Source: Selaginella tamariscina
Lineage: Eukaryota > Streptophyta > Lycopodiopsida > Selaginellales > Selaginellaceae
Assembly (NCBI GenBank): GCA_003024785.1
Contig: PUQB01000740.1
Coordinates: 1 to 64,000 of the forward strand
Direction of reading: 5' to 3'
Length of the DNA stretch: 64,000 nt
In this document: piece after piece, positions 1-64,000 of the stretch
Layout of the letters: each line of letters starts with the position of its first letter
How positions within the stretch are numbered: position 1 is the stretch's first letter
Notes under the pieces: model-generated
Told to the model about the DNA's origin: nothing
Database searches by the model: none
Seen by the model: the letters and a program-made list of their open reading frames with translations, nothing else
Position numbers and translations under genes: made by a program

Positions 1-116
1 TTCCAATCTTTACACACTAAACACGCAACGCACCTAGATTTCCTGGATAAGCGTGGTAGGATTTCTACCTCCACAATGTCTTGCGGCAAGCCAGGAAGAA
101 GCTCGGCATATGCCAT
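1..116 (-). pseudogene. F-box gene copy a, N-terminal end only (cut by window edge)
   Basis: The reverse strand reads an ATG at 114-116 followed by the F-box segment (LPGLPQDIVEVEILPRL, then VCKDW) up to the window edge. It matches the first 38 or so codons of the copy at 16127. In all complete class a copies the frame breaks near codon 98, so this copy is probably broken too, but the relevant part lies outside the window. Confidence 0.6.
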
Positions 117-229
117 GAGAAAATGAGATCAAATAATACCTAGGGCATAGGACATTCCTTAAATACCCACGATTCCACGCGCGCATCCAAGAACCGACGG
201 CCATTCATTCATTGATGATGCTAAACCCT

Positions 230-1335
230 AATCCAATTGACCTTATACCCTTAATCAAACCCAATTTAACACCCACACACCCATATTTGTATGGTGTGTT
301 GCAGAGGTACTCTTACATTTATATATGCAAACTAATGTTAAATTAAATTTTACTTAATGTATATTTTCACACATTGCATTTAAAAATGCTTTATTTATAT
401 TCCATACCTTAACTTTTATAAGTTAAAAAAGAGACTCTTTCTTATATTGTTATATGTACCCTTGTTATTTATATACATCTTAAACCCTCATAGATGCTCT
501 ATTTTAGGATTTCCTTATAATTAATTATATATGTATATGGTTGTGAACTCTAACTATTGAGAATGCTATTATAAGAATAAGATTTAACCATTTTAATTAT
601 CTTTTGTTTATTTTTTATTAGAGTATAAAACATGTAGGACCTAATCAAGTTGAGAAGTAATGATAAGGGAAGTAAGAATGGAATAAGTAGAAATGAAAAA
701 CAATGTTAATTTGTAAAACATGAGATTAAATTAAATTTAGTCATTACAATGAATGAACCTCATGTGGACAAGGCAAGGCTAAATACTAGATTTAATTACT
801 AGAAAATTTAAATGAATACAATACTTATATATAAAATTTATTTATAAAGTTTCTTATTTAAATATAGTATTTTTTCTTAAATGTTATAATTTAAACATAA
901 AATATAAGGTAAATATATTTTATTTTTAATTTTAAAATGATTGAAATTATAAACAAGGATATTTATTTATAAATAAGAAGAGTATACAAGGCTAACTTTT
1001 TTTATGAGTTTTAAAGTTGAGTTAGCGGAAAGTTAATGAGTCAATTGTAAACAGTGATTGGTTGATTGGAAACCAACTCATATGATTCATTAATGTATGG
1101 GTTTATAAATAAATCATGAAAAAAAATATGCAAGTATGTATCATGCGATTATGTAGTATGTTACAATACACTAGCAAAGAAATAATTTCTGTTACTTAGG
1201 ATCAGCAAAACCAGCACATTTTAATATTTAATTAAGGAAGTTATTAAACTAGACAGTAATTAAGTAAGGAAGTTATTAAACTAGACCATTGACACATATA
1301 TTTAATTACAATTTACAATAATCATGTAACCAAAA
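230..1335 (+). repeat. AT-rich repeat block X, direct orientation
   Basis: This block of about 1.1 kb runs from the upstream flank of F-box a to the phrase ACCATTGACACATATATT near 1285. It recurs in the same orientation at 16241, 45165 and (truncated) 61195, and inverted at 8570-9640. A shortened direct copy lies at 14562-15050. No coding potential is seen. It starts with an imperfect hairpin (ACACACCCATA and TATGGTGTGT near 270-302). Confidence 0.8.
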
Positions 1336-1650
1336 ATGACTATAGATCTGAAGAGTAGAACGATCAGCTTCTGCTAAATTCACTAATTAGGATATGCATG
1401 TCCATTTATATCCATATGTATATATGTGTCCATGCTAACACAGTTATATTACAGTTTAGGCAATATATGCAGCTGGAGAAGAGAATAGTTCCATAGGTAT
1501 GGGCCAAATGGTGACAACATTCCTTTCTCGATACTTTACAGAGTTTGTAGATTATGGATTCACATCAAAAATGGAAGAGCATCTAGACTTTATCTCCTTT
1601 GGAAGTGTTGGAGAAAAGACGTGTTCAGGCAGTTTTGGCCAAATTTCCAT
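1336..1650. other. Linker between block X and F-box b, no convincing gene
   Basis: The only open frame is 66 codons (1499-1699, +). It has no recognisable domain and is disrupted in the copies at 17503 and 46428. I see no RNA gene or promoter. The stretch after 1640 (CCAAATTTCCATGCTCCAC) is the outer end of the F-box module and recurs near every class a, b and c copy. Confidence 0.6.
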
Positions 1651-2056
1651 GCTCCACGGGCCAAGCCTCCAACAAGCAGGTTGCACAAATTCTAGCTAAG
1701 GTGCGCGCGTGTGTGCACATTTTATATAGATAGACACATACATATGTACATATTGATACATACTACATACACACACAACAACAGTTTATTAGTATTAAGT
1801 TATTGCATTGCAATTGTTTCTCGAGAAGCTGACAAGCTGTCACCTAGGAGAGCTCAAACTCAAGCTCTCCAAGTCCGATACGAGTGATGTAGCTGGTATC
1901 CGTCATCTCATGCAAAAATTGCAATTGTAGAAACTATCTCCACAATGTTACTGGCATTGCAAATCATGCATATTATGCGCCCTTGTTGCTTGCACCTAAT
2001 CCACTCATTCTTCGTAGGATTGTATGGATTAACATTTTTAAATTAAACCATGGTTC

Positions 2057-2076
2057 TTACTATTCATGAATAGTAA
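2057..2076. repeat. Perfect 20-bp palindrome downstream of F-box b
   Basis: TTACTATTCATGAATAGTAA reads the same on both strands. It lies about 90 bp beyond the F-box stop codon, and equivalents follow the class a, b and c copies. In most class d copies the right half is damaged, apart from the one near 39251. It could fold as a hairpin in the 3' UTR. No function is shown. Confidence 0.8.
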
Positions 2077-2162
2077 ACCCTATTAATAATTTCTATAATC
2101 AATAAATTATAAAATTAAAGAATATAGGATTAAATTTATGTATTTGATTTAATTTAAAATTA

Positions 2163-2675
2163 TTATATAAATTGGTTTAAAATTTGTTGATCTAAACCAC
2201 CATGGTTTATTTGGTGATTTAAACCGTTCAATCCTTCGTATACTAAAACTGCATCCTCTCCAATCAACGAGATTAAGGATAAGTCATTTGACCATGTAGT
2301 ACTTAAGTGTAATTCGTTCCTCCATGATAGATTTTTCCATTCAATGTACATGTCCATGTAACAATAACAAAATGGCTTAAATACCCATACCATGCCATTA
2401 CAGTAGCCTATCTGTTTAAGTCCAATCTTTCCACACATAACAAAATCAAACTTCATACCATCTTCACCAAACTCAATAAACTGGTAACATGTTTTCTCTT
2501 CATTGTAAACTATAATCCCGTGAGGAGGCGGTAACAGAGGCAGTTGTTCGATGCTTCTCTTCCAATCTTTACACACTAAACACGCAACGCACCTGGATTT
2601 CCTGGATAAGCGTGGCAGGATTTCCACCTTCACAATGTCTTGCAGCAAGCAAGGAAAAAGCTGGGGATATGCCAT
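2163..2675 (-). CDS. Short F-box protein, copy b (intact)
   Basis: This is an intact 170-codon ORF starting at the ATG at 2673-2675. Residues 6-37 fit an F-box (LLQDIVKVEILPRL, then a conserved VCKDW), the segment that binds SKP1 in SCF ubiquitin ligases. The rest (NEEKTCYQFIEF, YCNGMVWVF, LISLIGEDAVLVYEG) looks like one or two blades of a kelch or F-box-associated beta-propeller. At 170 residues it is under half the usual ~350-400, so substrate binding may be lost. A TATA-like CTTAAATA lies at 2718-2725. Unlike the other classes it lacks the telo-box upstream, because transposase sequence begins there. It also lacks SGKL after MDMY (class d numbering), an in-frame difference. Expression is unknown; it could be a transcribed relic. 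Confidence 0.65.
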   Translation of the reverse strand: MAYPQLFPCLLQDIVKVEILPRLSRKSRCVACLVCKDWKRSIEQLPLLPPPHGIIVYNEEKTCYQFIEFGEDGMKFDFVMCGKIGLKQIGYCNGMVWVFKPFCYCYMDMYIEWKNLSWRNELHLSTTWSNDLSLISLIGEDAVLVYEGLNGLNHQINHGGLDQQILNQFI

Positions 2676-2784
2676 GAAAAAATGAGATTAAATAATACCT
2701 AGGGCATAGGACATTCCTTAAATACCCACGATTCCATGCACGCTTCTAGGATTCCACGCACTCATCCAAGAACCGATAATAGAT

Positions 2785-3487
2785 TTATGAATTCAATATG
2801 TTACATACACATAGATTGAGTACATATGGAACATACATGTGTTTAACATAATGTTTTCGATAACAAGTCTTTTTGTTGACTTTCTTACCTCCAATACATG
2901 CTTTCCATGTCCTAGGGTTCTTTTGCACAAGGTCTCCTCCTTGGGGGTACTCGTCAAATACGGGTTCATCTCTGTGGTGTGGGGACTCATTATAGCCGTC
3001 ACTCTGACCTACGTCTAGAGGGCGTGAAAAGCTTCCTTGTGTCCATGTGTTAGCATACATATCAATAAAATCGGAAGTTTTATAACATTTCCAAGGCACT
3101 TTGGTGTTGTAACGAGCCTTGGAATGCTAGTCTTTAAATGATCCATCTTGTCATGGATCAAGCACAGGTATTCGAATGGGCGTGAGACAGAAAGCAGAGG
3201 TGTGCATAGTACTGAGACCGGCAAGTTTGTTGTGCAATCATGTGGGCCTCCATCTTCTTTTGAATGGCAATGATCTCCACCAAGGTTTTTGCATAAGCCT
3301 CTGCAGGCTTCAATGATGTACAAGTGTCACACTTGGAAAAGCTAGAGTGTTTTGCAATCTCCACATTCTTAAAATAAGTATTCCATATATTGTTGAAGGT
3401 ACGAGTGAAGATTGCTTGGAGCCCCATCAAACTGAGGCACTTGTTCACATGTTCACACAGCTTTAATTGAGTGTAGATTGAAGGCAA
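2785..3487 (-). pseudogene. DDE-type transposase relic, middle part
   Basis: Two overlapping minus frames read, in order, LKLCEHVNKCLSLMG, VEIAKHSSFSKCDTC, MEAHMIAQQTCRSQYYAH, LIHDKMDHLKTSIPRL and KLPILLICMLTHGH. The C-x2-C segment followed by the IHDKMDH motif is what I know from the plant transposon ORFs that also carry a DNCxxQNKN motif (DUF7869-like). One missing base near 3200 splits the frame here; the copies at 19038 and 48039 read through it. The N- and C-terminal parts are absent here and occur elsewhere in the unit. It is inactive on its own. Confidence 0.6.
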
Positions 3488-3710
3488 AACCTAGAGTACC
3501 GCTGCAAACACACCATACAAATATGGGTTGTGGGTGTTAAATTGGGTTTGATTAAGGGTATAGGGTCAATTGGATTAGGGTTTAGCATCATCAATGAATA
3601 AATGGCCGTCGGTTCTTGGATGCGCACGTGGAATCCTGGAAGCGTGCATGGAATCGTGGGTATTTAAGGAAATGTCCTATGCCCTAGGTATTATTTGATC
3701 TCATTTTTTC

Positions 3711-4236
3711 ATGGCATATCCCGAGCTTCTTCCTGGCTTGCCGCAAGACATTGTGGAGGTAGAAATCCTGCCACGCTTATCCAGGAAATCTAGGTGCGTT
3801 GCGTGTTTAGTGTGTAAAGATTGGAAGAGAAGCATCGAACAACTGCCTCCTTTGCCGCCTCCTCACGGGGTTGTAGTTTACAATGAAGAGAAAACATGCT
3901 ACCAATTTATTGAGTTCAGTGAAGATGGTGTGAAGTTCGATTTTGCTATATGCGGAAAGATTGGACTTAAACCCATAGGCTACTATAATGAATGGCATTA
4001 TTTGGGTATTTAAGCCATTTTGTTATTGTTACATGGACATGTGCAGTGGTAAACTTGAATGGAAAAATCTACCATGGAGGAATGAATTACACCTAAGTAA
4101 TACATGGTCAAATGAATTATCCTTAATCTCTTTGATTGGAGAAGATGTAGTTTTAGTATACAAAGGATTAAACGGTTTAAATCACCAAATAAACCATGGT
4201 GGTTTAGATCAACAAATTTTAAACCAATTTATATAA
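3711..4236 (+). pseudogene. F-box gene copy c, frame broken
   Basis: The N-terminal frame runs from the ATG at 3711 and ends at codon 100 (NEWHYLGI, stop at 4013). The C-terminal half continues in another frame (3988-4236). Where class d reads NGMVWVF, class c carries an altered AATGAATGGCATTATTTGG stretch that shifts the frame. All three class c copies (3711, 19733, 48750) and the class a copies share this lesion, so it is ancestral rather than a sequencing slip. A truncated 100-residue F-box-only peptide is still possible. Confidence 0.7.
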
Positions 4237-4334
4237 TGATTTTAAATTAAATTAAATACATAAATTTAATCTTATATTCTTTAATTTTATAAATACTTTT
4301 TCAATTTATTTATTATAGAAATTATTAATAGGGT

Positions 4335-4354
4335 TTACTATTCATGAATAGTAA
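4335..4354. repeat. Perfect 20-bp palindrome downstream of F-box c
   Basis: This is the same TTACTATTCATGAATAGTAA as beyond F-box b, here 99 bp past the class c stop codon. Confidence 0.8.
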
Positions 4355-5280
4355 GAATCATGGTTTAATCTAAAAATGTTAATCCATACGATCCTACTAA
4401 GAATGAGTGGATTAGGTGCAAGCAACAACGGAGGGTGCATAATATGCATGATTTGCAATGCCAGTAACATTGTGGAGATAGTTTCTACAATTGGCAATTT
4501 TTGCATGAGATGAGGTACCGGCTACACCACTCATAGCGGACTTGGAAAGCTTAAGTTTGAGCTCTCCCAAGTGACAGTCACGACAAGCTGGATCCTTTCT
4601 TGTCAGCTTCTCGAAAAATAATTGCAATGCAATAACTTAATATTAATAAATTGTTGTTGTGTGTGTATGTAGTATGTATCAATATGTACATATGTATGTG
4701 TCTATCTATATAAAAATGCACACACACATGCACCTCAGCCAGCATTTGTGCAACCTGCTTGTTGGAGGCTTGGCCCATGGAGCATGCAAATTTGGCCAAA
4801 ACTGTTGTTAATGGTGTTGGTTCTAAAATAAATAGAACACTAACCACCACTTGAGCATGTGACAAAGCATCTATCGAGCATGTTTACATATCATATGCTT
4901 CTTCTTCAAAATCGATTGCACCACCACATGATCACACATGGAAGAACCATAAAGATAAGCATGAAATTTATGGAATGCTCAAACAATCATCAAACACTCC
5001 TTACTTGTAGTCAAATAATTGAGGTTCAGATTGCTAAGACTTCAACTAACATATAAAATGAATTAGAAGTAGGAATTTCTTACATGAGATCAACACTCAT
5101 ATTCAATATTTAAAGCATTAATACAAAAATAAAGGGATGAAAGAAATCAAGGTAATGAAGAAAATGGACAAAGTTAAGAGATGAATAAGAGATTAAAAAA
5201 ATATTGACACTTAGAGACTAAGAGAAAGAAGAGAACTATAGTAAAGCATGAAATGGAGTTGTTTCATCAGACAAATGAGA
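4355..5280. other. F-box module tail and linker, no gene seen
   Basis: Up to about 4810 this is the conserved 3' tail of the F-box module, including a GT/GTAT-rich microsatellite (TGTGTGTATGTAGTATGTAT, 4658-4677 region). From 4810 to 5280 there are only short frames without motifs. The 65-codon frame at 4859-5056 is kept in copy 2 but lost in copy 4. Confidence 0.5.
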
Positions 5281-5289
5281 AACAAATTA

Positions 5290-5706
5290 TGCCAAGTATG
5301 TGGCCTTGCCCAAGAACTATTGAAGCTCGTGATGTGTCTTTGACACAAAAACTCTTCCATCACGAGAAATAACAACTCTTAAATACTTGACAGAAGTTTA
5401 GCCAAACTTAATAAAATCATCCATTTGTGGTATAGGGTAGCTATTTGGTATTGTCACATAATTTGCAAGTCATAAATCTATTGTGAAATGCATGTCACAA
5501 TTTACTTCCTTGATGATATGAGACTCAAAAGCCCAAGAACTACACAAAGGTTGCATCACACCTCGAGCTAACATATATTGAACAACTTGTGTCATAACCT
5601 TTCCCTCTCCCCCTAAGTCAACGAAGCAAAGGGCTAATTGATATTTATGAAAGGGCCCCTGGTCATGATGACCCAGGGTTGCTTGAGTCTTTCTCATATA
5701 TCCCAC
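5290..5706 (-). pseudogene. Ty3/gypsy reverse-transcriptase relic with internal deletion
   Basis: The minus strand reads, with stops, LARGVMQPLCSSWAFESHI, then MHFTIDLRLANYVTIPNSYPIP-like sequence, then QMDDFIKFG, SVKYLRVVISRDGR and FLGKATYLA. The first part corresponds to the start of a Ty3/gypsy RT (I-x-PS-x-SPW, then RFCVDYR-LN-VTIPD-YPLP). The last two match its thumb and tether region (YLGHVIS-x-G; SFLGLANYY). QMDD abuts the later segment directly, so the palm with the YxDD active site is deleted. Stops and frame breaks make it inactive. Copies lie at about 21276 and 50290. Confidence 0.7.
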
Positions 5707-5905
5707 ATATCACACAATTTTTACACATGTTGTAATTCACTAGGTCAAAACTATGACAACTTGCGACATCTCTTGCTTCTTTGATAGTGATCAATGATGA
5801 ATCAAAGCCTTGATTGGTGCTACATCCTACGTATCAATTCAATGTTAGTGTTGACTTCAATTCTTCTAGCAACAACAAGTTGCTACAAATCAAAAAACTG
5901 ATTGG

Positions 5906-5982
5906 GCATTTTAGGGGCATGCATGTCCAAGGTTGTGAAGAAAGACTTTTTGTACCAAGGATAGTGCGTGCCCCTAAAATGC
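5906..5982. repeat. Inverted repeat with 14-bp perfect arms
   Basis: GCATTTTAGGGGCA (5906-5919) pairs with TGCCCCTAAAATGC (5969-5982) across a 49-nt loop. The copy at 21921-21968 has a loop of only 20 nt with intact arms, and the copy at 50939-51015 has the long loop. Confidence 0.75.
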
Positions 5983-5989
5983 TGCGAGT

Positions 5990-6540
5990 TTAATTCTTTT
6001 AGTAAGAGGTTGGTGCATTGCCTAAGCAAGATTAACAAGGGAAATTGTATAAAATTGTACAATTATGTGTACAAAAGAATACAGATAGCTACGTTAATGC
6101 ACAACATGCACTTGACATCATTTATTGATTGAATTTTGATATAAATATTTAAGTTATTCATTTTTAAGGAAACATTATAGATCCTCAAATTTTGAGTGTG
6201 AAAAGGCATGTGTATTAGCTTAAGTAAAGAATGACAATTGTGATACTCACAGAGAAACATGTGCACAAGGTTGTAGCCTAGGAAATCTCTCTCTCACACA
6301 CACGTGTGCAAAGATTAAATTACAATTGGTTAAGAACATATGTAGTTGACTCATGAACTTCAACTGAGAAGCGTATTGAGCACATCTCTCAATCATCTCA
6401 AACTCTCCATGAATACAACAACTCAAGAGTGTACTCCACTCTATATCCTGGTTGATAGTGGTTGATCATTGTCAAACATCTAGCTGGCGTGAGCGAGGAG
6501 AAGCAGAGGACATACAACGGGTGCAGACTAACAACTCAAA
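5990..6540. other. Non-coding linker
   Basis: Only short frames are seen here, none with motifs. A CA-rich patch (CTCTCACACACACGTGTG, about 6291-6308) varies in length between units. Nothing else is recognised. Confidence 0.4.
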
Positions 6541-7090
6541 TCCATATTTGTATCTCTCACAAGGGTTTTTCATTTGTATTACTTTATTTCTTCAGATTTC
6601 CTCTTTCCTTGTTAGGAGCAACACTAAATTGGGTGTTATCATATAAAAAAAGCATGACACAGCTGTGCTGTTTACAATCAAGTATTATAAACAAATTTAA
6701 AGTACTTATAAAGACTCACTCACTTACAATCAAAATTTAGGGTTTACATAAACAAATTTATATTCTCTTTATAAATACATACTACTTTTATGAATCCATT
6801 AGGATTGCACTAGAATTTGTTAGGGATTTATCTTATTTACACATCCCATTTACTTCGAATTATCGATTAGCCGAGATTTCATATAATTCTCGATGGGGAA
6901 TTAATCCCGCCAATGCTTCCCGCCTCTTAAAATGGTAGCATGACTAATTTTGTCCACAACTTTCTGAATCAGGGAGAGGTGGCATGATTAATTCTGCCAA
7001 TGCTTCCCCACCCACAACTCTTTGGGTGACGAGATTAATCTGCCCACCATTTTAAGAAGTGGGGAAGCATTGACGGGATTAATCTAAACT
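6540..7090 (+). repeat. P module 1 with sparse GGGATTAATCCC palindromes
   Basis: From about 6540 this is a diverged duplicate of 12310-12640. Both carry ACACTAAATTGGGTG or CATTAAATTAGGTG, then GCTGTTTACAA, TATTATAAACAAATTTA, GATTTATCT and TTAGCCGAG in the same order. Both are followed by GGGATTAATCCC-type palindromes, only four or five here, decayed, at about 6896-7090. A transposase fragment starts right after. It looks like the 5' region of a mobile element. Confidence 0.65.
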
Positions 7091-8560
7091 CAATTGAAGT
7101 TGTGTGAACATGTGAACAAGTGCCTCAGTTTGATGGGGGCTCCAAACAATCTACACCAATACCTTGAACAACATATAGATTACTCAGTTTAAGATGTGGA
7201 GATTCAAAACACTCTCGTTTTTTCAAGTGTGACACTTGTACATCATTAAAGATTGTAAATGCTTTTGTGCAAAACCCTTGGTGGAGATCATTGCCATTCA
7301 AAAGAAGATGGAGGCCCACATGATTGCACAATAAACTTGCCGATCTAATTACTATGCACACTGCATGCTTTGTATGTCACACCCATTAAATACCTGTGCT
7401 TAATCCACGATAAGATTGATCATTGAAAGACCAACATTTTAAAGCTAGTTGCAACACCAAAGTGCCTTGGAAATGTCATGAAAATTTCGATTTCATTAAC
7501 AAGTGTGTTAACACATGGACATGATTGTGAATCATATGGACACTTTTCATTTCCATAATGGTTTAACGACTCCAATTTCACTATTGGGTTGTTAAATATG
7601 TGTTTTAGAAACCTTAAAGCCCATTCACAAACAAGTCTTATGGGTGATTTCAAAGTGAACAAACAACACCTCCAACCTTTACACAATGCTCTCATGAACA
7701 CATTTGCACTTGAGGCTACTTGGGAATATGGGAGGCACTGTCAGTAGCCTGCACAAAAAAATGATGGCCCGATTGAGAGTTCCAGTTTATTGTAGGGATC
7801 TAACTAGACATGGTACAAGTGTTATCAACATCAAACTAGCTTCCTCGTGATTTGCTTTTACAAATTGACAATTGTGCATGCAAGAACAAAAATAAGTAAA
7901 TCATTTTAGTTAAGGGTTTCTCAAGCTCATACTTACTTTTATTTTCTATATACGTATTAGCATACTTGTCAATGTTTGTTGCCAAAGCTGTGTTTAAAAC
8001 AATCACACTTAGTTTTCTTATGGTTGGTGACATTCATGAAGATATTAATGCATTCTTTAGCAAGGTCTCCAACTCTACAAAATGGAAAGTGCACTTACCT
8101 TACCACATATGATGGATCTTTTTGAAAATTGCATCTTCAAAAAAATTATGCTCTACTCATAATTGAGGTGCCAAACTTCAAAAAGTTTCTTAAAGAGTAT
8201 ATCAAAGAGAGAAGCGATTCTTTAACTGGTCACTTTGTACAACAACAATTCTTCTTCTCCACAGGAGATGTTATACCTAATATGTAATACAAGTTACAGC
8301 CATCCATCAGAACAAGAGTGGTTACTCAAAGAGGACTTAATGCTCTTCAAAAGTGGAAAGCCACTTCTCCCAAAGGGACAATTAGACCTTATTTCACAAG
8401 TGCCCAACTCAAGAAAAAGTTTATTATTGATGACCTCAAAAAGTATGTGACATGGGTTCAAAAATTGATGTTAAAAAATTGTGATGAGGTGACTGGTTAC
8501 TCAGAACTATATAAGCATATGATTAACAATTGTAAGATTGCTATTTGAGAGAGTCATTTT
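7090..8560 (+). pseudogene. DDE-type transposase relic, middle and C-terminal parts
   Basis: Read across all three plus frames, this stretch gives the same middle segment as 2785-3487 (LKLCEHVNKCLSLMG, KCDTCTSLK, MEAHMIA). It continues through LVATPKCLGNVMK, QIDNCACKNKNK (7861-7896) and, at the end, RVVTQRGLNALQKWKATSPKG and LKKYVTWVQKLMLKN. QIDNCACKNKNK resembles the DNCxxQNKN block that carries a catalytic Asp in DUF7869-type plant transposases. The many frame breaks make this a relic. Copies lie at 23080, 35940 and 52140. Confidence 0.6.
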
Positions 8561-8569
8561 CAATTACAA

Positions 8570-9640
8570 GATTATTGTAAATTGTAATTAAATATATGTG
8601 TCAATGGTCTAGTATAATAACTTCCTTACTTAATTACTGTCTAGTTTAATAACTTCCGTAATTAAATATTAAAATGTGCTGGTTTTGCTGATCCTAAGTA
8701 ACAGACATTATTTCTTTGCTAGTGTATTGTAACATACTACATAATCGCATGGTACATACTTGCATATTTTTTTCATGATTTATTTATAAACCCATACATT
8801 AGTGAATCATATGAGTTGTTTCCAATCAACCAATCACTATTTACAATTGACTCATTAACTTTCTGCTAACTCAACTTTAAAACTCATAAAAAAGTTAGCC
8901 TTGTACACTCTTCTTATTTATAAATAAATATCTTGTTTATAATTTCAATCATTTTAAAATTAAAAATAAAATATATTTACCTTATATTTTATGTTTAAAT
9001 TATAACATTTAAGGAAAAATACTATATTTAAATAAGAAACTTTATAAATAAATTCTATATAAGTATTGTATTCATTTAAATTTTCTAATAATTAAATCTA
9101 GTATTTAGCCTTGCCTTGTCCACATGAGGTTTATTCATTGTAATGACTAAATTTAATTTAATCTCATATTTTATAAATTAACATGTTTTTGCATTTCTAC
9201 TTATTCCATTCTTACTTCCCTTATCATTACTTCTCAACTTGATTAGGCTCCTACATTTTTTTATACTCTAATAAAAAATAAACAAGAGATAATTAAAATG
9301 GTTAAATGTTACTCTTATAATAGCATTCTCAACAGTTAGAGTTGACAACCACATGGGTAGGGTCGGGGAGAATACTGCATTTCATATACATATATAGTTA
9401 ACTATAAGAAAATCCTAAAATAGAGCATCTATGAGGTTTAAGATGTATATAAATAACAAGGGTACATATAACAGTATAAGAAAGAGTCTCCTTTTTAACT
9501 TATAAAAGTTAAGGTATGGAATATAAATAAAGCATTCTTAAATGCAATGTGTGAAAATATACATTAAGTAAAATACAATTTAACATTAGTTTGCATATAT
9601 AAATGTAAGAGTACCTCTGCAACACACCATACAAATATGA
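8570..9640 (-). repeat. Block X, inverted orientation
   Basis: This is the reverse complement of 230-1335. For example, CAATGGTCTAGTATAATAAC near 8603 mirrors the end of X near 1285. Together with F-box d it forms the left arm of a ~2.2-kb inverted repeat whose right arm is F-box a plus block X (15060-17345). Confidence 0.85.
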
Positions 9641-9824
9641 GTGTGTGGGTGTCAAATTGGGTTTGATTAAGGGTACATGGTCAATTGGATTAGGGTTTAG
9701 CATCATCAATGAATGAATGGCCGTCGGTTCTTGGATGCACGCGTGGAATCTTGGAAGCGTGCATGGAATCGTGGGTATTTAAGGAATGTCCTATGCCCTA
9801 GGTATTATTTAATCTCATTTTTTC

Positions 9825-10345
9825 ATGGCATATCCCCAGCTTCTTCCTGGCTTGCCGCAAGACATTGTGGAGGTGGAAATCCTGCCACGCTTATCCAGGA
9901 AATCAGGTGCGTTGCGTGTTTAGTGTGTAAAGATTGGAAGAGAAGCATAGAACAACTGCCTCCTTTGCCACCTCCTCATGGGGTTATAGTTTACAATGAA
10001 GAGAAAACATGTTACCAATTTATCGAGTTTGGTGAAGATGGTATGAAGTTTGATTTTGTTATGTGTGGAAAGATTGGACTTAAACAAATAGGCTACTGTA
10101 ATGGCATGGTATGGGTATTTAAGCCATTTTGTTATTGTTACATGGACATGTACAGTGGTAAACTTGAATGGAAAAATCTATCATGGAGGAACGAATTACA
10201 CTTAAGTACTACATGGTCAAATGACTTATCCTTAATCTCGTTGATTGGAGAGGATGCAGTTTTAGTATACGAAGGATTGAACGGTTTAAATCACCAAATA
10301 AATTATGGTGGTTTAGATCAACAAATTTTAAACCAATTTATATAA
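9825..10345 (+). pseudogene. F-box gene copy d, one base missing after the F-box
   Basis: The ATG is at 9825-9827 and the stop at 10343-10345. The length is 521 bp against 522 in the intact copies at 25822 and 54883. The missing C lies near 9903 (GAAATCAGGTG instead of GAAATCCAGGTG) and cuts off the F-box. The downstream 145 codons remain open and fuse in frame with upstream sequence from 9713, so a non-F-box product is possible on paper. The lesion could be an assembly error because everything else matches the intact copies. Confidence 0.7.
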
Positions 10346-10849
10346 TGATTTTAAATTAAATTAAATACATAAATTTAATCTTATATTTTTTAATTTTATA
10401 AATACTTTTTCAATTTATTCATTATAGAAATTATTAATAGGTTTACTATTCATGAATGTTAATCCATACACGATCCTATGAAGAATGAGTGGCTTAGGTG
10501 CAAGCAACAAGGGCGCATAATATGCATGATTTGCAATGCCAGTAACATTGTAGGGATAGTTTCTACAGTTGGCAATTTTTACATGAGATGACGGATATCG
10601 GCTACATCACTCGAACTTGGAGAGCTTGAGTTTGAACTCTCCCAAGTGACAGTCACGACAAGTTGGATTCTTTCTTGTCAGCTTCTCGAAAAACAATTGC
10701 AATGCAATAACTTATTAATAAATTGTTGTTGTTGTGTGTATGTAGTATGTATCAATATGTACATATGTATGTGTCTATCTATATAAAATGTGCACACGCA
10801 CACACACCTCAACCAGCATTTGTGCAACCTGCTTGTTGGATATTAATTC

Positions 10850-11205
10850 CACCACCCTTCTCCGTCTCAGACAAAAGTGGCCAGGATTGATTTGGCCCAC
10901 CAGATTAGGAGACAAAGAAGGATGGCGGGATTAATCCCACCACCCCTTCCATGCATGTTGGGCGAGATTAATCCCGCCCACGACACTCTCATATGCATAA
11001 TGATGGTGGGCGGGATTAATCATGCCCCACACTCATTGAGACATGAAGGGTGCCCCTTCCATGACCAGTGAAGGGGATTAATTCTCCCACCACCTCCACG
11101 CCTCCTCAAACAGTCGAGCCCACCAGGCATAGAAGAGTCGGTGGGATTAATTCGCCACCCTTTATGTCTCAATGAGTGTGGGGCGGGATTAATCCCACCT
11201 ACCAG
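10850..11205. repeat. Palindrome array I, copy 1
   Basis: About eight variants of GGCGGGATTAATCCCGCC occur here, for example at about 10924, 10960, 11007, 11073, 11131 and 11183. They are separated by spacers of roughly 25-45 bp. The array starts exactly where the F-box d module is truncated (TTGTTGGA, then TATTAATTCC). A 64-codon open frame across it (10877-11071) is made of repeat-encoded GLIPPP and GGIN peptides and is not a gene. Confidence 0.85.
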
Positions 11206-11255
11206 GCATGGAAATATGACATAATAATATTAAAAAACATTTGAAAACAATCATA

Positions 11256-11259
<4 letters not shown>

Positions 11260-11311
<52 letters not shown>
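11260..11311. repeat. (TA)n microsatellite
   Basis: An uninterrupted AT dinucleotide run of about 51 bp. The equivalents at 27252, 40100 and 56320 are much shorter or interrupted. Confidence 0.95.
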
Positions 11312-11316
<5 letters not shown>

Positions 11317-12310
11317 TAAAATCTTTATACTAATATAAACTAAATCCATGCATATTTTTCTAATTATTTAATATAAATTTACTCTAAACACTAAACATAT
11401 GTAAGTCCCAGTGTATAGTGTGTGTAACTATAAATGTTTGATTTGGGATTTAAACTTTAAATCATAAATACAAAGCTAGATGCTTTATTTATATCGTGAT
11501 CCACTCATCGGCTTGTGCATGTGTGTGCATATGTATCTTTGTAAGTGCTTACTAATGTGTGTGCACGTGTATATGTAAATTTTTTATTGTGTTTATATAT
11601 GTGTGCAACAGAAACGAATTAAAGTGAAAATGATATTAATATACACACTATGAACATAATATTATATCATTTTATCTAATATATAGTCATATATAGTTTT
11701 AATAATATATATTAATTTAATATTGATAATAAGGTTTAACATGGAATATTCAAAATAATAAGAAATTAATTGAGAAAATCCCATTAATATATACAAATGT
11801 AGAATAATTACTAAATAATTAACTAATTTAATTATGATAATCATGTTTAATATTGGAATATTCTTGGAATAATAAGAAAATAATAAAGAATATCCCATTA
11901 ATATAAAGAAATGTAGATTAATTACTCGAATAATTAAGAAAATAATATTAATAAACACACTATGAATATATTATAAATGATACATAATAATATATCAATT
12001 TATTTATTGTATAGTATATATATTTATATATATACTTAATAATATATACTAGAATATTAAGAATGTAGAATAATTCTAAAATTTCATAATATTAAACAAG
12101 CTTGAATCACTTGAATCATATTAAATGTAATTTATAAAAATAATTGGAATTAAAGAGTATATATGTTAGAGTGTCGGTTATTTGTGTTAACTCATCTTAA
12201 ATTTTATTTTATTTTATTTTCAAAAATTTAAAATTATGACATAAGTATTATTAGTCTAACATGTAAATTTAAAAATGCATTTAATTCCTATTCAAATTCA
12301 GATCTGGTTT
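11312..12310. other. AT-rich tract with a two-copy ~113-bp tandem repeat
   Basis: No gene is seen. Within 11735-11945 a segment with GAATATTC, AATAATAAGAAA, ATCCCATTAATAT, AAATGTAGA and TTAATTACT occurs twice in the same order, about 113 bp apart. The 98-codon frame on the minus strand (11662-11958) is low-complexity Ile/Asn/Leu sequence encoded by this repeat. Confidence 0.6.
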
Positions 12311-12640
12311 TTTCTTCAGCAAGGATTTCTTCATTTCTGTAATTTTCTCTCTTTAGATCTTCTTTTTTCTTAATAGTGATCACCTAAGGAGCGACATTAA
12401 ATTAGGTGCTATTGTTTATAAAAAGCACAGCGCCTTCAATGCTGTTTACAAGTAAGTATTATAAACAAATTTAGAAATACTTATAAAAATTCACTCTCTT
12501 ACATTCTCTCTTAAAATTAAAATTTAGGGGTTTAGGAATCCATTAGCATTACATTATATTCATTAGGGATTTATCTCGTTTACACATCCTTTTCACTTAA
12601 AATTCTCGGTTAGCCGAGGCAACGGGATTAATCCGGCCAT
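12310..12640 (+). repeat. P module 2
   Basis: Diverged partner of 6540-6900, sharing the GCTGTTTACAA and TATTATAAACAAATTTA segments and the AGCCGAG motif, and leading directly into palindrome array II. No open frame is seen. Confidence 0.6.
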
Positions 12641-13315
12641 TTTTTTTTGCCTCTTTAAAACTCTTTAAAACATGAAGCCGTGGCATGATTAATCCGGCCA
12701 ATGCTTCCCGCCTCTTAGAAAGGCAGCGGGATTAATTTTGAAACAACTCTTGAAATGATGAAGAGTTAATAAATTTATTATAAAGAATTATTGGCGGGAT
12801 CAATCCTGCCCATCATTCTAAGAGGCAGAGAAGGGGTGGCGGGATTAATCTCGCCACCACTTCCCTGTTTTAGATATTTGTGGGCAAGATTTATCCTGCC
12901 GACCAGTTTAGGAGGCAGGGAAGCATTGACGAGATTAATCCTGCCACTCCCTTGAGATCTCTCTGAAATCATAACTTCGGAGAGGATTATTCCCGCCACC
13001 TATTCCCCATCGGTAAGAGTTGTGAGTGGGATTAATCCGCCGACTCTTCCTCATCAGAGAGAGTTGGCGATGGGATTAATCCCGCCAACTCTCTCCAACA
13101 AGGAGTAGCCAGCGGTGGGATTAATCCCGCCAACTTTCTTCAACGAGGAAGAGTCAGTAGTGGGATTAATCCCGCCGCTTCTCTTTGACGAGGAAGAGTT
13201 GGCGACATGATTGAACCCGCCAACTCTCTCCAACGAGGAAGTAGTGGGCGGGATTAATCATGCCCACCATTTTATTAGGCAGGGAAGGGGTGGCGGATTA
13301 ATCTTGCCACCAATT
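12615..13315. repeat. Palindrome array II, copy 1
   Basis: About fifteen palindrome variants occur here. From 13027 they are evenly spaced (starts at about 13027, 13073, 13114, 13158, 13203, 13247 and 13294; steps of 41-47 bp). The spacers are related to each other and are themselves imperfect palindromes (for example CTTTCTTCAACGAGGAAGAG), so two palindromes alternate. Minus-strand frames here encode GGINPT-type repeats and are artefacts. Confidence 0.85.
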
Positions 13316-13429
13316 CTATTAATCAAGCATGATAATCTATAGTTATACATAATTATATATTATTGCACACACATATATATTAAGCACCCTCGATTTAGAT
13401 TTTTTGGAAATATTACATAAATAAATATC

Positions 13430-14560
13430 ATAAATAACACAATTATTTATGTGTAGGATAATATGTTTAATACTGGAAATAAAGTATGTCTTCTTCGGAA
13501 CAACGAGATAGTTGGCACTTGAATTGTGGAAGTTCGAGATGATAATGCGTATGTCACAATATTGCCTAAGGATCTTATGTGTATGTATGGGTGAACACCA
13601 TTTGCAAGCATGTTAAGGTTCCTAAAATGGAATTTGAAGAGGGTTCTCCTGTATTGTAGAATGTAGATGAATTAAAAGCTGATACATAATATGTAGAGTC
13701 ACAAATAAATAGTAGTACGAGTTCACCAAATGATGGCTTGCCTGCTGTAATGGATGAGATGATTCTTTTTCTTATGAGATTGAGATTGGGAGAGGCATCA
13801 TCACAGTTATAAATCCAATAGAAGCCGTATCAAAAGAGAAACTAGGGGCCTACTTCGTGGGTGTAGTTGTGACAGAGGTTTCACCTAATGGCACATTGCA
13901 TCTTGGATCCCTCGTGAGGTGCGAACATATGAATTAAGACGGCGAGATGGTTGAACATATTCAGGGTTGGATTTCAATAATAATAACTCGAAAGAACAAC
14001 CCATATTTGAAGAGGTTTCTTGCATTGGTCCTATAGTAAAAAAAGGCGATTCATGGGTTGCAGATCTGCCCTTACAAGTTTTAGCAAGACGGTCAAGATC
14101 GATCTTACATCTTCGACAAGTGTTACTAGCATTTCCACGATTGACTGCTGCAAGAAAGTATTGTCAAATGGCAAACCGGAATGAAATTACCCAATGTAGA
14201 CATGTCTTTTGTATGCTCACCCAAAAGAAAAGGCATGAGTTTGTATATGCTGCACTAACTGGTGTATTAATAGAATGGCCTTGGACACATGTTATCAGAG
14301 TACATCCATGGTATTTAATAAGGTGGCCATTTACTTCAAAGCTTGGTACATTATATATGGGATCCCAAAAACCACGTTCTATTGTCAAAGGGATGAGTGG
14401 CTAGATGGAGCGTGCACCTAGTATACGAGAACACTCGCCTAGTCAAAACCCACTCTCACATTATGGAAGCCATACAGATACTCAAGGCTTTTGTACAAGC
14501 AAATGCAAACAGGATGCCTCACAAATGCCAAACCACAAATGCAGGGGTTAAGAAAAATTT
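13430..14560 (+). pseudogene. DDE-type transposase relic, N-terminal part
   Basis: Plus-strand frames carry CIGPIVKK, CQMANRNEITQCRHVFCM, KKRHEFVYAALTG, a segment reading YFKAWYTIYGIPKTTFYC in the best copy (59280 region), and AIQILKAFVQANANRMPHKC. A Cys-rich start followed by a 'YGI-x-K-x-TF' helix block is usual for the N-terminal half of the same plant transposon ORFs. The middle and C-terminal parts are elsewhere in the unit, so the gene is split. This copy has frame breaks. Array II lies immediately 5'. Confidence 0.55.
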
Positions 14561-14561
14561 C

Positions 14562-15050
14562 ATACATTTATATATGCAAACTAATGTTAAATTAAATTTT
14601 ACTTAATGTATATTTTCACACATTGCATTTAAGAATGCTTTATTTATATTCCATACCTTAACTTTTATAAGTTTAGGATTTTCTTATAGTTAACTATATA
14701 TGTATATGAAATGCAGTATTCTCCCCGACCCTACCCATGTGGTTGTCAACTCTAACTGTTGAGAATGCTATTATAAGAGTAACATTTAACCATTTTAATT
14801 ATCTCTTGTTTATTTTTTAATAAAGTATAAAAAAATGTAGGAGCCTAATCAAGTTGAGAAGTAATGATAAGGGAAGTAAGAATGGAATAAGTAGAAATGT
14901 AAAAACATGTTAACTTGTAAAACATGAGATTAAATTAAATTTAATCATTATGATGAAGTTAATCAAGGAAGTTATTAAATTATATAGTAATTAAGTAAGG
15001 ATATTAAACTAGACCATTGACACATATATTTAATTACAATTTACAATAAT
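14562..15050 (+). repeat. Block X, shortened direct copy
   Basis: Repeats the start of X (ACATTTATATATGCAAACTA onward) and its end (ACCATTGACACATATATT) but lacks about 600 bp between. With the full X at 16241 it brackets F-box a as direct repeats. Confidence 0.75.
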
Positions 15051-15611
15051 CATGTAACCAAATTTCCATGCTCCACGAGCCAAGCCTCCAACAAGCAGGT
15101 TGCACAAATGCTGGCTGAGGTGCGTGTGCGTGTGCACGTTTTATATAGATAGACACATACATATGTACATATTGATACATACTACATACACACAACAACA
15201 ACAATTTATTAATAAGTTATTGCATTGCAATTGTTTTTTGAGAAGCTACAAGAAAGGATCCAGCTTGTCGTGACTGTTGCCTAGGAGTGCTCAAACTCAG
15301 GCTCTCCAAGTCCGGTACAAGTGATGTAGCTGGTATCCGTCATCATGCAAAAATTGCCAACTGTAGAAACTATCCCCACAATGTTACTGGCATTACAAAT
15401 CATGCATATTATGCGCCCTTGTTGCTTGCACCTAAGCCACTCATTCTTCGTAGGATCGTATGGATTAACATTTTTAAATTAAAACCATGGTTTTTACTAT
15501 TCATGAATAGTAAACCCTATTAATAATTTCTATAATGAATAAATTGAAAAAGTATTTATAAAATTAAAAAAAATAGGATTAAATTTATGTATTTGATTTA
15601 ATTTAAAATCA

Positions 15612-16127
15612 TTATATAAATTGGTTTAAAATTTGTTGATCTAAATCACCATGGTTTATTTGGTGATTTAAGCCGTTTAATCCTTTGTATACTAAAACTG
15701 CATCCTCTCCAATCAACGAGATTAAGAATAATTCATTTGACCATGTAGTACTTAAGTGTAATTCGTTCCTCCATGGTAGATTTTCCATCCATTGAACATG
15801 TCCATGTAACAATAACAAAATGGCTTAAATACCTAGATAATGCCATTCATTATAGTAGCCAATGGGTTTAAGTCCAATCTTTCCGCATATAGCAAAATCG
15901 AACTTCACACCATCTTCACCGAACTCAATAAACTGGTAGCATGTTTTCTCTTCATTGTAAACTACATCCCCGTGAGGAGGCGGCAAAGGAGGCAGTTGTT
16001 CGATGCTTCTCTTCCAATCTTTACACACTAAACACGCAACGCACCTAGATTTCCTGGATAAGCGTGGTAGGATTTCTACCTCCACAATGTCTTGCGGCAA
16101 GCCAGGAAGAAGCTCGGCATATGCCAT
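15612..16127 (-). pseudogene. F-box gene copy a, frame broken
   Basis: The N-terminal frame (15825-16127, 100 codons) ends in NEWHYLGI and stop, the same lesion as in class c. The C-terminal frame continues to a stop at 15612-15614. Class a has one-base differences between units just before the break (GAACATG, GACATG or GCACATG), so this spot is either mutating or poorly called. Confidence 0.7.
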
Positions 16128-16240
16128 GAGAAAATGAGATCAAATAATACCTAGGGCATAGGACATTCCTTAAATACCCACGATTCCACGCGCGCATCCA
16201 AGAACCGACGGCCATTCATCATTGATGATGCTAAACCCTA

Positions 16241-17345
16241 ATCCAATTGACCTTATACCCTTAATCAAACCCAATTTAACACCCACACACCCATATTTGT
16301 ATGGTGTGTTGCAGAGGTACTCTTACATTTATATATGCAAACTAATGTTAAATTAAATTTTACTTAATGTATATTTTCACACATTGCATTTAAAAATGCT
16401 TTATTTATATTCCATACCTTAACTTTTATAAGTTAAAAAAGAGACTCTTTCTTATATTGTTATATGTACCCTTGTTATTTATATACATCTTAAACCCTCA
16501 TAGATGCTCTATTTTAGGATTTCCTTATAATTAATTATATATGTATATGTATATGGTTGTGAACTCTAACTATTGAGAATGCTATTATAAGAATAAGATT
16601 TAACCATTTTAATTATCTTTTGTTTATTTTTTATTAGAGTATAAAACATGTAGGACCTAATCAAGTTGAGAAGTAATGATAAGGGAAGTAAGAATGGAAT
16701 AAGTAGAAATGTAAAAACATGTTAATTTGTAAAACATGAGATTAAATTAAATTTAGTCATTACAATGAATGAACCTCATGTGGACAAGGCAAGGCTAAAT
16801 ACTAGATTTAATTACTAGAAAATTTAAATGAATACAATACTTATATATAAAATTTATTTATAAAGTTTCTTATTTAAATATAGTATTTTTTCTTAAATGT
16901 TATAATTTAAACATAAAATATAAGGTAAATATATTTTATTTTTAATTTTAAAATGATTGAAATTATAAACAAGGATATTTATTTATAAATAAGAAGAGTA
17001 TACAAGGCTAACTTTTTTTATGAGTTTTAAAGTTGAGTTAGCGGAAAGTTAATGAGTCAATTGTAAACAGTGATTGGTTGATTGGAAACCAACTCATATG
17101 ATTCATTAATGTATGGGTTTATAAATAAATCATGAAAAAAAATATGCAAGTATGTATCATGCGATTATGTAGTATGTTACAATACACTAGCAAAGAAATA
17201 ATTTCTGTTACTTAGGATCAGCAAAACCAGCACATTTTAATATTTAATTAAGGAAGTTATTAAACTAGACAGTAATTAAGTAAGGAAGTTATTAAACTAG
17301 ACCATTGACACATATATTTAATTACAATTTACAATAATCATGTAA
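16241..17345 (+). repeat. Block X, direct, unit 2
   Basis: Near-identical to 230-1335, with an extra TATGTA repeat near 16545. Confidence 0.85.
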
Positions 17346-18186
17346 CCAAAAATGACTATAGATCTGAAGAGTAGAACGATCAGCTTCTGCTAAATTCACT
17401 AATTAGGATATGCATGTCCATCTATATATATGTGTCCATGCTAACACAGTTATATTACAGTTTAGGCAATATATGCAGCTGGGAAGAGAATAGTTCCATA
17501 GGTATGGGCCAAATGGTGACAACATTCCTTTCTCGATACTTTACAGAGTTGTAGATTATGGATTCACATCAAAAATGGAAGAGCATCTAGACTTTATCTC
17601 CTTTGGAAGTGTTGGAGAAAAGACGTGTTCAGGCAGTTTTGGCCAAATTTCCATGCTCCACGGGCCAAGCCTCCAACAAGCAGGTTGCACAAATTCTAGC
17701 TAAGGTGAGCGCGTGTGTGCACATTTTATATAGATAGACACATACATATGTACATATTGATACATACTACATACACACACAACAACAGTTTATTAGTATT
17801 AAGTTATTGCATTGCAATTGTTTCTCGAGAAGCTGACAAGAAAGGATCCAGCTTGTCGTGACTGTCACCTAGGAGAGCTCAAACTCAAGCTCTCCAAGTC
17901 CGATACGAGTGATGTAGCGGTATCCGTCATCTCATGCAAAATTGCTAATTGTAGAAACTATCTCCACAATGTTACTGGCATTGCAAATCATGCATATTAT
18001 GCGCCCTTGTTGCTTGCACCTAATCCACTCATTCTTCGTAGGATTGTATGGATTAACATTTTTAAATTAAACCATGGTTCTTACTATTCATGAATAGTAA
18101 ACCCTATTAATAATTTCTATAATCAATAAATTATAAAATTAAAGAATATAGGATTAAATTTATGTATTTGATTTAATTTAAAATTA

Positions 18187-18698
18187 TTATATAAATTGGT
18201 TTAAAATTTGTTGATCTAAACCACCATGGTTTATTTGGTGATTTAAACCGTTCAATCCTTCGTATACTAAAACTGCATCCTCTCCAATCAACGAGATTAA
18301 GGATAAGTCATTTGACATGTAGTACTTAAGTGTAATTCGTTCCTCCATGATAGATTTTTCCATTCAATGTACATGTCCATGTAACAATAACAAAATGGCT
18401 TAAATACCCATACCATGCCATTACAGTAGCCTATCTGTTTAAGTCCAATCTTTCCACACATAACAAAATCAAACTTCATACCATCTTCACCAAACTCAAT
18501 AAACTGGTAACATGTTTTCTCTTCATTGTAAACTATAATCCCGTGAGGAGGCGGTAACAGAGGCAGTTGTTCGATGCTTCTCTTCCAATCTTTACACACT
18601 AAACACGCAACGCACCTGGATTTCCTGGATAAGCGTGGCAGGATTTCCACCTTCACAATGTCTTGCAGCAAGCAAGGAAAAAGCTGGGGATATGCCAT
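18187..18698 (-). pseudogene. F-box gene copy b, unit 2, one-base deletion
   Basis: The ATG is at 18696-18698. The total length is 512 bp against 513 in the intact 2163 copy. A base is missing near 18314 (TTTGACATG for TTTGACCATG), so the frame ends after 133 codons (...CQMTYP). The F-box and the middle region are unaffected. Confidence 0.7.
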
Positions 18699-18807
18699 GA
18701 AAAAATGAGATTAAATAATACCTAGGGCATAGGACATTCCTTAAATACCCACGATTCCATGCACGCTTCTAGGATTCCACGCACTCATCCAAGAACCGAT
18801 AATAGAT

Positions 18808-19511
18808 TTATGAATTCAATATGTTACATACACATAGATTGAGTACATATGGAACATACATGTGTTTAACATAATGTTTTCGATAACAAGTCTTTTTGTT
18901 GACTTTCTTACCTCCAATACATGCTTTCCATGTCCTAGGGTTCTTTTGCACAAGGTCTCCTCCTTGGGGGTACTCGTCAAATACGGGTTCATCTCTGTGG
19001 TGTGGGGACTCATTATAGCCGTCACTCTGACCTACGTCTAGAGGGCGTGAAAAGCTTCCTTGTGTCCATGTGTTAGCATACATATCAATAAAATCGGAAG
19101 TTTTATAACATTTCCAAGGCACTTTGGTGTTGTAACGAGCCTTGGAATGCTAGTCTTTAAATGATCCATCTTGTCATGGATCAAGCACAGGTATTCGAAT
19201 GGGCGTGAGACAGAAAGCATGAGGTGTGCATAGTACTGAGACCGGCAAGTTTGTTGTGCAATCATGTGGGCCTCCATCTTCTTTTGAATGGCAATGATCT
19301 CCACCAAGGTTTTTGCATAAGCCTCTGCAGGCTTCAATGATGTACAAGTGTCACACTTGGAAAAGCTAGAGTGTTTTGCAATCTCCACATTCTTAAAATA
19401 AGTATTCCATATATTGTTGAAGGTACGAGTGAAGATTGCTTGGAGCCCCATCAAACTGAGGCACTTGTTCACATGTTCACACAGCTTTAATTGAGTGTAG
19501 ATTGAAGGCAA
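18808..19511 (-). pseudogene. Transposase relic, middle part, unit 2
   Basis: This copy reads as one 157-codon frame (19038-19511) through KCDTC, YYAHLMLSVSRPFEYL and IHDKMDH, repairing the break seen at 3200 in unit 1. It is followed by a second frame to 18808. It is the best template for the middle part. Confidence 0.6.
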
Positions 19512-19732
19512 AACCTAGAGTACCGCTGCAACACACCATACAAATATGGGTGTGTGGGGTTAAATTGGGTTTGATTAAGGGTATAGGGTCAATTGGATTA
19601 GGGTTTAGCATCATCAATGAATAAATGGCCGTCGGTTCTTGGATGCGCACGTGGAATCCTGGAAGCGTGCATGGAATCGTGGGTATTTAAGGAATGTCCT
19701 ATGCCCTAGGTATTATTTGATCTCATTTTTTC

Positions 19733-20258
19733 ATGGCATATCCCGAGCTTCTTCCTGGCTTGCCGCAAGACATTGTGGAGGTAGAAATCCTGCCACGCTT
19801 ATCCAGGAAATCTAGGTGCGTTGCGTGTTTAGTGTGTAAAGATTGGAAGAGAAGCATCGAACAACTGCCTCCTTTGCCGCCTCCTCACGGGGTTGTAGTT
19901 TACAATGAAGAGAAAACATGCTACCAATTTATTGAGTTCAGTGAAGATGGTGTGAAGTTCGATTTTGCTATATGCGGAAAGATTGGACTTAAACCCATAG
20001 GCTACTATAATGAATGGCATTATTTGGGTATTTAAGCCATTTTGTTATTGTTACATGGACATGTGCAGTGGTAAACTTGAATGGAAAAATCTACCATGGA
20101 GGAATGAATTACACCTAAGTAATACATGGTCAAATGAATTATCCTTAATCTCTTTGATTGGAGAAGATGTAGTTTTAGTATACAAAGGATTAAACGGTTT
20201 AAATCACCAAATAAACCATGGTGGTTTAGATCAACAAATTTTAAACCAATTTATATAA
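19733..20258 (+). pseudogene. F-box gene copy c, unit 2
   Basis: Carries the same NEWHYLGI-stop lesion as 3711. The two halves are 19733-20035 and 20010-20258. Confidence 0.7.
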
Positions 20259-21275
20259 TGATTTTAAATTAAATTAAATACATAAATTTAATCTTATATT
20301 CTTTAATTTTATAAATACTTTTTCAATTTATTTATTATAGAAATTATTAATAGGGTTTACTATTCATGAATAGTAAGAATCATGGTTTAATCTAAAAATG
20401 TTAATCCATACGATCCTACTAAGAATGAGTGGATTAGGTGCAAGCAACAACGGAGGGTGCATAATATGCATGATTTGCAATGCCAGTAACATTGTGGAGA
20501 TAGTTTCTACAATTGGCAATTTTTGCATGAGATGACGGGTACCGGCTACACCACTCATAGCGGACTTGGAAAGCTTAAGTTTGAGCTCTCCCAAGTGACA
20601 GTCACGACAAGCTGGATCCTTTCTTGTCAGCTTCTCGAAAAATAATTGCAATGCAATAACTTAATATTAATAAATTGTTGTGTGTGTATGTAGTATGTAT
20701 CAATATGTACATATGTATGTGTCTATCTATATAAAATGTGCACACACACATGCACCTCAGCCAGCATTTGTGCAACCTGCTTGTTGGAGGCTTGGCCCAT
20801 GGAGCATGCAAATTTGGCCAAAACTGTTGTTAATGGTGTTGGTTCTAAAATAAATAGAACACTAACCACCACTTGAGCATGTGACAAAGCATCTATCGAG
20901 CATGTTTACATATCATATGCTTCTTCTTCAAAATCGATTGCACCACCACATGATCACACATGGAAGAACCATAAAGATAAGCATGAAATTTATGGAATGC
21001 TCAAACAATCATCAAACACTCCTTACTTGTAGTCAAATAATTGAGGTTCAGATTGCTAAGACTTTAACTAACATATAAAATGAATTAGAAGTAGGAATTT
21101 CTTACATGAGATCAACACTCATATCAATATTTAAAGCATTAATACAAAAATAAAGGGATGAAAGAAATCAAGGTAATGAAGAAAGGACAAAGTTAAGAGA
21201 TGAATAAGAGATTAAAAAAATATTGACACTTAGAGACTAAGAGAAAGAAGAGAACTATAGTAAAGCATGAAATGG

Positions 21276-21720
21276 ATTGTTTCATCAGACAAATGAGAAA
21301 CAAATTATGCCAAGTATGTGGCTTGCCCAAGAACTATTGAAGCTCGTGATGTGTCTTTGACACAAAAACTCTTCCATCACGAGAAATAACAACTCTTAAA
21401 TACTTGACAGAAGTTTAGCCAAACTTAATAAAATCATCCATTTGTGGTATAGGGTAGCTATTTGGTATTGTCACATAATTTGCAAGTCATAAATCTATTG
21501 TGAAATGCATGTCACAATTTACTTCCTTGATGATATGAGACTCAAAAGCCCAAGAACTACACAAAGGTTGCATCACACCTCGAGCTAACATATATTGAAC
21601 AACTTGTGTCATAACCTTTCCCTCTCCCCCTAAGTCAACGAAGCAAAGGGCTAATTGATATTTATGAAAGGGCCCTGGTCATGATGACCCAGGGTTGCTT
21701 GAGTCTTTCTCATATATCCC
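21276..21720 (-). pseudogene. Ty3/gypsy reverse-transcriptase relic, unit 2
   Basis: Copy of the 5290-5706 relic with the same internal deletion, plus a lost base in the GGGCCCCTGG run (here GGGCCCTGG, about 21669), which breaks the frame earlier. Confidence 0.65.
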
Positions 21721-22534
21721 ACATATCACACAATTTTACACATGTTGTAATTCACTAGGTCAAAACTATGACAACTTGCGACATCTCTTGCTTCTTTGAT
21801 AGTGATCAATGATGAATCAAAGCCTTGATTGGTGCTACATCCTACGTATCAATTCAATGTTAGTGTTGACTTCAATTCTTCTAGCAACAACAAGTTGCTA
21901 CAAATCAAAAAACTGATTGGGCATTTTAGGGGCACTTGTACCAAGGATAGTGCGTGCCCCTAAAATGCTGCGAGTTTAATTCTTTTAGTAAGAGGTTGGT
22001 GCATTGCCTAAGCAAGATTAACAAGGGAAATTGTATAAAATTGTACAATTATGTGTACAAAAGAATACAGATAGCTACGTTAATGCACAACATGCACTTG
22101 ACATCATTTATTGATTGAATTTTGATATATATTTAAGTTATTCATTTTTAAGGAAACATTATAGATCCTCAAATTTTGAGTGTGAAAAGGCATGTGTATT
22201 AGCTTAAGTAAAGAATGACAATTGTGATACTCACAGAGAAACATGTGCACAAGGGTTGTTGTAGCCTAGGAAATTCTCTCTCTCACACACACGTGTGCAA
22301 AGATTAAATTGGTTAAGAAACATATGTAGTTGATCATGAACTTCAACTCGAGAAGCGTATTGAGCACATCTCTCAATCATCTCAAACTCTCCATGAAGTT
22401 ACAACAACTCAAGAGTGTACTCCACTCTATATCCTGGTTGATAGTGGTTGACATTGTCAAACATCTAGCTGGCGTGAGCGAGGAGAAGCAGAGGACATAC
22501 AACGGGTGCAGACTAACAACTCAAATCCATATTT

Positions 22535-23075
22535 GTATCTCTCACAAGGGGTTTTTCATTTGTATTACTTTATTTCTTCAGATTTCCTCTTTCCTTGTTA
22601 GGAGCAACACTAAATTGGGTGTTATCATATAAAAAAAGCATGACACAGCTGTGCTGTTTACAATCAAGTATTATAAACAAATTTAAAGTACTTATAAAGA
22701 CTCACTCACTTACAATCAAAATTTAGGGTTTACATAAACAAATTTATATTCTCTTTATAAATACATACTACTTTTATGAATCCATTAGGATTGCACTAGA
22801 ATTTGTTAGGGATTTATCTTATTTACACATCCCATTTACTTCGAATTATCGATTAGCCGAGATTTCATATAATTCTCGATGGGGAATTAATCCCGCCAAT
22901 GCTTCCCCGCCTCTTAAAATGGTAGGCATGACTAATTTTGTCCACAACTTTCTGAATCAGGGAGAGGTGGCATGATTAATTCTGCCAATGCTTCCCCACC
23001 CACAACTCTTTGAGGGTGACGAGATTAATCTGCCCACCATTTTAAGAAGTGGGGAAGCATTGACGGGATTAATCT
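22535..23075 (+). repeat. P module 1, unit 2
   Basis: Matches 6540-7090, with the same few decayed palindromes before the transposase relic. Confidence 0.6.
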
Positions 23076-23079
23076 AAAC

Positions 23080-24545
23080 TCAATTGAAGTTGTGTGAACA
23101 TGTGAAAGTGCCTCAGTTTGATGGGGGCTCCAAACAATCTACACCAATACCTTGAACAACATATAGATTACTCAGTTTAAGATGTGGAGATTACAAAACT
23201 CTAGTTTTTTCAAGTGTGACACTTGTACATCATTAAAGATTGTAAATGCTTTTGTGCAAAACCCTTGGTGGAGATCATTGCCATTCAAAAGAAGATGGAG
23301 GCCCACATGATTGCACAATAAACTTGCCGATCTAATTACTATGCACACTGCATGCTTTGTATGTCACACCCATTAAAATACCTGTGCTTAATCCACGATA
23401 AGATTGATCATTGAAAGACCAACATTTTAAAGCTAGTTGCAACACCAAAGTGCCTTGGAAATGTCATGAAAATTTCGATTTCATTAACAAGTGTGTTAAC
23501 ACATGGACATGATTGTGAATCATATGGACACTTTTCATTTCCATAATGGTTTAACGACTCCAATTTCACTATTGGGTTGTTAAATATGTGTTTTAGAAAC
23601 CTTAAAGCCCATTCACAAACAAGTCTTATGGGTGATTTCAAAGTGAATAAACAACACCTCCAACCTTTACACAATGCTCTCATGAACACATTTGCACTTG
23701 AGGCTACTTGGGAATATGGGAGGCACTGTCAGTAGCCTGCACAAAAAAATGATGGCCCGATTGAGAGTTCCAGTTTATGTAGGGATCTAACTCAGACATG
23801 GTACAAGTGTTATCAACATCAAACTAGCTTCCTCGTGATTTGCTTTTACAAATTACAATTGTGCATGCAAGAACAAAAATAAGTAAATCATTTTAGTTAA
23901 GGGTTTCTCAAGCTCATACTTACTTTTATTTTTATATACGTATTAGCATACTTGTCAATGTTTGTTGCCAAAGCTGTGTTTAAAACAATCACACTTAGTT
24001 TTCTTATGGTTGGTGACATTCATGAAGATATTAATGCATTCTTTAGCAAGGTCTCCAACTCTACAAAATGGAAAGTGCACTTACCTTACCACATATGATG
24101 GATCTTTTTGAAAATTGCATCTTCAAAAAAATTATGCTCTACTCATAATTGAGGTGCCAAACTTCAAAAAGTTTCTTAAAGAGTATATCAAAGAGAGAAG
24201 CGATTCTTTAACTGGTCACTTTGTACAACAAAATTCTTCTTCTCCACAGGAGATGTTATACCTAATATGTAATACAAGTTACAGCCATCCATCAGAACAA
24301 GAGTGGTTACTCAAAGAGGACTTAATGCTCTTCAAAAGTGGAAAGCCACTTCTCCCAAAGGGATACAACGGATAACTAGACCTTATTTCACAAGTGCCCA
24401 ACTCAAGAAATAAAAGTTTATTATTGATGACCTCAAAAAGTATGTGACATGGGTTCAAAAATTGATGTTAAAAAATTGTGATAGGTGACTGGTTACTCAG
24501 AACTATATAAGCATATGATTAACAATTGTAAGATTGCTATTTGAG
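23080..24545 (+). pseudogene. Transposase relic, middle and C-terminal parts, unit 2
   Basis: Matches 7090-8560. The catalytic-type IDNC block has lost a base (ACAAATTACAATTG near 23850), and the C-terminal part has an insertion (GGGATACAACGGATAAC, about 24360) that introduces a stop. Confidence 0.6.
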
Positions 24546-24554
24546 AGAGTCATT

Positions 24555-25640
24555 TTCAATTACAAGATTATTGTAAATTGTAATTAAATATATTGTCAAT
24601 GGTCTAGTATAATAACTTCCTTACTTAATTACTGTCTAGTTTAATAACTTCCGTAATTAAATATTAAAATGTGCTGGTTTTGCTGATCCTAAGTAACAGA
24701 CATTATTTCTTTGCTAGTGTATTGTAACATACTACATAATCGCATGGTACATACTTGCATATTTTTTTCATGATTTATTTATAAACCCATACATTAGTGA
24801 ATCATATGAGTTGTTTCCAATCAACCAATCACTATTTACAATTGACTCATTAACTTTCTGCTAACTCAACTTTAAAACTCATAAAAAAGTTAGCCTTGTA
24901 CACTCTTCTTATTTATAAATAAATATCCTTGTTTATAATTTCAATCATTTTAAAATTAAAAATAAAATATATTTACCTTATATTTTATGTTTAAATTATA
25001 ACATTTAAGGAAAAATACTATATTTAAATAAGAAACTTTATAAATAAATTCTATATATAAGTATTGTATTCATTTAAATTTTCTAATAATTAAATCTAGT
25101 ATTTAGCCTTGCCTTGTCCACATGAGGTTTATTCATTGTAATGACTAAATTTAATTTAATCTCATATTTTATAAATTAACATGTTTTTGCATTTCTACTT
25201 ATTCCATTCTTACTTCCCTTATCATTACTTCTCAACTTGATTAGGCTCCTACATTTTTTTATACTCTAATAAAAAATAAACAAGAGATAATTAAAATGGT
25301 TAAATGTTACTCTTATAATAGCATTCTCAACAGTTAGAGTTGACAACCACATGGGTAGGGTCGGGAGAATACTGCATTTCATATACATATATAGTTAACT
25401 ATAAGAAAATCCTAAAATAGAGCATCTATGAGGTTTAAGATGTATATAAATAACAAGGGTACATATAACAGTATAAGAAAGAGTCTCCTTTTTAACTTAT
25501 AAAAGTTAAGGTATGGAATATAAATAAAGCATTCTTAAATGCAATGTGTGAAAATATACATTAAGTAAAATACAATTTAACATTAGTTTGCATATATAAA
25601 TGTAAGAGTACCTCTGCAACACACCATACAAATATGAGTG
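24555..25640 (-). repeat. Block X, inverted, unit 2
   Basis: Matches 8570-9640. Confidence 0.85.
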
Positions 25641-25686
25641 TGTGGGTGTCAAATTGGGTTTGATTAAGGGTACATGGTCAATTGGA

Positions 25687-25780
25687 TTAGGGTTTAGCAT
25701 CATCAATGAATGAATGGCCGTCGGTTCTTGGATGCACGCGTGGAATCTTGGAAGCGTGCATGGAATCGTGGGTATTTAAG
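25687..25780 (+). promoter_or_regulatory. Putative promoter of F-box d: telo-box and TATA-like box
   Basis: TTAGGGTTT (25687-25695) is the reverse complement of the plant telo-box AAACCCTAA. TATTTAAG (25773-25780) lies 41 nt before the ATG at 25822. The same pair precedes the other class d copies and is nearly the same in classes a and c. Assignment is by motif only. Confidence 0.45.
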
Positions 25781-25821
25781 GAATGTCCTATGCCCTAGGT
25801 ATTATTTAATCTCATTTTTTC

Positions 25822-26343
25822 ATGGCATATCCCCAGCTTCTTCCTGGCTTGCCACAAGACATTGTGGAGGTGGAAATCCTGCCACGCTTATCCAGGAAAT
25901 CCAGGTGCGTTGCGTGTTTAGTGTGTAAAGATTGGAAGAGAAGCATAGAACAACTGCCTCCTTTGCCACCTCCTCATGGGGTTATAGTTTACAATGAAGA
26001 GAAAACATGTTACCAATTTATCGAGTTTGGTGAAGATGGTATGAAGTTTGATTTTGTTATGTGTGGAAAGATTGGACTTAAACAAATAGGCTACTGTAAT
26101 GGCATGGTATGGGTATTTAAGCCATTTTGTTATTGTTACATGGACATGTACAGTGGTAAACTTGAATGGAAAAATCTATCATGGAGGAACGAATTACACT
26201 TAAGTACTACATGGTCAAATGACTTATCCTTAATCTCGTTGATTGGAGAGGATGCAGTTTTAGTATACGAAGGATTGAACGGTTTAAATCACCAAATAAA
26301 TTATGGTGGTTTAGATCAACAAATTTTAAACCAATTTATATAA
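25822..26343 (+). CDS. Short F-box protein, copy d (intact)
   Basis: Uninterrupted 173-codon ORF from the first ATG after the TATA-like box. F-box core at residues 6-37 (LPGLPQDIVEVEILPRL to VCKDW), then PPLPPPHG and a segment with CYQFIEFGEDG, YCNGMVWVF, KLEWKNLSWRNE and LISLIGEDAVLVYEG that resembles kelch or F-box-associated propeller blades. Likely role, by family: an SKP1-binding adaptor of an SCF ubiquitin ligase. At 173 residues it has too few blades for a closed propeller, so it may be a truncated family member. It is nearly identical to the ORF at 54883. It is the last F-box before the unique island. Confidence 0.7.
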   Translation: MAYPQLLPGLPQDIVEVEILPRLSRKSRCVACLVCKDWKRSIEQLPPLPPPHGVIVYNEEKTCYQFIEFGEDGMKFDFVMCGKIGLKQIGYCNGMVWVFKPFCYCYMDMYSGKLEWKNLSWRNELHLSTTWSNDLSLISLIGEDAVLVYEGLNGLNHQINYGGLDQQILNQFI

Positions 26344-26842
26344 TGATTTTAAATTAAATTAAATACATAAATTTAATCTTATATTTTTTAATTTTATAAA
26401 TACTTTTTCAATTTATTCATTATAGAAATTATTAATAGTGTTTACTATTCATGAATGTTAATCCATACACGATCCTATGAAGAATGAGTGGCTTAGGTGC
26501 AAGCAACAAGGGCGCATAATATGCATGATTTGCAATGCCAGTAACATTGTAGGGATAGTTTCTACAGTTGGCAATTTTTACATGAGATGACGGATATCGG
26601 CTACATCACTCGAACTTGGAGAGCTTGAGTTTGAACTCTCCCAAGTGACAGTCACGACAAGTTGGATTCTTTCTTGTCAGCTTTCGAAAAACAATTGCAA
26701 TGCAATAACTTATTAATAAATTGTTGTTGTTGTGTGTATGTAGTATGTATCAATATGTACATATGTATGTGTCTATCTATATAAAACGTGCACACGCACA
26801 CACCTCAACCAGCATTTGTGCAACCTGCTTGTTGGATATTAA

Positions 26843-27200
26843 TTCCACCCCTTCTCCGTCTCAGACAAAAGTGGCCAGGATTGATTTGGCCCACCAGATT
26901 AGGAGACAAAGAAGGATGGCGGGATTAATCCCACCACCCCTTCCATGCATGTTGGGCGAGATTAATCCCGCCCACGACACTCTCATATGCATAATGATGG
27001 TGGGCGGGATTAATCATGCCCCACACTCATTGAGACATGAAGGGTGCCCCTTCCATGACCAGTGAAGGGATTAATTCTCCCACCACTCCACGCCTCCTCA
27101 AACAGTCGAGCCCACCAGGCATAGAAGAGTCGGTGGGATTAATTCGCCACCCTTTATGTCTCAATGAGTGTGGGGCGGGATTAATCCCACCTACCAGGCA
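26843..27200. repeat. Palindrome array I, unit 2
   Basis: Same eight or so palindrome variants as 10850-11205. The reading frame across it fuses with upstream microsatellite sequence to give a false 114-codon ORF. Confidence 0.85.
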
Positions 27201-28093
27201 TGGAAATATGACATAATAATATTAAAAACATTTGAAAACAATCATAACACATTATATATATATATATATATATTAATATAAAATCTTTATACTAATATAA
27301 ACTAAATCCATATATTATTAATATAAATTTACTCTAAACACTAAACATATGTAAGTCCAGTGTATAGTGTGTGTAACTATAAATGTTTGATTTGGGATTT
27401 AAACTTTAAATCATAAATACAAAGCTAGATGCTTTATTTATATCGTGATCCACTCATCGGCTTGTGCATGTGTGTGCATATGTATCTTGTAAGTGCTACT
27501 AATGTGTGTGCACGTGTATATGTAAATTTTTTATTGTGTTTATATAATGTGTGCAACAGAAACGAATTAAAGTGAAAATGATATTAATATACACACTATG
27601 AACATAATATTATATCATTTTATCTAATATATAGTCATATATATTTTAAATATATATTAATTTAATATTGATAATAAGGTTTAACAATGGAATATTCTTA
27701 AAATAATAAGAAATTAATTGAGAAAATCCCATTAATATATACAAATGTAGAATAATTACTAAAATAATTAACTAATTTAATTATGATAATCATGTTTAAT
27801 ATTGGAATATTTTTAGAATAATAAGAAAATAATAAAGAATATCCCATTAAATAAAGAAATGTAGATTAATTACTCGAATAATTAAGAAAATAATATTAAT
27901 AAACACACTATGAATATATTATAAATGATACATAATAATATATCAATTTATTTATTGTATAAGTATATATATTTATATATATACTTAATAATATGTACTA
28001 GAATATTAAGAATGTAGAATAATTACTAAAATTTCATAATATTAAACAGCTTGAATCACTTGAATCATATTAAATAAAATTTATAAAAATAAT
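27201..28093. other. AT-rich tract, unit 2, ends at the array breakpoint
   Basis: Matches 11206-12145, including a short (TA)n at about 27252-27273. No gene is seen. Confidence 0.7.
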
Positions 28094-28380
28094 GCACGTT
28101 GTAACTAAAGTGGGCATGATACGTGAAAATGGGAATATAAAATAAATTACTAATTAATACTTAAGTTTTAATTATTAATTAATCATTTAATTAATATGTA
28201 ATTAAGCCTTAAATATTAATTAATTAATTAATTAATCCTTCAATAACCTTACTTAGTAAGGAATATTCCTAAAATATCTTAGAATATTCATATTATTCTA
28301 AAAATAGTTTACAATAATGAAGAAATACTATCAAACATAATTACAAATGAAATCATTTTCTTATCAACATGTTAATTTTT
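28094..28380. other. AT-rich sequence 3' of the FCP1-like gene
   Basis: Unique sequence with no coding frame. It contains a short TTAA/TAAT run (TTAATTAATTAATTAAT, about 28218-28236) and an imperfect TTAAG/CTTAA palindrome patch around 28170-28215. It should hold the 3' UTR of the gene ending at 28381. Confidence 0.5.
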
Positions 28381-29553
28381 TTATAAATACTTTCTTTCTA
28401 TCATACAAAGAAATCTTTTCATTTTGTCTAAATCATCACTCTCCGGATTAATCAAATCATTTTGGTCAATATCTTGATGTTGTTGCCACCACTTAACACT
28501 CTCACGAATGCAATTGGGAGTTGCCATCCTTGTTAATACATAAGATGTGATAAGAGAAGGTCTGCATAAAGGCTCATCTAAAAACTGACGTTCCTTAAGA
28601 ATAATATTATAAAGCGCCCGGTTGCTATCCTTCATTTTATAAAATTCAATATCACGAGAAAGAAAAGCTTCAGGAAATGTATGATACGGTGGATACTGCT
28701 CACAAAAATTTTCGAGATTCTTCTTTCTGAGGCACGTATCCAAGTAGTTCACTAGCTCATCCATGATATCGGTATCAGAATATGGATCGAAAGTGATTGG
28801 ATGAATACAAGCAATGTTTTGGTTGAGCATAGCCTTCTGAGGAGAGTCGTCTACTACTAAGATATGTGCATTCTTTTATCCTTAAGCGACTGATCTCCCC
28901 ATGAGTCCCAATTATTCTTTCATTCTTGAAGAAGTATGGCTTGCTTTCCTTTCTTATATTGTGAAATTCGAGAGGTTTATAACACATTCGCTGGTCAAAA
29001 ATCCAATCTTTACGAATCACCTCTTCTGCAACACTACAATGTTTCTTAAGTAAATTCAACAGCGGTGTTAAGTTATGAATCTGCATGCATGACCAAATCC
29101 CCACAAGCGCACCCATCTCCTTAAGCTTTTGAAAGAGACGATCCAACCCTGGACGAAAAATAATATCATATCGAAATTTACCATGACAAGGAATGAAATC
29201 TCCTTGTTTGATTTCTTTTTTCTATCCTCGGGCCTTTGTCGATGAAGCAGAACACCATTGACATCCAACAACACAATATGGCCATGAGTAACATGAGATA
29301 GCGTTGCCTCTTGAATACTTTGCAAATCACTTGTTTGCTCCCTTTCACATTTATCCGTTGCCACTATTTCGTTGCCTATCCCTTCATCATTTAATTGTAC
29401 ATCATCCTTACAAGATTCAGATATTGCATGCGCTGAAGAAATTGATTTCGGAACTGAAGCCAATAAAAATGATGATGCAAAAACTGAAGTGGCCCCCATG
29501 GTAACGATGTTTTGAGCTGCATTATTATCCATTTCCTGCATGAACTCTGTCAT
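28381..29553 (-). CDS. FCP1/NLI-interacting-factor-like phosphatase (HAD superfamily), two frame breaks
   Basis: About 390 residues if both breaks are bridged; start taken at the ATG 29551-29553. Residues 1-90 are unique. HGHIVLLDVNGVLLHR (Asp97, Asn99; 29257-29265) is the DxDx motif of FCP1-type HAD phosphatases in the plant DLNGLL-type form. Then come IFRPGLDRLFQKL, VGIWSCM, YKPLEFHNIRK and LVVDDSPQKA (28834-28851), the last being the second acidic motif, and a tail ending MIERKYL. The family removes phosphate from proteins such as the RNA polymerase II CTD; Asn at the second Asp suggests altered or lost activity. Frame shifts occur at an A6 run (29216-29221) and an A4 run (28874-28877), each mended by one base, so assembly error is likely. 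A possible 5' intron (29555-29597, 43 bp) would place the start in an upstream ATG. A ParB-like gene lies upstream on the same strand. Confidence 0.75.
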
Positions 29554-29599
29554 TCTGACATGTGGCACAAGAAATTGTCGCCAAACCCCTCTCTTACCT

Positions 29600-29825
29600 C
29601 ATGGCAATGCTGAAAATCCATGTTCTCAATTATTTCATTACATCTGCAAAATGATAATTAGCTGACCTTAAAATTATCAAGGTATATTATTTACCTTGTT
29701 AATGTGTGACCCATGTTTGAACTAAAAGCTTCATTAATCCTTGAGAATTTATTTTCTGTACAAATATAAAAGAAATATACAAAAATGCCTTATGTTACAC
29801 TCATTTACAACTATTCATCACTCTA
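29600..29825. other. Spacer between the FCP1-like and ParB-like genes
   Basis: About 230 nt without a frame. On the minus strand TTATCATTTTGCAG (about 29643-29656) looks like a splice acceptor, so a 5' leader exon of the FCP1-like gene may lie at 29598-29642. Both genes read the same way, so a single transcript is not excluded. Confidence 0.35.
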
Positions 29826-32797
29826 TCAATTCATTATCAATTCTTCTTCGCTATTACCTTCTGAATGAGGCGAAGAAGGTCTAAGCCGCTTGTGAGATGG
29901 TTCAAGATCTTCTGCATCTTCTATTGATGTTTCCATGGGTCCTGGAGTGTGCGAATGTTCTGTACTCCTCGAGATAACTTCCGGTCTAATATCTGATTGA
30001 TGTTCGTTCTCAGACTCCGAGATTGAACCAGATTCACCTTCAGAGCTATCGCACTTATCTGGAGGGAACTTTCTCAAATACGCCTTTATGGATTCGTTGG
30101 GGTACTCAGTTGAGACCCAATCTATCCACTTGTTCAGGTCCTCAACCATGGTCTTATCCTTCTCAACGGCAAACACACATGTATGCCGAAGGTAACACTC
30201 CTTCAAGACGGACCCCCTAGTGCAGTAGTCAAAAACCCACGCATCACTGTGAGGACCCCTGATCAAGTTGACGATGCTCCGTGCCGCTTGACTTGTAATG
30301 TTTGGATAACGTACATTGCCGAATACGTCACTCATACCTATCGGTGTATCGGATGGAGGTTCAGGGCCGTTGGAGTGCAAACAGATGCCTGGCCAGTCAT
30401 TTGGAAGCTTGAAATTGTTTGGCGCATTCCTAACAACCAAGTGAACAACAGTATCAATGCACTTGGGATTAGCATCGTTCATATAAAATCCTGTCCAACG
30501 ATGTCTATTCTTCTTGGCGAAGGCGAAGGCAAAAGTATCGGTGACATGAGCAAGAATCAAGAAATAAATACCTGAAAAAGTAGGTATCAGTGAAGAGCGC
30601 AAGCATGAATTCAATAATAAATACCTTCTATGTATATGCTTGCACGGCTAAGTTTCTCCACCAGATCCTCTAGTGCCCTATCTGTCGAAAGATTTTTTGA
30701 CACCCGCCGATCCATCACGAACAATTGAAACGGTTTCCTACAAGCAGTGATGTTACCCCATAAAGTCTCCGAATCTAACAACAAACATCTGTAGGGCTTG
30801 TCGTGATTCGTAGCATCCTCCTTTATAAGGTTCAATTCGGTTCTCCGCTGCTGAAGGACTGCCATAAGAGAAGGCGTCATCCCAATGTTCTCCTTTTTGG
30901 CGTTGGCGTGCAATAGATTTTAGATCTTCCGATTGGTTCACCCATTCGACAAGCATATCATCGTTCGTCACATGCAAATATTTGCTAACCTCTTCATATG
31001 TTGAAGTCGAGGTCCAACCCAGTTTGTGGCAGTGTATTCCCAACCACTCCTTGAAATGCCTGACCGTCTTCAACTCCATTGCCTTGAGATGAAAAGGAGA
31101 GGTTGGGCTGCTGTTATTAATTTGTAGTTTGCCATCGATCACCAAATCAGCCAAGACTTCCATCTCCTCCATCGTTGTTCCATTTAAAGGCTTCAACCAT
31201 GTGAGCTTGAAATCGTTGTCTACATCCTTTGTAGATTGAACAGACTTAGCCTTCGGCGTCTTACTGGGTTTCTTTGCAGACTTTTCTGAGGGCTCCCCTT
31301 CACTTGTCTGCTTCTTCTTCAGTGTTCCTTTTGAAAAGGATTCCATAATCCCCAACCATTTGGCAAAGATCCTATCTTCGGGGCAAGAAATCAACATCAT
31401 CAGAAATGATGTTTCCTTCCCGCCCACCTGGGCAAAATCAACTGCTGCAATTTCTTCAACTCTCTGAGGAAAAAGACAGATTAATATACCGGCGAGATAA
31501 ATCCCGCCCAAACAATTTGCTTACCCGGTATTCCGCAGATTGTGTATTCCCTGCGGTAGCTCTTTGTGGTCGCTGAAGAGATTCCCACACGGCTCGCGTG
31601 TGTTTAAACTTCTCCCATATTTTGCTGTTGTAGTGGTTGGTGTCGGCAGCGTCCCATTCCGCCGATAACTTATGGTACTGCTCGATTGTGAGATTCGGCT
31701 TAGCTAAAAACGCCGATCTTTTTGTCAGCTTCTCACGGGTATGCTCGGAAAGTTTTGTTGCCATCGTTCCTTTGTTGTGTTCATCGAGAAGTCGTTGGGC
31801 TGCCGTTATTGTGTGCTGGCCACTAATGATGTAGTACTTGATAGATCTTTTATTCTCCGTCTGAATCTTCATGAGTTGTTCTGGTGTTGTGATCCAGACT
31901 TTGTCAGCACCCTTCCTTCTTTCATAGTATGGACACAAAACAGCATTATGTGGAACGGTATAAGAATTGTCGTCCTTCATCTTCTCCATGAGCTCAGCTA
32001 CACGTTCCTGGTTGAGTGGCCTGTAATTGAAGTTTGGGTTGACGCTGCAATATTTAACCCTACAAGGATAAATCTTATCATCCAACATCATTTCCTTGTG
32101 ACTTATTGCAGCATGAGATGCCACAGGTGCAGCTGACAAAACGATTGATGATTTTCTTTTGCGATCCGAATCAACATGTGTGATCCCCGACTGCAGCTGT
32201 TCTAGTGTTCTCGGCACACTCTCCAGCTCCCGAAGCTTCCTAAGCAAATTGAACGTGATCTGTAGAGAACCTGAGACCGAGCCACCTTCTCAATCTCCTT
32301 ATGATGTCGCTGTGTTCTTCTTCAATGTCAAGAGGGAAGATTGCTCCACTTGCTGATTTTCTGTATTGTGAAGCAATATCTCCTGACAATACACCTACTC
32401 GATGAGTCTGAAGATCTTCGAAGTAGACATCCAGATGGATCCCCTCCATAGATGGGCTTTCGTTGAGTTGAAGAAGAACTCCAAGGTCAACATCATTAGT
32501 GAACACGTGAACGTCATTATCCACAAGTCGACAAAACCACCCGAGATTAATGTTGTAACTGACGACCTCTGGATCCGAGAACGTGACATTGGATGGAACA
32601 AGGCATATCTGTCGAGCATCGTCCAATCTGGGTTCGCAGCCTGCTTTCGGGTGCTTGACTAGCGAATCTACTTTCCATTGTTTTGCTTGTCCATGAGATG
32701 TGACAGAGGTTAATTTGACAGCAACCATGGTTGCTCCAATGCGCTTCCCATTTATCTTAAAATATGGCCAAGTTGATTCCAGAATCCCCCTGCCCAT
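29826..32797 (-). CDS. Multi-exon gene with ParB-like and DNA-methyltransferase-like segments, two frame breaks
   Basis: Exons 31525-32797, 30625-31463 and 29826-30571, joined by GT-AG introns that keep the frame. The start at 32797 is the first usable ATG (MGRGILESTW); the leader is uncertain. Order: an unrecognised N-terminal part; VNPNFNYRPLNQERVAELMEK and YYIISGQHTITAAQ (31807-31830), which match the start of a ParB/Spo0J-type domain and its IxxGxxR-type loop, with Thr for Arg; a Lys/Ser-rich linker (KKKQTSEGEPSEKSAKKP); CLLLDSETLWGN, where a DPPxG motif would sit; DAWVFDYCTRGS (about 30208-30246), resembling SAM-binding motif I (DxFxGxGS) after the catalytic motif, as in beta-class DNA methyltransferases; and an acidic Ser-rich tail. 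Frame breaks near 32250 and 30910. Key residues of both enzyme motifs are degenerate, so a structural role or decay is likely. I do not recognise a named family. Confidence 0.6.
30572..30624 (-). other. 53-bp intron bounded by an 11-bp direct repeat
   Basis: The donor GTATTTATT and the acceptor TTTTTCAG restore the frame (E-G-IYFLILAH, phase 1) between two ORFs that otherwise end here. AGGTATTTATT occurs at both splice junctions. Confidence 0.8.
31464..31524 (-). other. 61-bp intron containing a palindrome-family copy
   Basis: Donor CCGG|GTAAGC and acceptor TTTTTCCTCAG|AG, phase 0, join SAEYR to RVEEIAAVDF. The intron contains GGCGGGATTTATCTCGCC (plus strand 31491-31508), the array palindrome with two changes. 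Confidence 0.8.
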
Positions 32798-32839
32798 CTC
32801 TTCTCCTGCTCTTGTCTTTAATGTCACTCAATTCCACAT

Positions 32840-32962
32840 CTGAATACAAAAATGATTAGTTCAAGTATCCGAGTATAACAGATTTTATTTTAATTCTTAC
32901 CCAGAATTTGACGACGACTCCATACTAATGACTCGATCTCCTTGTTTGATCAAATCGTCCTT
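32840..32962 (-). other. Likely upstream exon and intron of the ParB-like gene
   Basis: A 62-nt exon (32901-32962) sits between TTTTGCAG and GTAAGAATT, and a 61-bp GT-AG intron (32840-32900, ending TTGTATTCAG) precedes the main exon. The exon reads KDDLIKQGDRVISMESSS in one frame. That frame hits a stop 5 codons into the next exon, so either it is leader sequence or a third one-base error is present. Confidence 0.45.
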
Positions 32963-33063
32963 CTGCAAAATAATACACTATAAATATAAATTATATAAAA
33001 ACGCACACACACTTGTATAAACCCGAATATAAAAATAATACACAGAGAGAAGTAGACGTAATT

Positions 33064-33150
33064 AACTGTCCGAAGCTCACATTTGTGTTAGTGCAAAAGA
33101 AAGATAACATTTCGTTTTAGAACCACCACAAATGTGAGCTCTGGACAGTT
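33064..33150. repeat. Hairpin with 24-nt arms, pre-miRNA-like or small TIR element
   Basis: The arms at 33064-33087 and 33127-33150 (AACTGTCC..AGCTCACATTTGTG and its reverse) pair at 22 of 24 positions around a 39-nt loop. Pairing extends a few bases further with a small bulge. It lies about 100 bp beyond the likely 5' exon of the ParB-like gene. No second copy is seen in the window. Confidence 0.6.
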
Positions 33151-33239
33151 TTACATAGATTCCTAGCTTTTACTCGAAATATTATGATAAGATGATAAAA
33201 GTAAATAAAATGAGATATGCAACTTATATATACTAATAC

Positions 33240-33600
33240 ACATATATATTCACATGGAATTAATCTCGCCACCCCTTCAATGCCTCCTGAAAGAGTGGGC
33301 GGGATTAATCTCGCCACCTTTCTGGAGGCCTTGAACGGGAGTGCGGAATTAATCTTGCCACCCTTCTCGGTCTCAGAGAGAACTGGGCAGGATTTATTTC
33401 TCACACCCCTTCAGTGACTCCAGAAAGGAGGCGGGATTAATCTCGCCCACCATGTAATGGTTAAATGAATCTCGCCACCCTTCCCAGTCCTCCATTGGTA
33501 TGTTGTAAACCTTCTACGTTCAGACAGAAACGTTTGGGATTGGTCCGACTCACCAATGGAGAAAAAGGAAGGGTGGCGAGATTCATTCTCCAACAGGCAT
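33240..33600. repeat. Degenerate edge of palindrome array III
   Basis: Seven weak variants (for example at 33256, 33298, 33343 and 33429) with one to four changes. CCCTTC and CCACC flank most of them. AACCTTCTACGTTCAGACAG (about 33508) recurs with changes near 34047, so part of the array was duplicated. Confidence 0.7.
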
Positions 33601-33609
33601 TGAAGACTC

Positions 33610-34494
33610 GGCGGGATTAATCCCGCCGCCCAGGGCCTTCACTCGTCCCTATGCGGCGGGATTAATCCCGCCGGACGCCAATTCCCTGCGCGGAATCGGG
33701 CGGGATTAATCCGCCGCCTAGGCACTTCAGGCCAATGGCGGCGGGATAAATCCCGCCCGATTCGCGCAGGGAATTGGCGTCGGCGGGATTAATCCCGCCT
33801 CCCAGGCCCTTCACTCGGGCCTTAGTCGGCGGGATTAATCCCGCCGAACGCCAATGCCCTGTGCGAAATCTTGCGGGATTAATCCCGCCGCCTAGGCCCT
33901 TCAGGCAGGCCAATGGCGGCGGGATAAATCCCGCCCGATTCCGCGCAGGGCATGCGTACGCGGCGGGATTAATCCCGCCCACCATGTAAGGGATGGTGAA
34001 ATTAATCCCACCACCCTTCTCAGTTCCCTCCATTGGTATTTTGTAAACCTTCTCCGTCTCAGACAGAGTTAGTCGGGATTGATTCAACATACCAATGGGG
34101 TAATGAAGGTTCGGAGATTAATCCGCCACCGGGTAATGAAGGTTCGGAGGCTAATCCCGCCGCCCTCTCGTAAATCATGCGCTCACACATATATATTGGC
34201 TGCGGCATTTTTGAACAGGGATGGGTGGGGCGGGATTAATCCCGCCGCCCAGGGAATCAGCAGGACATGAACGGCGGGATTAATCCCGCCGCCCTCCGCG
34301 AAGGGCATGAGCGGGGCCGGATTAATCCCGCGTTCATGTCCTGCGTGAATTCCTGGCGGGATTAATCCCGCCGCTCTAGACAAACCGAAGCGCGGATTAA
34401 TCCCGCCGCCCATGGCCTCGTGGGGCCTCGGCGGGATTAATCCCCGCCCATCCCTGTAAATGCCCTGGCGGAATCCGGCGGGATTAATCCCGCC
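33610..34494. repeat. Palindrome array III, dense core
   Basis: About nineteen copies of GGCGGGATTAATCCCGCC, many perfect. Starts from 33610 are 33655, 33699, 33740, 33782, 33828, 33872, 33918 and 33962, steps of 41-46 bp. Four-monomer blocks repeat (33610-33781 and 33782-33961). The spacer after 33655 (ACGCCAATTCCCTGCGC) returns inverted after 33740. After a weaker zone (34000-34190) a second cluster runs to 34494. Open frames on both strands here encode only GGINPA or GLIPP repeats. Confidence 0.9.
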
Positions 34495-35399
34495 CATTAG
34501 AACCTTCACACAGGGTTGCTTGAGTCTTTCTCATATATCCTACATATCACACAATCTTTACACATGTTGTAATTCACTAGGTCAAAACTATGACAACTTG
34601 CGACATCTCTTGCTTCTTTGATAGTGATCAATGATGAATCAAAGCCTTGATTGGTGCTACATCCTACGTATCAATTCAATGTTAATGTTGACTTAAATTC
34701 TTCTAGCAACAACAAGTTGCTACAAATCAAAAAACCGATTGGGCATTTTAGGGGCATGCATGTCCAAGGTTGTGAAGAAAGACTTTTTTATCAAGGATAG
34801 TGCATGTCCCTAAAATGCTGCGAGTTTAATTCTTTTAGTAAGAGGTTGGTGCATTGCCTAAGTAAGATTAAGAAGGGAAATTGTATAAAATTGTACAATT
34901 ATGTGTACAAAAGAATACAGATAGCTACTTAATGCACAACATGCACTTGACATCATTTATTGATTGAATTTTGATATAAATATTTAAGTTATTCATTTTT
35001 AAGGAAACATTATAGATCCTCAAATTTTGAGTGTGAAAAGGCATGTGTATTAGCTTAAGTAAAGAATGACAATTGTGATACTCACAGAGAAACATGTGCA
35101 CAAGGGTTTTGTAGCCTAGGAAATTCTCTCTCACACGCACACGTGTGCAAAGATTAAATTACAATTGGTTAAGAGAACATATGTAGTTGATTCATGAACT
35201 TCAACTCGAGAAGCGTATTGAGCACATCTCTCAATCATCTCAAACTCTCCATGAAGTTTACAACAACTCAAGAGTGTACTCCACTCTATATCCTGGTTGA
35301 TAGTGGTTGATCATTGTCAAACATCTAGCTGGCGTGAGCGAGGAGAAGCAGAGGACATACAAACGGGTGCAGACTAACAACTCAAATCCATATTTGTAT

Positions 35400-35935
35400 C
35401 TTTCACAAGGGGTTTTTCATTTGTATTACTTTATTTCTTCAGATTTCCTCTTTCCTTGTTAGGAGCAACACTAAATTGGGTGTTATCATAAACAAAAGCA
35501 TGACACAGCTGTGCTGTTTACAATCAAGTATTATAACAAATTTAAAGTACTTATAAAGACTCACTCTCTTACAATCAAAATTTAGGGTTACATAAACAAA
35601 TTTATATTCTCTTTATAAATACATACTACTTTTATGAATCCATTAGGATTGCACTAGAATTTGTTAGGGTTTATCTTATTTACACATCCCATTTACTTCG
35701 AATTATTGATTAGCCGAGATTTCATATAATTCTCGATGGGGAATTAATCCCCCAATGCTTCCCCGCCTCCTAAAATGGTAGGCATGACTAATTTTGTCCA
35801 CAACTTTCTGAATCAGGGAGAGGTGGCATGATTAATTCTGCCAATGCTTCCCCACCCACAACTCTCTAAGGGTGACGAGATTAATCTTGCCCACCATTTT
35901 AAGAAGTGGGGAAGCATTGACGGGATTAATCTAAA
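35400..35935 (+). repeat. P module 1, unit 3
   Basis: Matches 6540-7090. Its palindromes are further decayed (GGAATTAATCCCCC at 35740). Confidence 0.6.
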
Positions 35936-35939
35936 CTCA

Positions 35940-37405
35940 ATTGAAGTTGTGTGAACATGTGAATAACTGCCTCAGTTTGATGGGGCTCCAAACAATCTAC
36001 ACCAATACCTTGAACAACATATAGATTACTCAGTTTAAAGATGTGGAGATTGCAAAACACTCTAGTTTTTTCAAGTGTGACACTTGTACATCATTAAAGA
36101 TTGTAAATGCTTTTGTGCAAAACCCTTGGTGGAGATCATTGCCATTCAAAAGAAGATGGAGGCCCACATGATTGCACAACAAACTTGCCGATCTAATTAC
36201 TATGCACACTGCATGCTTTGTATGTCACGCCCATTAGAATACCTGTGCTTAATCCACGATAAGATTGATCATTGAAAGACCAACATTTCAAAGCTAGTTG
36301 CAACACCAAAGTGCCTTGGAAATGTCATGAAAATTTCGATTTCATTAACAAGTGTGTTAACACATGGACATGATTGTGAATCATATGGACATTTTTCATT
36401 TCCATAATGGTTTAACGACTCCAATTTCACTATTAGGTTGTTAAATATGTGTTTTAGAAACCTTAAAGCCCATTCACAAATAAGTCTTATGGGTGATTTC
36501 AAAGTGAATAAACAACACCTCCAACCTTTACACAATGCTCTCATGAACACATTTGCACTTGAGGCTACTTGGGAATATGGAAGGCACTGTCAGTAGCCTA
36601 CACAAAAAAATGATGGCCCGATTGAGAGTTCCAGTTTAGTGTAGGGATCTAACTCAGACATAATCAACATCAAACTAGCTTCCTCATGATTTGCTTTTAC
36701 AAATTGACAATTGTGCATGCAAGAACAAAAATAGGTAAATCATTTTAATTAAGGGTTTCTCAAGCTCATACTTACTTTTATTTTTTATACGTATTAGCAT
36801 ACTTGTCAATGTTTGTTGCCAAAGCTGTGTTTAAAACAATCACACTTAGTTTTCTTATGGTTGGTGACATTCATGAAGATATTAATACATTCTTTAGTAA
36901 GGTCTCCAACTCTACAAAATGGAAAGTGCACTTACCTTACACAATGATGGATCTTTTTGAAAATTGCATCTTCAAAAAAATTGTGTTCTACTCATAATTG
37001 AGGTGCCAAACTTCAAAAAGTTTCTTAAAGAGTATTCAAAGAGAGAAGCAATTCTTTAACTGGTCACTTTGTACAACAACAATTCTTCTTCTCCACAGGA
37101 GATGTTATACCTAATATATAATATAGTTACAGCCATCCATCAGAACAAGAGTGGTTACTCAAAGAGGACTTAATGCTCTTCAAAAGTGGAAAGCCACTTC
37201 TCCCAAAGGGACAATTAGACCTTATTTCACAAAGTGCCCAACTCAAGAAACAAGGGTTTATTATTGATGACCTCAAAAAGTATGTGACATGGGTTCAAAA
37301 ATTGATGTTAAAAAATTGTGATGAGGTGACTGGTTACTCAGAACTATATAAGCATGTGATTGACAATTGTGAGTCATTTCATTACAAGATTATTGTAAAT
37401 TGTAA
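35940..37405 (+). pseudogene. Transposase relic, middle and C-terminal parts, unit 3
   Basis: The 36084-36275 frame reads MEAHMIAQQTCRSNYYAH and LCLIHDKIDH without the stop found in units 1, 2 and 4 (AACAAACTTG instead of AATAAACTTG). This part is therefore the least decayed. The C-terminal block is at about 37140-37400. Confidence 0.6.
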
Positions 37406-38440
37406 TTAAATATATGTGTCAATGGTCTAGTATAATAACTTCCTTACTTAATTACTGTCTAGTTTAATAACTTCCGTAATTAAATATTAAAATGTGCTGG
37501 TTTTGCTGATCCTAAGTAACAGACATTATTTCTTTGCTAGTGTATTGTAACATACTACATAATCGCATGGTACATACTTGCATATTTTTTTCATGATTTA
37601 TTTATAAACCCATACATTAGTGAATCATATGAGTTATTTCCAATCAACCAATCACTATTTACAATTGACTCATTAACTTTCTGCTAACTCAACTTTAAAA
37701 CTCATAAAAAGTTAGCCTTGTACACTCTTCTTATTTATAAATAAATATCGTTGTTTATAATTTCAATCATTTTAAAATTAAAAATAAAATATATTTACCT
37801 TATATTTTATGTTTAAATTATAACATTTAAGGAAAAATACTATATTTAAATAAGAAACTTTATAAATAATTCTATATATAAGTATTGTATTCATTTAAAT
37901 TTTCTAATAATTAAATCTAGTATTTAGCCTTGCCTTGTCCACATGAGGTTTATTCATTGTAATGACTAAATTTAATTTAATCTCATATTTTATAAATTAA
38001 CATGTTTTCCATTTCTACTTATTCCATTCTTACTTCCCTTATCATTACTTCTCAACTTGATTAGGCTCCTACATTTTTTATACTCTAATAAAAAATAAAC
38101 AAGAGATAATTAAAATGGTTAAATGTTACTCTTATAATAGCATTCTCAACAGTTAGAGTTGACAACCACATGGGTAGGGTCGGGAGAATACTGCATTTCA
38201 TATACATATATAGTTAACTATAAGAAAATCCTAAAATAGAGCATCTATGAGGTTTAAGATGTATATAAATAACAAGGGTACATATAACAGTATAAGAAAG
38301 AGTCTCCTTTTTAACTTATAAAAGTTAAGTATGGAATATAAATAAAGCATTCTTAAATGCAATGTGTGAAAATATACATTAAATAAAATACAATTTAACA
38401 TTAGTTTGCATATATAAATGTAAGAGTACCTCTGCAACAC
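37400..38440 (-). repeat. Block X, inverted, unit 3
   Basis: Matches 8570-9640 with about a dozen extra one-base gaps. Confidence 0.85.
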
Positions 38441-38634
38441 ACCATACAAATATAGTGTGTGGGTCAAATTGGTTTGATTAAGGGTACATGGTCAATTGGA
38501 TTAGGGTTTAGCATCATCAATGAATGAATGGCCGTCGGTTCTTGGATGCACGTGTGGAATCTGGAAGCATGCATGGAATCGTGGGTATTTAAGGAATGTC
38601 CTATGCCCTAGGTATTATTTAATCTCATTTTTTC

Positions 38635-39155
38635 ATGGCATATCCCCAGCTTCTTCCTGGCTTGCCACAAGACATTGTGGAGGTGGAAATCCTGCCACGC
38701 TTATCCAGGAAATCTAGGTGCGTTGCGTGTTTAGTGTGTAAAGATTGGAAGAGAAGCATAGAACAACTGCCTCCTTTGCCACCTCCTCATGGGGTTATAG
38801 TTTACAATGAAGAGAAAACATGTTACCAATTTATCGAGTTTGGTGAAGATGGTATGAAGTTTGATTTTGTTATGTGTGGAAAGATTGGACTTAAACAAAT
38901 AGGCTACTATAATGGCATGGTATGGGTATTTAAGCCATTTTTTATTGTTACATGGACATGTACAGTGGTAAACTTGAATGGAAAAATCTATCATGGAGGA
39001 ACGAATTACACTTAAGTACTACATGGTCAAATGACTTATCCTTAATCTCGTTGATTGGAGAGGATGCAGTTTTAGTATACGAAGGATTGAACGGTTTAAA
39101 TCACCAAATAAATTATGGTGGTTTAGATCAACAAATTTTAAACCAATTTATATAA
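38635..39155 (+). pseudogene. F-box gene copy d, unit 3, one-base deletion
   Basis: The frame is open for 105 codons, through the F-box and NGMVWVFKPF, then shifts where CATTTTGTTATT has become CATTTTTTATT (about 38940). The rest continues in another frame to the stop at 39153-39155. Confidence 0.7.
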
Positions 39156-39674
39156 TGATTTTAAATTAAATTAAATACATAAATTTAATCTTATATTTTT
39201 TAATTTTATAAATACTTTTTCAATTTATTCATTAGAAATTATTAATAGTGTTTACTATTCATGAATAGTAAGAACCATGGTTTAATTTAAAAAATGTTAA
39301 TCCATACACGATCCTATGAAGAATGAGTGGCTTAGGTGCAAGCAACAAGGGCGCATAATATGCATGATTTGCAATGCCAGTAACATTGTAGGGATAGTTT
39401 CTACAGTTGGCAATTTTTACATGAGATGACGGATATCGGCTACATCACTCGAACTTGGAGAGCTTGAGTTTGAACTCTCCCAAGTGACAGTCACGACAAT
39501 TGGATTCTTCTTGTCAGCTTTCGAAAAACAATTGCAATGCAATAACTTATTAATAAATTGTTGTTGTTGTGTGTATGTAGTATGTATCAATATGTACATA
39601 TGTATGTGTCTATCTATATAAAACGTGCACACGCACACACACCTCAACCAACATTTGTGCAACCTGCTTGTTGG

Positions 39675-40040
39675 ATATTAATTCCGCCACCCTTCTCCGT
39701 CTCAGACAAAAGTGGCCAGGATTGATTTGGCCCACCAGATTAGGAGACAAAGAAGGATGGCGGGATTAATCCCGCCACCCCTTCCATGCATGTTGGGCGA
39801 GATTAATCCCGCCCACGACACTTCATATGCATAATGATGGTGGGCGGATTAATCATGCCCCACACTCATTGAGACATGAAAGGTGCCCCTTCCATGACCA
39901 GTGAAGGGGATTAATTCTCCCACCACCTCCACGCCTCCTCAAACAGTCGAGCCCACCAGGCATAGAAGAGTCGGTGGGATTAATCTCGCCACCCTTTATG
40001 TCTCAATGAGTGTGGGGCGGGATTAATCCCACCTACCAGG
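39675..40040. repeat. Palindrome array I, unit 3
   Basis: Same order of variants as 10850-11205. One copy here is perfect (GGCGGGATTAATCCCGCC at about 39759), where unit 1 has CCCACC. Confidence 0.85.
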
Positions 40041-41245
40041 CATGGAAATATGACATAATAATATTAAAAAACATTTGAAAAAAATCATAACACATAATAA
40101 TATAATATATAATATATATATAATAATATAAATCTTTATACTAATATAAACTAAATCCATGCATATTTTTCTAATTATTTAATATAAATTTACTCTAAAC
40201 ACTAAACATATGTAAGTCCCAGTGAATAGTGTGTGTAACTATAAATGTTTGATTTGGGATTTAAACTTTAAATCATAAACAAAGCTAGATGCTTTATTTA
40301 TATTGTGATCCACTCATCGGCTTGTGCATGTGTGCATATGTATCTTTATAAGTGCTTATAATGTGTGTGCACGTGTATATGTAAATTTTTATTGTGTTTA
40401 TATATGTGTGCAACAGAAACGAATTAAAGTGAAAATGATATTAATATACACACTATGAACATAATATTATATCATTTATCTAATATATAGTCATATATAG
40501 TTTTAATAATATATATTAATTTAATATTGATAATAAGTTTAACAATGGAATATTCTTAAAATAATAAGAAATTAATTGAGAAAATCCCATTAATATATAC
40601 AAATGTAGAATAATTACTAAAAATTAACTAATTAATTATGATAATCATGTTTAATATTGGAATATTCTTGGAATAATAAGAAAATAATAAAGAATATCCC
40701 ATTAATATAAAGAAATGTAGATTAATTACTCGAATAATTAAGAATAATATTAAAACACACTATGAATATATTATAAAATACATAATAATATATCAATTTA
40801 TTTATTGTATAAGTATATATATTTATATATATACTTAATAATATGTACTAGAATATTAGAATGTAGAATAATTACTAAAATTTCATAATATTAAACAGCT
40901 TGAATCACTTAAATCATATTAAATGTAATTTATAAAAATAATTGGAATTAAAGAGTATATATGTAATCATGCCTATAGAAGTTGGTGACAACAATACACC
41001 AAGGATGGGTGTAGCATAACACGATCACACCCATAACACCAAAAGCTTGATCCGAAAAAAAGCATATTCACAGAAACAATGTTGTCAAATGATACCCAAT
41101 TACGCTAGAGTGTCGGTTATTTGTGTTAACTCATCTTAAATTTTATTTTTTTTATTTTCAAAAATTTAAAATTGACATAAGTATTATTAGTCTAACATAT
41201 AAATTTAAAAATGCATTTAATTCCTATTCAAATTCAGATCTGGTT
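40041..41245. other. AT-rich tract, unit 3, with a 141-bp segment absent elsewhere
   Basis: Matches 11206-12310 except for 40965-41105. The (TA)n run is replaced by an irregular TAATA series (about 40095-40125). No gene is seen. Confidence 0.7.
40965..41105. mobile_element. 141-bp unit-specific insertion
   Basis: Present only in copy 3, between ATATATGT and TAGAGTGTCGG, which are adjacent in the other copies. It contains an internal inverted repeat (GGGTGT and ACACCC, about 41026-41051) and the pair GACAACAAT and ACAATGTTGTC. No open frame or clear target duplication is seen, so deletion from the other copies is not excluded. Confidence 0.5.
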
Positions 41246-42240
41246 TTTTCTTCAGCAAGGATTTTTCATTTCTGTATTTTCTCTCTTTAAATCTTTTTTT
41301 TTCTTAATAGTGATCACCTAAGGAACGACATTAAATTAGGTGCTATTGTTATAAAAAAAACACAGCGCCTTCAATGCTGTTTACAAGTAAGTATTATAAA
41401 CAAAATTTAGAAATACTTATAAAAATTCACTTTCTTACATTCTCTCTTAAAATTAAAATTTAAAGGTTTAGGAATCCCATTAGCATTACATTATATTTCA
41501 TTAGGGATTTTATCTCGTTTACACATCCTTTTCACTTAAATTCTCAGTTAGCGAGGCAACGGGATTAATCCGCCATTTTTTTTTTGCCTCTTTAAAACTC
41601 TTTAAAACATGACAGCCGTGGCATGATTAATCCGGCCAATGCTTCCCTGACTCTTAGAAAAGAGCAGCGGGATTAATTTTGCAAAACAACTCTCTGAAAT
41701 GATGAAGAATTAATAGAATTATTATAAAGAATTATTGACGGATCAATCTGCCCATCATTCTAAGAGGCAGAGAGGGGTGGCGGGATTAATCTCGCCACCA
41801 CTTCCTGTTTTTTAGATATTTGTGGGCAAGATTTATCTGTCGACCAGTTTAAAAGGCAGGGAAGCATTGACGAGATTAATCCTGCACTCTCTTGAGATCT
41901 CTCTGAAATCATAACTTCGGAGAGGATTATTCCCGCACCTATTCCCATCGGTAAGAGTTGTGAGTGGGATTAATCGCGCCGACTCTTCCTCATCAGAGAG
42001 AGTTGGCGATGGATTAATCCCGCCAACTCTCTCCAACAAGGAGTAGCCAGCGGTGGGATTAATCCCGCCAACTTCTTCAACGAGGAAGAGTCAGTAGTGG
42101 ATTAATCCGCCGCTTCTCTTTGACGAGGAAGAGTTGGCGACATGATGAACCCGCCAACTCTCTCCAACGAGGAAGTAGTGGGCGGGATAATCATGCCACC
42201 ATTTTATTAGGCAGGGAAGGGGTGGCGGATTAATCTTGCC
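41245..42240. repeat. P module 2 and palindrome array II, unit 3
   Basis: Matches 12310-13315. Several palindromes here have lost single bases (for example GGATTAATCCGCC at about 42099). Confidence 0.8.
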
Positions 42241-42399
42241 ACCAATTCTATTAATCAAGCATGATAATCTATAGTTATACATAATTATATATTATTGCAC
42301 ACACATATATTAAGCACCCTCGATTTAGATTTTTTGGAAATATTACATAAATAATATCATAAATAACACAATTATTTATGTGTAGGATAATATGTTTAA

Positions 42400-43490
42400 T
42401 ACTGGAAATAAAGTATGTCTTCTTCGGAACAACGAGATAGTTGGCACTTGAATTGTGGAAGTTCGAGATGATAATGCGTTATGTTACAATATTGCCTAAG
42501 GATCTTATGTGTATGTATGGGTGAACACCATTTGCAAGCATGTTAAGGTTCCTAAAATGGAATTTGAAGAGGGTTCTCCTGTATTGTAGAATGTAGATGA
42601 ATTAAAAGCTGATACATAATATGTAGAGTCAAATAAATAGTAGTACGAGTTCACCAAATGATGGTTTGCCTGCTGTAATGATGAGATGATTCTTTTTCTT
42701 TATGAGATCGAGATTGGGGAGAGGCATCATCAAGTTATAAATCCAATAGAAGCCGGTATCAAGAAAAAGGAAACTAGGGGCCTACTTCGTGGGTGTATTG
42801 TGACAGAGGTTTCACCTAATGGCACATTGCATCTTGGATCCCTCGTGAGGTGCGAACATATGATTAAGACGGCGAATGGTTGAACATATTCAGGGTTGGA
42901 TTTCAATAATAATAACTCGAAAAGAAACCCATATTTGAGAGGTTTCTTGCATTGGTCTATAGTAAAAAAAGGCGATTCATGGGTTGCAGATCTGCCTTAC
43001 AAGTTTTAGCAAGACGGTCAAGATCGATCTTACATCTTCGACAAGTGTTACTAGCATTTCCACGATTGACTGCTGCAAGAAAAAGTATTGTCAAATGGCA
43101 AAACCGGAATGAAATTACCCAATGTAGACATGTCTTTTGTATGCTCACCAAAAGAAAAGGCATGAGTTTGTATATGCTGCACTAACTGGGTGTATAATAG
43201 AATGGCCTTAGAACATGTTATCAGAGTACATCCATGGTATTTAATAAGGTGGCCATTTACTTCAAAGCTTGGTACACTATATATGGGATCCCAAAAACCA
43301 CGTTCTATTGTCAAAGGGATGAGTGGCTAGATGGAGCGTGCACCTTAGTATACGAGAACACTCGCCTAGTCAAAACCCACTCTCACATTATGAAGCCATA
43401 CAGATACTCAAGGCTTTTGTACAAGCAAATGCAAACAGGATGCCTCACAAATGCCAAACCACAAATGCAGGGGTTAAGAAAAATTTCATA
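42400..43490 (+). pseudogene. Transposase relic, N-terminal part, unit 3
   Basis: Matches 13430-14560. The block with AWYTIYGIPKTTFYCQRDEW is open in 43234-43521, while the upstream Cys-rich part is in another frame. Confidence 0.55.
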
Positions 43491-43985
43491 CATTTATATA
43501 TGCAAACTAATGTTAAATTAAATTTTACTTAATGTATATTTTCACACATTGCATTTAAGAATGCTTTATTTATATTCCATACCTTAACTTTTAAGTTTAG
43601 GATTTTCTTATAGTTAACTATATATGTATATGAAATGCAGTATTCTCCCCGACCCTACCCATGTGGTTGTCAACTCTAACTGTTGAGAATGCTATTATAA
43701 GAGTAACATTTAACCATTTTAATTATCTCTTGTTTATTTTTTAATAAAGTATAAAAAAATGTAGGAGCCTAATCAAGTTGAGAAGTAATGATAAGGGAAG
43801 TAAGAATGGAATAAGTAGAAATGTAAAAACATGTTAACTTGTAAAACATGAGATTAAATTAAATTTAATCATTATGATGAAGTTAATCAAGGAAGTTATT
43901 AAATTATATAGTAATTAAGTAAGGATATTAAACTAGACCATTGACACATATATTTAATTACAATTTACAATAATCATGTAACCAA
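43485..43985 (+). repeat. Block X, shortened direct copy, unit 3
   Basis: Matches 14562-15050. Confidence 0.75.
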
Positions 43986-44537
43986 ATTTCCATGCTCCAC
44001 GAGCCAAGCCTCCAACAAGCAGGTTGCACAAATGCTGGCTGAGGTGCGTGTGCGTGTGCACGTTTTATATAGATAGACACATACATATGTACATATTGAT
44101 ACATACTACATACACACAACAACAACAATTTATTAATAAGTTATTGCATTGCAATTGTTTTTTGAGAAGCTACAAGAAAGGATCCAGCTTGTCGTGACTG
44201 TTGCCTAGGAGTGCTCAAACTCAGGCTCTCCAAGTCCGGTACAAGTGATGTAGCTGGTATCCGTCATCTTATGCAAAAATTGCCAACTGTAGAAACTATC
44301 CCCACAATGTTACTGGCATTACAAATCATGCATATTATGCGCCCTTGTTGCTTGCACCTAAGCCACTCATTCTTCGTAGGATCGTATGGATTAACATTTT
44401 TAAATTAAAACCATGGTTTTTACTATTCATGAATAGTAAACCCTATTAATAATTTCTATAATGAATAAATTGAAAAAGTATTTATAAAATTAAAAAAAAT
44501 AGGATTAAATTTATGTATTTGATTTAATTTAAAATCA

Positions 44538-45052
44538 TTATATAAATTGGTTTAAAATTTGTTGATCTAAATCACCATGGTTTATTTGGTGATTTAAGCC
44601 GTTTAATCCTTTGTATACTAAAACTGCATCCTCTCCAATCAACGAGATTAAGAATAATTCATTTGACCATGTAGTACTTAAGTGTAATTCGTTCCTCCAT
44701 GGTAGATTTTCCATCCATTGACATGTCCATGTAACAATAACAAAATGGCTTAAATACCTAGATAATGCCATTCATTATAGTAGCCAATGGGTTTAAGTCC
44801 AATCTTTCCGCATATAGCAAAATCGAACTTCACACCATCTTCACCGAACTCAATAAACTGGTAGCATGTTTTCTCTTCATTGTAAACTACATCCCCGTGA
44901 GGAGGCGGCAAAGGAGGCAGTTGTTCGATGCTTCTCTTCCAATCTTTACACACTAAACACGCAACGCACCTAGATTTCCTGGATAAGCGTGGTAGGATTT
45001 CTACCTCCACAATGTCTTGCGGCAAGCCAGGAAGAAGCTCGGCATATGCCAT
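44538..45052 (-). pseudogene. F-box gene copy a, unit 3
   Basis: N-terminal frame 44750-45052 ends in NEWHYLGI. The C-terminal frame 44538-44771 overlaps it. One base shorter than the 16127 copy. Confidence 0.7.
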
Positions 45053-45164
45053 GAGAAAATGAGATCAAATAATACCTAGGGCATAGGACATTCCTTAAAT
45101 ACCCACGATTCCACGCGCGCATCCAAGAACCGACGGCCATTCATTCATTGATGATGCTAAACCC

Positions 45165-46262
45165 TAATCCAATTGACCTTATACCCTTAATCAAACCCAA
45201 TTTAACACCCACACACCCATATTTGTATGGTGTGTTGCAGAGGTACTCTTACATTTATATATGCAAACTAATGTTAAATTAAATTTTACTTAATGTATAT
45301 TTTCACACATTGCATTTAAAAATGCTTTATTTATATTCCATACCTTAACTTTTATAAGTTAAAAAAGAGACTCTTTCTTATATTGTTATATGTACCCTTG
45401 TTATTTATATACATCTTAAACCCTCATAGATGCTCTATTTTAGGATTTCCTTATAATTAATTATATATGTATATGGTTGTGAACTCTAACTATTGAGAAT
45501 GCTATTATAAGAATAAGATTTAACCATTTTAATTATCTTTTGTTTATTTTTTATTAGAGTATAAAAACATGTAGGAGCCTAATCAAGTTGAGAAGTAATG
45601 ATAAGGGAAGTAAGAATGGAATAAGTAGAAATGTAAAAACATGTTAATTTGTAAAACATGAGATTAAATTAAATTTAGTCATTACAATGAATGAACCTCA
45701 TGTGGACAAGGCAAGGCTAAATACTAGATTTAATTACTAGAAAATTTAAATGAATACAATACTTATATATAAAATTTATTTATAAAGTTTCTTATTTAAA
45801 TATAGTATTTTTTCTTAAATGTTATAATTTAAACATAAAATATAAGGTAAATATATTTTATTTTTAATTTTAAAATGATTGAAATTATAAACAAGGATAT
45901 TTATTTATAAATAAGAAGAGTATACAAGGCTAACTTTTTTTATGAGTTTTAAAGTTGAGTTAGCGGAAAGTTAATGAGTCAATTGTAAACAGTGATTGGT
46001 TGATTGGAAACCAACTCATATGATTAATGTATGGGTTTATAAATAAATCATGAAAAAAAATATGCAAGTATGTATCATGCGATTATGTAGTATGTTACAA
46101 TACACTAGCAAAGAAATAATTTATGTTACTTAGGATCAGCAAAACCAGCACATTTTAATATTTAATTAAGGAAGTTATTAAACTAGACAGTAATTAAGTA
46201 AGGAAGTTATTAAACTAGACCATTGACACATATTTAATTACAATTACAATAATCAATGTAAC
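45165..46262 (+). repeat. Block X, direct, unit 4
   Basis: Matches 230-1335, with a four-base loss near 46022 (ATGATTAATG for ATGATTCATTAATG). Confidence 0.85.
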
Positions 46263-46851
46263 CAAAAATGACTATAGATCTGAAGAGTAAACGATCAGCT
46301 TCTGCTAAATTCACTAATTAGATATGCATGTTCATTTATATCCATATGTATATATGTGTCCATGCTAACACAGTTATATTACAGTTTAGGCAATATATGC
46401 AGCTGGAGAAGAGATAGTTCCATAGGTATGGCCAAATGGTGACAACATTCCTTTCTCGATACTTTACAGATTTGTAGATTATGGATTCACATCAAAAATG
46501 GAAGAGCATCTAGACTTTATCTCCTTTGGAAGTGTTGGAGAAAAGACGTGTTCAGGCAGTTTTGGCCAAATTTCCATGCTCCACGGGCCAAGCCTCCAAC
46601 AAGCAGGTTGCACAAATTCTAGCTAAGGTGCGCGCGTGTGTGCACATTTTATATAGATAGACACATACATATGTACATATTGATACATACTACATACACA
46701 CACAACAACAGTTTATTAGTATTAAGTTATTGCATTGCAATTGTTTCTCGAGAAGCTGACAAGACTGTCACCTAGGAGAGCTCAAACTCAAGCTCTCCAA
46801 GTCCGATACGAGTGATGTAGCTGGTATCCGTCATCTCATGCAAAAAATTGC

Positions 46852-46960
46852 TAATGCGTTGAGCTGCAACGGAATTGGTATGTCTGGTTGTTTTTCTGTT
46901 TTAATTTGCTTTGTTATGTGCTTTACAGCCTAAAGTGCCTAAAACATCTACACCACTCAA
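46852..46960 (+). mobile_element. 109-bp insertion that looks like exon-intron-exon of a captured gene
   Basis: Unit 2 reads TTGCTAATTGTAG at the same place. Unit 4 has TAAT on both sides of the extra segment (46852-46855 and 46961-46964), as for a 4-bp target duplication. Inside, GTATGT (46878) to TTTACAG (46928) has all the marks of a 51-bp intron, with a T-rich run before the AG. The flanks read ELQRNW-like or ALSCNGIG and PKVPKTSTPLN, depending on frame. The source gene is not recognised. Confidence 0.55.
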
Positions 46961-47201
46961 TAATTGTAGAAACTATCTCCACAATGTTACTGGCATTGCA
47001 AATCATGCATATTATGCGCCCTTGTTGCTTGCACCTAATCCACTCATTCTTCGTAGGATTGTATGGATTAACATTTTTAAATTAAACCATGGTTCTTACT
47101 ATTCATGAATAGTAAACCCTATTAATAATTTCTATAATCAATAAATTATAAAATTAAAGAATATAGGATTAAATTTATGTATTTGATTTAATTTAAAATT
47201 A

Positions 47202-47715
47202 TTATATAAATTGGTTTAAAATTTGTTGATCTAAACCACCATGGTTTATTTGGTGATTTAAACCGTTCAATCCTTCGTATACTAAAACTGCATCCTCTCC
47301 AATCAACGAGATTAAGGATAAGTCATTTGACCATGTAGTACTTAAGTGTAATTCGTTCCTCCATGATAGATTTTTCCATTTCAATGTACATGTCCATGTA
47401 ACAATAACAAAATGGCTTAAATACCCATACCATGCCATTACAGTAGCCTATCTGTTTAAGTCCAATCTTTCCACACATAACAAAATCAAACTTCATACCA
47501 TCTTCACCAAACTCAATAAACTGGTAACATGTTTTCTCTTCATTGTAAACTATAATCCCGTGAGGAGGCGGTAACAGAGGCAGTTGTTCGATGCTTCTCT
47601 TCCAATCTTTACACACTAAACACGCAACGCACCTGGATTTCCTGGATAAGCGTGGCAGGATTTCCACCTTCACAATGTCTTGCAGCAAGCAAGGAAAAAG
47701 CTGGGGATATGCCAT
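47202..47715 (-). pseudogene. F-box gene copy b, unit 4, one-base insertion
   Basis: One extra T near 47381 (CCATTTCAATG for CCATTCAATG) shifts the frame after MDMYIE. The two halves are 47323-47715 and 47202-47438. Confidence 0.7.
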
Positions 47716-47824
47716 GAAAAAATGAGATTAAATAATACCTAGGGCATAGGACATTCCTTAAATACCCACGATTCCATGCACGCTTCTAGGATTCCACGCA
47801 CTCATCCAAGAACCGATAATAGAT

Positions 47825-48527
47825 TTATGAATTCAATATGTTACATACACATAGATTGAGTACATATGGAACATACATGTGTTTAACATAATGTTTTCGA
47901 TAACAAGTCTTTTTGTTGACTTTCTTACCTCCAATACATGCTTTCCATGTCCTAGGGTTCTTTTGCACAAGGTCTCCTCCTTGGGGGTACTCGTCAAATA
48001 CGGGTTCATCTCTGTGGTGTGGGGACTCATTATAGCCGTCACTCTGACCTACGTCTAGAGGGCGTGAAAAGCTTCCTTGTGTCATGTGTTAGCATACATA
48101 TCAATAAAATCGGAAGTTTTATAACATTTCCAAGGCACTTTGGTGTTGTAACGAGCCTTGGAATGCTAGTCTTTAAATGATCCATCTTGTCATGGATCAA
48201 GCACAGGTATTCGAATGGGCGTGAGACAGAAAGCATGAGGTGTGCATAGTACTGAGACCGGCAAGTTTGTTGTGCAATCATGTGGGCCTCCATCTTCTTT
48301 TGAATGGCAATGATCTCCACCAAGGTTTTTGCATAAGCCTCTGCAGGCTTCAATGATGTACAAGTGTCACACTTGGAAAAGCTAGAGTGTTTTGCAATCT
48401 CCACATTCTTAAAATAAGTATTCCATATATTGTTGAAGGTACGAGTGAAGATTGCTTGGAGCCCCATCAAACTGAGGCACTTGTTCACATGTTCACACAG
48501 CTTTAATTGAGTGTAGATTGAAGGCAA
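47825..48527 (-). pseudogene. Transposase relic, middle part, unit 4
   Basis: A 162-codon frame (48039-48527) through KCDTC and IHDKMDH ends with a shift at TGTCATGTG (about 48081; TGTCCATGTG in the other units). Confidence 0.6.
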
Positions 48528-48749
48528 AACCTAGAGTACCGCTGCAACACACCATACAAATATGGGTGTGTGGGAGTTAAATTGGGTTTGATTAAGGGTA
48601 TAGGGTCAATTGGATTAGGGTTTAGCATCATCAATGAATAAATGGCCGTCGGTTCTTGGATGCGCACGTGGAATCCTGGAAGCGTGCATGGAATCGTGGG
48701 TATTTAAGGAATGTCCTATGCCCTAGGTATTATTTGATCTCATTTTTTC

Positions 48750-49275
48750 ATGGCATATCCCGAGCTTCTTCCTGGCTTGCCGCAAGACATTGTGGAGGTA
48801 GAAATCCTGCCACGCTTATCCAGGAAATCTAGGTGCGTTGCGTGTTTAGTGTGTAAAGATTGGAAGAGAAGCATCGAACAACTGCCTCCTTTGCCGCCTC
48901 CTCACGGGGTTGTAGTTTACAATGAAGAGAAAACATGCTACCAATTTATTGAGTTCAGTGAAGATGGTGTGAAGTTCGATTTTGCTATATGCGGAAAGAT
49001 TGGACTTAAACCCATAGGCTACTATAATGAATGGCATTATTTGGGTATTTAAGCCATTTTGTTATTGTTACATGGACATGTGCAGTGGTAAACTTGAATG
49101 GAAAAATCTACCATGGAGGAATGAATTACACCTAAGTAATACATGGTCAAATGAATTATCCTTAATCTCTTTGATTGGAGAAGATGTAGTTTTAGTATAC
49201 AAAGGATTAAACGGTTTAAATCACCAAATAAACCATGGTGGTTTAGATCAACAAATTTTAAACCAATTTATATAA
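48750..49275 (+). pseudogene. F-box gene copy c, unit 4
   Basis: Same NEWHYLGI-stop lesion. Both halves are identical in length to those at 3711. Confidence 0.7.
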
Positions 49276-50289
49276 TGATTTTAAATTAAATTAAATACAT
49301 AAATTTAATCTTATATTCTTTAATTTTATAAATACTTTTTCAATTTATTTATTATAGAAATTATTAATAGGGTTTACTATTCATGAATAGTAAGAATCAT
49401 GGTTTAATCTAAAAATGTTAATCCATACGATCCTACTAAGAATGAGTGGATTAGGTGCAAGCAACAACGGAGGGTGCATAATATGCATGATTTGCAATGC
49501 CAGTAACATTGTGGAGATAGTTTCTACAATTGGCAATTTTTGCATGAGATGACGGGTACCGGCTACACCACTCATAGCGGACTTGGAAAGCTTAAGTTTG
49601 AGCTCTCCCAAGTGACAGTCACGACAAGCTGGATCCTTTCTTGTCAGCTTCTCGAAAAATAATTGCAATGCAATAACTTAATATTAATAAATTGTTGTTG
49701 TGTGTGTATGTAGTATGTATCAATATGTACATATGTATGTGTCTATCTATAAAAATGCACACACACATGCACCTCAGCCAGCATTTGTGCAACCTGCTTG
49801 TTGGAGGCTTGGCCCATGGAGCATGCAAATTTGGCCAAAACTGTTGTTAATGGTGTTGGTTCTAAAATAAATAGAACACTAACCACCACTTGAGCATGTG
49901 ACAAAGCATCTATCGAGCATGTTTACATATCATATGCTTCTTCTTCAAAATCGATTGCACCACCACATGATCACACATGGAAGAACCATAAAGATAAGCA
50001 TGAAATTTATGAATCTCAAACAATCATCAAACACTCCTTACTTGTAGTCAAATAATTGAGGTTCAGATTGCTAAGACTTAACTAACATATAAAATGAATT
50101 AGAAGTAGGAATTTCTTACATGAGATCAACACTCATATTCAATATTTAAAGCATTAATACAAAAATAAAGGGATGAAAGAAATCAAGGTAATGAAGAAAA
50201 TGGACAAAGTTAAGAGATGAATAAGAGATTAAAAAAATATTGACACTTAGAGACTAAGAGAAAGAAGAGAACTATAGTAAAGCATGAAA

Positions 50290-50725
50290 TGGAGTTGTTT
50301 CATCAGACAAATGAGAAACAAATTATGCCAAGTATGTGGCCTTGCCCAAGAACTATTGAAGCTCGTGATGTGTCTTTGACACAAAAACTCTTCCATCACG
50401 AGAAATAAAACTCTTAAATACTTGACAGAAGTTTAGCCAAACTTAATAAAATCATCCATTTGTGGTATAGGGTAGCTATTTGGTATTGTCACATAATTTG
50501 CAAGTCATAAATCTATTGTGAAATGCATGTCACAATTTACTTCCTTGATGATATGAGACTCAAAAGCCCAAGAACTACACAAAGGTTGCATCACACCTCG
50601 AGCTAACATATATTGAACAACTTGTGTCATAACCTTTCCCTCTCCCCTAAGTCAACGAAGCAAAGGGCTAATTGTATTTATGAAAGGGCCCCTGGTCATG
50701 ATGACCCAGGGTTGCTTGAGTCTTT
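50290..50725 (-). pseudogene. Ty3/gypsy reverse-transcriptase relic, unit 4
   Basis: Carries the same internal deletion as 5290-5706. It has lost a C (CTCTCCCCTAAG, about 50641) and an A (AATTGTATTTATG), so it is more broken. Confidence 0.65.
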
Positions 50726-51594
50726 CTCATATATCCCACATATCACACAATTTTTACACATGTTGTAATTCACTAGGTCAAAACTATGACAACTTGCGAC
50801 ATCTCTTGCTTCTTTGATAGTGATCAATGATGAATCAAAGCCTTGATTGGTGCTACATCCTACGTATCAATTCAATGTTAGTGTTGACTTCAATTCTTCT
50901 AGCAACAACAAGTTGTTACAAATCAAAAAACTGATTGGGCATTTTAGGGGCATGCATGTCCAAGGTTGTGAAGAAAGACTTTTTGTACCAAGGATAGTGC
51001 GTGCCCCTAAAATGCTGCGAGTTTAATTCTTTTAGTAAGAGGTTGGTGCATTGCCTAAGCAAGATTAACAAGGGAAATTGTATAAAATTGTACAATTATG
51101 TGTACAAAAGAATACAGATAGCTACGTTAATGCACAACATGCACTTGACATCATTTATTGATTGAATTTTGATATAAATATTTAAGTTATTCATTTTTAA
51201 GGAAACATTATAGATCCTCAAATTTTGAGTGTGAAAAGGCATGTGTATTAGCTTAAGTAAAGAATGACAATTGTGATACTCACAGAGAAACATGTGCACA
51301 AGGGTTGTTGTAGCCTAGGAAATTCTCTCTCACACGCACACGTGTGCAAAGATTAAATTACAATTGGTTAAGAGAACATATGTAGTTGATTCATGAACTT
51401 CAACTCGAGAAGCGTATTGAGCACATCTCTCAATCATCTCAAACTCTCCATGAAGTTTACAACAACTCAAGAGTGTACTCCACTCTATATCCTGGTTGAT
51501 AGTGGTTGACCATTGTCAAACATCTAGCTGGCGTGAGCGAGGAGAAGCAGAGGACATACAACGGGTGCAGACTAACAACTCAAATCCATATTTG

Positions 51595-52135
51595 TATCTC
51601 TCACAAGGGGTTTTTCATTTGTATTACTTTATTTCTTCAGATTTCCTCTTTCCTTGTTAGGAGCAACACTAAATTGGGTGTTATCATATAAAAAAAGCAT
51701 GACACAGCTGTGCTGTTTACAATCAAGTATTATAAACAAATTTAAAGTACTTATAAAGACTCACTCACTTACAATCAAAATTTAGGGTTTACATAAACAA
51801 ATTTATATTCTCTTTATAAATACATACTACTTTTATGAATCCATTAGGATTGCACTAGAATTTGTTAGGGATTTATCTTATTTACACATCCCATTTACTT
51901 CGAATTATCGATTAGCCGAGATTTCATATAATTCTCGATGGGGAATTAATCCCGCCAATGCTTCCCGCCTCTTAAAATGGTAGGCATGACTAATTTTGTC
52001 CACAACTTTCTGAATCAGGGAGAGGTGGCATGATTAATTCTGCCAATGCTTCCCCACCCACAACTTCTGAGGGTGACGAGATTAATCTGCCCACCATTTT
52101 AAGAAGTGGGGAAGCATTGACGGGATTAATCTAAA
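51595..52135 (+). repeat. P module 1, unit 4
   Basis: Matches 6540-7090. Confidence 0.6.
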
Positions 52136-52139
52136 CTCA

Positions 52140-53605
52140 ATTGAAGTTGTGTGAACATGTGAACAAGTGCCTCAGTTTGATGGGGGCTCCAAACAATCTA
52201 CACCAATACCTTGAACAACATATAGATTACTCAGTTTAAGATGTGGAGATTACAAAACACTCTTTTTTCAAGTGTGACACTTGTACATCATTAAAGATTG
52301 TAAATGCTTTTGTGCAAAACCCTTGGTGGAGATCATTGCCATTCAAAAGAAGATGGAGGCCCACATGATTGCACAATAAACTTGCCGATCTAATTACTAT
52401 GCACACTGCATGCTTTGTATGTCACACCCATTAAATACCTGTGCTTAATCCACGATAAGATTGATCATTGAAAGACCAACATTTTAAAGCTAGTTGCAAC
52501 ACCAAAGTGCCTTGGAAATGTCATGAAAATTTCGATTTCATTAACAAGTGTGTTAACACATGGACATGATTGTGAATCATATGGACACTTTTCATTTCCA
52601 TAATGGTTTAACGACTCCAATTTCACTATTGGGTTGTTAAATATGTGTTTTAGAAACCTTAAAGCCCATTCACAAACAAGTCTTATGGGTGATTTCAAAG
52701 TGAAAAACAACACCTCCAACCTTTACACAATGCTCTCATGAACACATTTGCACTTGAGGCTACTTGGGAATATGGGAGGCACTGTCAGTAGCCTGCACAA
52801 AAAAATGATGGCCCGATTGAGAGTTCCAGTTTATTGTAGGGATCTAACTCAGACAGTACAAGTGTTATCAACATCAAACTAGCTTCCTCGTGATTTGCTT
52901 TTACAAATTGACAATTGTGCATGCAAGAACAAAAATAAGTAAATCATTTTAGTTAAGGGTTTCTCAAGCTCATACTTACTTTTATTTTCTATATACGTAT
53001 TAGCATACTTGTCAATGTTTGTTGCCAAAGCTGTGTTTAAAACAATCACACTTAGTTTTCTTATGGTTGGTGACATTCATGAAGATATTAATGCATTCTT
53101 TAGCAAGGTCTCCAACTCTACAAAATGGAAAGTGCACTTACCTTACCACATATGATGGATCTTTTTGAAAATTGCATCTTCAAAAAAATTATGCTCTACT
53201 CATAATTGAGGTGCCAAACTTCAAAAAGTTTCTTAAAGAGTATATCAAAGAGAGAAGCGATTCTTTAACTGGTCACTTTGTACAACAACAATTCTTCTTC
53301 TCCACAGGAGATGTTATACCTAATATGTAATACAAGTTACAGCCATCCATCAGAACAAGAGTGGTTACTCAAAGAGGACTTAATGCTCTTCAAAAGTGGA
53401 AAGCCACTTCTCCCAAAGGGATAACTAACGGGATAACTAGACCTTATTTCACAAAGTGCCCAACTCAAGAAAAAAAGTTTATTATTGATGACCTCAAAAA
53501 GTATGTGACATGGGTTCAAAAATTGATGCTAAAAAATTGTGATGAGGTGACTGGTTACTCAGAACTATATAAGCATATGATTAACAATTGTAAGATTGCT
53601 ATTTG
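52140..53605 (+). pseudogene. Transposase relic, middle and C-terminal parts, unit 4
   Basis: Matches 7090-8560. The IDNCACKNKNK block (about 52908-52940) is intact. The C-terminal frame 53361-53606 (VVTQRGLNALQKW to YKHMINNC) is the longest of the four copies and carries a small duplication (ACTAACGGGATAAC) not in unit 1. Confidence 0.6.
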
Positions 53606-53609
53606 AGAG

Positions 53610-54690
53610 AGTCATTTTCAATTACAAGATTATTGTAAATTGTAATTAAATATATTGTCAATGGTCTAGTATAATAACTTCCTTACTTAATTACTGTCTA
53701 GTTTAATAACTTCCGTAATTAAATATTAAAATGTGCTGGTTTTGCTGATCCTAAGTAACAGACATTATTTCTTTGCTAGTGTATTGTAACATACTACATA
53801 ATCGCATGGTACATACTTGCATATTTTTTCATGATTTATTTATAAACCCATACATTAGTGAATCATATGAGTTGTTTCCAATCAACCAATCACTATTTAC
53901 AATTGACTCATTAACTTTCTGCTAACTCAACTTTAAAACTCATAAAAAAGTTAGCCTTGTACACTCTTCTTATTTATAAATAAATATCCTTGTTTATAAT
54001 TTCAATCATTTTAAAATTAAAAATAAAATATATTTACCTTATATTTTATGTTTAAATTATAACATTTAAGGAAAAATACTATATTTAAATAAGAAACTTT
54101 ATAAATAAATTCTATATATAAGTATTGTATTCATTTAAATTTTCTAATAATTAAATCTAGTATTTAGCCTTGCCTTGTCCACATGAGGTTATTCATTGTA
54201 ATGACTAAATTTAATTTAATCTCATATTTTATAAATTAACATGTTTTTGCATTTCTACTTATTCCATTCTTACTTCCCTTATCATTACTTCTCAACTTGA
54301 TTAGGCTCCTACATTTTTTTATACTCTAATAAAAAATAAACAAGAGATAATTAAAATGGTTAAATGTTACTCTTATAATAGCATTCTCAACAGTTAGAGT
54401 TGACAACCACATGGGTAGGGTCGGGGAGAATACTGCATTTCATATACATATATAGTTAACTATAAGAAAATCCTAAAATAGAGCATCTATGAGGTTTAAG
54501 ATGTATATAAATAACAAGGGTACATATAACAGTATAAGAAAGAGTCTCCTTTTTAACTTATAAAAGTTAAGGTATGGAATATAAATAAAGCATTCTTAAA
54601 TGCAATGTGTGAAAATATACATTAAGTAAAATACAATTTAACATTAGTTTGCATATATAAATGTAAGAGTACCTCTGCAACACACCATAC
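53610..54690 (-). repeat. Block X, inverted, unit 4
   Basis: Matches 8570-9640. Confidence 0.85.
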
Positions 54691-54747
54691 AAATATGAGT
54701 GTGTGGGTGTCAAATTGGGTTTGATTAAGGGTACATGGTCAATTGGA

Positions 54748-54841
54748 TTAGGGTTTAGCATCATCAATGAATGAATGGCCGTCGGTTCTTGGATGCACGC
54801 GTGGAATCTTGGAAGCGTGCATGGAATCGTGGGTATTTAAG
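54748..54841 (+). promoter_or_regulatory. Putative promoter of F-box d, unit 4
   Basis: Telo-box complement TTAGGGTTT (54748-54756) and TATTTAAG (54834-54841), with spacing identical to the unit 2 copy. Confidence 0.45.
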
Positions 54842-54882
54842 GAATGTCCTATGCCCTAGGTATTATTTAATCTCATTTTTTC

Positions 54883-55404
54883 ATGGCATATCCCCAGCTT
54901 CTTCCTGGCTTGCCGCAAGACATTGTGGAGGTGGAAATCCTGCCACGCTTATCCAGGAAATCCAGGTGCGTTGCGTGTTTAGTGTGTAAAGATTGGAAGA
55001 GAAGCATAGAACAACTGCCTCCTTTGCCACCTCCTCATGGGGTTATAGTTTACAATGAAGAGAAAACATGTTACCAATTTATCGAGTTTGGTGAAGATGG
55101 TATGAAGTTTGATTTTGTTATGTGTGGAAAGATTGGACTTAAACAAATAGGCTACTGTAATGGCATGGTATGGGTATTTAAGCCATTTTGTTATTGTTAC
55201 ATGGACATGTACAGTGGTAAACTTGAATGGAAAAATCTATCATGGAGGAACGAATTACACTTAAGTACTACATGGTCAAATGACTTATCCTTAATCTCGT
55301 TGATTGGAGAGGATGCAGTTTTAGTATACGAAGGATTGAACGGTTTAAATCACCAAATAAATTATGGTGGTTTAGATCAACAAATTTTAAACCAATTTAT
55401 ATAA
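54883..55404 (+). CDS. Short F-box protein, copy d, unit 4 (intact)
   Basis: An intact 173-codon ORF giving the same protein as 25822-26343, with only a silent difference seen near the start (GCCGCAAG for GCCACAAG). Preservation of two identical proteins could mean selection or merely a recent duplication. An alternative upstream frame (54771-54989) begins with MNGRRFLDARVESW and overlaps the start, but it reads through promoter sequence and is less likely to be used. Confidence 0.7.
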   Translation: MAYPQLLPGLPQDIVEVEILPRLSRKSRCVACLVCKDWKRSIEQLPPLPPPHGVIVYNEEKTCYQFIEFGEDGMKFDFVMCGKIGLKQIGYCNGMVWVFKPFCYCYMDMYSGKLEWKNLSWRNELHLSTTWSNDLSLISLIGEDAVLVYEGLNGLNHQINYGGLDQQILNQFI

Positions 55405-55899
55405 TGATTTTAAATTAAATTAAATACATAAATTTAATCTTATATTTTTTAATTTTATAAATACTTTTTCAATTTATTCATTAAGAAATTATTAATAGTG
55501 TTTACTATTCATGAATGTTAATCCATACACGATCCTATGAAGAATGAGTGGCTTAGGTGCAAGCAACAAGGGCGCATAATATGCATGATTTGCAATGCCA
55601 GTAACATTGTAGGGATAGTTTCTACAGTTGGCAATTTTTACATGAGATGACGGATATCGGCTACATCACTCGAACTTGGAGAGCTTGAGTTTGAACTCTC
55701 CCAAGTGACAGTCACGACAAGTTGGATTCTTTCTTGTCAGCTTCTCGAAAAACAATTGCAATGCAATAACTTATTAATAAATTGTTGTTGTTGTGTGTAT
55801 GTAGTATGTATCAATATGTACATATGTATGTGTCTATCTATATAAAATGTGCACACGCACACACCTCAACCACATTTGTGCAACCTGCTTGTTGGATAT

Positions 55900-56262
55900 T
55901 AATTCCACCACCCTTCTCCGTCTCAGACAAAAGTGGCCAGGATTGATTTGGCCCACCAGATTAGGAGACAAAGAAGGATGGCGGGATTAATCCCACCACC
56001 CCTTCCATGCATGTTGGGCGAGATTAATCCCGCCCACGACACTCTCATATGCATAATGATGGTGGGCGGGATTAATCATGCCCCACACTCATTGAGACAT
56101 GAAGGGTGCCCCTTCCATGACCAGTGAAGGGGATTAATTCTCCCACCACCTCCACGCCTCCTCAAACAGTCGAGCCCACCAGGCATAGAAGAGTCGGTGG
56201 GATTAATTCGCCACCCTTTATGTCTCAATGAGTGTGGGGCGGGATTAATCCCACCTACCAGG
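55900..56262. repeat. Palindrome array I, unit 4
   Basis: Matches 10850-11205. Confidence 0.85.
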
Positions 56263-56315
56263 CATGGAAATATGACATAATAATATTAAAAAACATTTGA
56301 AAACAATCATAACAC

Positions 56316-56346
<31 letters not shown>

Positions 56347-57310
56347 ATATAAAATCTTTATACTAATATAAACTAAATCCATAATTTCTAATATAATATA
56401 AATTTACTCTAAACACTAAACATGTGTAAGTCCCAGTGTATAGTGTGTGTAACTATAAATGTTTGATTTGGGATTTAAACTTTAAATCATAAATACAAAG
56501 CTAGATGCTTTATTTATATCGTGATCCACTCATCGGCTTGTGCATGTGTGTGCATATGTATCTTTGTAAGTGCTACTAATGTGTGTGCACGTGTATATGT
56601 AAATTTTTTATTGTGTTTATATATGTGTGCAACAGAAACGAATTAAAGTGAAAATGATATTAATATACACACTATGAACATAATATTATATCATTTTATC
56701 TAATATATAGTCATATATAGTTTTAATAATATATATTAATTTAATATTAATAATAAGGTTTAACAGTAAATATTCAAAATAATAAGAAATTAATTGAGAA
56801 AATCCCATTAATATATACAAATGTAGAATAATTACTGAAATAATTAACTAATTTAATGTTTAATATTGGAATATTCTTGGAATAATAAGAAAATAAAAGA
56901 ATATCCCATTAATATAAAGAAATGTAGATTAATTACTCGAATAATTAAGAAAATAATATTAATAAACACACTATGAATATATTATAAATGATACATAATA
57001 ATATATCAATTTATTTATTGTATAGTATATATATAATATATACTTAATAATATATACTAGAATATTAAGAATGTAGAATAATTCTTAAAATTTCATAATA
57101 TTAAACAACTTGAATCACTTGAATCATATTAAATGTAATTTATAAAAATAATTGGAATTAAAGAGTATATATGTTAGAGTGTCGGTTATTTGTGTTAACT
57201 CATCTTAAATTTTATTTTATTTTATTTTCAAAAATTTAAAATTATGACATAAGTATTATTAGTCTAACATGTAAATTTAAAAATGCATTTAATTCCTATT
57301 CAAATTCAGA
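56263..57310. other. AT-rich tract, unit 4
   Basis: Matches 11206-12310. The (TA)n run is about 27 bp (56319-56345). A segment of about 10 bases (TATGATAATC) is lost near 56856. No gene is seen. Confidence 0.7.
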
Positions 57311-58260
57311 TCTGGTTTTTTCTTCAGCAAGGATTTCTTCATTTCTGTAATTTTCTCTCTTTAAATCTTCTTTTTTCTTAATAATGACCTAAGGAGCGAC
57401 ATTAAATTAGGTGCTATTGTTTATAAAAAAGCACAACGCCTTCAATGCTGTTTACAAGTAAGTATTATAAACAAATTTAGAAATACTTATAAAAATTCAC
57501 TTCTTACATTCTCTCTTAAAATTAAAATTTAAAGGTTTAGGAATCCATTAGCATTACATTATATTTCATTAGGGATTTATCTCGTTTACACATCCTTTTC
57601 ACTTAAAATTCTCAGTTAGCCGAGGCAACGAGATTAATCCGGCCATTTTTTTTTTGCCTCTTTAAAACTCTTTAAAACATGAAAGCCGTGGCATGATTAA
57701 TCCGGCCAATGCCCCGCCTCTTAGAAAGGGCAGCGGGATTAATTTTGCAAACAACTCTTGAAATAATGAAGAGTTAATAAAATTTATTATAAAGAATTAT
57801 TGGCGGGATCAATCCTGCCCATCATTCTAAGAGGCAGAGAAGGGGTGGCGGGATTAATCTCGCCACCACTTCCCTGTTTTAGATATTTGTGGGCAAGATT
57901 TATCCTGCCGACCAGTTTAGGAGGCAGGGAAGCATTGACGAGATTAATCCTGCCACTCCCTTGAGATCTCTCTGAAATCATAACTTCGAGAGGATTATTC
58001 CCGCCACCTATTCCCCATCGGTAAGAGTTGTGATGGGATTAATCCCGCCAACTCTCTCCAACAAGGAGTAGCCAGCGGTGGGATTAATCCCGCCAACTTT
58101 CTTCAACGAGGAAGAGTCAGTAGTGGGATTAATCCCGCCGCTTTCTTTGACGAGGAAGAGTTGGCGACATGATTGAACCCGCCAACTCTCTCCAACGAGG
58201 AAGTAGTGGGCGGGATTAATCATGCCCACCATTTTATTAGGCAGGGAAGGGGTGGCGGAT
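57310..58260. repeat. P module 2 and palindrome array II, unit 4
   Basis: Matches 12310-13315 but has lost one repeat: the copies at 13027 and 13073 of unit 1 are merged into one at about 58033. This shows loss of a whole palindrome-plus-spacer unit. Confidence 0.85.
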
Positions 58261-58419
58261 TAATCTTGCCACCAATTCTATTAATCAAGCATGATAATCT
58301 ATAGTTATACATAATTATATATTATTGCACACACATATATATTAAGCACCCTCGATTTAGATTTTTTGGAAATATTACATAAATAAATATCATAAATAAC
58401 ACAATTATTTATGTGTAGG

Positions 58420-59530
58420 ATAATATGTTTAATACTGGAGATAAAGTATGTCTTCTTCGGAACAACGAGATAGTTGGCACTTGAATTGTGGAAGTTCGAG
58501 ATGATAATGCGTTGTGTACAATATTGCCTAAGGATCTTATGTGTATGTATGGGTGAACACCATTTGCAAGCATGTTAAGGTTCCTAAAATGGAATTTGAA
58601 GAGGGTTCTCCTGTATTGTAGAATGTAGATGAATTAAAAGCTGATACAGAATATGTAGAGTCACAAATAAATAGTAGTACGAGTTCACCAAATGATGGCT
58701 TGCCTGCTGTAATGGACGAGATGATTCTTTTTCTTCATGAGATTGAGATTGGGAGAGGCATCATCACAGTTATAAATCCAATAGAAGCCGTATCAAAGAG
58801 AAACTAGGGGCCTACTTCGTGGGTGTAGTTGTGACAGAGGTTTCACCTAATGGCACATTGCATCTTGGATCCCTCGTGAGGTGCGAACATATGAATTAAG
58901 ACGGCGAGATGGTTGAACATATTCAGGGTTGGATTTCAATAATAATAACTCGAAAGAACAACCCATATTTGAAGAGGTTTCTTGCATTGGTCCTATAGTA
59001 AAAAAAAGGCGATTCATGGGTTGCAGATCTGCCCTTACAAGTTTTAGCAAGACGGTCAAGATCGATCTTACATCTTCGACAAGTGTTACTAGCATTTCCA
59101 CGATTGACTGCTGCAAGAAAAAGTATTGTCAAATGGCAAACCGGAATGAAATTACCCAATGTAGACATGTCTTTTGTATGCTCACCCAAAAGAAAAGGCA
59201 TGAGTTTGTATATGCTGCACTAACTGGGTGTATTAATAAAATGGCCTTGGACACAGGTTATCAGAGTACATCCATGGTATTTAATAAGGTGGCCATTTAC
59301 TTCAAAGCTTGGTACACTATATATGGGATCCCAAAAACCACGTTCTACTGTCAAAGGGATGAGTGGCTAGATGGAGCGTGCACCTCAGTATACGAGAACA
59401 CTCGCCTAGTCAAAACCCACTCTCACATTATGGAAGCCATACAGATACTTAAGGCTTTTGTACAAGCAAATGCAAACAGGATGCCTCACAAATGCCAAAC
59501 CACAAATGCAGGGGTTAAGAAAAATTTCAT
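58420..59530 (+). pseudogene. Transposase relic, N-terminal part, unit 4 (best preserved)
   Basis: A 214-codon frame (58929-59573) runs unbroken through CIGPIVKK, CCKKKYCQMANRNEITQC, RHEFVYAALTGC, VAIYFKAWYTIYGIPKTTF, AIQILKAFVQANANRMPHKC and on into block X sequence. The first ~500 bp (58420-58925) is broken. A Cys-rich block followed by the YGI-x-KTTF block fits the N-terminal half of DUF7869-type transposon ORFs. Lack of the rest makes it non-functional alone. Confidence 0.6.
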
Positions 59531-60035
59531 ACATTTATATATGCAAACTAATGTTAAATTAAATTTTACTTAATGTATATTTTCACACATTGCATTTAAG
59601 AATGCTTTATTTATATTCCATACCTTAACTTTTATAAGTTTAGGATTTTCTTATAGTTAACTATATATGTATATGAAATGCAGTATTCTCCCCGACCCTA
59701 CCCATGTGGTTGTCAACTCTAACTGTTGAGAATGCTATTATAAGAGTAACATTTAACCATTTTAATTATCTCTTGTTTATTTTTTAATAAATTATAAAAA
59801 AATGTAGGAGCCTAATCAAGTTGAGAAGTAATGATAAGGGAAGTAAGAATGGAATAAGTAGAAATGTAAAAACATGTTAACTTGTAAAACATGAGATTAA
59901 ATTAAATTTAATCATTATGATGAAGTTAATCAAGGAAGTTATTAAATTATATAGTAATTAAGTAAGGATATTAAACTAGACCATTGACACATATATTTAA
60001 TTACAATTTACAATAATCATGTAACCAAATTTCCA
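59530..60035 (+). repeat. Block X, shortened direct copy, unit 4
   Basis: Matches 14562-15050. Confidence 0.75.
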
Positions 60036-60580
60036 TGCTCCACGAGCCAAGCCTCCAACAAGCAGGTTGCACAAATGCTGGCTGAGGTGCGTGTGCGTGT
60101 GCACGTTTTATATAGATAGACACATACATATGTACATATTGATACATACTACATACACACAACAACAACAATTTATTAATAAGTTATTGCATTGCAATTG
60201 TTTTTTGAGAAGCTACAAGAAAGGATCCAGCTTGTCGTGACTGTTGCCTAGGAGTGCTCAAACTCAGGCTCTCCAAGTCCGGTACAAGTGATGTAGCTGG
60301 TATCCGTCATCTTATGCAAAAATTGCCAACTGTAGAAACTATCCCCACAATGTTACTGGCATTACAAATCATGCATATTATGCGCCCTTGTTGCTTGCAC
60401 CTAAGCCACTCATTCTTCGTAGGATCGTATGGATTAACATTTTTAAATTAAAACCATGGTTTTTACTATTCATGAATAGTAAACCCTATTAATAATTTCT
60501 ATAATGAATAAATTGAAAAAGTATTTATAAAATTAAAAAAAATAGGATTAAATTTATGTATTTGATTTAATTTAAAATCA

Positions 60581-61095
60581 TTATATAAATTGGTTTAAAA
60601 TTTGTTGATCTAAATCACCATGGTTTATTTGGTGATTTAAGCCGTTTAATCCTTTGTATACTAAAACTGCATCCTCCCAATCAACGAGATTAAGAATAAT
60701 TCATTTGACCATGTAGTACTTAAGTGTAATTCGTTCCTCCATGGTAGATTTTCCATCCATTGCACATGTCCATGTAACAATAACAAAATGGCTTAAATAC
60801 CTAGATAATGCCATTCATTATAGTAGCCAATGGGTTTAAGTCCAATCTTTCCGCATATAGCAAAATCGAACTTCACACCATCTTCACCGAACTCAATAAA
60901 CTGGTAGCATGTTTTCTCTTCATTGTAAACTACATCCCCGTGAGGAGGCGGCAAAGGAGGCAGTTGTTCGATGCTTCTCTTCCAATCTTTACACACTAAA
61001 CACGCAACGCACCTAGATTTCCTGGATAAGCGTGGTAGGATTTCTACCTCCACAATGTCTTGCGGCAAGCCAGGAAGAAGCTCGGCATATGCCAT
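60581..61095 (-). pseudogene. F-box gene copy a, unit 4/5 junction
   Basis: Same two-frame structure as 15612-16127. An extra base is missing in TCCTCCCAATC (about 60673), so the C-terminal half is also broken. Confidence 0.7.
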
Positions 61096-61194
61096 GAGAA
61101 AATGAGATCAAATAATACCTAGGGCATAGGACATTCCTTAAATACCCACGATTCCACGCGCGCATCCAAGAACCGACAGCCATTCATTCATTGA

Positions 61195-61540
61195 TGATGC
61201 TAAACCCTAATCCAATTGACCTTATACCCTTAATCAAACCCAATTTAACACCCACACACCCATATTTGTATGGTGTGTTGCAGAGGTACTCTTACATTTA
61301 TATATGCAAACTAATGTTAAATTAAATTTTACTTAATGTATATTTTCACACATTGCATTTAAAAATGCTTTATTTATATTCCATACCTTAACTTTTATAA
61401 GTTAAAAAAGAGACTCTTTCTTATATTGTTATATGTACCCTTGTTATTTATATACATCTTAAACCTCATAGATGCTCTATTTTAGGATTTCCTTATAATT
61501 AATTATATATGTATATGAAATGTAGTATTCTCCCCGATGT
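61195..61540 (+). repeat. Block X, truncated, unit 5
   Basis: Starts like the other direct X blocks but ends with GAAATGTAGTATTCTCCCCGA. That ending resembles the shortened X at 14706 rather than the full X, so it is a hybrid. Confidence 0.7.
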
Positions 61541-61567
61541 ATAAGAAAATGTATAAATAAATGTATA

Positions 61568-62110
61568 AGAAATTAATTGAGAAAATCCCATTAATATATA
61601 CAAATGTAGAATAATTACTAAAATAATTAACTAATTTAATTATGATAATCATGTTTAATATTGGAATATTCTTGGAATAATAAGAAAATAATAAAGAATA
61701 TCCCATTAATATAAAGAAATGTAGATTAATTACTCGAATAATTAAGAAAATAATATTAATAAACACACTATGAATATATTATAAATGATACATAATAATA
61801 TATCAATTTATTTATTGTATAAGTATATATATTTATATATATACTTAATAATATGTACTAGAATATTAAGAATGTAGAATAATTACTAAAATTTCATAAT
61901 ATTAAACAGCTTGAATCACTTGAATCATATTAAATGTAATTTATAAAAATAATTGGAATTAAAGAGTATATATGTTAGAGTGTCGGTTATTTATGTTAAC
62001 TCATCTTAAATTTTATTTTATTTTATTTTCAAAAATTTAAAATTATGACATAAGTATTATTAGTCTAACATATAAATTTAAAAATGCATTTAATTCCTAT
62101 TCAAATTCAG
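61568..62110. other. AT-rich tract, unit 5
   Basis: Matches 11761-12310, including the second part of the 113-bp tandem repeat. No gene is seen. Confidence 0.65.
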
Positions 62111-63130
62111 ATCTGGTTTTTTCTTCAGCAAGGATTTCTTCATTTCTGTAATTTTCTCTCTTTAGATCTTCTTTTTTCTTAATAGTGATCACCTAAGGAA
62201 CGACATTAAATTAGGTGCTATTGTTTATAAAAAAGCACAGCGCCTTCAATGCTGTTTACAAGTAAGTATTATAAACAAATTTAGAAATACTTATAAAAAT
62301 TCACTCTCTTACATTCTCTCTTAAAATTAAAATTTAAAGGTTTAGGAATCCATTAGCATTACATTATATTTCATTAGGGATTTATCTCGTTTACACATCC
62401 TTTTCACTTAAAATTCTTGGTTAGCCGAGGCAACGGGATTAATCCGGCCATTTTTTTTTTGCCTCTTTAAAACTCTTTAAAACATGACAGCCGTGGCATG
62501 ATTAATCCGGCCAATGCTTCCATGCCTCTTAGAAAGAGCAGCGGGATTAATTTTGCAAACAACTCTCTGAAATGATGAAGAATTAATAGAATTTATTATA
62601 AAGAATTATTGGCGGGATCAATCCTGCCCATCATTCTAAGAGGCAGAGAAGGGGTGGCGGGATTAATCTCGCCACCACTTCCCTGTTTTAGATATTTGTG
62701 GGCAAGATTTATCCTGTCGACCAGTTTAAAAGGCAGGGAAGCATTGACGAGATTAATCCTGCCACTCCCTTGAGATCTCTCTGAAATCATAACTTCGGAG
62801 AGGATTATTCCCGCCACCTATTCCCCATCGGTAAGAGTTGTGAGTGGGATTAATCGCGCCGACTCTTCCTCATCAGAGAGAGTTGGCGATGGGATTAATC
62901 CCGCCAACTCTCTCCAACAAGGAGTAACCAGCGGTGGGATTAATCCCGCCAACTTTCTTCAACGAGGAAGAGTCAGTAGTGGGATTAATCCCGCCGCTTC
63001 TCTTTGACGAGGAAGAGTTGGCGACATGATTGAACCCGCCAACTCTCTCCAACGAGGAAGTAGTGGGCGGGATTAATCATGCCCACCATTTTATTAGGCA
63101 GGGAAGGGGTGGCGGATTAATCTTGCCACC
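62110..63130. repeat. P module 2 and palindrome array II, unit 5
   Basis: Matches 12310-13315, with the full set of fifteen or so palindromes. AATCGCGCC at about 62848 is shared with unit 3 (41970), where unit 1 has AATCCGCC. Confidence 0.85.
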
Positions 63131-63269
63131 AATTCTATTAATCAAGCATGATAATCTATAGTTATACATAATTATATATTATTGCACACACATATATTAA
63201 GCACCCTCGATTTAGATTTTTGGAAATATTACATAAATAAATATCATAAATAACACAATTATTTATGTG

Positions 63270-64000
63270 TAGGATAATATTTTAATACTGGAAATAAAGT
63301 ATGTCTTCTTCGGAACAACGAGATAGTTGGCACTTGAATTGTGGAAGTTCGAGATGATAATGCGTTATGTTACAATATTGCCTAAGGATCTTATGTGTAT
63401 GTATGGGTGAACACCATTTGCAAGCATGTTAAGGTTCCTAAAATGGAATTTGAAGAGGGTTCTCCTGTATTGTAGAATGTAGATGAATTAAAAGCTGATA
63501 CATAATATGTAGAGTCACAAATAAATAGTAGTACGAGTTCACCAAATGATGGCTTGCCTGCTGTAATGGATGAGATGATTCTTTTTCTTTATGAGATTGA
63601 GATTGGGAGAGGCATCATCATAGTTATAAATCCATAGAAGCCGTATCAAAAGAGAAACTAGGGGCCTACTTCGTGGGTGTAGTTGTGACAGAGGTTTCAC
63701 CTAATGGCACATTGCATCTTGGATCCCTCGTGAGGTGCGAACATATGAATTAAGACGGCGAGATGGTTGAACATATTCAGGGTTGGATTTCAATAATAAT
63801 AACTCGAAAGAACAACCCATATTTGAAGAGGTTTCTTGCATTGGTCCTATAGTAAAAAAAAAGGCGATTCATGGGTTGCAGATCTGCCCTTACAAGTTTT
63901 AGCAAGACGGTCAAGATCGATCTTACATCTTCGACAAGTGTTACTAGCATTTCCACGATTGACTGCTGCAAGAAAAAGTATTGTCAAATGGCAAACCGGA
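63270..64000 (+). pseudogene. Transposase relic, N-terminal part, unit 5 (cut by window edge)
   Basis: Matches 13455-14180 and runs off the window at CAAACCGGA. Frame breaks are as in unit 1; a longer A run (about 63853-63861) shifts the frame before the GGCGATTCATGGG segment. Confidence 0.5.

Follow-up and report, generated by a model that had tools for sequence, protein, structure and literature searches.

Arrays of an 18-bp palindrome in a Selaginella tamariscina DNA transposon: candidate intronic binding sites with probable traces of template switching

Positions 33610-34494 of a 64,000-nucleotide stretch of Selaginella tamariscina DNA (contig PUQB01000740.1, hereafter the window) hold a regular array of an 18-bp palindrome, P, separated by related spacers. 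This array is inherited with a transposon and does not stand free; it probably represents a cluster of candidate binding sites in the first intron of a transposon gene. That the element carrying it is a DNA transposon of an ordinary kind, with an unusual internal organisation, is well supported. Our preferred explanation, which we hold with rather better than even confidence, is that each of the two transposon genes bears a P array in its first intron, that P is the site of a dimeric regulator, and that the nested palindromes built by the spacers are by-products of template switching.

Results

An array of palindromic sites with related spacers

At a tolerance of three mismatches, 16 copies of P (GGCGGGATTAATCCCGCC) lie within 33610-34494, and nine of them are exact. 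The sites are 40-47 bp apart save for one interval of 35 bp and another of 267 bp, the latter running from 33962 to 34229 and filled with decayed units; over 20 arrays, the median interval is 44 bp (275 intervals shorter than 60 bp). The original prediction had both the regularity and the coordinates right. Decayed units begin at about 33241, to the left of the start that it gave, and the array is part of a repeated element.

The whole window contains P at 70 places (up to three mismatches), compared with none in 100 dinucleotide shuffles; ten sites are exact, nine of which fall at 33610-34477. The genome-wide search for the 18-mer that had been proposed as a check returned 27,128 exact sites in 300,702,823 bases (1391 contigs), and the backward control returned none. 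When read by eye, 99 of the first 100 genomic places listed fall into groups of at least three sites with gaps under 1 kb. A viral collection yielded one exact site in one contig, and the array was not found there. In the open-access literature searched, we found no occurrence of the 18-mer and, among the papers listed, nothing relevant on subterminal palindromes with moss or on intronic palindrome arrays in transposons. P holds two inverted copies of TCCCGCC, a motif resembling the E2F core. An E2F reading of P was considered and set aside; E2F binding sites were not named in the papers listed.

It had also been claimed that blocks of four units repeat and that spacers return in the opposite orientation, and both claims held. 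The stretch 33610-33781 is identical to 33782-33961 in 156 of 182 aligned columns, and spacer G of the second block resembles B' (letters denote spacer classes, and a prime marks inversion). The spacer at 33673-33698 recurs in inverted form, two letters shorter, at 33758-33781, and CAGGACATGAAC at 34261 has its reverse complement at 34332. When the 16 window spacers (18-40 nt) were aligned both ways, three direct and two inverted pairs were found; each of 300 letter shuffles gave none of either kind. The alternation of palindrome and spacer is as regular as in a CRISPR array, a resemblance remarked upon before, but the likeness is superficial: the host is a nuclear genome of the green lineage, and the spacers group into classes of related sequence that recur across 39 copies of the array.

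The array belongs to a DNA transposon

Self-comparison revealed that the block at 28.09-34.51 kb of the window is foreign to the local 16-kb repeat. The block is a truncated transposon copy (Table 1), 98.9% identical to the copy named C760 over 28092-33804 (~5.75 kb), and a sharp left boundary is common to the window copy, C760 and a third copy, C948. On its right side the window copy breaks inside a class K spacer at ~34507, where the local 16-kb repeat continues; as read by eye, CAGG is common to the break and the sequence beyond it.

Two complete copies, C760 and C948, measure 14,554 and 15,557 bp, and their inverted repeats read ATGCA(C/A)GTTGTAACTAAA(G/A)TGGGCATG. The terminal inverted repeats of C760 are 27 bp long and alike at 25 of the 27 positions. 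The same ends are present in C948, C519 and C689, the last two of which were read at their ends alone, the ends being matched to each other by their separation (about 15.1 kb in C519 and 14.2 kb in C689). Flanking duplications of 4 bp are exact in two of the four copies (ATTG/ATTG and TAGG/TAGG) and match at three of four letters in C519 (ATAG/TTAG) and C689 (TATT/TAAT); together, the four copies suggest a target duplication of 4 bp.

In full copies, gene 1 (minus strand) is followed by array 1, a centre, array 2 and, on the plus strand, a gene with a DUF7869 domain. Paired arrays occupy matching places in C760, C948, L009, L013-L016 and L018. In C760, the arrays sit 5.2 kb and 3.8 kb inside the ends, and a reading of them as subterminal arrays was abandoned once the ends had been mapped at those distances.

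The two full copies contain 22 and 25 exact P sites, or 36 and 44 if up to three mismatches are allowed. If all 27,128 genomic sites lay in such copies, they would amount to roughly 1,085-1,233 full-copy equivalents, and we estimate that the transposon was recently amplified to about a thousand copies. Near-identical copies are spread over many contigs: 40 of 1299 first-look genome candidates for a 451-bp query were scored and showed 99-100% identity, and the count of matches to the 277-aa frame of gene 1 (Table 1) is a lower bound, with 140 matches scored of 5851 first-look candidates. The near-identity of copies, both in DNA and in this frame, indicates that the spread was recent. One locus, L026 on contig C134, repeats the 3451 letters of 31350-34800 without a single difference, break included, and must therefore be a duplicate of the window place and not a separate insertion; it is either a recent segmental copy or a contig duplicated in the assembly.

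Table 1. Coordinates of the features discussed, in the window unless the fetched C760 stretch is named
Feature	Position	Strand	Remarks
Truncated transposon copy	28092..34507	-	Keeps the left terminus with gene 1 and array 1; lacks the centre and all beyond it (array 2, DUF7869 gene, right end)
Left terminal inverted repeat, ATGCACGTTGTAACTAAAGTGGGCATG	28092..28118	+	Same 27 bp starts the C760, C948, C519 and C689 copies; inverted at right ends
Gene 1, in pieces	28381..32923	-	Frames of 164, 176, 273, 255, 277 and 195 aa
277-aa frame of gene 1	31456..32289	-	At least 140 genome matches at 91-100% identity
Putative start ATG of gene 1	32923-32921	-	In a small exon
Array 1, full extent with decayed first units	33241..34507	.	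Seen in the sequence; upstream of gene 1
Two four-unit blocks, with spacers C B' A B in the first and C G A B in the second	33610..33961	.	Nested palindrome around A in each
D' - F - D palindrome	34247..34354		Spacers 34247-34272, 34291-34314, 34333-34354
Older array-2-side remnant	12443..13484	+	About 80-86% identical to modern copies
Donor-like GTAAGT of the remnant	12443-12459
Array of the remnant	12621-13264
Acceptor-like signal of the remnant	13447
Start of DUF7869 gene in the remnant	from 13484
Four P-like sites, small group in local 16-kb repeat	10924..11199	.	Also 26918-27191, 39759-40033, 55980-56255
Left end of C760	3267 of C760 stretch		Followed by gene 1 on the minus strand
Array 1 of C760	about 8440-9796 of C760 stretch
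Centre of C760	between the arrays		3.5 kb, AT-rich, microsatellite-rich
Array 2 of C760	about 13359-14042 of C760 stretch		Followed by DUF7869 gene, plus strand
Right end of C760	about 17820 of C760 stretch

The surroundings of the element were also inspected. On both sides of the window copy (1-28093 and 34508-64000), the DNA consists of segments of about 16 kb that recur three to four times, all facing one way, and are 96-99% identical over most long pieces. These segments hold frames that look F-box-like by eye, in both orientations, together with remnants of the DUF7869 element; a retrotransposon remnant within the repeat was recognised from an RT_RNaseH fragment at 2000-9700 on the minus strand (E 2.6e-7, with X at stops). 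The right flank of C760 (L023:840-6000) has by eye the look of a LINE-type retrotransposon on the minus strand, which suggests insertion into a mobile element. Beyond the right end of C948, a second, inverted piece of the transposon family was found (L024:2847-5991, that is, 19847-22991 of the C948 stretch), indicating that copies cluster or nest. Microsatellite-like runs resembling those of the transposon centre occur within the listed frame of a chlorophyll-binding gene (L059:1210-2154), where they are probably introns. The host genome has 26 PF00504 matches (chlorophyll a/b-binding genes), which assign it to the green lineage; one of them, compared with PDB, matched 238 sequences at E 1e-20 or better, and the best 60 of these 238 are light-harvesting proteins, one labelled as a multifunctional fusion protein.

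Two outward-facing genes with arrays in putative first introns

Both genes point outward from the centre, and a P array lies upstream of the coding part of each. For the frames of gene 1, no relatives were found in Pfam, NCBIfam, PDB or the protein collection searched. A frame near the end of the gene gave a weak FCP1/NIF match that fell below the cut-off (E 0.018), and the predicted model of a gene-1 frame was poor (pLDDT 37.4). A ParB-parS reading of gene 1 came from a motif noticed by eye, YYIISGQHTITAAQRLL, and was discarded, as no ParB match was found in the same four collections.

The frames of the second gene contain DUF7869 (PF25273), with E values of 2.9e-13 in C760 and 1e-12 in L009 (X at stops). 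Four metagenome relatives of the protein share 42-49% identity with it; D169, D327 and E366/D367 are invariant across the four, and a GHTHED block is present in P0001. The spacing of these motifs suggests that the product is a putative DDE/D transposase. The predicted model of a relative was poor (pLDDT 37.7), and the term DUF7869 was not found in the open-access literature searched.

Splice-like signals flank both arrays, and relevant observations can be listed as follows:

(i). For the second gene, ten modern copies were examined (C760, C948, L009, L011-L016 and L018). A donor-like TGTTTACAA|GTAAGTAT precedes array 2 in all ten and at four window places. An acceptor-like TTATGTGCAG|GACAATATG follows it in nine, being missed in L011 at the tolerance used; the older window copies carry a TTATGTGTAG form of the acceptor.

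(ii). For gene 1, a donor-like CAG|GTGAGATC on the minus strand lies beyond array 1 in seven of eight copies, with AAGTGAGATC in L016. On the gene side of the array, an acceptor-like TTTTGCAG at 32963-32970 is followed by the ATG, and the frame that opens there joins the long frame across a second intron (joined by hand), whose acceptor is TTTTTGTATTCAG at 32840-32852. Both acceptors are present in 38 of 38 other copies, with up to two and three differences.

From the position of these signals, both arrays appear to lie in leader introns of outward-facing genes, each in the first intron of its own gene; for the window copy, we infer that array 1 lies in the first intron of gene 1. The window also holds an older remnant of the array-2 side (Table 1), which is repeated at 41378-42413, 57449-58446 and 62253-63299.

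Spacer order and orientation are nearly always inherited

Thirty-nine copies of array 1 were compared: the window, C760, C948, seven from C1, and 29 of 30 loci retrieved with the 451-bp query (the remaining one is the window), among which L026 duplicates the window. With spacers outside 18-55 nt treated as gaps, their 674 spacers sorted into 46 classes. The common string reads L C B' A B C G A B J, two longer units, and then (M or D') F D E A' H K B A E' A' N P. Two classes, G and inverted I, are similar to inverted B, and the B that follows K is similar to inverted H; the array can thus be read as nested palindromes strung together, with their centres at A, F and K.

Each slot has a nearly constant orientation. 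Between C and A, 29 units are inverted B or I and 25 are G; all 22 units found after A and before C are forward, and so are all 29 after A and before J and all 24 D units between F and E. Among 138 neighbour contexts (674 units, 39 arrays), only one, in L029, holds a class in both orientations. Spacer order and orientation in array 1 are nearly always inherited over the 39 copies.

P itself is common to array 1 (193 sites) and array 2 (159 sites), while the spacers of the two arrays are mostly unrelated: when 65 array-1 spacers were scored against 46 array-2 spacers, the median best score was 0.20 and the maximum 0.56, compared with 0.85 within array 1. One spacer class (class D of a separate classification) is common to both arrays, in opposite orientation, with nine forward and nine reversed over 18 arrays. 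These comparisons bear on the idea that P arrays are selfish tandem DNA that grows in the introns of the element and is of no use to it. Such neutral growth would agree with the instability of palindromes and with the number of P cores, which varies from 12 to 28 in ten array-1 copies. However, it fits poorly with the presence of the same P in two arrays whose spacers differ, with the constancy of the P core, and with the finding that the older window copies have an array in the corresponding position, and we consider it quite doubtful.

Two changes that complete a palindrome

In the slot before F, 23 of 34 arrays carry M and nine carry D'; of the other two, one has a unit that is half M and half D'-like (L028) and one an oversized gap. 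With L026, the letter-for-letter duplicate of the window, left out, the independent count of D' is 8 of 33. In the window, spacer 34247-34272 is the D' that replaces M. D' is not inverted M: it matches the reverse complement of the D that follows, at 28 of 28 letters in L053 and, with two border letters counted, at 28 of 30 in C760 and L051. Elsewhere the match is 26/28 (L047), 26/30 (C948), 25/30 (L039), 20/29 (window copy) and 17/28 (L032, in which D itself is damaged). M also occurs in L013 and L018, which lie across the midpoint of the midpoint-rooted tree; hence, M is probably the older state before F. On a tree of 32 rows, the passage from M to D' required five changes, compared with a mean of 8.1 after shuffling. 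Good support was found for none of its 25 inner branches, so that the tree resolves the copies too poorly for a count of events, and the change may have arisen once.

The second change was found in L029, where an inverted copy of the first C occupies the slot of the second (27 of 28 letters agree, compared with 21 of 28 to the usual second C). As a consequence, the units C I' A I C' form a single, longer palindrome; in the seven other arrays with this slot, C is forward (one in eight changed). Excerpts of PMC8604942 and PMC3820800 describe how template switching between the arms of an inverted repeat homogenises the arms, and in quasipalindrome mutation, as treated in excerpts of the same papers and of PMC8794818, the copying of one arm makes an imperfect inverted repeat perfect. 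Both D' and the inverted C of L029 match the product expected if replication switched templates between the arms of an inverted repeat, and that interpretation is supported. The likeness to quasipalindrome mutation lies in imperfect inverted repeats being made perfect by arm copying; the difference is that the arms are joined here by repeated 18-bp palindromes and that transposition multiplies the product.

Two origins had been offered for the inverted spacers: inversion of segments between palindromes, and growth by hairpin or template-switch replication. At the two slots just described, the latter is supported. Inversion between palindromic sites, whether site-specific or homologous, would flip spacers in place and make the array a switch, an idea with which the symmetry of P, the occurrence of spacers in both orientations and the C unit of L029, opposite to the same class in seven other arrays of its slot, are all compatible. 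Nevertheless, the single mixed context among 138 speaks against a running process, and both D' and the L029 unit are inverted copies of neighbours and not the old unit turned round. We regard a switch of this kind as very improbable.

Conservation and folding of P

Conservation within P was examined in 559 distinct sites with up to five mismatches, drawn from 1260 instances, many of which lie in related copies and are thus not independent. Inner pairs 6-9 (GATTAATC) keep the letters of P in 502-543 of the 559 sites, and the outer pairs do so in 381-492, a count in which single-base indels in G runs register as outer mismatches. Complementary double changes per pair number 0-13, compared with 0.1-8.5 expected, and are near the independence value at most pairs; an excess of compensated changes was detected at pair 5-14 (12 vs 4.7) and a slight one at pair 4-15 (13 vs 8.5). 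Such a distribution is more in keeping with a site for a protein than with a structure maintained by pairing alone.

Predicted folding is extreme. As RNA, the 386 nt at 33600-33985 fold with -306.9 kcal/mol (z -18.9), and as DNA the same stretch gives -180.8 (z -22.3). When the spacer letters were shuffled (60 shuffles), the fold of the array weakened from -299.5 to a mean of -236.4, and that of array 2 of C760 from -290.6 to -222.0; spacers add, therefore, about 63-69 kcal/mol of pairing beyond P alone.

The strength of the fold and the contribution of the spacers make a role in RNA a live rival: the arrays may act as intronic RNA, folding into long nested hairpins that supply small RNAs or delay splicing and thereby limit or tune the element. 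The compensated changes at pairs 5-14 and 4-15 point in the same direction. On the other hand, compensatory change is scarce at the other pairs, many arrays lack one arm of a nested palindrome, and a strong fold follows from inverted duplications whatever their origin. On balance, we hold this role to be unlikely.

Discussion

In the explanation that we prefer, P would be bound as a two-fold symmetric site by a dimeric DNA-binding protein, encoded either by the element or by the host, and the bound regulator would control both genes from a shared central promoter region. Palindromic P sites would let nascent strands fold back, template switching would then copy one arm onto the other and leave nested inverted spacers as by-products, and the altered array would be spread by transposition. 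A more specific version assigns the regulator to the element: the gene-1 protein would bind P as operator arrays in both introns, sense copy number, and set the expression of the transposase and its own, the roughly 27,000 P sites per genome titrating it. We consider this version speculative and, as a whole, rather improbable.

The element resembles CACTA (En/Spm) transposons in being a high-copy plant DNA transposon with two proteins and with short motifs in direct and inverted orientation. CACTA elements begin, as their name indicates, differently from the ATGCA ends found here. They generate target duplications of 3 bp; in the present element, 4 bp fits two of four copies exactly, a sample too small to fix the length. 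Excerpts of PMC8195511 describe TnpA binding to subterminal repeats made of units of 10-20 bp; in contrast, the arrays of this element are central, and each lies upstream of one of a divergent gene pair. A further difference is that the gene for the putative transposase is of the DUF7869 type, and in the frames scanned no Transposase_21/24 domains were found, only sub-threshold matches to Transposase_23. In the apparent length of its target duplication and in having inverted repeats, the element resembles superfamilies with 4-bp target duplications, such as Sola and Academ. The same length is given for Ginger1, Ginger2 and some IS481EU elements in excerpts of PMC10045372.

Repeat arrays bound by transposon proteins are already known near transposon ends. 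If our reading is true, central arrays in both first introns, with about 27,000 identical sites, would mean a different regulation of the element, and those sites would offer a natural titration experiment. In addition, the copies, roughly one thousand in number, document how palindromes convert adjacent sequence into perfect inverted repeats; among 39 of them, two events of this kind can already be seen.
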